From NCBI RefSeq assembly GCF_029457495.1, contig NZ_CP120361.1, positions 1,240,001 to 1,304,000 of the forward strand: a DNA stretch of 64,000 nucleotides, in the 5' to 3' direction. A model generated the notes under the pieces. That model was not told the origin of the DNA. It worked only from the letters and a program-made list of their open reading frames with translations, and ran no database searches. Every line of letters begins with the position of its first letter. Position 1 is the stretch's first letter. The translations under genes and the position numbers were made by a program. This document shows, in pieces, positions 1-64,000 of this stretch. The DNA is from Chelativorans sp. AA-79 (GTDB lineage: Bacteria > Pseudomonadota > Alphaproteobacteria > Rhizobiales > Rhizobiaceae).

Positions 1-18
1 TCAGAGAGGCGAGGAACG

Positions 19-1326
19 ATGCTTGTAGGCGAATACACGATCCCCGGCATGCATGTGCGCGATCATGTGGTGCCGGTGCCGCTCGACTGGTCGAAGCCCG
101 ACGGCGCGTCGATCGAGGTCTTCGCGCGCGAGGTGGTGGATCCGACGCGCAGGGACGAGGATCTGCCGAAGCTTGCCTTTCTGCAGGGCGGACCCGGCGG
201 CAAGTCGCCCCGCCCGGTTCCCGGCAGTCCGCCCTGGCTTGCGGAGGCGCTCGAGACGCACCGCGTCATCCTCGTGGACCAGCGCGGCACGGGACGCAGC
301 TCGCCCATCGAACGCCGGGTGATGGAGCGCTTTTCCACGGCCGATGCGGCCGCGGACTATCTGGCCTGCTTCCGCGCGGATTCCATCGTCGCCGATTGCG
401 AGCACCTGCGGAAGCAGGTGTTCGGCGGCGGCAGATGGGAGACGCTGGGACAGAGCTATGGCGGGTTCCTCACGCTCACCTACCTTTCGCAGGCGCCGGA
501 GGGCCTTTCCGCCTGCTATGTCACGGGCGGGCTTGCGAGCATCCGTCCTTCGGCGGAGGAGGTCTACCGGCGCACCTATCCGCGCGTGGCCGCGAAGACC
601 GCGCGCTATTACAAGCGCTACCCCGGCGATGTGGAGCGCGTGGGCGCGTTGGCCGACTTCATCGACGCCCATGACGTGCGCCTGCCCGATGGCGACCGCT
701 TGACGGTGCGGCGCCTGCAGACCGTCGGCAACGATTTCGGCATGGCTCCGGGTTTCGAAAACATCCATTGGCTCGTCGACGAGGCATTCTCCGGCCCGGA
801 ACGCCTTTCCGATCACTTCCTTTGGGCGGTGATGTCGTTGACCTCCTACGATTCCAACCCGCTTTTCGCCGTTCTCCAGGAAAGCATCTATGGCGAAGGG
901 GAGGGCGCGACGGACTGGGCGGCGGAACGCGTGCGTGGTGATTTTCCGGAGTTCGTGCCCGAGCGGCGGCCGCTCCTCTTCACTGGCGAGATGTTCTTTC
1001 CCTGGATGTTCGAGGAAATCCGCTCGCTCAGGCCTTTCCGGGCGGGCGCGGAAGCGTTGGCGAAACGGCCGGGCTACAGCCGCCTCTACGATGCTGAGCG
1101 GCTTGCTTCGAACGAGGTGCCGGTCGCGGCCGTGATCTATCACGACGACATGTATGTGGATGCCGGCTTGTCACTCGAGACGGCCGCCCATGTCGGCAAT
1201 CTTCAGTACTGGATCACCAACGAGTACGAGCATGACGGCGTACGTCAGTCGGGCGAGGTCTTCAAGCGGCTGACGAAGCTTGTGAAGGAGAACGGTGGCC
1301 CCCTGAAGGGGGAGGCGCGGGGGTAA
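19..1326 (+). CDS. Prolyl aminopeptidase-like alpha/beta hydrolase (S33 family)
   Basis: A 435-residue alpha/beta-hydrolase fold protein. A GGPGG oxyanion-type motif lies near residue 58, a DQRGTGRS block near residue 90, and the nucleophile elbow GQSYGGF puts the catalytic serine at about residue 146. This order is typical of S33 proline iminopeptidases, which remove N-terminal proline from peptides in the cytoplasm; no signal peptide is seen. GAGGAACG just before the ATG is a good ribosome site. The length fits the long bacterial subfamily. It stands before a DapA-family gene, a RidA gene and a hydroxyproline epimerase, so release of (hydroxy)proline from peptides is a reasonable role. The family is clear; the exact substrate is inferred. 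Confidence 0.85.
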   Translation: MLVGEYTIPGMHVRDHVVPVPLDWSKPDGASIEVFAREVVDPTRRDEDLPKLAFLQGGPGGKSPRPVPGSPPWLAEALETHRVILVDQRGTGRSSPIERRVMERFSTADAAADYLACFRADSIVADCEHLRKQVFGGGRWETLGQSYGGFLTLTYLSQAPEGLSACYVTGGLASIRPSAEEVYRRTYPRVAAKTARYYKRYPGDVERVGALADFIDAHDVRLPDGDRLTVRRLQTVGNDFGMAPGFENIHWLVDEAFSGPERLSDHFLWAVMSLTSYDSNPLFAVLQESIYGEGEGATDWAAERVRGDFPEFVPERRPLLFTGEMFFPWMFEEIRSLRPFRAGAEALAKRPGYSRLYDAERLASNEVPVAAVIYHDDMYVDAGLSLETAAHVGNLQYWITNEYEHDGVRQSGEVFKRLTKLVKENGGPLKGEARG

Positions 1327-1454
1327 ATTCCGCCCCATTTCCGCACCTAGAAGAGGTTCCCGCAAAACAGAATTCCACTCGCTCTTCGCTATCGCACTGC
1401 TCGACTTGACGACGGAATCCGGGCACCTGCCCGATCACGATTCCCGCAACTTTC

Positions 1455-1485
1455 TGTCGACAAACTAAATACAACACTTTAAAGT
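1455..1485. promoter_or_regulatory. Two perfect palindromes before the DapA-family gene
   Basis: In the 196-nt gap before the DapA-family gene there is an 8-bp palindrome TGTCGACA (1455-1462) and a 10-bp palindrome ACTTTAAAGT (1476-1485), in a stretch more AT-rich than its surroundings. Such dyads are typical GntR-type operators. The TGTCGACA core recurs upstream of the divergent hydroxyproline epimerase gene (4579-4588). This suggests one regulator for both genes; no regulator gene lies in this part of the window. Confidence 0.4.
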
Positions 1486-1522
1486 TCAAGCGATCTACAG
1501 TTCACCTTCGCAGAGGAATGGA

Positions 1523-2437
1523 ATGCAGAAGAGCGACTTCCGCGGCGTGTTGCCCGCAATCACCACGAAGATGACGGCTGACCAGGAAGTCGATCTCGCT
1601 GGCGTCCGGGCAGACATTGCCTTCCAGATCGAGGGCGGGGTGGATGCGATCGTGCTCTGCGGCTCGCTGGGCGAGGCTTCCAGCCTGACGCGGGATGAGA
1701 AGATCGCCATAGCCAAGGCCGCGAAGGAAGAGGCGAAGGGACGTCTGCCGATCGTACTCACGATCGCCGAGGATTCCACCGCCGCCGGCGCCTCGCTTGC
1801 CGCGGAAGCCGAAAAGATCGGCGTCGATGGCCTGATGGTGCTGCCAGCCATGCGGTATCTGGCCGATGACCGCGAAGTGGTGGTCCATTACCGTGCCGTC
1901 GCGGCGGCTTCGAAGCTCCCCATCATCATCTACAACAACCCGCTCGCCTACGGCATCAACATCACCACCGAGATGCTGAAGGAGATGGCCGACGAGCCCA
2001 AATTCGTGGCCATCAAGGAATCGACGGGCGACACCCGCCGCATCAACGAGACCATCGACGCGCTCGGCGACCGCTATCAGCTCCTGACCGGCGTGGACGA
2101 TCTGGCGCTCGAAAGTCTGATCCTGGGCTGCTCCGGCTGGATCGCCGGCCTCGTCGTGGCTTTCCCGAAGGAGACGGTGGCGATCTACAGGCTGGCCGCG
2201 CAAGGCCGCATCAAGGAGGCGCTGGAGATCTATCGCTGGTTCCTGCCGCTGCTCCACCTCGATATCGGACCGAAATTCGTCCAGAAGATCAAGCTCTGCG
2301 AACACATCGTGCGCGGCACCTCGCCCGCCGTGCGCCAGCCGCGCCTGCAACTCGTCGGCCAAGAAGAGGCGGAGGTTCGCGCCGTCGTGGAAACGGGGCT
2401 CAAGAATCGTCCCGATCTCAGCAAGTACGGATTTTAA
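1523..2437 (+). CDS. DapA-family lyase/deaminase, probable hydroxyproline-pathway enzyme
   Basis: A 304-residue TIM-barrel protein of the dihydrodipicolinate synthase/N-acetylneuraminate lyase family. A GSLGE loop takes the place of the DapA GTTGE motif. Tyr137 sits in YNNP and the Schiff-base lysine is Lys165 in IKEST, with the 28-residue spacing usual for the family. Known relatives beside hydroxyproline epimerases are pyrroline-4-hydroxy-2-carboxylate deaminases (HypD/LhpC), which turn the oxidised cis-hydroxyproline into alpha-ketoglutarate semialdehyde. The epimerase gene 0.8 kb downstream on the other strand and the RidA gene, whose family clears imine/enamine intermediates, support that role over lysine synthesis. 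The pathway's oxidase and dehydrogenase genes are not in the window, so the assignment is inferred. Confidence 0.72.
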   Translation: MQKSDFRGVLPAITTKMTADQEVDLAGVRADIAFQIEGGVDAIVLCGSLGEASSLTRDEKIAIAKAAKEEAKGRLPIVLTIAEDSTAAGASLAAEAEKIGVDGLMVLPAMRYLADDREVVVHYRAVAAASKLPIIIYNNPLAYGINITTEMLKEMADEPKFVAIKESTGDTRRINETIDALGDRYQLLTGVDDLALESLILGCSGWIAGLVVAFPKETVAIYRLAAQGRIKEALEIYRWFLPLLHLDIGPKFVQKIKLCEHIVRGTSPAVRQPRLQLVGQEEAEVRAVVETGLKNRPDLSKYGF

Positions 2438-2572
2438 GCGGCGCCTGAGCACGAGCTTGCTGCATCCGGCCTTGCCACTTGCGCAGGAACGCGATCGCAG
2501 GCACTAGGCGGCGGGGGACCGGAGAGGTCGCCCGCCTTCTTCATGAACAAGGATCAGGAGTACGGAGCGGAA

Positions 2573-2926
2573 ATGTCCATTGAGCGAATCGAAGTTGGTC
2601 CCCGCATGAGCCAGGTCGTCGTGCACGGCGACACCGTCTATCTCGCCGGCGTCGTTGCCGACAAGCGTGCCGGTACATCCGTGGCGGATCAGACCACGCA
2701 GGTGCTCCGGCGCATCGACGAACTGCTGGCGAAAGCGGGCACGGACAAGACCAAGATCCTCAAGGCGACGATCTGGCTGCGCGACATCGCAAGCTTCGAC
2801 GAGATGAACACCGTCTGGGACAAGTGGGTCTCGCCCGGCAACGCTCCCGCCCGTGCCTGCGTGGAATCCCGCATGGCCGCCCCGGACGTCCTGGTGGAAA
2901 TCCAGGTGACGGCGGTCAAGGGCTGA
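2573..2926 (+). CDS. RidA/YjgF-family imine deaminase
   Basis: A 117-residue RidA-like protein. The start at 2573 is preferred over an in-frame ATG 30 nt upstream because it follows GGAGCGGAA closely and gives the usual family N-terminus MSIERIEVG. The C-terminal block ARACVESRMAAPDVLVEI matches the conserved RidA segment that holds the substrate-binding Arg and Glu. Members hydrolyse reactive enamines or imines to keto compounds. Placed 136 nt after the DapA-family deaminase and near the hydroxyproline epimerase, it could deal with imine intermediates of that pathway. It resembles the diverged RidA subgroup annotated only as RidA family protein. Confidence 0.85.
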   Translation: MSIERIEVGPRMSQVVVHGDTVYLAGVVADKRAGTSVADQTTQVLRRIDELLAKAGTDKTKILKATIWLRDIASFDEMNTVWDKWVSPGNAPARACVESRMAAPDVLVEIQVTAVKG

Positions 2927-2975
2927 GTCCGCCATAAGGGCGGTTCTCTTCCTCGATCGCTGGCGAGCCATTGAT

Positions 2976-3131
2976 GTTCAGGCATGGATCGTCGGGTCAA
3001 GCCCGAGGATGACGAGGAGGAGAGGCTTCAGCCAATCACCGATGCTGGGGCAACCATCGACGCCGGTGGTTTGCCGCTTGCGTTCTTGCAGTCGTCATCC
3101 TCGGGCTTGACCCGAGGATCCATGCCTGAAC
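2976..3131 (+). repeat. MITE-like palindromic intergenic element, copy 1
   Basis: A 156-bp element whose ends are inverted copies of each other, from GTTCAGGCATGGATC at the left to GATCCATGCCTGAAC at the right. Each terminal inverted repeat (about 35 bp) contains its own small hairpin with the core TCGGGTCAAGCCCGA. A second copy lies at 63335-63472 with the interior in the opposite orientation. It encodes no convincing protein, although a frame reads through it. It fills most of the space between the RidA gene and the convergent epimerase gene and may act as a bidirectional terminator. No target-site duplication is visible. Confidence 0.8.
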
Positions 3132-3216
3132 GCTGCCGTATCGCCCACGACCAAAACAAGGGCTGTTGATCGGGGCAGTTGCGGTTCCGTAACTGCCCTT
3201 CCTTTGCCCCGCCCCT

Positions 3217-4221
3217 TCACTCCACCGTGAACCCCTTCACAAAGGGGTCGCGGTCGTCGAGGAAGATGGTGTTGTAGCCTGTGATCCAGGCTTGGCCGGC
3301 GACGGAGGGCACGATGGCGTCGTATTCGCCGACCTTGGCTGCCGCCTCCACCTTGCCCCAGAACAGGCTGCCGATGATGCTCTCGTGGACGAAGCTGTCG
3401 CCCACCGTGAGCTCGCCCTTGCCCGCCTTCTGTGCCATGCGGGCGGAGGTGCCGGTGCCGCAGGGCGAGCGGTCGATGGCCTTCTCGCCATAGAAGACCG
3501 CGTTGCGGGCGTCGGCCTCCGGATGCTTCGGCGTACCGGTCCACATCACGTGGCGGAGGCCCTTGATGGTCTGAAATTCCGGGTGCTGGAAGGTGTACTT
3601 CTCGTTGATCAGATGGCGGGCCACCGGCGATAGCTGCTGAATGTCGAAGGCCGAGAACTGGCTCATATCCTCGAAGCCGGGCTGCGGCTCGAAGATCGCG
3701 TAGAAATTGCCGCCATAGGCGACGTCGAATTTCAACGGGCCGACGCCGGGAAGATCGATCTCCAGATTTCTCGCGTAAAGGAAGGAGGGCACGTTGGTGA
3801 TCTTCACCCTGGTCACGTGCCCGGCATCGTCCATCTCGTATTCGGCCTCGATGATGCCGGCCGGCACTTCGAGCCTGAGCCTGCCGGGCACGCTGGGCGT
3901 CACGAGTCCTTCCTCGATCATCACGGTCACGGTGCCGATCGTGCCATGGCCGCACATGGGCAGGCAGCCCGAAGTCTCGATGAAGAGGATCGAGCCGTCC
4001 ACGTCGTCGCGGAGGGCGGGATAGAGGATCGAGCCGCTCATCACGTCGTGCCCGCGCGGCTCGAACATCAGGCCGGTGCGGATCCAGTCATATTCGGCGA
4101 CGAAATGCTCGCGCCTCGCGTTCATCGTGTCGCCTTTGAGATCGGGGCCGCCGCCTGCGATCACGCGCACGGGGTTGCCGCAGGTGTGGGCGTCGATGCA
4201 GAAGAAGCTTTTCCTGGCCAT
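3217..4221 (-). CDS. 4-hydroxyproline 2-epimerase (proline racemase family)
   Basis: A 334-residue member of the proline racemase family. Both catalytic cysteines are present: Cys90 in MCGHGTIG and Cys254 in SPCGTGTSA. Two cysteines mark racemases/epimerases, whereas the related trans-3-hydroxyproline dehydratases have Thr at the second position. The start at 4221 follows AGGTTCACC and gives MARKSFFCIDAH; an upstream in-frame ATG adds 22 unlikely residues. The enzyme would convert trans-4-L- to cis-4-D-hydroxyproline, the first step of hydroxyproline catabolism. It is convergent with the DapA-family and RidA genes. Proline racemase activity cannot be excluded from sequence alone. Confidence 0.87.
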   Translation of the reverse strand: MARKSFFCIDAHTCGNPVRVIAGGGPDLKGDTMNARREHFVAEYDWIRTGLMFEPRGHDVMSGSILYPALRDDVDGSILFIETSGCLPMCGHGTIGTVTVMIEEGLVTPSVPGRLRLEVPAGIIEAEYEMDDAGHVTRVKITNVPSFLYARNLEIDLPGVGPLKFDVAYGGNFYAIFEPQPGFEDMSQFSAFDIQQLSPVARHLINEKYTFQHPEFQTIKGLRHVMWTGTPKHPEADARNAVFYGEKAIDRSPCGTGTSARMAQKAGKGELTVGDSFVHESIIGSLFWGKVEAAAKVGEYDAIVPSVAGQAWITGYNTIFLDDRDPFVKGFTVE

Positions 4222-4678
4222 GGTGAACCTATTGAAGGCTGTTGATGCTGTAGGAAGCAAGTTGGACAGCGTCGCCTCGTCGAGCACGCCGGCGGGCGCC
4301 GGCGAGAAACGAGGATGGACCGGGGCAGCGTATCATGGACGGTGCGCATGCCCTGTCGCCCGCCCACCCCTTGCCGGCGCTGCGTCCGTCATCCTCCCGG
4401 CCGCGGCCATCAAGCATCACTCCGTAGTCGCTCCCGCCATTGCCCGTTATCGGCATCGTTTTCCAGCATGCTGCTGGTAAGAATGGCTAGGAGTATGGCG
4501 CTACGTGGTTTCATGACGGTTTCCGTTCCCCAGGAGCTTCGTTGTCCTCTGCTCCTCGCATTCCATATCGTATCCAAATTGTCGACAACACAGAAATCGT
4601 GCCGAACTCCAGCAGGATTTTCATCCCAGGCCGGGGGCGTTCAGCCGTGGTACCGGCGCGATGCCGGGCTATGTCGCT
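4222..4678. promoter_or_regulatory. 457-nt gap with a TTGTCGACAA palindrome upstream of the epimerase
   Basis: No credible gene is seen here; the open frames lack family-like sequence and ribosome sites. The notable feature is a perfect 10-bp palindrome TTGTCGACAA at 4579-4588, which shares its TGTCGACA core with the palindrome before the DapA-family gene (1455-1462). The epimerase is transcribed leftward from 4221, so the dyad would lie about 360 nt upstream of its start. That implies a long leader if it is the operator. Confidence 0.35.
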
Positions 4679-5305
4679 TCAGGTGTCTCTTTGGAGATCG
4701 GAAACCAGTCTTCTTCTCTCTCGCCTTCCTCTGATCTGCTTGGTTGCGATGTCTTCGCCTTCGATGTGGATCCGGCCTTCCTCGTCGTGCAGGACGAATC
4801 GTCTTCGGGCGCCGATGGGGAGATCTTCCTGGCCATATATTCCCAGGACCTCGATCGTGACGGCGGTCACCGCCGCCTGCTCCGCGCGGGAGGCGACGGA
4901 GCCCCCGGTCTGGGTTTTCAGAACATGGCGCACAAGGCTGCCGAAGGTTCCGATATCCCTGATCTCGCCGGTCGATAAAGGACCCTGCCGGGTGCGCAGC
5001 CGCGGATCGTTTGGAACGCCGTCACCCTCCAGCTCCAGCACGTCGGTCACGGGGCAGATCAGCGTCGCATCGGGGGTGTCCAGCGTCACGATGACGCTTT
5101 GCACGTAGACCGGCCCGGAACTCATATTGCTGACAAAACAGCGTCCTTCCAGGTCTTCGCCGGCACCGCGCGTTATGAGAAGCGTCGCGCGCAGCTGCCG
5201 GCGGTAACTGCTGACGAAGACCTGCAGATAGATCACCCAAACCAGCAGCGTTCCGGCCCCCGTCAGTGCGGTGATCAGGTCATGGTTCTGTTCGATCCAC
5301 TGCAA
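4679..5305 (-). CDS. Small single-span membrane protein of unknown function
   Basis: A 208-residue protein with one N-terminal transmembrane segment (about residues 10-32) followed by a soluble, probably cytoplasmic, beta-rich region and a very basic tail (RGRRERRRL near residue 195). I do not recognise the family. It lies 32 nt downstream of the BCCT transporter gene on the same strand, so the two are probably cotranscribed. It may be an accessory or regulatory partner of the transporter, but this rests only on position. The start beginning MQWIEQNHDL gives a sensible short periplasmic N-terminus. Confidence 0.7.
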   Translation of the reverse strand: MQWIEQNHDLITALTGAGTLLVWVIYLQVFVSSYRRQLRATLLITRGAGEDLEGRCFVSNMSSGPVYVQSVIVTLDTPDATLICPVTDVLELEGDGVPNDPRLRTRQGPLSTGEIRDIGTFGSLVRHVLKTQTGGSVASRAEQAAVTAVTIEVLGIYGQEDLPIGARRRFVLHDEEGRIHIEGEDIATKQIRGRRERRRLVSDLQRDT

Positions 5306-5337
5306 TCGAATCCCCTGGTTGGGCCGCCGGCGTCAAT

Positions 5338-7338
5338 TCAGGACTGGGGAACATCCGGCGCATGTTCGGGGGCGCCGACAACCAAGGAGGCTTCCGGCGA
5401 CTGGACGAGCTGCAGGTAACGATCGAACTGTACGAGCACGTCGTCGATGATCTGCTGCTGCGCCATGCCCATGAGATCGTAGCCGCGGCTGCCGTCGCTG
5501 AAGTAGGTCCGTGCTTCGTAGCGCAGATTCCCTTGGGCCGCTTCGAGCGCGGAGAAGGCCGGTAGACGATAGGCGGTCGGCTGGACGCCATAGACGAAAT
5601 CGCGCATGCCGCTTGCGGGAACGGTGAGCGAGACGGAATATTCGCCGTTCTCGCGCGTAACGTTGGCCGGGCGACCGCGCTTCTCGATCTCCTGTGCCAC
5701 GTTTTCCAGGGCGGGCGCGACAACCTTGGCGATATGACTGGTCACCTCCGCCTCGGTGGGCGCATTGAGGATCAGGCCAAGGCGGCGTTGCCAGGTGAGC
5801 CCTGCGGCAGGATGAGCCTGGGGCACGCTCACGGTGGAGCCAACCTGTGTCTGCGCGACGTCCGACTTCATGCCCTTGAACAGCGCCCAGACCAGGGCGA
5901 GCATGATCAGGGAGAAAGGAAGCGCGGTGGCGATGGTGGCCGACTGGAGAGCCGCAAGGCCGCCGGCCAGCAGGAGGACAGCCGCGATCATGCCTTCGAG
6001 TACGCACCAGAAGACGCGCTGGCGCGTGGTCGTGTGCGTCTCGCCGCCTGCCGCGATCGTGTCCACCACGAGGGAACCTGAGTCGGAGGAGGTGATGAAG
6101 AACACCGCCACCAGCAGGACAGCCAGCGAGGAGGTCACCGCTGGAAGCGGCAGGTACTGGAAGAACTGGAACAAGGCCACGGACAAATCCTCGGATACCG
6201 CGGAGGCCAGGGCCCCGCCGGCGACGGTGGTGTCGATAAACAGGGCGGTGTTGCCGAAGACGGTCATCCAGAGGAAGGTGAAACCCGCGGGGATGAAGAG
6301 AACCGCGATCACGAATTCACGGACCGTCCGGCCGCGGGAAATCCGGGCGATGAACATGCCGACGAAGGGCGACCAGGAGATCCACCATGCCCAGTAGAAG
6401 AGCGTCCAGGCGTCGATCCACGGGCGCGGCTCGTAGGCATAGATGTTGAAGGTGCGCAGCACGATCGTGTCGAGATAGAAACCGATGTTCTGAACGAAGT
6501 CCCGCAGGAGCTGGGCCGTCGGGCCGACCGACAGGACGAAGAGCATGAGGAGCAGGGCAAGGACCAGGTTGAACTCGCTCAAGCGGCGGATGCCCTTGTC
6601 GACGCCGGTGATCACCGAGACCGTGGCGACCGTCGTGATGGCGGCGATGAGGACGAGCTGGACCGGCGCGCCGATCGGCAGGCCGAGAAGATAACTAAGG
6701 CCGGCATTGATCTGCAGGACACCGAAGCCCAGCGAGGTGGCTATGCCGAACAGCGTTCCGCAGATGGCGAAGATATCGACCGCGTGCCCGATCGGACCGT
6801 CGATCCGATGCTTGAGAAGCGGGTAGAGGCCGGAGCGGACGGTGAGCGGAAGATTGTAGCGGTAGCCGAAATAAGCCAGCGACAGGCCCACCACGGCGTA
6901 GATCGCCCAGGCATGGAAACCCCAGTGGAAAAAAGTGACGCTCATGGCCTCGCGCTGCGCCGCGATGGTTCCGGGCTCGGCTTCCGGCGGCGCCGAGAAA
7001 TGGGTCATCGGTTCGCCCACCGCGAAATACATGAGCCCGATCCCCATGCCGGCCGCGAAGAGCATGGCCACCCAGGACACATAGCGGAAGTCAGGCGTCG
7101 AATCGTCCGGACCGAGCTTCAGGTCGCCGAAACGGCTCGCGGCAAAGAGGATGACAGAACCGATGAAGATCCCCACCGACAGCAGATAGAGCCAGCCGAA
7201 GGTGCCGAGAATCCAGCTTTGTGCCGCGGCGAAGATCGCCTCTGACTGGCCCGGAAAGAAGACGCCGATGGCCAGGAATATAGCCGTAATGGCGACGGAG
7301 CCGAAAAACACCGGCGGATTGATAACAAAGCCGAACAT
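5338..7338 (-). CDS. BCCT-family choline/betaine transporter (BetT-like)
   Basis: A 666-residue secondary transporter with the betaine-choline-carnitine transporter signature: [14 protein letters not shown] near residue 97, the tryptophan-rich [14 protein letters not shown] block in TM8, and twelve predicted membrane spans. A cytoplasmic C-terminal extension of about 160 residues resembles that of BetT, the proton-coupled choline carrier, rather than the shorter BetP tail. In known members this tail responds to osmotic state. The start at 7338 ([11 protein letters not shown]) follows GAGGTGCGCCC; an in-frame ATG 105 nt upstream would add a basic, unlikely leader. The likely role is uptake of choline or glycine betaine for osmoprotection or catabolism. 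The substrate is not fixed by sequence. Confidence 0.9.
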
Positions 7339-7484
7339 GGGCGCACCTCGAAGATTAGAACGCAACCGGGAAAACAGATTCGATACCCAATGAGCAAGAA
7401 GAGGTCGAACAAAACTGATGTTTCTCGATAATTGGGCGGCCAAATGCGTTTGGTGATCTCGGCCCGCATTCTAACAACAAACAT

Positions 7485-8960
7485 CTATCGCTCAACCACC
7501 GGCAGCGGTTTTCGGGCCGGCCCGTGGATAACCGATCCGTCCGCGGTGAAGATCGAGCCGTGACAGGGGCAGTCCCAGGTCCGGTCCGCATTGTTCCAGG
7601 TGACGGTGCAGCCTTTGTGGGTGCAGCTTGCGGAAAGCGTGTGGAGGCCGCCGTTCTCGTCCCGCCAGGCGGCGATCTTCTCCTCGCCGCGCACGAGCAC
7701 GCCTCCCTGGCCGGGCTCGATCTCATCGAGGCTGCGCACAATGGACTGGCTGTCGCCGCTCTTGTGGAAATCCTCCGGATAGGGCCGCGTCGGATCGTAC
7801 AGCGCTAGCCACGGATTCGGGCGTCCGGCGATCCGATCGGCGATCATCATGCCCACTGCCGTGCCGTTGCTGATGCCCCAGGCGTTGAAGCCCGTGGCGA
7901 TATGGAATCCCGCGGCCTCTTCCGGATCCGGCTCCCCGGCATAGGGCACGCGGTCGGCTGTATCATAGTCCTCGTTGCACCAGCGCCACAGCGCTTCGCC
8001 AACCGGCAGGTGTGCGCGCGCCCATTGTTCGAGCTCCACGAAACGGGCCGCCACATTGCCGTCCTGGCCGGTCCGGAAATGCGGACCGAGCGCGACCAGC
8101 ACAGGGCCCGCGGCATCACGGCCGGTGCGCAGCGAGCGCGAAGGCTCTTCCACGGTGATGAACATGCCGTCGATGATCGCAGGGTCATCGATGCGGAAGG
8201 CTATGGCGACATGGCTCCTCGGCTGTGTGCGGTGCGACATGCCGACCGGGCTCTTCACGGTCATATTGGTCGCCACCACCACGTTTTCCGCGTGTACGGT
8301 GCCGCCGTCGGTGACCACGCGCCAGCGGCTCGCGTCCTCGATCAGGCGTGCACGGCTGTTCTCGAAGATCTGTCCGCCACGGGTCTTCACCATGGCGGCG
8401 AGGCCGATCAGATATCGCGCCGGGTTGAACTGCGCCTGATCAGGAAAGCGAAGGGCGCCGGCCGTCTCGAAGGGAAGGGGAGCGCGGTCGAGAACCTCCG
8501 CTTCGAGCCCAAGGCTGCGCGCGGCCTCTGCCTCCGCCTCGATCCTGGGGCGGATCGCAGGATCCCGCGTGTAGGCATAGGCGGATCTTTCCTCCAGGCC
8601 GCAGGAAATGCCATGCTCGGCGACCCAGCTTCTGATCTGCCCGGCGCCGGCGCTGTTCGCCTCGGCGTAGTCGCGGGCGCGGTCCAGCCCGATCGCGTCG
8701 ATCAGGTCCCGATAGATGAGCCGGTGCTGCGTCGTGATCTTGGCCGTCGAGCGGCCCGTGACCTGGCGGCCGACCCGCAGTCCCTCGACAACGATGACGG
8801 AGCGGCCCGCTTCGAGGAGCCGCAAGGCTGTGGTCAGGCCGACAATGCCCGCCCCCACCACCACCGTCTCGGCATGAATGGAGCCGTCCAGGGATGGGTA
8901 TTCGGCCGCTTGCGCGTTTTCCGTCCAGCAGCAGCCTGGTTTTCCCGAGAGCGCGCTCAT
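7485..8960 (-). CDS. FAD-dependent oxidoreductase with C-terminal Rieske [2Fe-2S] domain
   Basis: A 491-residue fusion. Residues 30-400 form a DAO-type FAD oxidoreductase, with the dinucleotide-binding GAGIVGLTTALRL near residue 36. The C-terminal 100 residues form a Rieske domain whose ligands are seen in CTHKGC (446-451) and CPCHGS (464-469), giving the Cys-His/Cys-His pattern. No signal peptide is evident. It overlaps no neighbour but starts 4 nt after the PEBP-family gene and precedes the BCCT transporter gene. The substrate of this widespread DAO-Rieske family is not established; an amine or N-methylated substrate would suit the transporter, but this is speculative. Confidence 0.88.
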   Translation of the reverse strand: MSALSGKPGCCWTENAQAAEYPSLDGSIHAETVVVGAGIVGLTTALRLLEAGRSVIVVEGLRVGRQVTGRSTAKITTQHRLIYRDLIDAIGLDRARDYAEANSAGAGQIRSWVAEHGISCGLEERSAYAYTRDPAIRPRIEAEAEAARSLGLEAEVLDRAPLPFETAGALRFPDQAQFNPARYLIGLAAMVKTRGGQIFENSRARLIEDASRWRVVTDGGTVHAENVVVATNMTVKSPVGMSHRTQPRSHVAIAFRIDDPAIIDGMFITVEEPSRSLRTGRDAAGPVLVALGPHFRTGQDGNVAARFVELEQWARAHLPVGEALWRWCNEDYDTADRVPYAGEPDPEEAAGFHIATGFNAWGISNGTAVGMMIADRIAGRPNPWLALYDPTRPYPEDFHKSGDSQSIVRSLDEIEPGQGGVLVRGEEKIAAWRDENGGLHTLSASCTHKGCTVTWNNADRTWDCPCHGSIFTADGSVIHGPARKPLPVVER

Positions 8961-8964
8961 CGGC

Positions 8965-9432
8965 TCACACCTTCTCGTAGGTGCCGACGAACTCGGCTTC
9001 GGCGATCACATGCGGCTTTGCCTGATCGAGCATGTCCTCGATCCTCGCCTTGCCGTCACAGTGGAGCGTCTCCACGTCGAGCGCGGCGAGACGGAAATGG
9101 TAGTGGTGAACGCCGTGACCCTTGGGCGGCTGGGGACCGTCATAATGCGGGTTGCCGAAATCGTTGACCCCATGGCCGAGGCTTTCCGTCTTGGCGCCCG
9201 CAGTCGTGCTCTCGGGAAGCCGGTCGCGGTTTGCGTCTATGTCGTAGACGCCCCAGTGGCGGAATGTGCCGGAGGGTGCGTCGGGATCCTCCACCACCAG
9301 CATGAAGCTCTTGGCTCCGGCCGGCGCATCCCGCCAGACCAGCGGCGGCGAGACGTTCTCTCCGTCGCGGACGAATCTGTCCGGAATCCGCTCTCCGTCG
9401 CGGAAGGCTGGGCTTTCGAGCGTGAATGCCAT
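8965..9432 (-). CDS. YbhB/YbcL-family PEBP-like protein
   Basis: A 155-residue phosphatidylethanolamine-binding-protein homologue. The DPDAPSGTFRHWGVYDI segment (about residues 69-85) and the later PHYDGPQPPKGHGVHHYHF segment are the two conserved ligand-site motifs of the family. There is no signal peptide, so it is the cytoplasmic YbhB type. The biochemical role of bacterial members is unsettled. It is the first gene of a leftward run with the FAD/Rieske oxidoreductase (4-nt gap) and is preceded by GGAGGAACC. Confidence 0.92.
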   Translation of the reverse strand: MAFTLESPAFRDGERIPDRFVRDGENVSPPLVWRDAPAGAKSFMLVVEDPDAPSGTFRHWGVYDIDANRDRLPESTTAGAKTESLGHGVNDFGNPHYDGPQPPKGHGVHHYHFRLAALDVETLHCDGKARIEDMLDQAKPHVIAEAEFVGTYEKV

Positions 9433-9593
9433 CGGTTCCTCCTTGATTCTGATCGCGTCCTGCCGCCCGAACCCGGGACTGCCTCAACGGTTCCGAAGCC
9501 GTGCCGGACCGGCGCCAGGGGCGGTGGGGCTGGAACCATGCGGCGGCCGGTATGGTTTGCCCGGACGCGCGGTGGCGCTCAAAGGGTTTCCAG

Positions 9594-10432
9594 ATGCTGG
9601 AGCAGGTCCGCGAAATCACCAGGGATGCCGTCGCCGGCTGGTGGACGGACCGGGCTTTGAGCCTCGGCGCCGCGATTGCCTTCTACGCGGCGTTTTCACT
9701 GGCGCCGATGCTCCTGATGGTGATAGCCGTCGCCGGGCTGGTATTCGGGCGCGAGGCGGCGCAGGGCGCGATCGTGGACGAACTGGCAGGGCTGTTCGGA
9801 AGAGAGGGCGCGCGCCAGCTCGAAGCCATGATCTCCGGTGCAGGCGACTTCGGATCCGGAATCGTGGGGACCTTCATCGGCCTCGTGACTTTCCTGGCGA
9901 TCGCCACCGGCGCGCTGGTCGAGATCCAGAACGCGCTGAACATCATCTGGAAGGCGCGGCAACCCGAGACGCTTGGCGGATCTGGGGCTTCCTGAGAAGC
10001 CGGCTCCTGAGCCTTGCTCTCATCGCAAGCATCGGCTTCCTTCTCCTCGTTTCGCTGATCGTGGACGCGGGGCTGGCGGCTGCCTCGGACTATCTGCTCG
10101 GCGCCTTCCCCGGCGCGCGCCTGCTCTGGATTGCGATAAACTTCGCCCTTGGCTTGTTTTTCGCAGTCCTCCTGTTCGGGCTGATCTTCGCGATACTGCC
10201 GAATGCGGAGCCGACCCGGGCGGAGGTCATCATCGATGCGCTGGTCAGCGGCATTCTCTTCACCGTCGGGAAGTTCGTGATCGGGATCGCGATCGCCAGA
10301 AGCGGTGCGACCTCGGCTTACGGCGCCTCCGCCAGCATCATGACCATCATGCTGTGGGTTTACTACTCCTCGCAAATCCTGCTGTTCGGAGCGGAGTTCG
10401 GCCGGGCATATCAGCGCTGGCGGAACAGATGA
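9594..10432 (+). pseudogene. YihY/BrkB-family membrane protein, broken by a one-base frameshift
   Basis: Residues from 9594 read as a normal YihY N-terminal half (LSLGAAIAFYAAFSLAPMLL, then IATGALVEIQNALNIIWKAR) but stop at 9993-9995. The second half continues in the -1 frame from about 9970 (WGFLRSRLLSLALIASIGF) to the stop at 10432. Restoring one base near 9965-9980 gives 279 residues, the usual family length, with five to six membrane spans. There is no long homopolymer at the break, so this may be a real mutation, although sequencing error is possible. The start at 9594 has a weak ribosome site; an ATG at 9552 is an alternative. Family members are inner-membrane proteins of uncertain function. 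Confidence 0.8.
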
Positions 10433-10436
10433 GACG

Positions 10437-11240
10437 ATGCTTTCCTTCCGCATCTCCACCCCGAATCGAACACCGGGAGCCTCGTCCTTCATGCCCCAGA
10501 AGCCGCACGGTGCCTATCCGCCGCTCAATACGCTCAAGCCCGTTGCGAAGGATGTCTGGATCGTCGACGGCCCGCTCATACGCTTCGGCATGCCCTGGCC
10601 GAAAATGCCGTTCCCGACCCGCATGACGGTAATCCGGCTCTCCGGTGGCGGGCTCTTCATCCATTCCCCCACGCCGCTGGTGCCGGAGCTTAAAGGGCAA
10701 CTCGAGGATTTGGGCGCTCCGCGCTGGATCATCGGTCCCAATCGCATCCACTACTGGTGGATACCCGAATGGCGGAATGCTTACCCCGAGGCGGAAATCC
10801 ATCTCGCGCCCGGAATCCGCGAGCAGGCCAAGGGGCGCATCGATTTCCCCGCGCACGAACTTTCGGCGGAGGACGGCTATCCCTGGGACGGCGCGCTTGC
10901 CACGCTTCCCGTTTCGGGCCGCTACATGACCGAGGTGGAGTTCTTCCACCATGCCAGCCGGACGCTGGTGCTGACGGATCTGATCGAGAATTTCGAGCCC
11001 GCCCGGCTCGACGGCTTCATCATGCGCTGGCTCACATGGCTAGGAGGGGTGCAGGACCCCCATGGCGGGATGCCGCGCGACATGAGGATGACCTTCTCCC
11101 GGAACCGGGAAGGGCTGAAGGCCGCGGTGGAAAAAATGATCGCCTGGAATCCCGAGCGGATCATCCTGGCGCATGGACGATGGTACATGCGCAACGGCGC
11201 CGCGGAGCTGCAGCGCGCATTCGCCTGGCTGATGAAATAG
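10437..11240 (+). CDS. DUF4336 domain protein (metallo-beta-lactamase-like fold)
   Basis: A 267-residue protein matching the DUF4336 pattern: KDVWIVDGP near residue 38, GGLFIHSPTPL, then GPNRIHYWWIPEW, and a late ILAHGRWY. The family is regarded as a diverged metallo-beta-lactamase fold with an incomplete metal site; the HxHxDH motif of active hydrolases is absent. Function is unknown. It starts 4 nt after the YihY stop, so it was probably cotranscribed with that gene. A start at 10491 (MPQKPHGAY) is equally plausible, since neither start has a strong ribosome site. Confidence 0.8.
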   Translation: MLSFRISTPNRTPGASSFMPQKPHGAYPPLNTLKPVAKDVWIVDGPLIRFGMPWPKMPFPTRMTVIRLSGGGLFIHSPTPLVPELKGQLEDLGAPRWIIGPNRIHYWWIPEWRNAYPEAEIHLAPGIREQAKGRIDFPAHELSAEDGYPWDGALATLPVSGRYMTEVEFFHHASRTLVLTDLIENFEPARLDGFIMRWLTWLGGVQDPHGGMPRDMRMTFSRNREGLKAAVEKMIAWNPERIILAHGRWYMRNGAAELQRAFAWLMK

Positions 11241-11257
11241 GGAGGGCGTGTCGCCGG

Positions 11258-11623
11258 TCAGCTCTTGATCAGCTCGTCCCTCGCGACGTTGAGCACGACA
11301 CCGTCGCCGGAGACGGAGCGGATCTGGTCCGGCAGGATGTAGCGGTCCGCGGCGAAGAGGCCGTCCGCATCGAGGCGCACGAAGCCCTCCCGCATCATCC
11401 GCTCGTGCAGCACCTCGGGGACGTTGTCGATCCTGAACACGTCGGCGAATTGCTCGAGAAGGGTCTTTCCCGTCCTGTCGACGGTGCCGGGGGTGACCGT
11501 CTCGGCCTGCGGGGTTTCGGGATCCTCGTCGGAAAAGTGCACCCACTCCACGGTGCCGATCTCCTTGCCGGAGACGTCGGTCACACGCATGCCTTCCCGG
11601 ATATCCATAAGCGGACTGCTCAT
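11258..11623 (-). CDS. PRC-barrel/DUF2171-like small protein
   Basis: A 121-residue soluble protein. The N-terminal half (DIREGMRVTDVSGKEIGTVE) looks like the short beta-barrel of PRC/DUF2171 proteins. The C-terminal part repeats a similar pattern (EGFVRLDADGLFAADRYILP). The start at 11623 is chosen because it follows a strong GGAGGAAGG site; a frame extension upstream would add 24 basic residues. PRC-barrel proteins are often stress or envelope associated. No more specific role can be given. It is convergent with the DUF4336 gene and divergent from the respiratory operon. Confidence 0.72.
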   Translation of the reverse strand: MSSPLMDIREGMRVTDVSGKEIGTVEWVHFSDEDPETPQAETVTPGTVDRTGKTLLEQFADVFRIDNVPEVLHERMMREGFVRLDADGLFAADRYILPDQIRSVSGDGVVLNVARDELIKS

Positions 11624-11860
11624 TTCCTTCCTCCTCTCTGCCGTCGGCCCTTGGCTGCGCTGCAAGCGGTCTTTCGTCAACGGGTGAGCATGCACACGGT
11701 TCCGTGTTCGCGGGGGCCTTCCGGAAAAATCGGAACCTCCGCGCGCACCGTCCAGCCGCCCCTCAGCGACGTTCCTCCCGATTCATTGCAGAGTGGAACA
11801 TCCTCGCATCGCAACCGTTCAAAATGACAGCCGCCAGTGCACGAGAGGGAGTTCATCCGT

Positions 11861-12529
11861 ATGCCGCAAATCTTCACGGCAACGGCGGACACGCGGCTGC
11901 GCGCCGTGCTGCTGCTGCTTGCCCTGTTGCTTGTTGCGGCCGTCCTGTTTGCGGGGGGATACATGCAATCGAGCTATGCCACGCTGGTGGGATGGGTGCA
12001 GGACCAGCCTGTTCCCTTCAGCCATCAGCATCATGTCGGTGGGCTCGGCATCGACTGCCGCTATTGCCATTCGACGGTGGAGGTGAGCGAGCATGCCGGC
12101 CTTCCGGCGACGGAAGTCTGCATGACCTGCCATTCGCAGCTCTGGACCGGCGCGCCCATGCTGGCGCCGATCAGGCGGAGCCTTGCGACGGGCGAGCCGA
12201 TCCGTTGGCAGCGCGTCGCGCGGCTGCCCGACTATGTCTATTTCGATCACTCGATCCACATCGCGCGCGGCGTGCCCTGTGTGGAATGTCACGGGCGCGT
12301 CGACCAGATGCCGCTCATGAAACGTGCCGAGCCTTTTCAGATGGGCTGGTGCCTCGACTGCCACCGCAATCCGGCGCCGCATCTGAAGCCTCCGGAGCAG
12401 ATCACGCGGATGGACTGGACGGAGTGGGAGAAGGACCCGGAGGCGCACCGGCTCTACGGCGCGTTGATGATGAAGGCCTACGGCATCGAACCGTCTACTC
12501 TGGACGACTGCAGCATGTGCCACAGGTGA
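11861..12529 (+). CDS. actA: ActA, pentaheme cytochrome c subunit of alternative complex III
   Basis: A 222-residue protein with one N-terminal membrane anchor (about residues 13-40) and five CxxCH haem motifs: CRYCH, CMTCH, CVECH, CLDCH and CSMCH. Five c-type haems on a membrane-anchored periplasmic domain is the known form of ActA in alternative complex III (quinol:cytochrome c/acceptor oxidoreductase). The start at 11861 lies 12 nt after AGAGGGAG and gives MPQIFTATADTRL; a GTG 24 nt upstream would read through the ribosome site. It is the first gene of a 12-gene respiratory operon that ends with cox subunit IV. It probably forms the electron wire with ActE. Confidence 0.93.
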   Translation: MPQIFTATADTRLRAVLLLLALLLVAAVLFAGGYMQSSYATLVGWVQDQPVPFSHQHHVGGLGIDCRYCHSTVEVSEHAGLPATEVCMTCHSQLWTGAPMLAPIRRSLATGEPIRWQRVARLPDYVYFDHSIHIARGVPCVECHGRVDQMPLMKRAEPFQMGWCLDCHRNPAPHLKPPEQITRMDWTEWEKDPEAHRLYGALMMKAYGIEPSTLDDCSMCHR

Positions 12530-12535
12530 GAAGGA

Positions 12536-15518
12536 ATGGGACGCACCGCACCTGCCGATAGCGCTGCGATGATCCGATCGCGGTTGCGCGGCAAGACGGG
12601 CCGTGCCTTCTGGCGCAGTCTGGACGAGCTTTCGCGCACGGTCGACTTTCAGGCGTTTCTGGAAGCCGAGTTTCCGTCGCTTGCCCCAACGGCGGCGGAA
12701 GTCGATCGGCGCGGGCTCTTGAAGGTGATGGGCGCCTCGTTGGCGCTGGCAGGCCTCAGCGGCTGTTCGGGCCAGGCCGACGATCGGGCGCTCCCTTATG
12801 TCCAGTCGCCGGAATTCGTCGTGCCGGGCAATCCGAAATATTACGCGACCGCCGTCACCATGGCGGGTTACGCCCAGCCGGTGACCGGCAAGACCCATGT
12901 CGGCCGGCCGGTAAAGCTGGAGGGCAATCCCGGCCATCCCGGCACCAAAGGTGCAACCGATCCCTTCCTGCAAGCTGCGCTTCTCGGGCTTTACGACCCC
13001 GACCGGTCGCAGTCGCCGCGGCGGGCCGGGCGGCCTGCAAGCTGGGAGGCCTTCGATGGCGCGATGGTGGCGCGGGCGCGGGAACTGGATGCACGGCGGG
13101 GCGCGGGGTTTCGGCTCCTGACCGGAGCCGTGACCTCGCCAACGCTGGCGCGGCAGATCGCGGCGATGATGCAGCGCTGGCCGCAAGCGCGCTGGCATGT
13201 GCTGGAGCCGGTGGACGACGGCCTGCGCCGGGAGGCTGTCCGGCGCGTCTTCGGGCGTGCGTTGCAGCCGCATCCGATGCTCGACAGGGCCGAGGCGGTG
13301 GTGAGCCTCGACGACGACCTCCTGGGGCCAGGCCCGTACCAGGCGGTACGCGCACATCGATGGTCGCTGCGTCGCCACGCCTTCCAACGCGGGGAGGGTG
13401 AGAGCCGGCTTCTCGTTGCCGAACCCGTTCCCACGATCACCGGGGCGATGGCGGAGGACCGGCTGATCATTGCGCCGGCGCGGACGGTGGTGCTGGCGCA
13501 AGCCCTGGCGCGAGGCTTCGGCGTACCGGGCGGTACGGAGCCCGCGCTTACCGAACGGGAGCGGCAGTGGGTCGATGCCGCCACGGCGACGCTGCGGGCG
13601 CATCCCGGGCGTGCACTCATCAGCGTCGGCGCGCGGCATGCGCCGGAGGTGCAGGCGCTCGGATTCCTGATCAATGAGCGCATCGGCGCTCTCGGTGCGA
13701 CGCTGCGCTTCACCGATCCGATCACGGTAGAGCCGCCGGACGGGATGCGCTCGATGGAGGCCCTCGTGGAGGCAATGAATGCGGGAGATATCTCCACGCT
13801 CGCCATGCTCGGCGTCAATCCCGCCTATGCCACGCCCTCCGGGCTCGGCTTCCGCGAGGCGCTGGAGAAGGTGGAACTCCGCATCCATGCAGGGCTCCAC
13901 TATGACGAGACGGCGGCGCGCAGCCACTGGCATGTGCCGGTGGAGCACGAACTTGAGACCTGGAGCGACGCGCGCGCGGTGGACGGCACCGTCAGCGTCC
14001 TGCAGCCGCTGGTGCGCCCGTTCCATTCCGTGCGCTCGCAGCACGCGATCCTCGAAAACCTCGCGGGGCGACCGGGGGCTGGTTCGGACGCGGTGCGGGA
14101 GACCTGGCGCGCGGAATGGGGGGGACCGGTTCGACGAGCGCTGGCGCGAGGCGCTTTTCCAGGGCTTCGTTGCGGATAGTGCGCCCCCTTTCGTCGCTCC
14201 CAACGTGATATCGCGGGATGTTCCTCTACCTGCGGCGCGGCAAACGAAAGATCTGAACCTTGTCGTAGGGCCCGACCCGACGATCTGGGATGGGCGCTTC
14301 GCTACCAATGCCTGGCTGCAGGAGACGCCGAAGCCCTTCACCAAGGTGACCTGGGGCAATGTCATCCTGGTCAGCCCGCAACTCGCCGCCGAACGCGAAA
14401 TCGGAAATGGCGACGAACTGCGCCTGAGCGTCGACGGACGTGCCGTTACGGGCCCGGCCTGGATCATGCCCGGGCAGGAGGCGAACACCATCGCCGTCAC
14501 GCTCGGATACGGGCGCGAGCGCGCGGGCGGCCCGGCGGAAGGGCTGGGCTATGACGCCTACCGTCTCCTACCCGCAGGAGGGCCATGGCATATCGGCGGC
14601 GTGGCGGTCGCCAGGACCGGCGAGACGCTGACCATCGCCTCAACGCAGTTCCACCAGGCGATGGACGGCTATGATTTCGTGCGCACGGTCGATCCGGCCG
14701 ACCTGAATGCGGAGAAGCCCAACCCGCCGCCCGGCCCGGAGGCTGCCGAAGAAGCGGGTGCGCGCGCGCCAACCTTCTATCCGGTGCACGAGTGGACAAG
14801 CCCGTCCTGGGGCATGTCGATCGACCTAGACACCTGCATCGGCTGCAATGCCTGCGTGGTGGCCTGCGTGGCGGAAAACAACGTACCCGTCGTCGGCAAG
14901 GAGCTGGTGGCCGAGGGTCGCGAGATGCATTGGCTGCGCGTCGACCATTATCACGAGGGCCCGAAGGAGGACCCGAAGAGCTATTTCCAGCCGGTGCCCT
15001 GCATGCATTGCGAACAGGCACCCTGCGAGATGGGCTGCCCGGTCAATGCCGCCGTGCACAGCCAGGACGGGCTCAATCTCCAAGTCTACAACCGCTGCAT
15101 CGGCACCCGCACTTGCTCCTCCTTCTGCCCCTACAAGGTGCGCCGCTTCAACTGGTTCGACTACACCGGCGATGACGCGGAAGAGATCCGCGCCATGCGC
15201 AATCCGGACGTGACGGTGCGTGATCGCGGCGTGATGGAGAAATGCACCTATTGCCTGCAGCGCATCAGCGACGCGCGGATCACGGCCAAGAAGGAGGGCC
15301 GCGCGATCCGCGACGGCGAGGTGAAGACGGCCTGCCAGCAGGCCTGCCCGACGCAGGCGATCGTCTTCGGCGACGTGAAGGATCCCTATACGGAGGTGAG
15401 CAGGCTCAAGGCCGGCCCGCGCGACTACAGCCTGCTGGAAGAGGTCAACACCTGGCCGCGCACGACCTATCTCGCCCGTATCGAGAAGAAGACCGGCGGG
15501 GAGGGAGAGAGCGGATGA
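12536..15518 (+). CDS. actB: ActB, molybdopterin-oxidoreductase-like/ferredoxin-like subunit (frameshift at a G7 tract)
   Basis: ActB joins a catalytically inactive molybdoenzyme-like domain to a 4Fe-4S ferredoxin domain. Here the first part (12536 to about 14120) carries a twin-arginine-like DRRGLLKVMG leader near residue 57. The second part ends with cysteine clusters CIGCNACVVAC, CMHCEQAPC, CIGTRTCSSFC and CTYC, i.e. four Fe-S sites. The frame breaks at a run of seven G (14118-14124). Removing one G restores AEWGDRFDERW and a 993-residue protein, the expected ActB size. As written, translation stops at 14177-14179. The intact flanks and the homopolymer make a base-calling error likely, but slippage cannot be excluded. 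The stop overlaps the actC start by ATGA. Confidence 0.88.
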
Positions 15519-16855
15519 GCCATCTCTCCACCAGCGAACGCGACCGCTATGCCGGGATCACCGAAGAGATCACGCGAATCCCGCTGCATTATCCCGCGCG
15601 GCTCGGCTGGTGGATCTGCTTCGGCTTCGCGCTCCTGCTGCTTCTCCTGTTCTTCGTCTCGGTGACGGTGCTCTTCCGGTACGGCGTCGGCGTGTGGGGC
15701 AACAACATCCCCGTTAATTGGGGATTGGCCATCGCCAACTACATCTGGTTCCTCGGCATCGGCCATGCCGGCACGCTGATCTCGGCGATGCTGCTTCTCG
15801 TCGGCGCCCATTGGCGCAACTCGCTCAACCGTTTCGCCGAGGCAATGACGCTGTTTGCCGTCGTCTGCGCCGGGCTCTATCCGATCCTGCATCTCGGCCG
15901 GCCGTGGCTCTTCTACTGGATGGCGCCCTATCCGAACACCATGACGGTCTGGCCGCAGTTCAAGAGCCCGCTCACCTGGGACTTCTTCGCGGTGCTGACC
16001 TATCTCACCGTTTCCGTGCTCTTCTGGTATATCGGCATCGTGCCGGACCTCGCGGCCGTTCGCGACCGGGCGAAGCGGCGCGGCGCGCAGATCTTCTACG
16101 GGCTTGCCGCCCTCGGCTGGCGCGGCTCGGCGCGGCACTGGGCGCGCTGGCGGCAATCCTACCGGCTGACGGCGGCGATCGCCGTGCCGCTGGTCGTCTC
16201 CGTGCATTCGGAGATCTCGCTGCTGTTCGCCGCCGGGCCCATTCCCGGCTGGGATTCCACGGTCTTCCCACCCTATTTCGTGCTGGGAGCGGCCTTTTCC
16301 GGCTTTGCCGTCGTCGCCATGATCGCGGTCGTCCTGCGCCATGCACTGGGGCTCGGCGATCTCGTCACCCCGCGCCATCTCGACCTCCTGGGGAAATTCC
16401 TGCTCGCGACCGGGCTGATGACCGGCTACGGCTATTTCGCGGAGGTCTTCACCGCGCTCTATGCCGGCGGGATCTACGAGAAGGGAACGCTTCTCGACCG
16501 GCTTTCGGGGCAGTATGCCTGGAGCTACTGGGGCGCCGCGTTTGCCAATTTCGTTCCGCTTCAGCTTCTCTGGTGGCGGCGTGTCCGCCGAAATCCGGTG
16601 CTCTTGTTCCTGATCGGCCTTTCCGTTTCGATCGGCATGTGGTTCGAGCGCTACATGCTGCTGGTGACGGCGCTCTATCGCGACTACCTCGTCTCCTCCT
16701 GGGGCGAGTACCATGCGAGCTTCTGGGAATGGGCGCTCTATACCGGCATGCTCGGCGTCTTCCTGGTGCCTTTCCTGCTCTTCGTCCGCTTCCTGCCGGT
16801 GATCTCCGCCTTCGAGGTCAAGGAAGCGCTGTTCACGGAGGAGCACCATGCATGA
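15515..16855 (+). CDS. actC: ActC, NrfD/PsrC-like quinol-oxidising membrane subunit
   Basis: A 446-residue polytopic membrane protein of the NrfD/PsrC family with about ten spans. ActC binds and oxidises quinol on the periplasmic side and pairs with the ActB ferredoxin domain. Conserved charged and polar segments are visible: NYIWFLGIGHAGTLISAML in the quinone-site region and HSEISLLFAAGPIPGWDST. It starts at 15515 inside the actB stop (ATGA) after GAGGGAGAGAG. It overlaps actD by 8 nt, so the operon is translationally coupled. Confidence 0.93.
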   Translation: MSHLSTSERDRYAGITEEITRIPLHYPARLGWWICFGFALLLLLLFFVSVTVLFRYGVGVWGNNIPVNWGLAIANYIWFLGIGHAGTLISAMLLLVGAHWRNSLNRFAEAMTLFAVVCAGLYPILHLGRPWLFYWMAPYPNTMTVWPQFKSPLTWDFFAVLTYLTVSVLFWYIGIVPDLAAVRDRAKRRGAQIFYGLAALGWRGSARHWARWRQSYRLTAAIAVPLVVSVHSEISLLFAAGPIPGWDSTVFPPYFVLGAAFSGFAVVAMIAVVLRHALGLGDLVTPRHLDLLGKFLLATGLMTGYGYFAEVFTALYAGGIYEKGTLLDRLSGQYAWSYWGAAFANFVPLQLLWWRRVRRNPVLLFLIGLSVSIGMWFERYMLLVTALYRDYLVSSWGEYHASFWEWALYTGMLGVFLVPFLLFVRFLPVISAFEVKEALFTEEHHA

Positions 16856-17411
16856 ACCTTTGCCGCGGACGGAGCCCGTTTTCGGGCTGCTCGCCGAGTT
16901 CGATGGCGCCGATGACCTTATGAGCGGCGTGCGCAAGGCGCATGACGAAGGTTTCCGCCGGATGGACGCCTTTTCGCCTTTTCCCATCGAGGGTTTGGCC
17001 GAGGCGTTGGGTCACCGGGATATGCGCGTGCCGTGGCTGACTCTTTTCGGCGGCATCTTCGGTGCGGCACTGGGCTACGGCATGCAGGCCTACACCAATC
17101 TCGACTATCCGATCATCGTCGGCGGCCGGCCGCTGATCGCGGCGCCGGCCTTCATGCTCATCACCTTCGAACTGATGGTGCTTTTCGCCGTCCTCTTCTC
17201 TATTGGCGGCATGCTGGCGCTCAACCGTCTGCCGCGGCTGCACCATCCGCTTTTCGACCTCGAAGAATTCCATCTTGCCAGCAACGACAAGTTCTTCCTC
17301 CTCATCCTTTCCAACGACGAGCGGTTCGAGCGGGACCGTACGCGCGCGTTCCTCGCTTCGCTCAAGCCGGTTCGTATCGAGCTGATCGAGCACACGGAGG
17401 AGCCGGTATGA
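16848..17411 (+). CDS. actD: ActD, DUF3341 membrane subunit of alternative complex III
   Basis: A 187-residue DUF3341 protein with a soluble N-terminus (GLLAEFDGADDLMSGVRKA) and two membrane spans (about residues 60-82 and 100-125). The short cytoplasmic tail contains NDKFFLLILSNDERFE. This is the standard ActD topology, a structural subunit without cofactors. It overlaps actC by 8 nt and actE by 4 nt. Confidence 0.92.
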   Translation: MHEPLPRTEPVFGLLAEFDGADDLMSGVRKAHDEGFRRMDAFSPFPIEGLAEALGHRDMRVPWLTLFGGIFGAALGYGMQAYTNLDYPIIVGGRPLIAAPAFMLITFELMVLFAVLFSIGGMLALNRLPRLHHPLFDLEEFHLASNDKFFLLILSNDERFERDRTRAFLASLKPVRIELIEHTEEPV

Positions 17412-17938
17412 GGCGTCTTGCCATCTTTCCGGCGATTGCTCTGCTGCTGTCTGCCTGTGACGAGATGAGCCATCAGCCGCGCTACGATTCCTACGAGGAG
17501 AGCAGCCTCTTCGCCGACGGCAAGGCGCTGCAGGCTCCGCCGGCAGGAACGGTGGCGCGCGACGATCCCGCCTGGCAGGCGGCGCTGGAAGAGCGTCCGC
17601 CCATGAGCCTCGCCCTCCTGACGCGCGGCCGGGAACGCTTCGGCATCTACTGCACGCCCTGCCACGGCTATGCGGGCTACGGGCACGGCACGGTGCCCAA
17701 TCGCGGCTTTCCGCAGCCGCCGAGCTTCCACGATCCGCGCCTGCGCGAGGCAGGTTCGCGCTATTTCGTGGACGTCATCACCCATGGCCACGGCGTGATG
17801 TATTCCTACGCCAATCGGGTCTTACCGGCCGACCGCTGGGCGATCGCCGCCTATATCCGCGCATTGCAACTGAGCCAGAACGCACCCGTGGCGATGCTCG
17901 ATGCGCAGGAGCGCAGGAGACTGGAGGCGCAGCCATGA
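17408..17938 (+). CDS. actE: ActE, monohaem cytochrome c lipoprotein subunit
   Basis: A 176-residue protein with a lipoprotein signal peptide (lipobox LLLSAC, Cys17) and one haem motif CTPCH near residue 84. A distal Met-rich segment (HGVMYSY) may supply the axial methionine. ActE passes electrons from the ActA haems to the terminal oxidase or a soluble carrier. The start at 17408 overlaps the actD stop by ATGA, which fits the spacing used throughout this operon. Confidence 0.92.
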   Translation: MRRLAIFPAIALLLSACDEMSHQPRYDSYEESSLFADGKALQAPPAGTVARDDPAWQAALEERPPMSLALLTRGRERFGIYCTPCHGYAGYGHGTVPNRGFPQPPSFHDPRLREAGSRYFVDVITHGHGVMYSYANRVLPADRWAIAAYIRALQLSQNAPVAMLDAQERRRLEAQP

Positions 17939-18984
17939 GCGATCGCTCCGTCCAGCTCTGGCTCGTCGGCGTCGGCTGCGCCGTGGCGGCGCTTGCCGTG
18001 TGCCTTGTCGTGCCGAAGGCGCTCGGAGGCTGGCTCATGGCGTTCGTCTTCTGGAGCAGCCTGCCGCTCGGCGCGCTCGTCCTCCTCATGATGATCCGCA
18101 TCATCCCCGGAAAATGGCGCAGGGAACTCGGTGGCGCAGCGGAAGTCGCGATCCTGCTGTCGCCCCTGGCACTTCTGGCCGTCCTGCCGGTGTTTGCCGG
18201 GCTCGGCGCACTTTATCCCTGGGCCGATACGTCGGGCGAGGGTGGCTTTCGGGGCGCTTATCTGATGCCGTGGTCTTTCGTGCTGCGCACCGTTCTCTTC
18301 TTCGCCCTATCTGTGGCCCTGGCAGTTCTGCTCATGGGACGTCCCCGCTGGTCCATGCCCGTCTCCGTGGCGGGCCTCATCCTCTTCGTGCCCTTCGACA
18401 CGGCGATCGCATTCGACTGGCTGATGTCGCTCGATCCCAAATTCCATTCGTCGGGTTTCGGCCTCTACATCCTGTCCATTCAGGTGGTGATCGCGGTTTG
18501 CCTGCTCATCCTGGCCTATCTGTCTGCCGGCCCCCGGGCTGGGCTATCGGGTATCCCGGGTGCCGTTCTGCTCAGTGCGCTTCTGCTCTGGGCCTATTTT
18601 GCCTTCATGCAGTTCTTCATCATCTGGTCGACGAACCTGCCGCATGGGGTGCTCTGGTATCAGCACCGCAGCGGCGGGGCGTGGACGGGGATCATGTGGG
18701 TTGTCGCCGCGCTGCATTTCCTGCCCGCCTTCCTGCTGCTCTTCAGCCCCTTCCGGCGCGGCAGGGCATGGTTGATGGGGTTTGCCGCCGCCATCCTGGT
18801 GGGAAAGGCGCTGGAGGTCTCATGGCTCGTCCTGCCGAACATCTACGCCGGCTTCCCCTCCGTCGCCGTCGCGCTGCTCTCGCTCGGGGGATTGGGCGCG
18901 CTCACGGCGGCGGCCGTCCCCCGGGCCAGGCGTTGGCGCAATCACGCGATGGTCTCTGCCGCGGAACGGGAATTCACGCCATGA
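17935..18984 (+). CDS. actF: ActF, second quinone-type membrane subunit of alternative complex III
   Basis: A 349-residue membrane protein with about ten hydrophobic spans, related to ActC/NrfD proteins and known as quinol:cytochrome c oxidoreductase quinone-binding subunit 2. Recognisable segments are WADTSGEGGFRGAYL and FAFMQFFIIWSTNLPHG, followed by WYQHRSGGAW, which are conserved in ActF. It starts in the actE stop (ATGA) and ends in an ATGA overlap with the next gene. Confidence 0.9.
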   Translation: MSDRSVQLWLVGVGCAVAALAVCLVVPKALGGWLMAFVFWSSLPLGALVLLMMIRIIPGKWRRELGGAAEVAILLSPLALLAVLPVFAGLGALYPWADTSGEGGFRGAYLMPWSFVLRTVLFFALSVALAVLLMGRPRWSMPVSVAGLILFVPFDTAIAFDWLMSLDPKFHSSGFGLYILSIQVVIAVCLLILAYLSAGPRAGLSGIPGAVLLSALLLWAYFAFMQFFIIWSTNLPHGVLWYQHRSGGAWTGIMWVVAALHFLPAFLLLFSPFRRGRAWLMGFAAAILVGKALEVSWLVLPNIYAGFPSVAVALLSLGGLGALTAAAVPRARRWRNHAMVSAAEREFTP

Positions 18985-19378
18985 GCACGCGGCACGACGC
19001 TCCACCGAAGACGTTGTCGAAGACGGCTATGAGCCCCGGGATGTCCCGGTGCGGCTCGTCGCCTGGCTCGGCGGAGGGCTCTTCGCCGTCATCATCCTTT
19101 CCGGCCTGGCGGTTGCCGGCCTGCTGGCGCTTTTCTTCCATCTCCGACAGCCGGCAGATGTCATGCCACTCGAGACGGTCGAGCAGGTGCCGCCTGCGCC
19201 GCGCCTCGAAACCGCACCGGAGGGAGACCGGATCGCGATCGAGCGGGAGGCGAAGAGCAGGCTCGAAGGCTATGCCTGGGCCGATCGCAGCGCCGGCACG
19301 GCGCGCATTCCGATCGAGCGGGCGATGGAACTTGTGGCCAAGGAGGACTGGCCGGACGGGGAGGGAGGCCGCCGATGA
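18981..19378 (+). CDS. Small single-span membrane protein of the act operon (probable early frameshift)
   Basis: The expected start, an ATG at 18981 in an ATGA overlap with actF, reads MSTRHDA and then departs into a frame with no recognisable product. From about 18999 the -1 frame reads STEDVVEDGYEPRDVPVRLV, followed by one membrane span and a periplasmic tail ending WPDGEGGRR at 19378. Adding one base near 18996-19002 joins them into 132 residues. Without that change, the only in-frame start is a GTG at 19049 that removes the conserved-looking acidic N-terminus. The position between actF and SCO, and the single-span topology, suit an accessory subunit such as ActG; no haem motif is present. 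Confidence 0.7.
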
Positions 19379-20154
19379 AGCGTTTTCTCATCCTCGTCGC
19401 CCTGGTATTCGCCTGCAGTTCGGCATTCGCCTTCGATCCGTTCAACGAGGCGGGGATCGACCAGCGCCCCGGCGCGCAAGTGCCGCTCGACGGGGCCTTC
19501 GTGGATGAGGCAGGCAAGTCCGTAACGCTTGCCGAACTCGCTGGCGGCAAGCCCATGCTGCTGGTCCCGGTGCTGCACAACTGCCCGAACATCTGCGGAG
19601 TCACGCTTTCCGGGCTTGCGCAGGCGGCGCGGGCGCAACCCTTCGAGCCGGGCGAGGATTTCATCATCGTGACCTTCGGCATCGACCCGAAGGAGGGGCC
19701 GGCGGAAGCGCAGGCCTCGCTTGCAGAGCTCAGCCAAGCCTTTCCCGAATTCGGGGGGAAGGCCCACGCGGTGACGGGCCGCGCGGAGGCGATCCGGGCC
19801 GTCACGGACGCGCTGGGCTATCGCTATGCCTGGGACGACCGGATCGGGCAGTACGCCCATGTGGCGGCCACGGCGGTGCTCACGCCCGACGGGAAACTTG
19901 CGCGCTGGCTCTATGGCCTTGCGCCGGAGCCCACGGACCTGCGCCTGGCACTCACCGAAGCGGGGGAGGGGCAGGTGGGCAACTGGCGCGACCAGCTTCT
20001 CCTGCTGTGCTATCACTACGACCCGGAGACGGGCCGTTACGGCTCGCTCGTCTGGATGCTGCTGCGGGTCGGCGGCGGGCTCACCGTGGCGGCGGGGCTC
20101 TCCTTCATCGGTTCTTCCATCCTGCGCGAGCGGCAGGCGGGAGGCCGGCGATGA
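19375..20154 (+). CDS. SCO1/SenC-family copper chaperone for cytochrome oxidase
   Basis: A 259-residue periplasmic thioredoxin-fold protein with a signal peptide (residues 1-20), the copper motif CPNIC (Cys70, Cys74) and a later His in QYAHVAAT near residue 160. A C-terminal membrane anchor is seen near residues 228-250, which gives a tail-anchored variant. SCO proteins deliver copper to, or reduce, the CuA site of oxidase subunit II, the gene that follows with an ATGA overlap. This fits a role in assembling the caa3 oxidase of the same operon. Confidence 0.92.
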
Positions 20155-21097
20155 ACGGTTTCCTCCGGTTATGGCCCGCCGAAGCTTCCGCCCACAGCGG
20201 CAATGTCGACCTGCTCGTCATGGGCATATCGGCGCTGAGCCTGCTTCTTTCCGCGCCCGTCTTCGTCCTGCTCGTCGTCTTCGCGGTCAAATACCGACGA
20301 GGCAAGGATGCGGACCGGCGCCATCCGGTCGACCGGAACGTGTGGCTCGAGACCTCCTGGGCGGCCATCCCGTTCGTGCTTCTTCTCGTCTTCTACACCT
20401 GGTCGACCTGGTCCTTCTTCGACCTCCAGCGTCCGCCCGCCGGCGCACTGGAAATCGACGTCGTGGCCAAGCAGTGGATGTGGAAGTTCCAGCATCCCGG
20501 CGGCCAGCGCGAGATCAACGAGCTGCACGTGCCCGTCGGCCAGCCGGTGCGGCTCACCATGGCCTCGCAGGACGTGATCCACAGCCTCTATATCCCGGCG
20601 CTGCGCCTGAAGCAGGACGTCGTGCCCGGCCGCTACACGCATATGTGGTTCACCGCCGACAAGCCCGGAATCTACCGGCTCACCTGCGCGGAATATTGCG
20701 GCACGGACCATTCCGTCATGGGCGGCCGCTTCGTGGTCATGGACGCGCGCGACTACGAACGCTGGCTCGAGGAATCCGATGTCGACCAGCCGCTCGCAGA
20801 AGCCGGTGCGGCCATCTTCCGCAGCCGCGGCTGCAGCGGCTGTCACGGGCCCGCCGCCACCGTCCACGCGCCCCCGCTCGAAGGGCTCTACGGCGGCCCC
20901 GTGCCGCTCGAAGGCGGCGAGATCGTCACCGCGGACGAGCAATATATCCGCGACAGCATCCTGCTTCCGCAGTCGCAGATCGCCGCCGGCTATCCGCGGA
21001 TCATGCCGACATTCCAGAACGTCCTTTCGGAGGACGAGGTGCTCAAGCTCGTCGCCTACATCAAGTCGCTCGCCTCGGCACGAGGGGAGGGGCAGCC

Positions 21098-21101
<4 letters not shown>
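20151..21101 (+). CDS. coxB: Cytochrome c oxidase subunit II with fused cytochrome c (caa3 type)
   Basis: A 316-residue subunit II. Two membrane spans occur near residues 20-48 and 70-90. The CuA ligands are His144, Cys179, Glu181, Cys183, His187 and Met190, within HSLYIP and [14 protein letters not shown]-terminal cytochrome c domain carries CSGCH (Cys228-His232), so it is the caa3 form that can take electrons directly from an upstream complex. It follows SCO with an ATGA overlap and runs into subunit I with another. The pairing with ActA/ActE suggests a physical complex III-oxidase unit. Confidence 0.95.
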
Positions 21102-22751
<1,650 letters not shown>

Positions 22752-22759
<8 letters not shown>

Positions 22760-23387
22760 GCGCGTGGAGGTGCACGAGCCCTATCGCCGGCCGGGGCAGC
22801 AGCACGAGGCTGACATGCTCGGCATGTATGTCTTCCTCGCCACGGAGATCATGCTCTTCGGCGGCGTCTTCGCGGCCATCTTCGTGATCCGCGGCCTGCA
22901 CCCGGAAGCGTTCGTCGCCGCGTCGAAGAAGATGCATCTGTGGATCGGCGCGGGGAATACGCTCGTGCTCCTGACTTCGAGCCTTTGCGTGGCGTTGGCC
23001 GTCGCGGCCTCCCGCGCGGGCAGGGTGCGCTGGACCGCCGGCCTGCTTTCGGCTGCTGCTGGCCTCGGCATCCTCTTCCTCGGCTTCAAGGGGCTGGAAT
23101 ACTGGCTCGAATACCGCGACGGACTTCTTCCCGCTCTGAGCTGGCCCACCCGGTTCTCCGGGCCGGTGGAGGAGCTCTTCATGAACCTCTACCTCATCGC
23201 GACGGGGCTCCATGCCTTCCATCTCACCGTCGGGATATGCCTCCTCCTCTTCCTCGCCTGGCGGATCCGGCGGGGCTCTCTCCCCCTGCCGAACCGGGCC
23301 GTGACGGTCGAGACCTCCGGCCTCTACTGGCACCTGGTCGATATCGTCTGGGTGTTCCTCTACCCCGCGCTCTATCTCGCACGGTGA
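22752..23387 (+). CDS. coxC: Cytochrome c oxidase subunit III
   Basis: A 211-residue membrane protein of the subunit III family, with the short five-span form usual in caa3 and bo3 oxidases. The segments [15 protein letters not shown] and [19 protein letters not shown] are conserved, and the C-terminal [17 protein letters not shown] is typical. It stabilises subunit I and the proton-uptake path. It follows coxA with an 8-nt overlap and precedes subunit IV by 4 nt. Confidence 0.94.
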
Positions 23388-23391
23388 GGGC

Positions 23392-23667
23392 ATGGGCGGC
23401 ATCCGGCCATATGTCCTCACCTGGGCGGGCCTCCTTGCGCTCCTAGCCCTCACGGTCTCGGCAAGCTTCCTGCTCAGCGGCCCGCCGAGCCTTCTGGCCG
23501 GCATGGCCATCGCGCTCGCCAAAGCGGCGCTGATCCTCTGGTTCTTCATGCATCTTCGCGAGGAGACGGGCCTCGTGCGGCTCTTCGCCATCGCCGCCGC
23601 CGCGTGGCTGGTGATCCTGGCGCTGCTGACCTCGGCCGATTACGCCACCCGCCATCTTTCCGGCTGA
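23392..23667 (+). CDS. Cytochrome c oxidase subunit IV (bacterial CoxD-like)
   Basis: A 91-residue protein with three hydrophobic spans, ending in a short polar tail. The middle segment KAALILWFFMHLREETG is the hallmark of prokaryotic cytochrome oxidase subunit IV. It is the last gene of the operon; a GC-rich dyad without a T-run follows (TCCGCCC/GGGCGGA near 23672-23686) before the convergent sensory-rhodopsin-transducer gene. Confidence 0.9.
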   Translation: MGGIRPYVLTWAGLLALLALTVSASFLLSGPPSLLAGMAIALAKAALILWFFMHLREETGLVRLFAIAAAAWLVILALLTSADYATRHLSG

Positions 23668-23731
23668 TGCGGTCCGCCCAGGGCGGAGCCGCTTCCATGC
23701 GCCCGGTCCATTTGAGCGCGACAAGCGGCCG

Positions 23732-24103
23732 TCAGGCTTCCGAATAGGCGATGGTGGACAGGAGCGCGTTTTCCGCCTGCCGGCTGTCGAGCCGCGTATG
23801 CTGCACCACGATGGGCTCGTCCGAGGTGATGATGCTGGCATAGGGCGTGTCGCGCGGGATCTCCTCCGGGTCCTTCAACTCGTTGAAGCGCAGGTGCACC
23901 GTGCGCCGCGCCGGCACGAGGGCGCGATAGGGGCCCACGGGGTCGCGGTCGGTGAAATACACCATGATCTCCACATGGGCGTCGCGCTCGCCCGCGTTCA
24001 GCAGGCAGGCGGCCTCATGGCTGGTCATGGCCGGCGCCGGCCCATGGCTCGTGCCGGGAATGTAGCCTTCCGCGATCGCCCACTGCGTGCGTCCGATAGC
24101 CAT
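23732..24103 (-). CDS. Sensory rhodopsin transducer homologue (ASRT family)
   Basis: A 123-residue soluble protein closely following the Anabaena sensory rhodopsin transducer pattern: IGRTQWAIAEGYIP, DAHVEIMVYFTDRDPVGPY, VPARRTVHLRFN and a C-terminal VVQHTRLDSRQAENALLST. ASRT is a tetrameric beta-sandwich that binds a sensory rhodopsin in cyanobacteria and has been reported to bind DNA. No rhodopsin gene is in the window, so the protein probably works without one, perhaps as a small-molecule or carbohydrate-binding module. The start at 24103 follows GAGGGACGT; in-frame ATGs upstream would add basic residues. Confidence 0.9.
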   Translation of the reverse strand: MAIGRTQWAIAEGYIPGTSHGPAPAMTSHEAACLLNAGERDAHVEIMVYFTDRDPVGPYRALVPARRTVHLRFNELKDPEEIPRDTPYASIITSDEPIVVQHTRLDSRQAENALLSTIAYSEA

Positions 24104-24557
24104 GACGTCCCTCTTCGAAAGCATCTCGGTCGCACCCGGAACGTTCCTCCGCGCCACCTTGTTCCGGCTTCCTTTCCGGGCTTTTCCGGCAGCGCCGGAG
24201 ACAAGGCGTTGCGAATCAGGGGAAACGCAGCAGAAGCGGCACGCGCCACAATTTTGCCGGGAAGAAGGCGCCGGATAAGCGGCGCCAGGGTGTAGCCGCT
24301 AAGCCGCTGTTAAGCATGCGCTGCCCGCTCGGACGATTTTTTCCGACCTTCACATGACTTTTGTGAAACCGGCGAAGTATTCTGAAATACATCTTCCGCC
24401 GAGTATGCCTTCCTCCCCGTGCGGAGTTGTCCGTACGGGGGTTTTTGTCGAGGCTGGGTGATTCGCGTCAGGCAACAGGCGCGGGCCGAGACAGGTGGCG
24501 GCAAGCAACAGCTGAAGAAGCCCTCTTTCGGACGACTCGTTTCGAGGGGGCAATTGC
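24104..24557. other. 454-nt leader/intergenic region before the giant surface gene
   Basis: No credible protein gene is seen. The region holds a dyad TTCACA-N7-TGTGAA (24349-24367), a possible operator, then an intrinsic terminator (24415-24446) that lies 112 nt before the giant gene's ATG. After the terminator the sequence continues to a GAGGGGG ribosome site 7 nt before the ATG at 24558. A terminator inside the leader fits either the end of a small RNA starting in this region or an attenuator controlling the giant gene. Confidence 0.5.
24415..24446 (+). terminator. Intrinsic terminator in the leader of the giant gene
   Basis: An 11-bp stem (CCCCGTGCGGA with TCCGTACGGGG, one G-U pair), a GTTG loop, and a following GTTTTTG run make a strong rho-independent terminator on the plus strand. 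No protein gene on that strand ends just upstream; the nearest upstream gene is on the other strand. It should therefore end a small RNA or act as an attenuator. Confidence 0.75.
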
Positions 24558-27500
24558 ATGCGGAATGCATTTTCGCTGCGCGCTGTCGCGCGCCGTCTGG
24601 TCGACTACTTTGCTCGCGCAGCGAGGCCTCCACTCATCGACCCGCTTCCGACGGCGGTGATTTCCGAATCCATCACAAGGGTGACGTTGCCTTGTCGCGT
24701 GCGCTCCGGGATGGCTGGTTTGGCTATTTCCGTTGCTGCCACCGCGGTGCTTTGGAGCGGTAACAGCCAAGCGGTGGAGGCGCCCTCGCAGGCGTGGCCG
24801 TCCGCGATCTCGGGAACTGGTGCCACTGTTGGCGCCACGCGAACCTTCACGTGGGGAAGGCCCCTCCCTTATGGCAGCCCAAACGTTACCGCGACCCAAA
24901 CCATCACATCGCGGGTGGCCGCGCCATCTGCCGCCGGCTGCCTCTTCATGGGAGGATCCGGAACGGCCTCAAGCCTGAACAGCTTTTCGAACGTCGCTAC
25001 CTTCATCGAGCCGGACTTTACCAATTACGGGCTGGTGGCGAACAGCTGTATCGAGGGGAGCAACGGCTACGTCTCCAGCTTCGTCCTCAGCAAGCCGCTG
25101 ATCGCCCCGATCTTCCATCTCTACAATCTGGATGCATCGCGCCTCGCAATCACCGGCACGAGCACCACGGGTGCCGCGATAGGCCTGCAGGCGATCGTCA
25201 GGAACAACCTGATGGATGTCAGCGGCACGACGCTGAACAACACCGTTCAGCCGGCGACCACAAACGGCTGCAACAACAACACCACCGCCGATACCATCAA
25301 CGGTGCCTGCGGCTCCTTCCGTGTGACTGCGTCCTCCGGCCTCATCCAATCTCTGACCTTAAATCACAATGCGACGCCTCCCGTGAGTAACCCCGTCGGT
25401 TTCAATGACGGCAACGCATGGACGCTCTCCTTCCCCACCGCCCCGCTGACGAAGCAGTTCAGCCCCGCCACGATCATGGCGGGAGAGACGAGCCAACTCA
25501 CCTTCTCGATCGCCAATCCCAACCAGTCGGCCTCGGTCACGCTCACGCCGCTGGACTTCACCGACAACCTGCCGGCGGGCGTGACGCTCGCTTCGGCCAC
25601 GGCGACGAACAACGGAAGCTGCGGCACGCCTTCGGTCACTGACGCGTCCGGAGGGGCTCTTGCCGTGGGCGCGACCTCCGTGCGGGCAACCAACATCAGT
25701 GTCGCTCCCGGCGCCACCTGTACGGTCACCGTCGATGTGACGGCAACGGCGGCGGGCAGCTACACGAACGACACCAGCAATATGTCGTCCAGCGTCGGCA
25801 ACCTCGTTCCGACCGGCAGCACAACGCTGACGGTCAACGCGCAGCCGACATTCGGTTCGTGCGACGGGACCATGTATCTGTCTCAGGGCGACCCAACGGG
25901 GCTCTACAGCTTCGACACCTCGTCGAATCCCTTCCCCGTCAATCCGGTCGGCCCTATTTCGGATGTGCTGTATAATGGCACGGCCTACAATCCGGCTGAC
26001 AATTACATTTACGCGATACGCTATACGCCGCCTTCCCCGACGAACGTCCTGCTCAGGATCGGCAGTGACGGCATCGTGGCGGAAATGGGACCCATTGCAG
26101 GTCTGCCGGACGGCGGTGGCTACGGCATCGGCGAGATCGCACCCGACGGGAGCTATTACACCAAGGCGGCGGGAAACAACGGTGTGCTCTATCGCGTGGA
26201 TATCGCAACGCGGACGGCCACTCCCATCACCATGTCGCAGTCGATCAGCGTGCACGATCTGGCTTGGCATGACGGGCTGCTGTACGCGAGCGAAGCCGGC
26301 GGCTCGCTCTATTCCATCAACCCGACGAGCGGGTTCGTCAGCGAGATTGGCCCCACGGGTGTGGCTGGGGCTTTCGGCGCCTTGTACGGTGCCACCAACG
26401 GCGTCTATGGCGGCAACAACAATGGCGGCTTCTACCAGTTCGACCTGACGACGGGTGCCGCGACGCTGATCTCGGACCTGCCGGGTTCGTCCAACAACGA
26501 CGGTGCCAAGTGCGTCAACTCGCCGGTTGAGCTGCCTGCCGACCTCGCGATCACCAAGGACAACGGCGTGACGACCTACACGCCGGGGCTGGACGCAAGC
26601 TACACCATCACCGTCACCAATAACGGCCCCTTCGGCGTGCAGAATGCCCAGATCAGCGATCCGCTTCCCGCCGGCGTCACCATTGCCAACTGGACCTGCG
26701 GCAATGCCACCGGCGGCGCCGTTTGCGGCGCGGCGAACGGCACGGGCGCGATCGACACAACGGCCAACCTGCCGGCGGGGTCCTCCGTCACCTACACGCT
26801 CTCGATGGGCGTTCCGTCGGGCCAGACCGGCAGCTTCACCAACACGGCGACGGTGACCACGCCGGATGGCGTAACCGATACCAACACAGCCAACAACACC
26901 GACAGCGACACCGACACGATGGCGCCGCCGCCTGTCTCCGGCGCGTGCTCGCCGCGTCTGCTGACCCCAGCCTTGTCCTACACGCTCGCGCCATTCAGTG
27001 TCTCCGGCACGGTGCAGAGGTCGGGCGCCCCCAACGGGTGGAATCCCGACAATCCGTGGTCGACCTTTGGCGGGAATTATGTCTTCCGGTGGACCTTCAA
27101 CCAGCCGGTACCGGCAAACTGGATCCAGTTTGCCGTTTACGATGTCGGCGGCGGGACGGCCTATCCGACCACGCCGCCCTCGATCAGTGTCTCGCTGGCG
27201 GGCGGCACGGCAACCCCGGCGGACTTTTCCATCGTTCCGGACTCCCAGCCCATCATGAACGACATGACCTACAACGCCTCCACGGGCGCGCTGGGTTACG
27301 TCACTTCGAGCGATGGCAGGAAGGCGATCGCCACGCTGCGGGGAAATTCGGCGGATACCGTCACCTCCATCACCATCACCGCCAACAATATCGAGATCGG
27401 TGACCATATCGCCCACCGGCTCTTTGTCGCTCCGGCCTGCCTGACCGTCGCGAAGGTGAGCCAGGACGGCACGGGCAGCTTCCAGATCGACCAGACGAAT

Positions 27501-30500
27501 GTGGTGCAGGCGAACGGCACCGCCGTACCCTCGACCACGCTGACCACCACGGAGGCGGGCACCGCCGTCTCCTCGCCCGCCTACAACTCTGTTCCGGGCA
27601 CGGACCTGACGCTCAGCGAGGTCGTGCCGGCGGGCTGGAACCTCGCCTCGGCTGTCTGTACCGACCAGAACGCGGGCTCCACCGGCAACCCGACCGTGAT
27701 CGGCAGCTTCACGTCGCCCACGCTCACCATTCCGGCAGCCAATGTGCGGCCGCAGTCCGATATCCAGTGCCTGTTCACAAACGAGCAGAGCCAGGTCGAT
27801 CTCGCCATCACCAAGGATGACGGCTCGGCCACCTACAGGCCCGGCTTCGACGCCACCTATGCGATCGTCGTCACCAACAACGGCCCGGACGGCGTCGCGG
27901 GCGCGCAGGTGAGCGACCCGCTGCCGGCGGGCATCACCGATGCGACCTGGACCTGCGGCGGCGAGACCGGCGGCGCCGTCTGCGCCGTACCGAGCGGTAC
28001 GGGCGCGATCGACACGACCGCGGATCTGCCCGCCGGCGCTTCCGTCACCTACACGCTCAGCATGAGCGTGCCCGCAAGCTTCAGCGGCAGTCTCACCAAC
28101 ACCGCAACGGTGAGCGTGCCGGACGGGATGACGGAAGCCGACACGAGCAACAACACGGCCAGCGATACGGACACGATGGAGATCCCGCCCAGTTCGGGCG
28201 CCTGCTCGCCGCGCCTTGTGACCGCGGGCAATACCTTCACGCTGTCGCCTTTCCCGATCACCGGCACCGTCCAGAAAACCGCTGGCGCGTGGCAGACCGA
28301 TCAACCCTGGGCGACGCAAGGCGGCGATGACTACACGATCCGGTGGACCTTCTCGCAGCCGATTCCGGCGAACTGGATCCAGTTCGCAGTCATCGATGTC
28401 AACGAAACCGGCACAGCCGATTACGATGCGGTCCCGCCGGTCTTCACCGTCGGGCTGGGTGCAGGGAGCACGGCTACGACAGCCGATTTCTCGCTCGCTC
28501 GAGGGGATCTGACCTATTCGGGCGGTGCCGTTCGCTTCAGTCCGGGCGGGCCTTACCGGCAGTCGGGCTTCGTGCACGGAACCAGCGCCGACACGATCAC
28601 CTCTATCAGCATTACATCCAGCAACGTCAGCAGTGGCGACAACATTGCCAACTCGCTTTTCGTCCGCCCGCCCTGCCTGACGGTCTCGAAGGTGAGCGAA
28701 GGCGGCACGGGCAGCTTCCAGATCGACATGACGAATATCGTTCAGGCGAACGGCACCGCCGTTCCCGCGACGACGCTGACGACGGCCGAAGCGGGCACCG
28801 CCGTCTCCTCGCCCATGTATTTCGGGCGGGACACGCGGACGGATATCACGCTCAGCGAGGTCGTGCCGGCCGATTGGGCGCTCCAGACCGCCGTCTGCAC
28901 CGACCAGAATTCCGCCAATACCGGCAATCCGACGACGATCGGCAGTTTCGCCGCGCCGGCGATGACCATCCCGGCCGCCAATGTGAGGCCGGAGGCGGAC
29001 ATCCAGTGCGTCTTCACCAACGAGCAGCGCACGGCGGACCTTGCGATCACCAAGGATGACGGCGCCACCACCTATGCGCCGGGAACGGATGTCGTCTACA
29101 CGATCGTGGCCACGAACAACGGCCCGGACGACGTGACCGATGCGGCGATCGACGATCCGCTGCCGGCCGGCATCACGACGGCGAATTGGACCTGCGGCGG
29201 CGAGACCAACGGCGCCGTGTGCGATGCGGCGAACGGCACCGGTGCGATCGCGACCACGGCCGACCTGCCTTCAGGCGCGTCCGTCACCTACACGCTCACC
29301 ATGAGCGTGCCGACCGATTTCACGGGCGATCTCGTGAACACGGCGACCGTCACGGCGCCCGCCGGCGTGATCGACGCCACTCCCGAGAACAACGCCGCCA
29401 CCGATACCGACACCCCGGCCGATCCGGTCGTGAGCGTGCGCAAGGAACTCATCGGCGAAAGCATCACGACGAACGATCTCGCCGAGCCCGGCGAGGTGCT
29501 CACCTATCAGGTGACGATCACCCATGAGGGCGGCTCGGCCTTCGGGGATTTCGAGTTCATCGAGAACATCCCGAACGGCGCGACCATGACCCGCGTCGAC
29601 GGCGCGAGCGGCTTCACGGACCCGGTTACGGGGTCGTCCACCATCCTTCTCACCGTGGCCGAAGTGCCGGTGGGCGGCGAGGCCGTGGTCGAGATCGACC
29701 TGACGGTGGCTGCGCCCATTCCGCTCGGCACCACGGATATCACCAATCGCATCAGCGGCGGCGACGTGCCGGAAGACTGCACGCAGTGCTCGGTGACGAC
29801 GCCCACGCCGCCCTATACGCCGAACCCGCCGGACACGATGTCCTGTTCGACCTCCGGTGCCTATTTCAACACGGCCTATGACGGCGCCGGCGGCATGAAG
29901 ACGAGCGGCTTCGACAATTACTGGCAGGTGGCGCTGACGCCGACGCCAGTAACCGGCGCACCTCCGGCAGGGCTCACCTGGGGCGCCGCGACGGTCGTCA
30001 GCAACCCGCCGGCTGTCTATATCACGTCGCCCTTCGGCAATGCGAACTGGATCTCCAACAGTTCGACAGCAATGCACCCCAACCCCACCGTCAACTACGA
30101 CATCTTCTACCGTTATCAGTTCAATCTCGATCCGGCGGTCGATCCGGCAAGCCTCGACCTGGACATGAGCTTCTATGCCGACAACTCGGTCTACCAGGTC
30201 TGGGTGAACGGGGTGGCGCAGAACATCCAGTCGGGCTTCGGCGGGGCAGACCCCTACTTCTACGGCGGATTCGGCGCCGGCGGTGTCGCTATCGGCTCCA
30301 TGAACGGTGCCTGGCAGACGGGCTTCAACGAGATCATCGTCCACGTGAAATCGGGCCCGGGTGCCCAGGCCTTCATGGCGCAGATCAATTCGGAGGCGAT
30401 CTGCCAGCCGAAGGTCACGCTGCGCAAGGTGGTGACGAACGACGACGGCGGGACGAATGCCGCCACCGACTTCACGCTGCGCGCCACCAACAACGCCACG

Positions 30501-33500
30501 CCCGCCGATGTGATCGAAGGCCCGACGGGTGATGCGGCCGTCACCAATGTCTCGATCCCGGCGGGCACCTACACGCTGGCCGAGGACAGCTTGCCCGGCT
30601 ACGCGCCGAGTCTTTACTCCTGCGCCGTCGACGGCGGTGCGACCGCGCCCGTGGCCGACAACCAGCTGACGCTCGCCAACGGCCAGAACGCCATCTGCAC
30701 GATCACCAATGACGACTTCGTGCCGGTGAAGGCGCTGACGGACGAAAGCGGCTCGATCCCCGACGTGGCCGAGCCCGGCGAGACGCTCACCTATACGGTG
30801 ACGCTCACCAACGACGGCGACAGCGACGCGTTCTACGATCTCACCGACAATATCGACGACCTGACCACCTATGTGGGCGGCTCGACGGCGGGAACCGCCG
30901 GGGCCGCGGAGCCGACGGGCACCGACCCGCTCACCTGGGCCGGCATCACCATCCCGGCCAACAGTTCGGTGACGGTGGAGTACCAGGTCACGGTGGCCGA
31001 CACGATCCCCGCCGGGGTGACGGAGATCGGCAACGTGGCCTACAGGACCGGCGATCCGCAGCCTGATTGCGACGTCACGCCGACGCCACCCAACTGCGTC
31101 AAGGTGCCCGCATCGGGCGCGGCCACCCCGTCGAAGAACCTGACCGGCGAGAGCGGCTCCATCCCCGATGTGGCCGAGCCCGGCGAGACGCTCACCTACA
31201 CGGTGACGCTGACGAACAGCACTGCCCAGCCTGCGGTCCATGACCTGGTCGACCATATCGACGGCAACACCGGCTATGTGGCGGCCTCCGCCACCGTCGG
31301 CGGTGTGGCACAGGAGCCCTCGGGCAGCGGTCCGCTGACCTGGGCCGATATCGTCGTGCCGGCGAACGGGACGGTCGAGGTGATCTACCAGGTGACGGTT
31401 GCTAACCCGATCCCCGACGGGGTGACGGAGATCCGCAACGCGGCGACGGATGACTGCACGGCCAATCCGGACGCCTGCGTCACCACACCGACGCCCGGGA
31501 CGGCGGTGCCCTCGAAGCAACTGACGGGCGAGAGCGGTTCGGTAACCGACGTTGCCGAACCCGGCGAGACGCTGACCTATACGGTGACGCTGACGAACGG
31601 CGGCACGGTCGGCGCCCTCCACGACCTCGTCGACAACATCGACGACAACACGACCTATGTGGCGACGTCCGCCACCGTCGACGGCGTGGCACGGGAGCCT
31701 TCGGGCACCGATCCGCTGACCTGGGCGGACATCGTCGTGCCGGCGAACGGCACCGCCGAGGTGATCTACCAGGTGACGGTGGTCACCCCGATCCCCGCCG
31801 GGGTAACCACCATCCGCAATGCAGCCACCGACGATTGCACGGCGAATCCCGACGCCTGCGTGGAAGTCCCCGCGCTTCAGGAAACGGATCTCTCGATCAC
31901 CAAGGACAACGGCCGGGATATGCATTTCCCGGGCGAGTCCACCTATACGATCGTCGTCACGAACAACGGCCCAAATGGCGTCGCGGCGGCCGAGATCAGC
32001 GATCCGCTGCCTGTGGGCATCACCCAGGCGACATGGACCTGCGGCAACGTGACCGGCGGCGCCATCTGCGGCGCGGGGAGCGGCACGGGCGCGATCGACA
32101 CCACTGCCGACCTGCCGGCCGGCAGTTCCGTGACCTATAGCCTGACGATGACAGTACCCTCGGGGATCATCGGCGATATCACGAATACCGCCACGGTGAC
32201 CCTTCCCAACGGGGCCGCGGACATCGACGAGAGCAACAACACGGCGACCGACACGGACGAGCCGCAGCCCGACTTCGGCACCTGCGACGCGACCATGTAT
32301 CTGGGGCAGAACCAGCCGACACAGCTTTTCCGGTTCGACACCTCCTCAAATCCCTTCGTCGTTGCACCCGTGGGCACGCCATCGTCGCACAACTACAACG
32401 CCGTCGCGATGAACCCGGTCGACAACTACATCTATGCGCTCGTCTCCACGGCCGGGACGGCCGGAACATTGGGGCGCATCGGCAGCGACGGCAGCCTGGC
32501 CGTGCTTGGGCCGGTTGACGGCCTGGGCGTCAATGCCATTGCCGGCGAGATCGGCCCGGATGGCACCTATTACGTGGTGGCCGGCGGCAGGCTCTACAGC
32601 ATCGATATCCCCACCATGTCGGCGGATTCCGTCCCGTTGAGTCAAGCCGTCAACGGCCATGACCTCGCATGGCACAACGGGCTGCTTTACATAGCCGCGC
32701 CGAATAATGGCCCGCTTTACATGATCAATCCGTCGAACGGCCAGGTTTCGACCTCGACCGGTACCACCGGCGTGTCCGGCACCTTCGGCGGCCTGTTCGG
32801 CGCCCCCAACGGCGTCTTTGGCAGCAACAACGATGGCGGCTTCTACCGGTTCGACCTGGCGACGGGTCAGGCGACGCTGATCTCGAATCTGCAGGGTTCC
32901 AGCAACAATGACGGCGCGAAATGCGTGAATACGCCGCTGGATTTCCCGGTCGATCTGGAGATCGCCAAGGACAATGGCCGTGACATCTACGCGCCCGGGG
33001 AGACGACCTACACCATCACGGTGTCGAACAACGGCCCCTTCGGCGTGCAGAACGCGCTCGTCAACGACGCGCTGCCCGTGGGCATCACCGATGCCGAATG
33101 GACCTGCGGCACTCCTGTGAACGGCGGAAGCTGCGGGGTGCCGAGCGGCACGGGCGCAATCACCGATGCGCGCGTGAACCTGCCGGTCGGCGCCTCCGTC
33201 ACCTTCGAGCTGACCATGACGGTGCCGATGAGCTTCACCGGCGACCTCGTCAACACGGCGACAGTGACGAGTCCGTCCGACTCTCCGGACACCGACACCA
33301 GCAACAACACGGCGACGGATACGGACACCGCGCAGCCGGACTTCGGCATGTGCACCTCCACCATGTATTTGGCTCAGGGTGACCCGACCACGCTTTACTC
33401 AGTCAGCACCTCCTCCAACCCCTTCAGCTATCCAGCCGTAGGTACCGCATCGGTCCCGTATAACGCCGCCGGGTACAATCCTGTCGACAACTATATCTAT

Positions 33501-36500
33501 GCGCTCAGACTGGATCAAAGTGCGGACAACTATCGCCTGCTGCGTGTCGGCAGCGACGGTCTTGCGATTGATCTCGGGGTGGTTTCCGGTGGCGGGATCA
33601 ATGTAGGCGGCGGTCTGATAAGCGGCGCGGGGATAGCGGCAGGCGATATCGCGGCCGACGGCTCTTACTACGTCAAGCACAACAGCAGCACCAGCCAGAT
33701 GTGGCGAATCGACCTGTCCACTCGGACTGCGACGCTCATCACGTTGTCCCAACCGGTCGCAACGGCAGATATGGCCTGGTCCAATGGCCTGCTCTATGCC
33801 CACGACCCGAATACGGGAATGGTTTATTCGATAAGTCCCTCCGGGGCGGTGAACCCGATCGGGCAGTCGGGCGTTACCGCCGGTGGTTTCGGGGCTATGA
33901 TCGGTGCCAGCAACGGTGTTTTCGGAGCTCTGAATTCCGGCGGCTTCTACAAGTTTGACCTTGCCACCGGGCAGGCGACGCTGATCTCCAGTTCACCGGC
34001 CACGACGAGCAACAATGACGGCGCAAAGTGCGCCACCACTCCGCTGGACTTCCCCGTAGACATCGCGGTCACCAAGGATGACGGCAGCCAGACCTACGCG
34101 CCGGGTGGCGACATCGTCTACACGATGGTGGTCACCAACAACGGGCCCTTCGGCGTGCAGAACGCGCTGGTGAACGATGCTCTTCCGAGCTTCGTCACCA
34201 CAGCGACCTGGACCTGCGGATCTCCCACGGGCGCCGCGTCCTGCGGTGTTGCGAGCGGCAGCGGGAGCATCGTGGATGTGCCGGTGAACCTGCCGGTCGG
34301 GGACTCCGTCACCTTCACGCTCACCATGTCTGTGCCGTCGGACAAGACCGGAGAGATCATCAACACGGTCACCGTCACGACGCCTTCGGGCTCGCCCGAC
34401 ACCAACCCCGACGACAATACGGCGAGAGACCGCGACGTCTATCCGCTGGTCGAGACCGTGAAGAATCTCACCGCCGAAAGCGGCGAGATCCCCAATGTCG
34501 CGGAGGCGGGCGAGACGCTCACCTATACGGTGACGCTCAACAACACCGAGCCCTTCGACATAGAATACGACCTCACGGACAATATCGACGACAGCACCGA
34601 GTATGTGGCCAACTCTGCGAGAGTGGACGGGGTGGCGATAGAACCCGCCGGGCCCGATCCGCTCGTCTGGAGCGACATCGCCATCCCGGCGAACACGTCC
34701 GTCTCCGTCGTTTACCAGGTGCTTGTGGATACACCGATTCCCGACGGGGTGACGGAGATCCGCAACGCGGCGACGGAAGACTGTGCGGCCGCGCCGCAGG
34801 CGTGCACGGTGACGCCGACCCCAGGCAAGGTCACGCCTGACAAGCAGCTGACAGGCGAGGACGGCGGTTCGATTGCGGACGTCGCCGAGCCGGGCGAGGT
34901 GCTCACCTATACGGTGGTGCTGTCCAATGCCGGCGCGGGTGCCACGTTCTACGACCTCAACGACGACATCGACGCACTCACCAGCTATGTGCCGAACTCG
35001 GCGACGATCGATGGTGTGGCGGTCGAGCCGACGGGCACCGATCCGCTCTCCTGGCCCGACATCGAGGTTGCCGGAAATGGCAATGTGACGGTGATCTACC
35101 GGCTGCGTGTGGCCGACACGATCCCCGAGGACACGGAGACGATCGGCAACATCGCCTATGAGGACGGCACGGACCCCAATTGCGACACCAATCCGGATGC
35201 CTCCTGCACGAACACGAATGTGCCGGGCAAGGTCACGCCGGACAAGCAACTGACGGGTGAGGACGGCGGTTCGGTACCGGACGTCGCCGAGCCGGGCGAG
35301 GTGCTCACCTATACTGTGGTGCTGACCAATGCCGGCGCGGGTGCCGCGCTCTACGACCTCAACGACGACATCGACGCGCTCACCAGCTACGTGCCGAACT
35401 CTGCGACGATCGATGGCGTGGCGGTCGAGCCGACGGGCACTGATCCGCTCTCCTGGGCCGATGTCCCGGTTCCGGGGAACGGCACGGCGACGGTGATCTA
35501 CCGGCTGCGTGTGGCTGACACGATCCCCGAGGACACGGAGACGATCGGCAACATCGCCTATGAGGACGGTACGGACCCCAATTGCGACACCAATCCGGAC
35601 GCCTCCTGCACGAACACGAATGTGCCGGGCAAGGTCACGCCGGACAAGCAACTGACGGGTGAGGACGGCGGTTCGGTACCGGACGTCGCCGAACCGGGCG
35701 AGGTGCTCACCTATACGGTGGTGCTGACGAACGCCGGCGCGGGCGCCACGCGTTACGACCTGAACGACGACATCGACGCGCTCACCAGCTACGTGCCGAA
35801 CTCGGCGACGATCGACGGAGTGGCGGTGGAGCCGACGGGCACCGATCCGCTCTCCTGGCCCGACATCGAGGTTGCAGGCGGCGGCAATGTGACGGTGATC
35901 TACCGGGTGCGTGTGGCCGACACGATCCCCGAGGACACGGAGACGATCGGCAACATCGCCTATGAGGACGGCACGGACCCCAATTGCGACACCAATCCGG
36001 ATGCCTCCTGCACGAACACGAATGTGCCGGGCAAGGTCACGCCGGACAAGCAGCTGACAGGCGAGGACGGCGGTTCGATTGCGGACGTCGCCGAGCCGGG
36101 CGAGGTGCTCACCTATACGGTGGTGCTGTCCAATGCCGGCGCGGGTGCCACGTTCTACGACCTCAACGACGACATCGACGCACTCACCAGCTATGTGCCG
36201 AACTCGGCGACGATCGATGGTGTGGCGGTCGAGCCGACGGGCACCGATCCGCTCTCCTGGCCCGACATCGAGGTTGCCGGAAACGGCAATGTGACGGTGA
36301 TCTACCGGGTGCGTGTGGCCGACACGATCCCCGAGGACACGGAGACGATCGGCAACATCGCCTATGAGGACGGCACGGACCCCAATTGCGACACCAATCC
36401 GGACGCCTCCTGCACGAACACGAATGTGCCGGGCAAGGTCACGCCGGCCAAGCTGCTGACGGGCGAGGACGGGGGGGGATACCTGGCGTCGCCGAGCCGG

Positions 36501-39500
36501 GCGAGGTGCTCACCTACACGGTGACGCTGACGAATTCGGGCGCAGCGGCGGCGCATTACGACCTTGCGGACAACATCGACGACCTCACCACCTATGTGCC
36601 TGGCACGGCGATGGTGGACGGCGCGGCGCGGGAGCCGGCGGGCGCCGATCCGCTCACCTGGGCGGACATCCTGGTGCCGCGGGGCAGCACGGTGGACGTG
36701 GTCTATTCTGTGAGGGTGGCGGACACGATCCCGGACGGTGTGACGGAGATCGCCAACGTGGCCTACAAGGACGGCGATCCCGAGCCCGACTGCACGGTAA
36801 CGCCAAAGCCGGACGGCTGCGTGACGGTGCCGACACCCGGAACCGCGGTCCCGTCGAAGGACCTGACGGACGAAGACGGGCTCGTGCCCGACGTGGCGGA
36901 GCCCGGCGAGACGCTCACCTATACGGTGACGCTCACGAATAACGATTCCTCGGCGGCGCTCTACGATCTCAGGGACAATATCGATGCGCTGACGAGCTAT
37001 CTGGCTGGTTCGACCTCGGGCACGGCGAATGCCGGCGAGCCGGATGCGAGCGATGGCGACACGCTGCTGTGGGCCGACATCGTGGTGCCGGCGAACGGCA
37101 GCGTGACCGTGATCTATTCGGTGACGGTGGCGGACGAGATCCCGTCCGGTGTGACGGAGATCAGCAATGTGGCCTACAAGGACGGCGATCCGGAGCCCGA
37201 CTGTTCCGTCAATCCGCCGCCGGACGGCTGCGAGACGGTCCCGACACCGGGCACGGCCACGCCGGAGAAGAACCTGACGGATGAGGACGGACTGGTGTCG
37301 GGCGTTGCCGAGCCCGGCGAGACGCTCACCTATACGGTGACGCTGACGAATGCCGGTCCGGTCGCTGCACTCTATGACCTCAGGGACAATATCGACGCCC
37401 TGACGAGCTATCTGGCTGGTTCCACTTCGGGCACGGCGAATGCCGGCGAGCCGGATGCGAGCGATGGCGACACGCTGCTGTGGGCGGACATCGTGGTGCC
37501 GGCGAACGGCAACGTGACGGTGGTCTATTCGGTGACGGTGGCGGACGAGATCCCGTCAGGCGTGACGGAGATCAGTAACGTGGCCTACAAGGACGGCGAT
37601 CCCGAGCCCGACTGTTCGACAACACCGATGCCGGACGGCTGCGTGACGGTGCCGACGCCCGGCACGGCCACGCCGGAGAAGGACCTGACGGCCGAGGACG
37701 GGCTCGTGGCCGATACGGCCGAGCCCGGCGAGACGCTCACCTACACGGTGACGCTGACGAATGCGGGGTCCGCGGCGGCGCTCTACGACCTCAAGGACAA
37801 TATCGACGACAACACCACCTATGTGGCCGGTACGGCGAGGGTGGGCGGCGCAGTGCGCGAACCGGTCGGCAGCGATCCACTCACCTGGGCCGACATCGTG
37901 GTGCCGGCGAACGACACGGTGGACGTGGTCTATTCGGTCAAGGTCGTCGATACGATCCCGGCCGACGTGACCGAGATCGGCAATGTGGCCTATCGCGACG
38001 GGGACCCCGAGCCTGACTGCACCGTGGACCCTCTGCCGGCGGGCTGCGTGGTGGTGCCCACTCCGGGAACTGCGGTTCCGTCCAAGAGCCTGACGGAGGA
38101 GGACGGCCAGACGGATGGAATTGCCGAGCCGGGCGAGGTGCTGACCTATACCGTGACGCTGACGAATGCCGGCACGGCGGCAGCGCTCTACGACTTGGCC
38201 GACAATATCGACGACAACACCGCCTATGTGGCCGGCACGGCGACGGTGGACGGCGCGGCGGTGGAGCCCACCGGCAGCGATCCGCTCGTGTGGGCGGACC
38301 TGGTGGTGCCGGCCGGCGGGACCCTGGCGGTCGAGTACCAGGTGACGGTCGACGATCCGCTCGATCCGACGGTGACGGAGATCGTCAACCTGGCCTATCG
38401 CGAGGGCGATCCCGAACCCGACTGCGACGCCGATCCGATGCCGGAGGCCTGTGTGAAGGTGCCGGCGCCGGCGCCGGCGGTCACGCTTGAGAAGACGGGC
38501 CGGTTCGCCGACGAGAACCAGAACGGCGTGGCGGACGCGGGCGAGACGATCGTCTACACCTTCACGGTGGCGAACGAGGGCAATGTGCCGCTCGACGACG
38601 TGATGCCGAGGGATGCCGGCCCGACCTTCAACAAGGCAAGGGCAATGGGCGCCTTCTCCGAGATCAAGCCGGTCTCCGGTCCCTCGCCCGTGACGCTGGC
38701 GCCGCAGGGCGAGGACGGTTCGACGCGGGAGTTCACGGCAAGCTACACGCTGACCCAGGTCGATATCGACAATGGCGCGGGCATCGAGAACGGCGTGGAG
38801 AACACGGCGACGGCGCTCGGCTACGCCTTCGGCACGGCGGTCACCGGCGGCATGCCTGTGGAATCGAATGAGGACGTGGCCGTTCTGGCGCTGCCAGCCG
38901 CAGTGAGCGACCTGACGGTGACGAAGATCGCCAATCTGCGCTTCATCCGCCGCGGCGAGCAGGCGCCGTTCACCATCCGCGTGACGAACAGCGGCCCGTC
39001 GCAGGCGACCGGCATCACGGTGATCGACACCATGCCGGCGGGCTTCCGCTATGTGGAAGGCTCGGCCACGGTGGGTGGCGCCGAGGTGACGCCGGAGATC
39101 GCCGGACGGCAAATCCGCTTCGCCGATGTCGCGGTGCCCGGCAACGGGGAGATCGAAATCCGCCTGCGGCTCCTGGCGCTTTCGACGGCCGGTCCGGGCG
39201 AGCATGTGAACCTCGCCCATGCACAGGATTCTTCCGGCAACAAGCTCACGGCGACGGCGCGTGCGGTGGTGGAGATCATCGTCGAGCCGGTGTTCGATTG
39301 CGGCGACATCATCGGCAAGGTGTTCGATGACATCAACCGCAACGGCTACCAGGACCCGGGCGAGCCGGGTCTGCCGGGGGTCCGCGTCGCCACGGTGAAG
39401 GGCTGGCTCATCACCACGGACGAGCATGGCCGCTTCCATGTGGCCTGCGCCGATCTTCCTGAAGCGCGCATCGGCTCGAACTTCATCATGAAGCTCGACC

Positions 39501-39874
39501 CGCGGACGCTGCCCACGGGCTACCGGCTGACGACGGAGAATCCGCGCGTGGTGCGTCTGACGGCGGGCAAGATGACGGAGCTGAACTTCGGCGCCTCCAT
39601 CGGCCGGGTGGTGCGGCTCGATCTCGCGGCGGAGGCCTTCGTGCCTGGCGAGGCGGAGCTTTCTGCCGAATGGGCCGCGGGCATCGACCAGCTGATCGAG
39701 GTGCTTTCGGCGGAACAGTCTGTCCTGAGGCTCTCCTATGTCGATGCGGCCGGCGACGAGACCCTGGCCGAAGCGCGGGTGAAACGAATGAAGGAGCTGA
39801 TCGCGGACAGATGGCGACGGCGCGGGCGGGCCTATCCGCTGGATATCGAGACGCGCGTGGAGGCGGGGCAATGA
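24558..39874 (+). CDS. Giant secreted DUF11-repeat surface protein with SdrD_B/OmpA-like C-terminus (frameshift at a G8 tract)
   Basis: Read through the frameshift this is about 5,105 residues. A long basic leader and hydrophobic signal (about 52-73) is followed by a unique domain and a DUF11-like domain (to about 430). Three propeller-like modules come next (about 430-655, 2573-2795, 2928-3160), each opening with C-x2-TMYL and closing with NNDGAKC. There are two copies of an SGACSPRL domain (795-955, 1213-1375), each followed by a SpaA-like domain, and one lectin-like domain (1765-1950). More than fifteen DUF11 units include four near-identical 134-residue ones (3424-3959). An SdrD_B-like domain (4910-5005) and an OmpA-like tail end the protein. 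As written, the frame breaks at 36471-36478 and translation stops at 36522-36524. A GAGGGGG site precedes the ATG. The next gene encodes its likely outer-membrane partner. Adhesion or cell-surface scaffolding is inferred. Confidence 0.85.
34827..36434 (+). repeat. Tandem array of four 402-bp repeats within the giant gene
   Basis: Four consecutive units begin at 34827, 35229, 35631 and 36033, each exactly 402 bp (134 residues). A diverged fifth unit begins at 36435. Each encodes one DUF11-type domain opening KVTPDKQLTGEDGG and closing with a C-x7-C pair. Units 1 and 4 differ at only about three positions over their first 300 bases and share wording absent from units 2 and 3 (SIADVAEPG, LSNAGAGATFYDL). 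This points to recent duplication or gene conversion. Such arrays expand, contract and collapse in short-read assemblies. Confidence 0.95.
36471..36478 (+). other. G8 homopolymer at the frameshift of the giant gene
   Basis: Eight G in a row lie where the sister repeats read GEDGGS. With nine G the frame continues as GEDGGGIPGVAEPGEV, an exact-length match to its neighbours. With eight it ends 15 codons later at 36522-36524. A G-tract in a surface-protein gene is the classic form of a slipped-strand phase-variation switch, and also a common sequencing-error site. Confidence 0.85.
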
Positions 39875-42800
39875 AGATCCTTGTCACGAGCATGGTCCGC
39901 TTCGGCCACTTCGAGAAGCCTGGGGTGGGGGCGAGGCATGCCCACGCGAGGGGAGGACCCGACCTGAGATTGCTCCTGCTTGCCGGCACGGCTTTGGCCG
40001 GGCTGATCGCGGCTCCGTCGTTGGCGGCGGCTGAGGAGCCGGGAAAAGACGGCAAGGTGGTGGCCAACAGCGCAGTGCGACCGCTGCCGGTGGGCGAGAA
40101 CACGGAAGCCGAAAGCCCTGCCGACAAGCCTGCCATCCCCTTCATGATCAGTGTTGACGGGGAGACGATCGACAAGAGCGCCGATCCCACTGAGGGCGAG
40201 GCCGAAGGAACACCTGCGGCAGGGGCCGGGGGACCGGCCGTGAAGACCGGGCGCCTGGCGCCCGGCGAGACTCCCTCGGCAAGTTCGGGACCGCCCGCAC
40301 GGCCGGTGGACCGGCAGCGCCGGACGGACGTCTCGCTTGCCGCCGTCGACATCCAGGTGAAGTTCGACGGGTTGGAGGCCGAGCCCATGCTCAACGTCTC
40401 CACCATGCCGGTGGAGCGCACCTACAAGGCCGGCGAGACGGTGACGTTCCTCGCCACCGCGAACTATCCCGCCTTCATCGAGAAGGCGGAGATCCGCATC
40501 CTGCGGGAGGGCCGGGAGAAGGACGGGCCGGTGGCCATCATTCCTGTGGCGGTCAACGCCACAGCGGATTGGGTGATGCCGGATGCGGCCCGGGAAGAGG
40601 AGGGCGACTTCCTCTACGTGCTGCGCGTCTACGATGCCAAGGGCCGATTCGACGAGACCGAGCCGCTCACCGTCGCCCGCTCGGCCAAGGACCTGCCGCG
40701 GCACGAAAAGGCGGAGGCGACCGCGCCGGGCATGGGCGAGGACCGCACGGCGCGGCGCAACATTCCCATCCATGGCGGGGCGGTGACGGTCTACGGCCGC
40801 CATGTGCCGCCCGGCTTTGCCGTTTCCGTGCTGGGCGAGGAGATTCCCCTCGACCCGAACCAGTCCTTCGTCGTGCAGCGTATCCTGCCGCCCGGCGATC
40901 ATGCGGTGAAGGTGGGCGTCAGCGGCCCTTCGAAATCGGGCGGGCTGAAATTTACCCGCGACATCAACATCCCCGACAACGACTGGTTCTATGTGGCGCT
41001 GGCCGATCTCACCATCGGCAAGCGCACGGGCGACGACCATGTCGAGGACGTGCGGCCGGGCGAATATGACGAGGTCTATTCCAAGGGACGGCTCGCCTTC
41101 TACCTGAAGGGTAAGATCAAGGGCAAATACCTGCTTACGGCCGCGGCCGACACGGGCGAGGACGAACTCGACGAGCTCTTCCGCAACCTGGACAGCCAGG
41201 ACCCGCGCCAGATCCTGCGCCGACTCGATCCGGACGACTACTATCCCGTCTATGGCGACGATTCGACCTTCGTCGAGGATGCGCCCACCAAGGGCAAGTT
41301 CTACGTGCGGCTGGAGCGCGGCGACAGCCATGTCAGGTGGGGCAATTACAAGACCGAGGTTTCCGGCACGGAGTTCCTGCGCTCCGACCGGGCGCTCTAC
41401 GGCGCTTCCGCCGTCTACAGGTCCGAAGAGACCACCTCCTTCGGCGAGCGGCGCACGGAAGTGGAAGCCTATGCCGCCCAGCCCGACACGCTGCCCTCGC
41501 GCGAGGAATTCCTGGGTACCGGCGGCTCGGCCTATTTCCTGCAGCGCCAGGACATCGTCGAAGGCTCCGAGACCGTGGCGGTGGAGACGCGCGATCCGGT
41601 CACCGGCCGGGTGCTCTCGCGCCAGGTGCTCGTCTATGGCGACGACTACTCCTTTGATTACATGCAGGGCGTGATCATCCTGCGCCGCCCGCTCACCTCC
41701 ATGACCGGAACGGCAAGCCCCGTGCGCGAGACGGCACTCGGGGGCGGCAAGCTCTACCTGACCGTCAATTACGAGTACGAGCCGGTGGCATCGGACGTCG
41801 ACGGCTATGTCTATGGCGGGCGGGCGCAGCACTGGTTCAACGATCATGTGCGCGTCGGCGTCACCGGCATGGACGATTCGACCGACATGGCCGACCAGAA
41901 GGCCTATGGGGCCGATATCACGCTGCGCCGGTCCGAAAAGACGTGGCTCAAGGCCGAGATCGCCCATTCCAAGGGCCGCGGCTTCGACCTGTCGCAATCC
42001 TCCGACGGCGGACTCACCTGGGGCAATGACGGGGAGGCCTACGACCCGGAAGACGACGAGGGCACGGCTTGGCGCGTTGAAGGCGAAGCGGATCTCCAAG
42101 AGCTCGGCGCGCCCGTGAAAGGCCGCATCGGGGCCTATTACGAGGAGAAGGAGAGGGGCTTCTCAACCCTTTACGACTATGCGGCCGTCAACCGGCGCAT
42201 CTGGGGCGTGGATGGCAAAGTCGACGTGACGGAGAACCTCACTCTCGGCTTCTCCTATGACGACTTGAGTGACGACGACGGCCAGTCGCAGCGCAACGGC
42301 GAAGGCACGGTCTCCTGGGAGTTCGACCGGCACTGGAAGGTCTCCTTCGGCGTCTCCTACACGGAGCTGATGTCGCCCAGGGCGATCGATGCCGGCAAGT
42401 CGGGCTATGACGGCTCGCGCGTCGACGCGGGCGTGCGCGTCGACTACCGTATCGACGAGGACCGGCTGGTCTATGCCTTCGCGCAGGGCACGCTGGACCG
42501 CGCCGACGACATCGACCGCAACGACCGTGCCGGCATCGGCACCGAGTTCAGGCTCACCGACAAGATCGCGCTTTCCGGCGAGGTCTCCTACGGCACGCAC
42601 GGGCTCGGCGCGCTCGCCGGCATCACCTACGATCCGACGGCCAACGACCACTACTATGTCGGCTACAAGCTCGATCCCGACCGCGCCTTCGACCTCGACC
42701 GCGACTACGAGCCCTTCGGCTACGACAAGGGCGCGATCGTCGCCGGCATGAAGCGCACCATGGGCGAGACGACGTCCGCCTATTCGGAATCGACCTACGA

Positions 42801-43719
42801 CATGTTCGGCGAGCGCCATTCGCTGACCCAGACCTACGGCGTGATCTACACGCCCGACGCCATGTGGACGGTCGATGCCGGCCTCGAGATCGGCCGCGTG
42901 CGCGACAATACCGTGAGCGAAGGCGTCCAGCAGGAGGACTTCGACCGCTACGCCCCTTCGCTCGCCATCGGCTACAAGGACGAGGAGGCAGGCATCAAGG
43001 CCCGTGTGCGCGGCGAGGTGCGCATCGAGCGCTCCGACGACGGCACGCGGGACCAGAACACCTATCTCCTCGCCGCGGGCCTGAGCTGGAAGACCAGTCC
43101 CGACTGGCGGCTCCTCGCCCATATCGACGCGGTCGTCTCCGACACCCAGTCCTCCTCGACCTCCTTCGCCAACACCGACTATGTGGAGGCTTCCGTCGGC
43201 TATGCCTACCGGCCGGTCGACAACGAGAAGCTCAACGCGCTGTTCAAATACACCTGGCTTTACGACCTGCCGGGCAACAACCAGCTCATCAGCGGCGCCA
43301 CGGGTGACAGTTTCGCTCCCGCCCAGCGCAGCCACATCGTCTCGGCCGACCTCATCTACGATCTCACCCCGTGGTTGTCGGTCGGCGGCAAATACGGCTT
43401 CCGCTACAGCGAGGTCAAATACCGCACCGGCGGCGGCTCCACCTTCGAGGAGGAGTGGCAGGCCTCGTCCGCCCATCTCGGCGTGCTGCGCGCCGACCTG
43501 CATTTGATCAAGAGCTGGGACGTGCTCATCGAGGGCCGCGCGCTCCACATGCCCGAGGCCGACACCACGGATTGGGGCGCGCTCGCCGCCCTCTACCGCC
43601 ATGTCGGAAACAACTTCAAGGTCGGTGTCGGATACAATTTCGGGCGCTTCTCCGACGATCTCCGCGACCTCACCCTCGACGACCAGGGCGTCTTCCTCAA
43701 CGTCGTCGGCAAATTCTGA
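39871..43719 (+). CDS. Outer-membrane beta-barrel partner of the giant surface protein
   Basis: A 1,282-residue protein starting in an ATGA overlap with the giant gene. An unusually long signal peptide (about 50 residues, hydrophobic core LLLLAGTALAGLIAAPS) precedes a disordered Pro/Glu-rich linker. An Ig-like domain (about 165-270) follows, then a second beta domain (GGAVTVYGRHVPPGF near 305). From about residue 360 the protein alternates aromatic and polar residues as expected of a large beta-barrel, with repeated YDY/GY strands. The final residue is Phe (FLNVVGKF), the usual C-terminal signal for barrel insertion. No TonB box or plug domain was recognised. Export or surface anchoring of the upstream protein is inferred from coupling and topology. 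A terminator follows. Confidence 0.82.
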   Translation: MKILVTSMVRFGHFEKPGVGARHAHARGGPDLRLLLLAGTALAGLIAAPSLAAAEEPGKDGKVVANSAVRPLPVGENTEAESPADKPAIPFMISVDGETIDKSADPTEGEAEGTPAAGAGGPAVKTGRLAPGETPSASSGPPARPVDRQRRTDVSLAAVDIQVKFDGLEAEPMLNVSTMPVERTYKAGETVTFLATANYPAFIEKAEIRILREGREKDGPVAIIPVAVNATADWVMPDAAREEEGDFLYVLRVYDAKGRFDETEPLTVARSAKDLPRHEKAEATAPGMGEDRTARRNIPIHGGAVTVYGRHVPPGFAVSVLGEEIPLDPNQSFVVQRILPPGDHAVKVGVSGPSKSGGLKFTRDINIPDNDWFYVALADLTIGKRTGDDHVEDVRPGEYDEVYSKGRLAFYLKGKIKGKYLLTAAADTGEDELDELFRNLDSQDPRQILRRLDPDDYYPVYGDDSTFVEDAPTKGKFYVRLERGDSHVRWGNYKTEVSGTEFLRSDRALYGASAVYRSEETTSFGERRTEVEAYAAQPDTLPSREEFLGTGGSAYFLQRQDIVEGSETVAVETRDPVTGRVLSRQVLVYGDDYSFDYMQGVIILRRPLTSMTGTASPVRETALGGGKLYLTVNYEYEPVASDVDGYVYGGRAQHWFNDHVRVGVTGMDDSTDMADQKAYGADITLRRSEKTWLKAEIAHSKGRGFDLSQSSDGGLTWGNDGEAYDPEDDEGTAWRVEGEADLQELGAPVKGRIGAYYEEKERGFSTLYDYAAVNRRIWGVDGKVDVTENLTLGFSYDDLSDDDGQSQRNGEGTVSWEFDRHWKVSFGVSYTELMSPRAIDAGKSGYDGSRVDAGVRVDYRIDEDRLVYAFAQGTLDRADDIDRNDRAGIGTEFRLTDKIALSGEVSYGTHGLGALAGITYDPTANDHYYVGYKLDPDRAFDLDRDYEPFGYDKGAIVAGMKRTMGETTSAYSESTYDMFGERHSLTQTYGVIYTPDAMWTVDAGLEIGRVRDNTVSEGVQQEDFDRYAPSLAIGYKDEEAGIKARVRGEVRIERSDDGTRDQNTYLLAAGLSWKTSPDWRLLAHIDAVVSDTQSSSTSFANTDYVEASVGYAYRPVDNEKLNALFKYTWLYDLPGNNQLISGATGDSFAPAQRSHIVSADLIYDLTPWLSVGGKYGFRYSEVKYRTGGGSTFEEEWQASSAHLGVLRADLHLIKSWDVLIEGRALHMPEADTTDWGALAALYRHVGNNFKVGVGYNFGRFSDDLRDLTLDDQGVFLNVVGKF

Positions 43720-43729
43720 CCGCAGCCTC

Positions 43730-43764
43730 GCTCCCGCCAGACCAACAGGCGGGGGCGCTTTTTT
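43730..43764 (+). terminator. Intrinsic terminator after the barrel gene
   Basis: A 9-bp stem (GCTCCCGCC with GGCGGGGGC, one U-G pair), a nine-base loop and a run of six T lie 10 nt after the stop codon. This ends the two-gene surface operon; the convergent panC gene ends shortly beyond it. Confidence 0.85.
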
Positions 43765-43787
43765 CGGAAAAGATGATGCGCTGCTTC

Positions 43788-44645
43788 TCAGTCGCGGGGT
43801 GGCGCAACGGCCACATTGTCGATGAGGCGTGTCGCGCCCAGCCAGGCGGCGGCAAGCAGGCGCGCCGGGCGGTCGAGCGCCTCCATTGACGCAAGGTCCT
43901 TTTCCGCCCGCAATTCGAGATACTCCACTTCGGTAAAGCCCGCCGCGAGTATCGCGCGCCGCGCCTGCGCGAGGGTCTCCCCGATGGGGGTGCCCCCGGT
44001 CAGCCGCCCGGCGGTCGCAAAGAGGATCCTTGCCAGTTCAGGCGCTGCCCGGCGCTCTTCGGGCGAAAGGCGGACATTGCGGGAAGACAGGGCGAGCCCG
44101 TCCTCCTCGCGCACCGTGGGGCAGGCGACGATCACGATCGGGATGTCGAGATCGCGCGCGAGGCGGCGCACCACATGGAGCTGCTGGAAATCCTTCTCGC
44201 CGAAGAAGGCAAAGTCGGCGCCGGTCTGCAGGAAGAGCTTCGTGACCACTGTCGCCACGCCGTCGAAATGGCCGGGACGGAATGCGCCGCACAGGCCCTC
44301 GCTCACGCCGCTCACCGAGACCGTGGTCGAGAAGCCCTCCGGATAGATTTCCGACGCGTCCGGCGCGTAGAGCATCTGGACGCCGAGCGGAGCAAGCTTG
44401 GCGGCGTCCTCATGTTCGGTGCGTGGATAGGCGGCGAGGTCGGCGGCGTTGTTGAACTGCTTCGGGTTCACGAAGAGCGTGACGATCACCCGCTCCGTCC
44501 GGCCAAGCGCCGCGCGCACGAGGCTCAGATGCCCCTCGTGCAGCGCGCCCATGGTGGGGACGACGGCGACGCGGGAACCCTCCCGTCGCCACTCCGCCAC
44601 CGCAGCACGCAGCTCCCTGACGGTGCGGACGATCGGAACACTCAT
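43788..44645 (-). CDS. panC: Pantothenate synthetase
   Basis: A 285-residue pantoate-beta-alanine ligase. The nucleotide-binding [14 protein letters not shown] (about 30-43) contains the HxGH motif. VNPKQFN (near 59) and the SSRN motif near 187 are catalytic-site signatures. It joins pantoate, made by the upstream panB product, with beta-alanine using ATP to give pantothenate for coenzyme A. Its ATG overlaps the panB stop by 4 nt, so the two genes form a coupled leftward operon. Length and motifs are standard. Confidence 0.97.
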
Positions 44646-45484
44646 CCTTTGTCTTCTCCCTTCGGCCCCGGCACATCGCCGAAGACGTGCTCGGGCGCGG
44701 GAAACCGGCGCGTGCGCACGTCCTCGGCATAGGCGGCGACCGCGGCCTCGGCGTTCTCCGCCAGTTCCGCATAGCGCTTGACGAATTTCGGCCGGAAGGA
44801 GGTGAACATGCCCAGCATGTCGTCCACCACCAGGATCTGTCCGTCACAGGCCGGCGAGGCGCCGATGCCTATGGTCGGAATGGAGACCTCCTCCGTGATC
44901 CGGCGGGCGAGCTGTTCTGGCACTTTCTCCAGCACGACGGAAAAGGCGCCGGCCTCGGCTGTCGCGAGCGCGTCACGCAGCACGCGGTCGCCGTCGGCGC
45001 CCTTGCCCTGGACGCGGTAGCCGCCGAAGGCGTTCACCGCCTGCGGCGTCAGGCCCACATGGGCCATCACCGGCACGCCGCGCGCCACGAGGAAGCGGAT
45101 GGTCGCGGCCATGCTTTCGCCGCCCTCGAGCTTGACGGCCGCACAACCGGTCTCGGCCATCACGCGGGCGGCGCTGCGGAAGGCCTGCTCCGGGCTTTCC
45201 TCATAGGAGCCGAAAGGCAGGTCGACCACCATTAGCGCCTGCTCCATGCCGCGCCGCACGGCCTTGCCATGCATGATCATCATGTCCAGCGTCACGCCCA
45301 GCGTCGAAGGCAGGCCGTGCAGCACCATGCCGACGCTGTCGCCCACCAGCACGATATCGCAATGGGGATCGACGAGCCTGGCGACGGGCGTGGTATAGGC
45401 CGTCAGGCAGACGAGCGGCTGCCCGCCCTTGGCCGCTGCTATATCCGGCGGAACGATCGCTTTCGCTCCTCCTGTTGCGCTCAT
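44642..45484 (-). CDS. panB: 3-methyl-2-oxobutanoate hydroxymethyltransferase
   Basis: A 280-residue ketopantoate hydroxymethyltransferase. [18 protein letters not shown] (near residue 48) and KLEGG (near 120) hold metal- and substrate-binding residues. The [15 protein letters not shown] segment and [17 protein letters not shown] lie in the C-terminal half, as in known PanB. The start at 45484 follows GGAGGACCTGTC; longer in-frame starts are not supported. It makes ketopantoate from alpha-ketoisovalerate and methylene-tetrahydrofolate. It is divergent from nadQ across 170 nt. Confidence 0.96.
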
Positions 45485-45653
45485 GACAGGTCCTCCAGAG
45501 GCAACTGCTGGTGCGTGCGTTTCGCATAGAATTGTGCAGTTGCGAAGAGGAAATTCGCTTCCTATGGCAACGGCCCTCCGCTCCACGCGGTGTTTCGCCG
45601 GGCCGCCGCTGCTGATACATGCTCTTCATCCGACCCTCATAGAACGGAGCAGG

Positions 45654-46610
45654 ATGAGCCAGGGCAAGACAGACGTGACGGAAGATCCCCATCAGCGCCG
45701 CGAGGTCAAGGTCGATCTGATCGCCGTCGTGGCGGCGGTCATCGACGGCAATCCCCGTGTGCTGGCGATCCGGCAGGGAAGCGCTCTGCCCTCCGGGCCG
45801 TTCGAGCTCGGCCATCGCTCATTGCAGGCGGGCCTTCGCGACTGGGTGGAGCAGCAGACCGGGCATCCGCTCGGCTATATCGAGCAGCTCTACACCTTCG
45901 CTGACCGCGACCGCATCGCGGACGAGCTGACGCAGCGGGCGATCTCGATCAGTTATCTGGGCCTTACGCGCGACGAGCGGACGGAAAACGACCGGCCGCG
46001 CGACTGGCGGAGCTGGTACGACTATTTCCCGTGGGAGGACCACCGCGAAGGCCCGCCGGCCATCCTCCCCGAGGTCATCCTGCCGCGGCTCGAGGCCTGG
46101 ACGGAAGAGCGCGGACAATCACTCGAGGAGCGGCGGCACCGCGCCGCGATTGCCTTCGGTCTCGATGACCGGCCGTGGAACGAAGAACTCGTGCTGCAGC
46201 GCTATGAGCTTCTTTACGAAGCCGGCCTTGTCGAGGAGGCGCTTCGGGGCAGGGAGGGAGGCGATGCGCCGCCCGCTTCCGGCCGCGCGATGATCGCCGA
46301 CCACCGGCGCATCCTCGCCACGGGAATCGCGCGGCTGCGCACCAAGATCAAATACCGCCCCGTGGTGTTCGAGCTGATGCCGCCCGTCTTCACGCTTCTG
46401 CAGTTGCAGCGAGCGGTGGAGGCGCTCGCGGGCCGCCTCGTCCACAAGCAGAATTTCCGGCGGCTCATCGAGCAGCAGGAACTGGTGGAGGAGACCGGAG
46501 AGACCACCTCCGAGACGGGCGGGCGCCCGGCGAAGCTCTTCCGTTTCCGTCCCGGCGTTCTGATGGAGCGAACGGTCGCAGGGACAAAATTACCCGTCAT
46601 GAGGGCTTGA
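45654..46610 (+). CDS. nadQ: NadQ-like NUDIX/winged-helix regulator of NAD synthesis
   Basis: A 318-residue protein. The N-terminal half resembles a NUDIX fold (VDLIAVVAAVIDGNPRVLAI) but lacks the catalytic GX5EX7REUXEEXGU motif, as expected of a ligand-sensing domain. The C-terminal part (about 215-305) looks like a winged-helix DNA-binding domain (FTLLQLQRAVEALAGRLV). Proteins of this form next to nadABC in Rhizobiales are the NadQ regulators (COG4111). The gene is 66 nt before nadA, and two matching 17-bp dyads lie in that gap. The ligand and repression mode are inferred from the family. The start follows GGAGCAGG. Confidence 0.8.
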   Translation: MSQGKTDVTEDPHQRREVKVDLIAVVAAVIDGNPRVLAIRQGSALPSGPFELGHRSLQAGLRDWVEQQTGHPLGYIEQLYTFADRDRIADELTQRAISISYLGLTRDERTENDRPRDWRSWYDYFPWEDHREGPPAILPEVILPRLEAWTEERGQSLEERRHRAAIAFGLDDRPWNEELVLQRYELLYEAGLVEEALRGREGGDAPPASGRAMIADHRRILATGIARLRTKIKYRPVVFELMPPVFTLLQLQRAVEALAGRLVHKQNFRRLIEQQELVEETGETTSETGGRPAKLFRFRPGVLMERTVAGTKLPVMRA

Positions 46611-46661
46611 CATTGCTTATGCTCAAAGTAAGCATATCTAAGATATACTCTGATTGAGCAT
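46607..46661 (+). promoter_or_regulatory. nadA control region: TTGACA box and two 17-bp operator-like dyads
   Basis: A consensus TTGACA (46607-46612) begins three bases before the nadQ stop. Two 17-bp inverted repeats follow: ATGCTCAAAGTAAGCAT (46619-46635) and ATACTCTGATTGAGCAT (46645-46661). Both fit ATRCTC-N5-RAGCAT and their centres are 26 bp apart. They cover the expected -10 region and the start point, so bound NadQ would block nadABC transcription. The nadA ribosome site GGAGG follows at 46665-46669. Confidence 0.75.
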
Positions 46662-46675
46662 AATGGAGGCCGCCC

Positions 46676-47653
46676 GTGCTCGACACCCCCAGGCGAACCG
46701 ACGCGCTTTATGAGAAGGTGAGGCGCGTGATCCCGCCGGTCGAATGGCCGGCTTTCGTTGGCGATATCGAGGCCATCCTCGACCTTAAACGGCGGCGCAA
46801 CGCCGTGATCCTGGCGCACAATTACCAGACGCCGGAGATCTTCCACTGCGTGGCTGATATCGTGGGGGACAGCCTGGCGCTTGCGCGTGAGGCGGTGGAC
46901 ACCGACGCCGATGTCATCGTGCTCGCCGGCGTCCACTTCATGGCCGAGACGGCGAAGCTGCTCAATCCGGAAAAGACCGTGCTCATCCCGGACATGGGGG
47001 CAGGATGCTCGCTGGCCGACTCCATCACCGCGGAAGATGTGCGGCTGATGCGCCGTCATTATCCGGGCGTTCCCGTCGTCACCTATGTCAACACATCGGC
47101 GGCGGTAAAGGCCGAATCCGATATCTGCTGCACGTCCGGAAACGCCCGTGCAGTGGTGGAGTCGCTCGGCGTTCCCCGCGTGATCATGATCCCCGACGAG
47201 TATCTCGCACGGAACATCGCGGCCGAAACGGAGGTCGAGATCATCGCCTGGAAGGGCCATTGCGAGGTGCACGAGCGCTTCACGGCCGCCGATATCCGCG
47301 AATTGCGGGAGGGGAACCCCGGCGTCGTCGTGCTCGCCCATCCCGAGTGCCCGCCGGAGGTGGTGGCGGAGGCGGATTTCTCCGGCTCCACGGCCGCCAT
47401 GTCGGCCTATGTGGGGAAGGAGAAGCCGCGGCGCGTGGTGCTGATGACGGAGTGCTCCATGAGCGACAATGTCGCCGTGGCCCATCCGGACGTCGAGTTC
47501 GTGCGCCCCTGCAATCTCTGCCCGCACATGAAGCGCATCACGCTGGGCAATATTCGCCGGGCGCTGGAGGAAAACCGGCACGAGGTGACGGTCGGTGCGG
47601 AGATAGCCGAGCGCGCGCGGCACGCCGTCGAGCGGATGCTCGCGGTCAGATGA
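46676..47653 (+). CDS. nadA: Quinolinate synthase
   Basis: A 325-residue NadA starting at GTG, six nt after GGAGG. It contains LAHNYQ (near 47) and the three cluster-binding cysteine regions: GAGCSLAD near 111, HPEC near 200 and CNLCPHMK near 283. It uses a [4Fe-4S] cluster to condense iminoaspartate with dihydroxyacetone phosphate to quinolinate. It overlaps nadB by 4 nt. Two dyads just upstream indicate control by the NadQ-like protein. Confidence 0.97.
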
Positions 47654-49203
47654 ACGGCATCGATCTTCGTGACCTCGGTGGCCGGCCGGTGATCGTCGGC
47701 GCTGGTCTCGCCGGGCTCGCCACCGCACTTCATCTTTCGCCCGCGCCCGTGGTCGTTCTGTCGAAAGCGCCTCTCGGGCAGGAAGCGTCGAGCGGCTGGG
47801 CGCAGGGCGGTCTCGCGGCGGCCATGGGGGCGGACGACGATCCCGAGCTGCATCGGGCCGACACGCTCGCGGCAGGCGACGGGCTCTGCGACCCGGAGAT
47901 CGTGGGCAAGGTGGTCAGCGCGGCACCTCGCGCCGTCGAAGACTTGGCACGTTTCGGCGTCCGCTTCGACCGGGGTCCCGACGGTGCGCTGCTCCTCGGG
48001 CTGGAGGCGGCGCACAGCCGCCGCCGCATCGTCCATGCGGAAGGCGATGCCACGGGCCGCGAGATCATGCGCGCGCTCGTTGCCGCCGTGCGCCGGACCC
48101 CCTCCATCACCGTGCTGGAAGGCTTCGAGGCGCGGCGGCTCGTCACGGATGACGGCGCCGTCTCCGGGGTCGTCGCCTCCGGCCCGTCAGGGCCTGTGCT
48201 GCTTGCCGCCGGTCGCGTGGTGGTCGCCACCGGCAGCATCGGCGGGCTATACGACGATGCCACGACCCCCTTGGGCTCGATCGGCCAGGGCCTGGCGCTC
48301 GCCGCCCGCGCGGGCGCGGCGCTTCGCGATCTCGAATTCGTGCAGTTCCATCCCACTGCGCTCGACGGGGCGAACCGGCCGATGCGTCTCGTCAGCGAGG
48401 CCGTGCGTGGGGAAGGGGCCATTCTCATCGACGAGACGGACCGCCGATTCCTCGCAGGTGTGCCCGGAGCGGAGCTTGCGCCGCGCGATGTCGTGGCCCG
48501 CGCGGTGGCTGCTCATCTCGCCCAGGGTCATCGCGTCTACCTCGATGCACGAGGGGCGCTCGGGGGCCGCTTCGCCCGGCGTTTTCCCGGCATCGACGCC
48601 TCCTGCAAGGCTGCGGGCATCGACCCGTCGCGGCAGCCGATCCCGATCCGCCCTGCCGTGCACTACCACATGGGCGGCATCGCCGTGGACGGCGAGGGGC
48701 GCAGTTCCGTTTCCGGCCTCTGGGCCTGCGGCGAGGCGGCCTCCACCGGTCTGCACGGCGCCAACCGGCTCGCCAGCAATTCGCTCATCGAGGCCGCCGT
48801 GTTTGGCCGCTGTGTGGCGGAAAGCATCGCCGGCACGGCCGATCGCCTGCGGCCGCGGCCGGTCTCCCTTCCCACGGCCGCCCGGGTCGATGCTTCGGCC
48901 GTGCGCCCGATCGTCTCCCGCGCCTTGGGCGTTTCGCGCGACGGCGAGACCTTACGCGACGCGGTCGCTGCGCTCCTGCCTTTCATCGAGTGCCCCGGCC
49001 CTGCTTCCGATCCCGCGGCGATCGCGTTGATGATGGCCGTCTCGGCTCTCGCGCGGGAGGAGAGCCGTGGCGCGCATTTCCGCTCCGATTTCCCCGATCG
49101 GAACAGTCGCGCGGTGCATACCCGCCTCACGCTGGAACAGGCGTTGGCGGCGGCGCGCAACCTTGCTTTGGAACCGGCCGCGTCGTTGGCTCGGAGTGCA
49201 TGA
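47650..49203 (+). CDS. nadB: L-aspartate oxidase
   Basis: A 517-residue flavoprotein of the succinate dehydrogenase/fumarate reductase family. It has the FAD-binding [13 protein letters not shown] (residues 17-29), QGGLAAAMG near 51, the QFHPTAL motif near 235 and [13 protein letters not shown] near 373. It oxidises aspartate to iminoaspartate, the NadA substrate. The ATG overlaps the nadA stop (ATGA) and its own stop overlaps nadC in the same way, so nadABC is translationally coupled. Confidence 0.96.
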
Positions 49204-50072
49204 GATGGAGTATGCTTGAGATGGAGCTTCCGCCGCTTCCCACGGTCATGTTCGAGCCCCTGGTCCGGGCGGCCCTCGTCGAGGATCTCGGCCGCGCGGG
49301 CGATCTCACCACGGATGCCGTCGTGCCGGTCGGCTTCCCTGCCGAACTGACGCTTACCGCCCGGCAGCAGGGCGTGGTCGCCGGACTCGATGTTGCCGCA
49401 CTCGCCTTCCGCCTCGTCGATCCTGCGATATCGATGCAGGTCGAGCGGCCGGACGGCAGCGTGGTCGGCGCGGGCGACGTCATCGCCAGCGTCAGCGGCC
49501 CCGCACGCGGCCTTCTCACCGCCGAGCGCACGGCGCTCAATTTCCTTTGCCATCTGAGCGGCATTGCCACGGCGACTGCCTCCATCGTGGAAGCGGTGAA
49601 GGGGCACAAGGCGCAGATCGTCTGCACGCGCAAGACCACGCCCGGCCTGCGCGCGCTCGAGAAATACGCGGTGCGTGCCGGCGGCGGGTCGAACCATCGC
49701 TTCGGTCTCGACGACGCCATTCTCATCAAGGACAACCACATCGCGATCGCCGGCGGCGTCCGCTCCGCGATCGAGCGGGCGCGGGCGCATGCGGGCCACA
49801 TGGTCAAGGTCGAGGTGGAGGTGGATACGCTCGATCAGCTCGAGGAGGTGCTTGCGCTCGGCGCGGATGCCGTGCTGCTCGACAATATGGCGCCTGCACA
49901 ACTTGCCCGCGCAGTGGAGATCACTGCCGGGCGAGCGATCACCGAGGCCTCGGGCCGTGTGACGCGGGAGACCGCGCCGGCGATCGCCGCTTCGGGGGTG
50001 GACCTCATCTCCGTCGGTTGGATCACGCACAGTGCCCCCGTACTGGACATAGGGTTCGATTACAGCCCCTGA
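49200..50072 (+). CDS. nadC: Nicotinate-nucleotide pyrophosphorylase (quinolinate phosphoribosyltransferase)
   Basis: About 290 residues with the diagnostic [16 protein letters not shown] (near 142), [20 protein letters not shown], and the C-terminal [16 protein letters not shown]. The enzyme converts quinolinate and PRPP to nicotinate mononucleotide. The start at 49200 uses the ATGA overlap seen in the rest of the operon; ATGs at 49212 and 49221 in the same frame are close alternatives, so the true N-terminus is uncertain by up to 7 residues. No obvious terminator follows. Confidence 0.95.
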
Positions 50073-50147
50073 CGGCGGGAACACCCTTCGGGCTTGGGTG
50101 TTTGGGCCGGGATGATCGGGCTCGCGGCGGGGTGCGAGGAGACGATG

Positions 50148-50345
50148 ATGCCGACCTTACCGCTGGCCGTCGATATTGCCGACGCCGTTTTGCAGGCCGA
50201 CGCTCCGTTGGATACCGAAGCCAAGGCGGAAGAGCTTCTGAAAGCCCATCCCGAAGCGGGCGCATCCCACGAAGAGGTTCGCACGGTGCTCGAGGAAGAG
50301 AGCAAGGTTGCCATGCCTGCTCGCGCGAAAACCAGAAAATCATAG
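50148..50345 (+). CDS. Small acidic hypothetical protein
   Basis: A 65-residue protein, MPTLPLAVDIADAVLQADA..., with a Glu/Ala-rich helical middle (KAEELLKAHPEAG) and a basic tail. It has no signal peptide or membrane span. The start at 50148 is favoured by GAGGAGACG just upstream, the same ribosome-site wording as in the molybdoenzyme gene at 50692. I do not recognise a family. The helix-rich composition could suit a small DNA- or protein-binding protein, but nothing firm can be said. Confidence 0.55.
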   Translation: MPTLPLAVDIADAVLQADAPLDTEAKAEELLKAHPEAGASHEEVRTVLEEESKVAMPARAKTRKS

Positions 50346-50362
50346 TTTGTGGGGCGAAAACC

Positions 50363-50593
50363 ATGCCACGCTACTTCTTCCACGTCGCCGGCGAATGCGC
50401 GCGGACTGCAGCAAACAGCGATATCGAACTTCCCGACCCGAACGCGGCGTGGAGTGAGGCAATCACCACCTGCGGCGAGATGATAAAGGATCTGGACGGC
50501 ACATTACCGATCGGGACGGATTGGAAAATGGAAGTGGCTGATGATGACGGCCCGATCTTCGTCATATCGGTCCGCTCGGCGCGGCTGCGCTGA
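50363..50593 (+). CDS. DUF6894-like small protein
   Basis: A 76-residue protein starting MPRYFFHVAGE, with D-IELPDP-AAW and a central helix, ending in a beta segment (FVISVRSARL). The YFFHV opening and the [D/E]-L-PD-xAAW block are the marks of the DUF6894 family, very common in Rhizobiales and of unknown function. It follows the previous small gene by 17 nt. Confidence 0.75.
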   Translation: MPRYFFHVAGECARTAANSDIELPDPNAAWSEAITTCGEMIKDLDGTLPIGTDWKMEVADDDGPIFVISVRSARLR

Positions 50594-50691
50594 AGCTGCT
50601 CTTTTGTCCCGCCCGGCCGCGCATGGGCGCTGGCGGTGGAGCGAACCTCGTGCCATCAATGACATGTCCGCCCGATAGCGAGGAGACGACG

Positions 50692-51300
50692 ATGGTGACG
50701 CGAGGGTTCACCGGCCGAGGCCGGGCAGAAGGCGAGGCAGACCGCATTCCTCCCGGCCAACATCTGGTGCAGGATTTCCCGGTGCTTTCGGCCGGGCCGA
50801 CACCCAGGATCACGCCGGAGAAATGGTCCTTCACGCTGAAGATCGGTCCGAGGCCGGTCAGGACATGGAACTGGGCCGAGTTCAACGGTTTGCCGATGAC
50901 AAGGATGACGCGCGACATCCACTGCGTCACCGCGTGGTCCAAGCTCGACACCGCGTGGGAAGGCGTCTTGATCGACGACGTGCTGGCGGAGGCCGGCATC
51001 GGCGAGCCGCCGACGCCCTTCATGCTCGCCCATTCCTTCGACGGCTATTCGACCAATGTGCCGCTCAAGGACCTGACGGGCGGAAAGGCCATGATCGCGT
51101 TTCGTTACGAAGGGCGGCCGATCGAGGCAGATCATGGCGGGCCGGCAAGGCTGCTCGTACCGCATCTCTATTTCTGGAAATCTGCGAAATGGATCAACGG
51201 ACTGCAGTTCACCGAGCGGGATGAGCCGGGCTTCTGGGAGCTGCGCGGCTATCATATCTACGGCGATCCCTGGCGCGAGCAGCGTTACACGCATGACTGA
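50692..51300 (+). CDS. Sulfite oxidase-fold molybdopterin-dependent oxidoreductase
   Basis: A 202-residue protein of the oxidoreductase molybdopterin-binding family, in the short cytoplasmic YuiH-like group. Visible motifs are RDIHCVTAWSKLD, where the cysteine (about residue 83) is the likely molybdenum ligand, then SFDGYSTNVPL, and a C-terminal HLYFWKSAKWI. No Tat or Sec signal is present. The start at 50692 follows GAGGAGACGACG. It overlaps the next gene, a ferredoxin-reductase-like flavoprotein, by 8 nt, so the pair probably forms an NAD(P)H-linked electron chain. The substrate is unknown. Confidence 0.85.
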   Translation: MVTRGFTGRGRAEGEADRIPPGQHLVQDFPVLSAGPTPRITPEKWSFTLKIGPRPVRTWNWAEFNGLPMTRMTRDIHCVTAWSKLDTAWEGVLIDDVLAEAGIGEPPTPFMLAHSFDGYSTNVPLKDLTGGKAMIAFRYEGRPIEADHGGPARLLVPHLYFWKSAKWINGLQFTERDEPGFWELRGYHIYGDPWREQRYTHD

Positions 51301-52042
51301 CGCCGTTCCGCCGGCGGCGGCGCAGTGGCAGGCCGCAACGATCACTGCGATCATCCCGCGCACCGCGCGCATCAAGAGCTTCTTCTTCGCCTTGCCCAGG
51401 CCCTTCACCCACCGTCCGGGGCAATATGTCGACCTGCGGCTGACCGCGCCGGACGGCTACAGCGCCGTCCGCAGCTATTCGATCGCCTCGGCGCCTGACA
51501 ATCCGGGCGAGATCGAACTCGCCATCGACCGGCTGGACGACGGCGAGGTGTCGCCCTTCTTCCATGATGTGGCCGAGATGGGCGACGAGATCGAATTGCG
51601 CGGCCCGCTCGGCGGCCATTTCGTCTGGTCCGTGGAGGATGGCGGGCCGCTGCTCCTGGTGGGAGGAGGCTCCGGCCTGGTGCCGCTGATGGCGATGATC
51701 CGCCATCGGCATTCGACGGGGTCGGTTGTGCCTGTCCTGCTCCTGCTTTCGGCACGGACCTGGGACGACGTTCTCTATCGGGGTGAACTTCTGGAACTGG
51801 CGCGCCTCGACAACGGCTTCACGCTCGTGCTGTCGCTCACGCGCGACACGCCGCGGCGCGACGGCGACTATCCGCGCCGGATCGATGCCGCATTGATGTC
51901 GGAAGTCGTCGCACGAATGCCCGTCGCGCCGAAACACGTCTTCGTCTGCGGCTCCAACGCCTTCGTGAATTCGGCAGCAGACGGAGCGCTCGCGGCAGGC
52001 ATTCCCGCGGAGGTCATCCGTACAGAACGCTACGGCGCCTGA
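51293..52042 (+). CDS. Ferredoxin-NADP reductase-like flavoprotein, partner of the molybdoenzyme
   Basis: A 249-residue FNR-family protein. The flavin site RSYSIASAP (near residue 63) is the RxYS motif. GGGSGLVPLMAMIRHR (near 123) is the NAD(P)-binding GxGxxP-type loop, and the C-terminal VFVCGSNAFVNSAADGAL is the usual nicotinamide-proximal segment. No 2Fe-2S domain is present. Overlap with the upstream molybdoenzyme (8 nt) indicates coupled synthesis, with electrons likely passed between NAD(P)H and the molybdenum centre. The physiological reaction is unknown. Confidence 0.85.
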   Translation: MTDAVPPAAAQWQAATITAIIPRTARIKSFFFALPRPFTHRPGQYVDLRLTAPDGYSAVRSYSIASAPDNPGEIELAIDRLDDGEVSPFFHDVAEMGDEIELRGPLGGHFVWSVEDGGPLLLVGGGSGLVPLMAMIRHRHSTGSVVPVLLLLSARTWDDVLYRGELLELARLDNGFTLVLSLTRDTPRRDGDYPRRIDAALMSEVVARMPVAPKHVFVCGSNAFVNSAADGALAAGIPAEVIRTERYGA

Positions 52043-52082
52043 GCCGCCAATCCGTGATATGCACAGGGCTGCGGGGCGGTGT

Positions 52083-52130
52083 GTTGACCCGTCCGCTTTT
52101 TCCGACTTAAAATCGCTCGGATGTCAGACC
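52083..52130 (+). promoter_or_regulatory. Promoter and operator-like dyad of the GntR gene
   Basis: TTGACC (52083-52088), a 17-nt spacer and TTAAAA (52106-52111) form a good sigma-70-like promoter. Immediately downstream, TGTCAGACCA (52121-52130) is an imperfect palindrome of the TGGTCTGACA type often bound by FadR-subfamily GntR repressors. A site at the start point fits autorepression. Confidence 0.65.
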
Positions 52131-52164
52131 AATTTAAAGGCTGGCTCGAGGGGAAGACGTCTCC

Positions 52165-52875
52165 ATGCGTGAACGGCTGGATATTGGATCGCTGCCGGTT
52201 CAGGACCGGATTCAGCAGGTGACGGATGCTCTTGCGGCCTATATCGAGAGGGCGAAGCTGAAGAGCGGCGACCGGCTGCCGGCCGAGCGGGAACTGATGG
52301 CGGCGCTGAAGGTCGGGCGCTCGACCATCCGCGAGGTCATCCGCCGCTTCGAGGCGCTGGGCGTTCTGCAGACGCGGCGGGGCAGCGGCACCTATCTTGT
52401 CAAGCCGGTCTCGGCGAGCACGATCCACATGCCGCTGTCGCTCAATGCCGTGCATTTGCGCGACGCGCTCCTGCAGACGCTGGAGGTGCGCCGCTGCATC
52501 GAGGCGGAGGCGAGCGTGCTCGCCGCGAGGCGCCGCACGGTCAAGGACATCGCCCTCATGGAGGAGAAACTCAACGAGATGGAGCGCGTGCATCTGGCCA
52601 AGGGCACGTCCGGCCCGGAGGATCTCGCTTTCCATCTCGCGATCTACGATGCCGCGCACAACCCGCTTTTTCGGCAGATCCTGGAGCAGATGCGTGGTGC
52701 CTTCCAGCGCTTCTGGGAACATCCCTTCGAGCGGCAGGATTTCGCCGGCCGCTCCTTCCCGTTCCACCGCGAGCTCTTCGACGCCATCGTGGTGCAGGAC
52801 ACCGAGCGAGCGCGGGAGAAGACACTGAAGATCCTCGACATCGTCGAGGAGGACATCGAGGAAATGTCGCGATGA
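52165..52875 (+). CDS. GntR-family (FadR/FCD) transcriptional regulator
   Basis: A 236-residue regulator. An N-terminal winged helix-turn-helix (about 12-75) includes LPAERELMAALKVGRSTIREVIRRFEALG in pieces. The all-helical FCD ligand domain follows, with metal-site residues in DLAFHLAIYDAAHN (near 153) and FHRELFDAI (near 208). It starts a rightward operon: its stop overlaps the PLP-enzyme ATG by 4 nt, and a sugar ABC transporter follows. It most likely responds to a metabolite of that pathway. A promoter and dyad lie just upstream. Confidence 0.9.
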   Translation: MRERLDIGSLPVQDRIQQVTDALAAYIERAKLKSGDRLPAERELMAALKVGRSTIREVIRRFEALGVLQTRRGSGTYLVKPVSASTIHMPLSLNAVHLRDALLQTLEVRRCIEAEASVLAARRRTVKDIALMEEKLNEMERVHLAKGTSGPEDLAFHLAIYDAAHNPLFRQILEQMRGAFQRFWEHPFERQDFAGRSFPFHRELFDAIVVQDTERAREKTLKILDIVEEDIEEMSR

Positions 52876-54044
52876 GCGACGGGCAGGACAGTTTCGACGA
52901 AGCCTCGCTCACCGTCGCCCACGACGCGGCCAATGCGTTCGAGGCGGTCGTGCCGCCGATCGTGCAGACCTCGCTGTTCACGTTCTCGGACTATGACGAG
53001 ATGCTCGCCACCTATCGCGGCGAGAAGGTGCGGCCGACCTATACGCGCGGGCTGAACCCCACCGTGCGCATGTTCGAGGAGATGCTGGCGAAGCTGGAGG
53101 GCGCGGAAGACGCGCTGGGCTTTGCGAGCGGCATGGCGGCCATCTCTTCGGCGGTGCTTAGCTTCGTGGAACCGGGCGACCGCATCGTCGCCGTGCGGCA
53201 CGTCTATCCGGACGCCTTCCGCCTCTTCGGCACGGTGCTGAAGCGCATGCGCGTCGAGGTCGTCTATGTGGACGGCCGCGACGAGGAGGCGGTGACCAGG
53301 GCGCTTCCCGGCGCGAAGCTGTTCTACATGGAAAGTCCGACGAGTTGGGTGATGGAAACCCATGACGTCGGCGCGCTTGCTGCCCTTGCGAGGAGGGCGG
53401 GCGTGCTGAGCATCATCGACAACAGCTGGGCCAGTCCGGTTTTCCAGCGCCCGCTTTTCCTCGGCGTCGACCTCGTCGTTCATTCCGCCTCGAAATATCT
53501 GGGTGGCCACAGCGACGTGGTGGCGGGCGTGGTCGCCGGCTCAAAAGAGCTGATCGGCCGTATCCGCGCGGAAACCTATCCTTATCTCGGCGGCAAGCTT
53601 TCGCCCTTCGATGCCTGGCTGCTCATCCGCGGCATGCGCACGCTGCCCGTGCGCATGCGTGCGCATCAGGAGGCGGGCATGGCGATCGCGACCCGTCTCC
53701 AGGCGCATCCCATGGTGGAGGAGGTCTGCCATCCCGGCCTCGGAAACCGCCTGCCGGCGGGGCTTGCCGGCACATCCGGGCTCTTCTCCTTCATCTTCCA
53801 CGACGGCGTGGATGTCCGCGCCTTCGTCGATCGCCTTCGCCTCTTCAAGCTCGGCGTGAGCTGGGGCGGGCACGAAAGCCTCGTCGTTCCCGGCGAGGTC
53901 GTGCTGCAGCAGAAGGCGGAGCCCAATTCCGCGGTCGCCTTCGGCATCAGCCCGCGGTCCGTCCGCCTGCATGTGGGGCTCGAGGGAGCCGAGGCACTTT
54001 GGCGCGACCTGGAGGCCGCCATCGCCGCGGCGTCCAGCGCATGA
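52872..54044 (+). CDS. PLP-dependent Cys/Met metabolism-type enzyme (cystathionine lyase/synthase family)
   Basis: A 390-residue fold-type I PLP enzyme. The PLP lysine is Lys208 in HSASKYLGGHSD, with Asp183 in IIDNSW, Tyr58 in YTRGLNPT, and the phosphate-binding FASGMAAIS. These are typical of cystathionine gamma-synthase/beta-lyase and methionine gamma-lyase relatives. It lies between a GntR regulator (4-nt overlap) and a sugar-type ABC transporter, which is unusual for a sulfur amino-acid enzyme. It may act on an amino or thio-linked compound imported by that transporter. The exact reaction cannot be told from sequence. Confidence 0.87.
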   Translation: MSDGQDSFDEASLTVAHDAANAFEAVVPPIVQTSLFTFSDYDEMLATYRGEKVRPTYTRGLNPTVRMFEEMLAKLEGAEDALGFASGMAAISSAVLSFVEPGDRIVAVRHVYPDAFRLFGTVLKRMRVEVVYVDGRDEEAVTRALPGAKLFYMESPTSWVMETHDVGALAALARRAGVLSIIDNSWASPVFQRPLFLGVDLVVHSASKYLGGHSDVVAGVVAGSKELIGRIRAETYPYLGGKLSPFDAWLLIRGMRTLPVRMRAHQEAGMAIATRLQAHPMVEEVCHPGLGNRLPAGLAGTSGLFSFIFHDGVDVRAFVDRLRLFKLGVSWGGHESLVVPGEVVLQQKAEPNSAVAFGISPRSVRLHVGLEGAEALWRDLEAAIAAASSA

Positions 54045-54078
54045 GTGAGAAACCGACAAGAAGAAAGGGGAAACGAAA

Positions 54079-55344
54079 ATGAGGAAACTGCTGATCGCAA
54101 CGGCCTTCGCCTCCCTGATGACGGGGACGGCCATGGCCGACACCACCTTGAAGCTCGTCGAGGTGATCACGAGCCCCGAGCGGACCGAGACGCTCAAATC
54201 CATCGTGGGCCAGTTCGAGGAAGCCAATCCCGGCACCAAGGTCGAGATCGTCTCGCTTCCCTGGGGCGAGGCCTTCCAGAAATTCGCCACCATGGTCTCG
54301 GCCGGCGATGTGCCCGATGTGATGGAGATGCCGGATACCTGGCTGGCGCTCTACGCCAACAACGGCATGCTGGAGAGCCTGGAGCCCTACCTCGCGGAGT
54401 GGGAGCACACGGATGGACTCACCGACCGTGCGCTGGAACTCGGCCGGGATGTCGACAACACGGCCTATATGCTGCCCTACGGCTTCTATCTCCGCGCCAT
54501 GTTCTACAACAAGAAACTGCTCGAGGAGGCCGGCGTCTCCGAGCCTCCGAAGACGATGGATGAATTCGTCAAGGCGTCGGAGGCCGTTTCCCAGCTTCCG
54601 GGCAAATACGGCTATTGCCTGCGCGGCGGGCCGGGCGGCCTCAACGGCTGGATGATGTTCGGCGCCACGATGGCGGGCTCGAACGAGTTCTTCAACCCCG
54701 ACGGTACCTCCAAGCTCAACGAGGAGGGCTGGGTGAAGGGCCTCACATGGGTGATCGACCTCTACAAGAACGGGCTTGCGCCGAAGGACAGCGTCAACTG
54801 GGGCTTCAACGAGATCGTGGCCGGATTCTATACCGGCACCTGCGCTTTCCTCGACCAGGACCCCGATGCGCTGATCGCCATCGCGCAGCGCATGAAGCCC
54901 GAGGATTTCGGCGTCGCCCCCATGCCCAAGGGGCCGGACGGCAAGGCCTTCCCGACCATCGGCTACGCCGGCTGGTCGATGTTCGCCTCCAGCGAGAACA
55001 AGGACCTCGCCTGGAAGCTGATCGCCACGCTCGAAGGGCCGGAAGGCAATATCGCGTGGAACAAGCGCACCGGCGCGCTGCCGGTGCACAAGTCGGCCGA
55101 GGAGGATCCGTTCTATGCGGGGGACCAGTTCAAGGGCTGGTTCGAGGAGCTGGCCGATATGGATGTCGTGCCCACGGTGATGCCCACCTATCTGGAGGAG
55201 TTCGCCTATTTCAAGGATGCGCTGGTGATCACCACCTCGCAGCAGGCGCTGCTCGGCGAGATCACGCCGGAAGAGCTCGCCAATCAATGGGCCGACTATC
55301 TCACGAAGGCGCAGCAGAAATATCTGGCGGAGCAGAAACAGTAG
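54079..55344 (+). CDS. Extracellular solute-binding protein of a sugar-type ABC transporter
   Basis: A 421-residue family 1 solute-binding protein with a Sec signal peptide (MRKLLIATAFASLMTGTAMA). The body is the carbohydrate-binding type (QFEEANPGTKVEIVSLPWGE near 48, then DVPDVMEMPDTWLALY). It follows the PLP-enzyme gene by 34 nt after AAAGGGG, and precedes two permeases and an ATPase. A strong hairpin separates it from the permease gene, the common arrangement that keeps binding-protein mRNA abundant. The ligand is unknown; a glycan or modified sugar is suggested by the GH38-like gene nearby. Confidence 0.92.
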   Translation: MRKLLIATAFASLMTGTAMADTTLKLVEVITSPERTETLKSIVGQFEEANPGTKVEIVSLPWGEAFQKFATMVSAGDVPDVMEMPDTWLALYANNGMLESLEPYLAEWEHTDGLTDRALELGRDVDNTAYMLPYGFYLRAMFYNKKLLEEAGVSEPPKTMDEFVKASEAVSQLPGKYGYCLRGGPGGLNGWMMFGATMAGSNEFFNPDGTSKLNEEGWVKGLTWVIDLYKNGLAPKDSVNWGFNEIVAGFYTGTCAFLDQDPDALIAIAQRMKPEDFGVAPMPKGPDGKAFPTIGYAGWSMFASSENKDLAWKLIATLEGPEGNIAWNKRTGALPVHKSAEEDPFYAGDQFKGWFEELADMDVVPTVMPTYLEEFAYFKDALVITTSQQALLGEITPEELANQWADYLTKAQQKYLAEQKQ

Positions 55345-55371
55345 TCCGCTGAGACAGTAACGGAAACGGCA

Positions 55372-55401
55372 CGGGCCATCTTCGAATTTGGAGATGGTCC
55401 G
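55372..55401 (+). repeat. Hairpin between binding-protein and permease genes
   Basis: A 12-bp stem (55372-55383 with 55390-55401, two wobble pairs) and a GAATTT loop lie 28 nt after the binding-protein stop. No T-run follows, so it is more likely an RNA-stabilising or partial-readthrough structure than a full terminator. Confidence 0.75.
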
Positions 55402-55461
55402 GTCGTGCTCCCGTCCGTCGGCACATTCCGAACGTACCGGTAAGGAAGCAACTCCGGCCCA

Positions 55462-56397
55462 ATGGACATCACCGCCCCGCGCCCCGTAAGGCAGGCTGAC
55501 CGGCGCCCGCTTCGCAAGCGGATCGCGCATGCGTCCGAGCCCTATCTCTACAGCGCTCCGGCGTTGATCCTCATCGCCACCGTCATGCTCGTGCCGCTGG
55601 TGCTCGGCATTTCCTATGCCTTCCGCGACGTCCAGATCCTGAACCCTTTCTCGGGCGGCTTCATCGGGCTCGAACACTTCCGCGCGCTTTCACAGGACCA
55701 GGCCTTCTACCGGGCGCTGAGGAACACGCTCTGGTGGACCGGGGCGTCCGTCGCCCTGCAATTCGCCTTCGGCCTGATCCTCGCGCTGCTGCTCGACCGG
55801 CCCTTTCCCGGCCGCATGGTCGTCCAGGCGCTGGTGTTCCTGCCCTGGGCGGTGCCGAGCTTCCTTGCAGGCCTCAACTGGGCCTGGCTCTTCAATCCGG
55901 TGATTGGACCTCTGCCGCACTGGCTCTATGCGCTGGGGATCATGAGCGAGCCCGCCAACATCCTGTCGGACCCGCAGCTTGCCATGTGGGGGCCGATCGT
56001 CGCCAATGTCTGGTGGGGCATTCCCTTCTTTGCCATTACGCTCCTGGCCGCGCTCCAGGCGATCCCGCGTGACCTCTACGAGGCGGCGGCGATCGACGGC
56101 GCGGGGCCGGCGCGGCGCTTCCTTTCCATCACGCTGCCCTTCCTCGCGCCCACCATCGCCATCACCGTACTCCTGCGTACGGTGTGGATCTCCAATTTCG
56201 CGGACCTGATCATCGTCATGACGGGGGGCGGGCCGGCCGACCGCACGCAGATCGTGGCAAGCTACATCTTCACCCAGGCCTTCAGGAAACTCGATTTCGG
56301 CTATGCCTCGGCCATCGCGCTCGTGCTGCTCGGACTGCTGCTCGCCTATTCGCTGCTGATCGTGCTCCTGCGCCAGACGCTGCTCGAGAGGGATTGA
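55462..56397 (+). CDS. ABC transporter permease (MalF-type)
   Basis: A 311-residue inner-membrane protein with six spans. The EAA loop reads YEAAAIDGAGPARRFLSITLP (given here in shortened form: EAAAIDGAG near residue 209), which contacts the ATPase. The N-terminal region carries APALILIATVMLVPLVLGISY. It belongs to the CUT1 sugar transporter group and pairs with the following permease, whose start is 4 nt after its stop. The upstream hairpin may lower its expression relative to the binding protein. Confidence 0.93.
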   Translation: MDITAPRPVRQADRRPLRKRIAHASEPYLYSAPALILIATVMLVPLVLGISYAFRDVQILNPFSGGFIGLEHFRALSQDQAFYRALRNTLWWTGASVALQFAFGLILALLLDRPFPGRMVVQALVFLPWAVPSFLAGLNWAWLFNPVIGPLPHWLYALGIMSEPANILSDPQLAMWGPIVANVWWGIPFFAITLLAALQAIPRDLYEAAAIDGAGPARRFLSITLPFLAPTIAITVLLRTVWISNFADLIIVMTGGGPADRTQIVASYIFTQAFRKLDFGYASAIALVLLGLLLAYSLLIVLLRQTLLERD

Positions 56398-56401
56398 GAC
56401 G

Positions 56402-57235
56402 ATGCGCTCGAAATCCCTTCTGCCCACGATTCTCCACCGGACAGCGATCCTCGTCTATGTCGCCTTTGCGCTCTTTCCCCTGTTCTGGCTGCTCAAGGTC
56501 TCCGTCACGCCCAACGACCTCCTCTATTCGGAGGGCGTGCGGCTCTGGCCGTCGCGGGCGAGCCTGGAGCATTTCCGTTTCGTGCTGGCCCACAGCGCCT
56601 TCCCGATTTTCTTCCGCAACAGCGTGATTGTCGCCGGCTCCACCGCGGTGGTGGTCACCATCCTGGCGGCGCTTTCGGGCTATGCGCTTTCGCGCTTCTC
56701 CTTCCGCGCGAAATACTGGATCGTCGCCCTGATGCTGGTGACGCAGATGTTCCCGCTGGTCATGCTGGTGGCGCCGATCTTCAAGATGCTCTCGCCGCTC
56801 GGCCTCACCAACAGCCTGACGGGGCTGATCATCGTCTACGCGGCCTTCAACGTGCCTTTCGCCACCTTCCTCATGCAGTCCTTCTTCGACGGCATCCCGA
56901 AGGACCTGGAGGAGGCGGCGATGATAGACGGCGCCAGCCGCTTCATGGCCTTCCGCCAGATCATCCTGCCGCTCACGCTGCCGGGCATCGCGGCCACACT
57001 CGGCTTCGTCTTCACGGCAGCCTGGAGCGAGCTCCTCTTCGCGTTGATGCTGATCTCCGGCAACGACGCGGCCACCTTCCCGGTGGGGCTGCTCACATTC
57101 GTCTCCAAATTCTCCGTCGATTTCGGGCAGATGATGGCGGCGGGCGTGCTGGCGCTCATCCCGGCCTGCCTCTTCTTCCTGTTCATCCAACGCTATCTCG
57201 TGCAGGGCCTGACGGCCGGCGCCGTAAAGGGCTGA
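56402..57235 (+). CDS. ABC transporter permease (MalG-type)
   Basis: A 277-residue six-span permease. EEAAMIDGASRFMAFRQIILP (core EAAMIDGAS near residue 172) is the EAA loop, and the N-terminal ALFPLFWLLKVSVTPND is typical of the MalG group. It forms the membrane channel with the preceding permease. The ATPase gene begins 10 nt downstream, after a GAGGGGAT ribosome site. Confidence 0.93.
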   Translation: MRSKSLLPTILHRTAILVYVAFALFPLFWLLKVSVTPNDLLYSEGVRLWPSRASLEHFRFVLAHSAFPIFFRNSVIVAGSTAVVVTILAALSGYALSRFSFRAKYWIVALMLVTQMFPLVMLVAPIFKMLSPLGLTNSLTGLIIVYAAFNVPFATFLMQSFFDGIPKDLEEAAMIDGASRFMAFRQIILPLTLPGIAATLGFVFTAAWSELLFALMLISGNDAATFPVGLLTFVSKFSVDFGQMMAAGVLALIPACLFFLFIQRYLVQGLTAGAVKG

Positions 57236-57245
57236 GGGGATCTCC

Positions 57246-58325
<1,080 letters not shown>

Positions 58326-58357
58326 TCGCGCCGCGTTTGGCATGATGATGAGCTGGC

Positions 58358-60295
58358 TCAGCTCTGGAAGGAAATCAGGAACCGTGAGACGAAGTCGCCT
58401 TCCCACCACATGGGGAAATTGGTTCCCCATTTGTTGTTGTGGAGGTTGAAGCGCAGCCCCGCGTCATAGGCCGGCGGTTCCTGCGGGAAAACCATGAACG
58501 GGTGGTCCCGCGGTCCCACGAGCGGCGTGTCGAACGGCGTGATCTCGATCCTGCCGCCTTCGATTGGTGCGCGCGCGGAAAAGATCGCCTGAAGCGCGCC
58601 GCCGCCCAGCCGCGCGACATGCCCCGCCTTCTGCCACAGTCCGGTTTTCAGGAGTTCCCAACCGCCGGCACCCGTCGGGGCGAATTCCACGAAACCTGCC
58701 TCGGGCATGCGGTTGGCCGGTTTTCCACGCAGGACGACCGTGATTTGAAAACCTTCGTCGCGCGGCTCTAGAAGGTAGTCCACTCGGCGCGGCGCACCCA
58801 AAGCCTCATGTGGTTCACCCGAAAATTCCGTGACGATCACGAGCCGGCCAGCCTCCTGTGCGATTCCCTTGAAGCGCGGACGGAACACCGCCGAGCGGGC
58901 CGTCTTCGCCTTGCCGAGCCCCGGCTTGTCATGGTCGAGGATCGCCCACTCCGGCCGGTCGGTGAGATAGCTGTCGAGATGCACGGCCATGTCGCCGGCG
59001 TCGTAGCTCTCGTAGCGGTAGCCGAAGAGCGGGCCGTCACCCTCGATCCGCATGCTGCCCAGCTGGAGCGCCAGGATGTCGCCGGTCTCGCGATCAAGCT
59101 CCACATCCGCTCCCGCAAACGCCGCCTTGCCCGCGGGCGCCTCGGTCGGCTCCATCGCTTCGGGAACCTCGGTCGCCCTCAATGCCTCGTCCGCTTGGCC
59201 GCGGTCCTCGATCGCAAGCGCCGCCACAGCCTCGTCGAGATAGGAGCGCTGCTCGGTCCAGGAGGCTTCGGTGTAGCGGAAGCGGAAATCCCCTTGGCGC
59301 ATCGCCTCGAAATCGGGCCGGTCCCATGCCGTCTCGTCGCGCAGGAAGGATTTGACGTCCACGCCGCAGGTGTGCTCGGCCACCAGAGCCAGCCGGCGCC
59401 CGAAGGCGATGCGGGGGCTTGTGAGCTCCGCTGCCTCGAAGCCGTCATAGAGCCGCTGAAGCGTGCGGAAGCGGGCGATCTTCACCGGGTCGCTGGCGCT
59501 GCCATGAATCCAGCTGTCACCCAGCTCCAGTTCCACGACCGGAAAGCGGGCGCGGTTCTCCCACAGGATCGCGCCATAATCCTCCAGCGTCGCCGCGCGG
59601 ATTTCGGCATCGGGGTAGCGGTGGCCCATCTCGCGCAGGATCTCCACCACCTGGTGAATCTGCTGCGGGCCCATATTGTCGTTGGTGTGGGCGAAGCTCA
59701 GCCCATCGACCAGACCTTCCGGCAGGTGCGTGGCGCCGTAGGAGCGCTGGTACATGACGACGATTTCCTCGCCGCCGGGTGCGCGCCAGCGGAAGATTTC
59801 CGGCACGTCCGGCGGGGGGCAGGCCGTGTTCACGCCGATATGCAGGAACTTCAACCCCGCTTCGGCCATCAGCGGCACGATGCTCCGCGTGTGGCCGGGC
59901 ACGTCGGTCATCTTGGCGGCGATGGTCCGCTTGCCGAAACGCTGGTCGAGCTCGGCCGCATAGGACAGGCCCGCCCGGAAGAGCGCCGGGCTCATCAGCT
60001 CCGAATGGGTGGTGAAGGGCAGGCCGTGCCAACGGATCACGCCCTTCTCGATTGCGCGTTCCAGCCGCGCGGCCTCCTCGCGCGAGCGCGTTTCCAGATG
60101 GTCCCAGATCAGCCAGGCGCCGGTCGTCCAGACGAATTTCGGGTTCGCCGGGTCCTCGGCATGGAAATGCTCGCCGGTCGCGATCGCCTGCGGGATGAAG
60201 CGTTCGTGATAGAGCCGCCGCACCTTTTCCGCGTGATCGGTGAAGCCGATGTCCAGATGGGTCTTGAAGACGAGGTGGATGCGGGAGGTGGTCAT
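58358..60295 (-). CDS. DUF5054 / GH38-like glycosidase-fold protein
   Basis: A 645-residue protein that opens with HLVFKTHLDIGFTDH, the H-x-D pattern that binds the catalytic metal in GH38 alpha-mannosidases. KMTDVPGHTRS (near 128) may hold the nucleophile Asp, and HTNDNMGPQQ and DSWIHGSASD follow. The rest matches DUF5054 proteins, a GH38/57-like group. There is no signal peptide, so it would be cytoplasmic and act on imported saccharide. It is convergent with the ABC transporter operon, and the LacI gene lies upstream on the same strand. Mannosidase activity is inferred, not shown. Confidence 0.82.
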   Translation of the reverse strand: MTTSRIHLVFKTHLDIGFTDHAEKVRRLYHERFIPQAIATGEHFHAEDPANPKFVWTTGAWLIWDHLETRSREEAARLERAIEKGVIRWHGLPFTTHSELMSPALFRAGLSYAAELDQRFGKRTIAAKMTDVPGHTRSIVPLMAEAGLKFLHIGVNTACPPPDVPEIFRWRAPGGEEIVVMYQRSYGATHLPEGLVDGLSFAHTNDNMGPQQIHQVVEILREMGHRYPDAEIRAATLEDYGAILWENRARFPVVELELGDSWIHGSASDPVKIARFRTLQRLYDGFEAAELTSPRIAFGRRLALVAEHTCGVDVKSFLRDETAWDRPDFEAMRQGDFRFRYTEASWTEQRSYLDEAVAALAIEDRGQADEALRATEVPEAMEPTEAPAGKAAFAGADVELDRETGDILALQLGSMRIEGDGPLFGYRYESYDAGDMAVHLDSYLTDRPEWAILDHDKPGLGKAKTARSAVFRPRFKGIAQEAGRLVIVTEFSGEPHEALGAPRRVDYLLEPRDEGFQITVVLRGKPANRMPEAGFVEFAPTGAGGWELLKTGLWQKAGHVARLGGGALQAIFSARAPIEGGRIEITPFDTPLVGPRDHPFMVFPQEPPAYDAGLRFNLHNNKWGTNFPMWWEGDFVSRFLISFQS

Positions 60296-60340
60296 GGGTT
60301 GCTCGATAGCGGGAACAATCGCGCGGGTATGTGCCCCGCC

Positions 60341-60500
60341 GCGCCCCCCTCTGGCCTGCGGGCCATCTTCCTCTCAAGGGGGGAGATGGCGCCGGCTGCA
60401 TGCTCCAGCGCCTCTTCTGCACCGTTGGCGATTGAGGAAAAGCACCGCGACAGCTGATCTCCCCCCTTGAGGGGGAGATGGCCGGCAGGCCAGAGGGGGG
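60341..60500. repeat. Pair of inverted REP-like units between the GH38-like and LacI genes
   Basis: Two units of about 47 bp in inverted orientation: 60341-60388 (CCCCCCTCTGGCCTGC... ending AAGGGGGGAGAT) and 60457-60502 (its near reverse complement). Each has a small CTCCCCC/GGGGGAG hairpin, and the pair can fold into one long stem. This is a common style of intergenic palindrome in Rhizobiales genomes. It separates the LacI gene from the downstream GH38-like gene and may attenuate readthrough. Confidence 0.8.
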
Positions 60501-60541
60501 TGCGAAGGTGCGCCATCATCTCCGGAAACCGCCTCTCGCCT

Positions 60542-61591
60542 TCAACCCACCGTCCCGCGCACCACGAGGCGCGTGCGCACCGTTTCGGAAAGGGCGGGGG
60601 CTTCCGGGTCCTTCAGCCGGCGCAGGATGAGGCGCACGAGCGCACGCACGCGGGCTTCCAGGTCCACCTTCACCGTGGTGAGATTGTAGCTCTTCCAGTG
60701 GGACTGGGCGATGTCGTCGAAGCCGATCACCTTCACATCCTCCGGCACCCTCAGCCTTAGCTCGTGGCGCAGCGCGTCGAGCGCGCCGAAGGCGCTCTCG
60801 TCATTGGCGGCGAAGATGGCATCGGCCCCTTCGCCCACCCGGAAAAGGTCGATCGTGCCGGCATGGCCCGCGTCATAGCTGAAGTCGCCGGGAATGACGA
60901 TCGGGTGGCCGAGGCCGCGCTTTGCCATCAGGGCCTCCAGCGTCCGGCGCCGTGCCTGCTCGGCGAAGGAGTCCGGCTTGCCCGCGAGATAGGCGATGCG
61001 CCGGCAGCCATAGCCCGCGAGCAACGCCACCGCCTGTTCCATCCCCTCCCATTGGTCGACATCGAGCCGGTCGAACAGGGTCCGGGGTTCCCCCGGTTGC
61101 AGCCCGTCGGCTCCGTCCTCGATGAAATAGTTCACGTAGATCGGCACGGCGCGGTCGAGAAAGCGGGAGAGGATGTGCGGCCGCACATTCTCGATAAACG
61201 CGATGACGGAATCCGGATTGAAGCCGCGCATATAGGTAAGCAGCGTCTCGTCCATGCTGCGGTCGGTGCGCGTCTTGAAAAGCAGGGTGGCGAAGCCTTC
61301 GGCCTGCAGCGCGGTGGTGAGCGCATCGATCTCCTGAGCCTCCCAGGGGCTGCAGACGTCCGGCACGATCATGCCGACGAGGTGCGTGCGGCGGGTGACG
61401 AGCGCGCGCGCCGCGCGGTCGGGCGTGTAGCTCAGCTCCTCGGCGATCTTCAGGATGCGGGCCCGCTTCTCGGGCTTCAGCGGCGCTTGCGGGTTGAAGG
61501 CGCGGGAGACGGCCGCGCGCGACACCTGTGCCGCCTTGGCCACCATCTCCGCCGTGGCGCGCTGGGAACTCCCGTTGGGCCTGCTCGTCAC
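60542..61591 (-). CDS. LacI-family transcriptional regulator
   Basis: A 349-residue repressor. The N-terminal helix-turn-helix (about residues 10-60) includes ATAEMVAKAAQVSRAAVSRA and the hinge region ALVTRRTHLVG. A periplasmic-binding-protein-like sensor domain follows, with the effector-site segment IFAANDESAFGALDAL (near 258). The GTG start at 61591 is chosen because an AGGA site and an operator-like dyad lie just upstream; the longer reading frame upstream runs through the regulatory region. It is divergent from a sugar-binding-protein gene, which it probably represses. Confidence 0.88.
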   Translation of the reverse strand: MTSRPNGSSQRATAEMVAKAAQVSRAAVSRAFNPQAPLKPEKRARILKIAEELSYTPDRAARALVTRRTHLVGMIVPDVCSPWEAQEIDALTTALQAEGFATLLFKTRTDRSMDETLLTYMRGFNPDSVIAFIENVRPHILSRFLDRAVPIYVNYFIEDGADGLQPGEPRTLFDRLDVDQWEGMEQAVALLAGYGCRRIAYLAGKPDSFAEQARRRTLEALMAKRGLGHPIVIPGDFSYDAGHAGTIDLFRVGEGADAIFAANDESAFGALDALRHELRLRVPEDVKVIGFDDIAQSHWKSYNLTTVKVDLEARVRALVRLILRRLKDPEAPALSETVRTRLVVRGTVG

Positions 61592-61614
61592 CCGGTCATG
61601 TCCTGCATTAATGA

Positions 61615-61630
61615 AAGCGTGTTCACTTTT
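61615..61630. promoter_or_regulatory. LacI operator-like dyad, proximal to the regulator
   Basis: AAGCGTGTTCACTTTT is an imperfect palindrome (GTG-TT-CAC core) 24 nt before the LacI GTG start. The same wording recurs at 61778-61793. Its position fits autoregulation. Confidence 0.7.
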
Positions 61631-61777
61631 ATTCTTTCGCAACGGCATTCGACGGTCAAGCCGCCATACGGGAAATCGGCCGGGAAATGCGACAGTATCG
61701 TGACATTTTCCACATTCCGGCACCTCTGCGGAGATGCAGTCGTCATGGTTTCCAGATCGGCATTGACGAGAAATTGA

Positions 61778-61793
61778 AAACGTGTTCACTTTT
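61778..61793. promoter_or_regulatory. LacI operator-like dyad, proximal to the transporter
   Basis: AAACGTGTTCACTTTT, a better palindrome (AAA-n-GTG-TT-CAC-n-TTT), lies 94 nt before the binding-protein ATG. A TTGACG box precedes it at 61763-61768. Paired with the 61615 dyad (163 bp apart), it could support repression by looping. Confidence 0.7.
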
Positions 61794-61887
61794 AACGACT
61801 GGTTGATGGCTTCCGCCAAACACCGGGATCGGAGCGGCCGAAGCCGCCCGAGCAGCCGGATTCTGTCGCGAAGGGAGGAAAATCGCG

Positions 61888-63249
61888 ATGCGCATTCGTT
61901 CTCATGCATTATGGATGAGCCTTGCCGCGGCCACCGCGCTCGCCACGCCGGCCATGGCGGCCGATCTCACCATCACCTGCCGCTGCGTGGTGGATGGTGT
62001 GAACTCCGAGCAGGCGAAATGGATCAAGGAGAGCGTCATCCCTGCCTTCACCAAGATGAAGGCGGACGCGGGTGAGGAGGTGAACGTCACCTTCACCGAA
62101 TTCGCCGGCTCCGATGAGCAGCTCACGCAGCAGCTCGCGCTCGACTTCTCCACCGGCGCGGGGCCCGATATCGCAGGCTTCGACGGCTTCCTGATCCCGA
62201 GCTTCGTGGAAGGCGGGCTCTTGAAGCCGCTCGAGGATCTGGCAGGCGATGCGGTCACGGGCTGGGACGGCTGGAGCCATATTTCCGATGGCGCGAAGGC
62301 GCTGATGTCCTATCAGGGCAAGCCCTATGGCATCGCGCTCGGTACGGATGTGCGCATGATCTTCGTGCGCGCGGACCTCCTGCGCGACGCCGGCATCGAT
62401 CCCGAGACATGGCAACCCGCCTCCTGGGAAGAGCTGCTCGACACCGCGCGGACGCTGAAGGAGAAGAACCCGGACACCTTCCCGTTGCAGCTCAATGCCG
62501 GCGTGCCGATGGGCGAGGCCACCACTATGCAGGGCTACTGGATGGCGCTGCTCGGCATGGGCGAGGAGGTGACCGATGACCAGGGCCGCTATATCGTGGC
62601 GAGCCAGGGCATCCTCGACACACTCAATCTCTACAAGACCATCTATGTGGACGAGAAGCTGGGCGACCAGCGCGCCCAGCTCCTGGGCGACGGGCGCAAC
62701 CGCACCTTCGCCAATTTCCGCGACGGCACGACGGCGATGCTTGTCGAGGGCGACTGGTTCTGGCGCTCGGTCACGGCACCCGGCTCCGAGTTTGCCGTCG
62801 AGAACCGGGACGAGGTGATGAGCTGGGCCAAGATGCCGGCCAAGGAGCCCGGCAAGGGCATCCGCGGCCAGGATTTCGTCACCGTCTCCGGCGGCACGGG
62901 TTTCGTGCTCAATCCCAACACGGATGAGCCGGAGCTTGCCTGGGAGCTGCTTGCCTTCATGAACGGCCAGGAGCAGCTCACGGAGTTCCAGAAGTTCCAG
63001 CCGCGCATCCGCATCCGCGACGACGTCGACATTCCCGAGGCACCGTTCCTCAAGGAAACGTCCGAGGTGCTCCTGCCGCTCACCACGGCACGGCCGAACG
63101 ACGCCAACTACAACGCGGTCTCGGCCGAGATCCAGCGCATGACGGAGGCGGTGGTCTCGGGCGAGCTTTCCCCGGAGGATGCGATGAAGCGTTATGGCGA
63201 GGCGGTGACCAAGATCGTTGGCGAGGAGAACACGGTGAGCCTGCTTTGA
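61888..63249 (+). CDS. Extracellular solute-binding protein of a second sugar ABC transporter
   Basis: A 453-residue family 1 solute-binding protein with a Sec signal peptide (about 25 residues, ending ATPAMAA). Mature-protein landmarks are TEFAGSDEQLTQQLALDFS and GPDIAGFDGFLIPSF, and a C-terminal SAEIQRMTEAVVSGELSPED helix pair. A strong GGGAGG ribosome site precedes the ATG. The gene is divergent from the LacI regulator with two shared dyads, so it is probably induced by its sugar. A palindromic element lies between it and the permease gene. The ligand is unknown. Confidence 0.92.
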   Translation: MRIRSHALWMSLAAATALATPAMAADLTITCRCVVDGVNSEQAKWIKESVIPAFTKMKADAGEEVNVTFTEFAGSDEQLTQQLALDFSTGAGPDIAGFDGFLIPSFVEGGLLKPLEDLAGDAVTGWDGWSHISDGAKALMSYQGKPYGIALGTDVRMIFVRADLLRDAGIDPETWQPASWEELLDTARTLKEKNPDTFPLQLNAGVPMGEATTMQGYWMALLGMGEEVTDDQGRYIVASQGILDTLNLYKTIYVDEKLGDQRAQLLGDGRNRTFANFRDGTTAMLVEGDWFWRSVTAPGSEFAVENRDEVMSWAKMPAKEPGKGIRGQDFVTVSGGTGFVLNPNTDEPELAWELLAFMNGQEQLTEFQKFQPRIRIRDDVDIPEAPFLKETSEVLLPLTTARPNDANYNAVSAEIQRMTEAVVSGELSPEDAMKRYGEAVTKIVGEENTVSLL

Positions 63250-63334
63250 CGGGCTCGCGCGAGGGATGCGTGTGACCGCCGCGCATCCCTTGCAAGCCAA
63301 CGACCAACGATCGATCGCTGGCAGCGCGTCGATG

Positions 63335-63472
63335 GTCGGGCATGGATCCTCGGGTCAAGCCCGAGGATGACGACTGCAGGGATGTGGGCGGCAATCGCCA
63401 GCGTCGGCGATCGGCGGAAAACCTCTCCTCCTCGTCATCCCCGGGGCTTGACCCGAGGATCCATGCCTGAAC
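63335..63472 (-). repeat. MITE-like palindromic intergenic element, copy 2 (inverted)
   Basis: A 138-bp relative of the element at 2976-3131, with the interior in the opposite orientation. The left end reads GCATGGATCCTCGGGTCAAG and the right end is its near inverse; each arm folds into its own hairpin with the stem ATCCTCGGG/CCCGAGGAT. It sits inside an operon, between the binding-protein and permease genes, where it could adjust expression of the downstream genes. Confidence 0.8.
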
Positions 63473-63500
63473 GGTGCCGGAGGGAGAGCGTCTAACGGAA

Positions 63501-64000
63501 ATGGCGGGTTCCATGAAATCCTTTTCCCTTCTGTCGCGCAGAGCCGGTGCCGCCTTTCTCACGCCGGCGGGACTTCTGATCGGCGCCTTCGTCATCGCGC
63601 CGTTCTTCTGGGTCATCTACGTTTCCTTCACGAACCGCACGCTGCTCGGCCGCACGGCGCTCGATCCGGAGTTCGTCGGCTTTGCCAATTATATCTCGCT
63701 TTTCGAGGCGGGCTCCTTCCTCACGCGCGGCGAGTTCGGGACCTCGCTCATCCTGACGATCCAATTCGTGCTGCTTTCGGCGCTCGCCGGGCAGGCGGCG
63801 CTCGGCATGCTGCTTGCCTGGATGCTGCAGTCCGTGCCGAAGACGCTCAAGCGCCTCACCGAGATGGTGGTGATCGCCGCCTGGATCCTGCCCGAAGTGG
63901 TGATCGCCTTCGCCTGGTTCGCCTTCCTCGACTACGACAACGGCACGCTCAACATGATCATGGATGCGCTGGGCCTGCCGAGGGGCGATTGGCTGCTCTC
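63501..64000 (+). CDS. ABC transporter permease, cut by the window end
   Basis: The first 166 codons of a CUT1-type sugar permease, open to the last base. Membrane segments are visible at FLTPAGLLIGAFVIAPFFW (about 18-36), FVLLSALAGQAALGMLLAW and VVIAAWILPEVVIAFAWFA. The start at 63501 (MAGSMKSF) or 63513 (MKSFSLLS) is uncertain; GGAGGGAGAG lies about 14 nt before the first. It belongs with the binding protein upstream. A second permease and an ATPase are expected beyond the window. Confidence 0.9.
   Translation, partial: MAGSMKSFSLLSRRAGAAFLTPAGLLIGAFVIAPFFWVIYVSFTNRTLLGRTALDPEFVGFANYISLFEAGSFLTRGEFGTSLILTIQFVLLSALAGQAALGMLLAWMLQSVPKTLKRLTEMVVIAAWILPEVVIAFAWFAFLDYDNGTLNMIMDALGLPRGDWLL

Follow-up and report, generated by a model that had tools for sequence, protein, structure and literature searches.

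The locus described here raises the question of how a giant DUF11-repeat protein could reach, and stay at, the Gram-negative cell surface. To our knowledge, there is no settled account of how Gram-negative bacteria, where type I secretion is not involved, export giant DUF11/CLIPPER adhesins and retain them. The locus lies in a 64,000-nucleotide stretch of Chelativorans sp. AA-79 (the window), and all its features are on the forward strand (+). As originally predicted, a giant gene is followed by a gene for a protein of 1282 residues (39871..43719) with a signal-peptide-like start, as judged by eye, and a C-terminal Phe; the stop codon of the former and the start codon of the latter overlap in an ATGA (39871..39874). 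The terminator proposed for the pair is also found, as a terminator-like hairpin with a T run (43729..43764; −23.6 kcal/mol, z −2.34, 5/200 shuffles equally good); it is absent from the hairpin scan of the window, in which the loop limit was 8. A Pfam scan of nine flanking open reading frames identified no secretion family, in agreement with the proposed lack of type I secretion genes nearby. Four of these frames match COX1, Pantoate_ligase, Pantoate_transf, and FAD_binding_2/Succ_DH_flav_C, and five match nothing.

The giant gene was taken to be one reading unit of about 15.3 kb, which does not hold: it consists of two open reading frames in different frames, with the shift at a run of eight G (36471..36478). 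The first frame (24558..36524) encodes 3988 residues, with a long N-terminal extension containing a signal-peptide-like stretch (judged by eye), followed by DUF7933, three DUF6923, DUF11, SpaA_4, SpaA_2, and DUF7927 repeats. The continuation in the other frame (36410..39874) carries further DUF7927 repeats, DUF7507, DUF11, SdrD_B, and an OmpA-like end. The frame change sits within a 402-bp repeat, in a region of tandem arrays of DUF7927-type domains with units of about 402 and 411 bp (34824..38313). At the G run, the copy in the window has been interrupted or switched, or it is mis-sequenced. A true loss or an on/off state would leave a truncated, tail-less giant and an idle pair; taken together with sequencing error, this is a less than even account of the copy in the window. 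It draws on the homopolymer scan, where the G run is the sole homopolymer of at least eight letters in the 64-kb window, and G tracts of this kind can slip. Furthermore, some relatives hold the stalk and the tail in a single frame (for example, L098 with 4251 residues and L097 with 3448). Against it, well-scoring Pfam domains are preserved on both sides of the change, in both frames.

By its domain composition, the giant is a predicted fibrillar adhesin built from domains of the isopeptide type (DUF11/CLIPPER, DUF7927, SpaA, SdrD_B). DUF11, DUF7927, DUF7933, SpaA_2, SpaA_4, and DUF7507 score above the Pfam cut-offs, and SdrD_B reaches 32.7 bits against a cut-off of 29.7. Of the modules originally predicted, DUF11, SpaA, and SdrD_B are thus recovered by Pfam, together with DUF6923. 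Pfam does not recognize the OmpA-like end, which is suggested by a structure model, a weak profile match, and an alignment. Using our own patterns and inspection by eye, we find K, D, and N at corresponding positions in all 12 of the uninterrupted DUF7927 units and in 6 of 7 DUF11 units. The stalk families appear among the isopeptide families listed in the available text of PMC12617251, which also describes an internal isopeptide bond demonstrated in one DUF11 domain (9IFR). CLIPPER/isopeptide adhesins are recognized as long signal-peptide proteins with tandem copies of the listed families, and the giant has these features, its signal peptide being assigned by eye. Adhesins such as B9T28_05395 of Acinetobacter silvestris share their stalk families with the giant and likewise have an OmpA-like anchoring domain on the C-terminal side (PMC12617251, available text). 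The same text mentions no dedicated barrel partner for them, whereas the constant elements of the system in the window are a terminal SdrD_B domain and a co-encoded barrel.

The partner protein has a mostly beta N-terminal region (residues 131–371, 40261..40983) and a predicted very large beta-barrel (residues 372–1282, 40984..43716), for which 43 strands of at least seven residues are predicted. The structural model of the barrel has roughly 34–43 strands; the SprA barrel has 36. In a fold search with this model the usher FimD is the top match, and SprA, among the matches listed, aligns over the full length (676 residues). The barrel sequence alone has no match among PDB sequences. A barrel profile yields six weak matches there, the best being the KdgM porin at E 0.0032, and SprA is not among them.

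The conserved part of the giant is its C-terminal module (38900..39871), a last DUF11 domain followed by an SdrD_B-type domain (39308..39601) and a degenerate OmpA-like end (39605..39871) with a predicted beta-alpha-beta-alpha-beta order. DUF11 and SdrD domains are among the matches listed in a fold search with this tail. The OmpA family (PF00691) was matched by Pfam in none of 33 tails (0/33) and in none of 9 further tail ends (0/9). A profile of the end matches OmpA weakly (probability 44%, E 2.4e-4), and the end aligns with the stretch that leads directly into the intact OmpA domain of Croceibacterium; across tails, an Arg is invariant and the Asp is not conserved. The tails of Vibrio, Acinetobacter, and the cyanobacterium gave no match to the OmpA-like end, and there the barrel is retained. 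Because short tailed genes, of 657 and 704 residues, also precede a barrel, what stays constant in the pair is not the giant DUF11 protein as such but the C-terminal SdrD_B module, in most cases followed by the OmpA-like end.

In 35 of 38 loci from genome contigs, this module immediately precedes the barrel (at 7120–8082 in L059, for example), a count that includes one partial match (L065) and one tail split over two frames (L083). The scenario that had been named as fatal to the idea, barrels occurring mostly without a DUF11 neighbor, is therefore not what we observe. Among 397 genomes sampled from the order, the tail is present in 18, the barrel in 21, and both in 18 (Fisher p ~2e-28, relatedness ignored). 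In a class sample of 289 genomes (E ≤ 1e-5), 11 have the tail, 11 the barrel, and 8 both; a split drawn after the data were seen gives 8 with a full tail, 7 with a separate-chain barrel, and 7 with both. Some genome matches are fragments cut off at a contig edge (e.g., G002), and a few of the tails matched consist of SdrD alone or belong to a fusion (G002, G040). On plasmids, tail and barrel occur together, with the SdrD_B-type part of the tail, in 15 of 15 inspected loci from 22 records, spanning alpha-, beta-, and gammaproteobacteria and one cyanobacterium, and including Vibrio, Eleftheria, Acinetobacter, and the cyanobacterium Kovacikia. The tail–barrel partnership is well supported. The proposed coupling of giant and barrel is thus strongly supported, with the C-terminal module rather than the giant DUF11 protein as the constant partner.

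Five full-length barrels have no tail gene on the same strand in the 14–15 kb upstream. All five genomes (G013, G157, G262, G001, G003) have tailed genes at other sites, and the partners may therefore act in trans. Three of the lone barrels were placed in a tree, where they form a group with two barrels of class II (100/100). Of the unlinked tails, 15 of 17 lie outside the class I tail clade, as do both linked class II tails; the division into classes was made post hoc. Among 20 inspected loci with unlinked or stand-alone tails, a barrel piece (222 residues) was found in L129 only; several unlinked-tail loci (L116, L121, L124, L133) are on short contigs or near contig ends, where a nearby barrel could be missed.

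In other genomes, the two parts are joined. In G337, SdrD_B, the OmpA-like part, and the barrel form a single open frame of 2079 residues, with the tail immediately before the N-terminal domain of the barrel, and DUF11 and/or SdrD_B are fused to the barrel in G262, G209, G284, G097, G009, G040, and Acinetobacter. Relatives have intact OmpA only as an additional domain or gene: it follows the tail in Croceibacterium, opens the barrel chain in Eleftheria, and has a gene of its own in Acinetobacter and Vibrio. The intact domain of Croceibacterium and that of Eleftheria are extra to the degenerate end and do not replace it.

We compared the pair with known export systems, using Pfam matches of 32 aligned barrel homologs (E ≤ 0.1; 20 families matched by any of them). 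Type Va autotransporters have an N-terminal passenger and a C-terminal barrel, an arrangement similar to the fused versions. The present system differs in its barrel of about 900 residues and in being mostly divided over two genes, and no Autotransporter family (PF03797) is matched in the giant, the barrel, or the homologs. No Usher family (PF00577) is matched in the homologs, although FimD tops the fold matches. Type Vb, or two-partner, secretion is defined by POTRA domains on the barrel and a TPS domain on the partner; Pfam finds no POTRA or ShlB/FhaC-type barrel in the homologs and no TPS domain in the giant. As in type Vb secretion (PMC5422565), one operon encodes both a giant protein of the surface and a dedicated barrel of the outer membrane, but here the barrel is far larger and the constant module of the giant is C-terminal instead of N-terminal. 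Type IX secretion (PMC8545088), with its SprA barrel and C-terminal-domain cargo, also combines a very large barrel with a conserved C-terminal module on several substrates. However, no SprA family appears in the scans of the homologs, and the present system is found in Proteobacteria and a cyanobacterium. In type 11 secretion (Slam), the barrel is likewise encoded near its surface cargo (PMC12282271, available text, where DUF11 is mentioned once, in passing), but Pfam detects here neither DUF560 nor an eight-stranded C-terminal cargo barrel on the giant.

The best reading of these data is that the C-terminal module is what enables the barrel to export giant adhesins, to hold them, or both. 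We propose, with a probability of about 0.6, a two-component surface-display system in which the module docks at a dedicated barrel that passes and then holds the stalk. The giant would be exported by Sec, as a fibrillar adhesin whose stalk consists of Ig-like domains from families known for internal isopeptide bonds. Its DUF11–SdrD_B module, here with the degenerate OmpA-like end, would remain at the outer membrane and serve there as a docking signal, engaging the very large barrel encoded downstream. The barrel would let the stalk through to the outside and then hold it, a topology similar to that of an autotransporter split into two chains. The docking, the outward direction of export, and the surface location of the giant are what we infer from the arrangement of genes and domains.

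The barrel may act as an export channel or only as an anchor. As an anchor, it would, with the OmpA-like end, simply hold the C-terminus at the outer membrane and cell wall, while the giant surfaces by another route, such as the BAM machinery. OmpA is a cell-wall-binding family, and intact OmpA modules are present in four of the plasmid versions examined; moreover, the position of the G337 tail is as expected of a periplasmic tether. We nevertheless consider an anchor alone unlikely, as so large a barrel would be needless for it and the Vibrio, Acinetobacter, and Kovacikia tails keep the barrel without the OmpA-like half. The recurrence of OmpA-type modules could also fit a linkage within the envelope that ties the outer membrane to the cell wall and leaves nothing exposed at the surface. 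This is highly improbable: the stalk families are those of surface fibers (PMC12617251, available text), and an extended chain of so many Ig-like domains should exceed the periplasm in length.

Least probable of all is a chance arrangement, in which an ordinary TonB-dependent receptor or porin happens to sit in the operon of the adhesin. A TonB receptor fold had been named as grounds for rejecting the pair, but at the sequence level neither Plug (PF07715) nor TonB_dep_Rec (PF00593) is among the families matched by the 32 homologs, and the fusion proteins and near-exclusive co-occurrence argue against a chance neighbor.

Returning to the display system, a broader form of it, to which we give somewhat less than even odds, would be an undescribed outer-membrane protein-export system. 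A giant barrel of SprA-like size would recognize the C-terminal SdrD_B module, OmpA-type components taking part in cis or trans, and would serve one giant isopeptide-locked adhesin or several, with unlinked ones among them. The system would extend across alpha-, beta-, and gammaproteobacteria and into at least one cyanobacterium. We found no description of the pair in the literature searched, which included few subscription papers. Recurring in distantly related bacteria, tail and barrel may represent an undescribed way to display giant proteins on the cell surface. The pair would correct the misleading annotation of the barrel as a "TonB-dependent receptor", a label given in 7 of the 22 plasmid records, and the barrel could join SprA as another very large export barrel of the outer membrane. 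The constant C-terminal module and the constant barrel provide named parts amenable to simple gene-removal tests.

The barrel gene (39871–43719) encodes a predicted outer-membrane barrel of 1282 residues ending in Phe, and its start shares an ATGA with the stop of the giant, the very large repeat-stalk gene directly upstream. Both features agree with the original prediction, and the terminator said to close the pair is present as a terminator-like hairpin 3′ of the barrel gene. The giant had also been taken as a single reading unit of about 15.3 kb; we find instead two ORFs, the first at 24558–36524 (3988 residues) and the second ending at 39874, with the frame changing at a G8 run (36471–36478) within a 402-bp repeat. 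No other homopolymer of at least 8 occurs in the 64-kb window, the next longest being a G7 at 14118. The frame change may reflect switching, a genuine break in the gene or a sequencing mistake. The genome measures 5.76 Mb in three contigs. Another terminator-like hairpin, with a T run, lies at 24414–24441, ~117 bases 5′ of the giant start. Long minus-strand ORFs (25359–28577, 29271–31925 and others) are antisense to the GC-rich repeats and are probably shadow frames.

Pfam assigns DUF6923 (three stretches), DUF11, DUF7927, SpaA_4, SpaA_2 and DUF7933 to the first frame of the giant and DUF7927, DUF7507, DUF11 and SdrD_B to the second, which bears out the predicted DUF11, SpaA-like and SdrD_B-like modules; NCBIfam adds a DUF11-type repeat and an isopeptide-forming domain. 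According to a 2025 survey (PMC12617251), DUF11 is now named CLIPPER, internal isopeptide bonds are found or predicted in DUF11, DUF7507, DUF7927, DUF7933, SpaA_2, SpaA_4 and SdrD_B, among others, and one fibrillar adhesin from a Gram-negative bacterium is reported to have an OmpA-like anchor. Lys, Asp and Asn occupy corresponding positions in all 12 uninterrupted DUF7927 units (Asn located by pattern in eight and by eye in four; a 13th unit, cut by the frame change, was left out) and, by our own pattern, in six of seven DUF11 units. Judged by its sequence, the giant is thus an isopeptide-type fibrillar adhesin.

Homologous giants vary in length and repeats, and their final 324 residues are similar (43–81% identity in 31 of 32 aligned relatives, 37% in the remaining one). 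In a model of this tail (pLDDT 81.8), a DUF11 domain is followed by an SdrD_B domain and then by a beta-alpha-beta-alpha-beta end. The two modelled domains resemble Gram-positive pilins, and the DUF11 domain is also similar to the CLIPPER structure 9IFR. The OmpA-like module of the original prediction stands only weakly: profile comparison relates the tail end to OmpA (probability 44%, E 2.4e-4), and Pfam detects an OmpA domain at this end in 0 of 33 tails.

Barrel homologues were expected to have a giant-type upstream neighbour, and a scan of genome contigs located the tail upstream at 35 of 38 barrel loci, counting one partial match (L065), one tail across two frames (L083) and one duplicate (L074 repeats L052 on a shared contig). 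The other three are a contig-edge locus (L054), a 5′-short barrel (L077) and a fragment (L084). Among 41 relatives, 17 genomes encode the barrel, 18 the tail and 17 both; DUF11 itself occurs in 19, namely these 17 plus G026 and G038. Of 397 genomes sampled from the order, 21 carry the barrel and 18 the tail, with both in 18; the tailless barrels are two in long single frames (G040, G351) and a broken copy (G463). In 289 genomes of the class (E ≤ 1e-5), the tail occurs in 11, the barrel in 11 and both in eight. Three genomes have a tail without a barrel: G152, which is 81% complete, and G131 and G251, where the tail call is a short SdrD match; barrels without tail are single long frames (G097, G284) and a 31-residue remnant (G260). 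Comparing full tails (eight) with separate-chain barrels (seven) in this sample, all seven barrels have a tail. Fisher values for this co-occurrence ignore relatedness, and the genome samples overlap slightly.

In G463, which has no tail match, the barrel copy is divided between two frames (L150:7162–10252). Two opposed barrel–tail pairs with identical match scores face each other on one contig of Pseudorhizobium tarimense (L052/L074). In Chelativorans multitrophicus (L053, 2231–7983), two tails ~4.8 kb apart precede one barrel; G009, apparently the same genome, also has a fused SdrD–barrel protein (L091). A record titled Bacillus subtilis SK6B4 (L076) carries a Pseudochrobactrum-like pair and is probably a mislabelled or contaminated assembly.

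The two partners also occur in one chain. In G337, stalk, SdrD_B, OmpA-like part and barrel form a single 2079-residue open frame, and fusions of DUF11 and/or SdrD_B to the barrel (1205–4545 residues) are found in G262, G209, G284, G097, G009 and G040, where G097 matched DUF11 only and one of two G284 copies matched neither domain. The barrel matches 22 plasmid records, and at all 15 loci inspected the tail profile either immediately precedes the barrel or shares a chain with it. These include Rhodobacterales, Croceibacterium, the betaproteobacterium Eleftheria, Vibrio campbellii, Acinetobacter haemolyticus (fused) and the cyanobacterium Kovacikia minuta. The Croceibacterium giant has a degenerate end followed by a Pfam-grade OmpA domain; in Eleftheria such a domain opens the barrel chain, and the giant also has a degenerate end. 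Acinetobacter and Vibrio encode the OmpA domain in a separate gene, the Vibrio product being lipoprotein-like with two OmpA domains. In both of these, and in Kovacikia, the tail match ends after SdrD_B. Since OmpA placement varies and some tails stop after SdrD_B, the universal element of the system is SdrD_B, and OmpA-type modules are movable. On a Paracoccus alcaliphilus plasmid (L165:4111–4722), the gene upstream of a full-length barrel has shrunk to a 203-residue tail, with two transposase genes adjoining.

Five full-length barrels (G013, G003:C52, G001:C8, G157, G262:C36) lack a tail within 14–15 kb upstream on the same strand. In G013 this is the only barrel found, and five full-tail genes lie on contigs other than its own. 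Two full-tail genes are present in each of G157 and G262 and continue for ~120–130 residues past the tail; G001 and G003 have several each, some linked to other barrels. Clusters of two or three adjoining tailed genes, with no barrel on the sequence retrieved around them, occur in G013, G001, G003 and G004, and a single barrel in G436 follows two tailed genes (704 and 657 residues). In the barrel tree, the three lone barrels included (G013, G003, G001) cluster with barrels of G004 and G007:C13 (100/100). In the tail tree, whose bootstrap is unsettled, one clade (99/97) takes in every one of the 14 sampled tails whose linked barrel belongs to the other class; 15 of 17 unlinked tails lie outside it, and so do the tails encoded with the G004 and G007:C13 barrels. 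These groupings suggest two cognate tail–barrel classes, with barrels that may serve unlinked giants.

In the tail tree, zero branches separate a barrel-linked (L101) and an unlinked (L119) tail of G004, suggesting copying or gene conversion. G000:C1 encodes two secreted-looking stand-alone tails, one of 226 residues with SdrD and the OmpA-like end (L127:4830–5507, ~3.55 Mb) and one of 146 residues with SdrD only (L126:1827–2264, ~2.45 Mb); genes resembling the latter occur in G003 (L131) and G013 (L132).

In the fusion proteins, the tail is N-terminal to the N-terminal domain of the barrel. Given this order and the rules for outer-membrane proteins, the tail is expected in the periplasm, with a stalk of such length expected to run outward. 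We thus favour a mechanism in which the barrel would export the stalk and then hold it, with SdrD_B acting as a putative docking signal. The main rival is that the barrel anchors the giant without exporting it. The literature, as far as accessible, yielded no description of the giant–barrel pair. The giant adds a new member to a known kind of adhesin. Together with its C-terminal partner module, the barrel represents, at a minimum, a new version of two-partner display, and it could be an export system of a new type.
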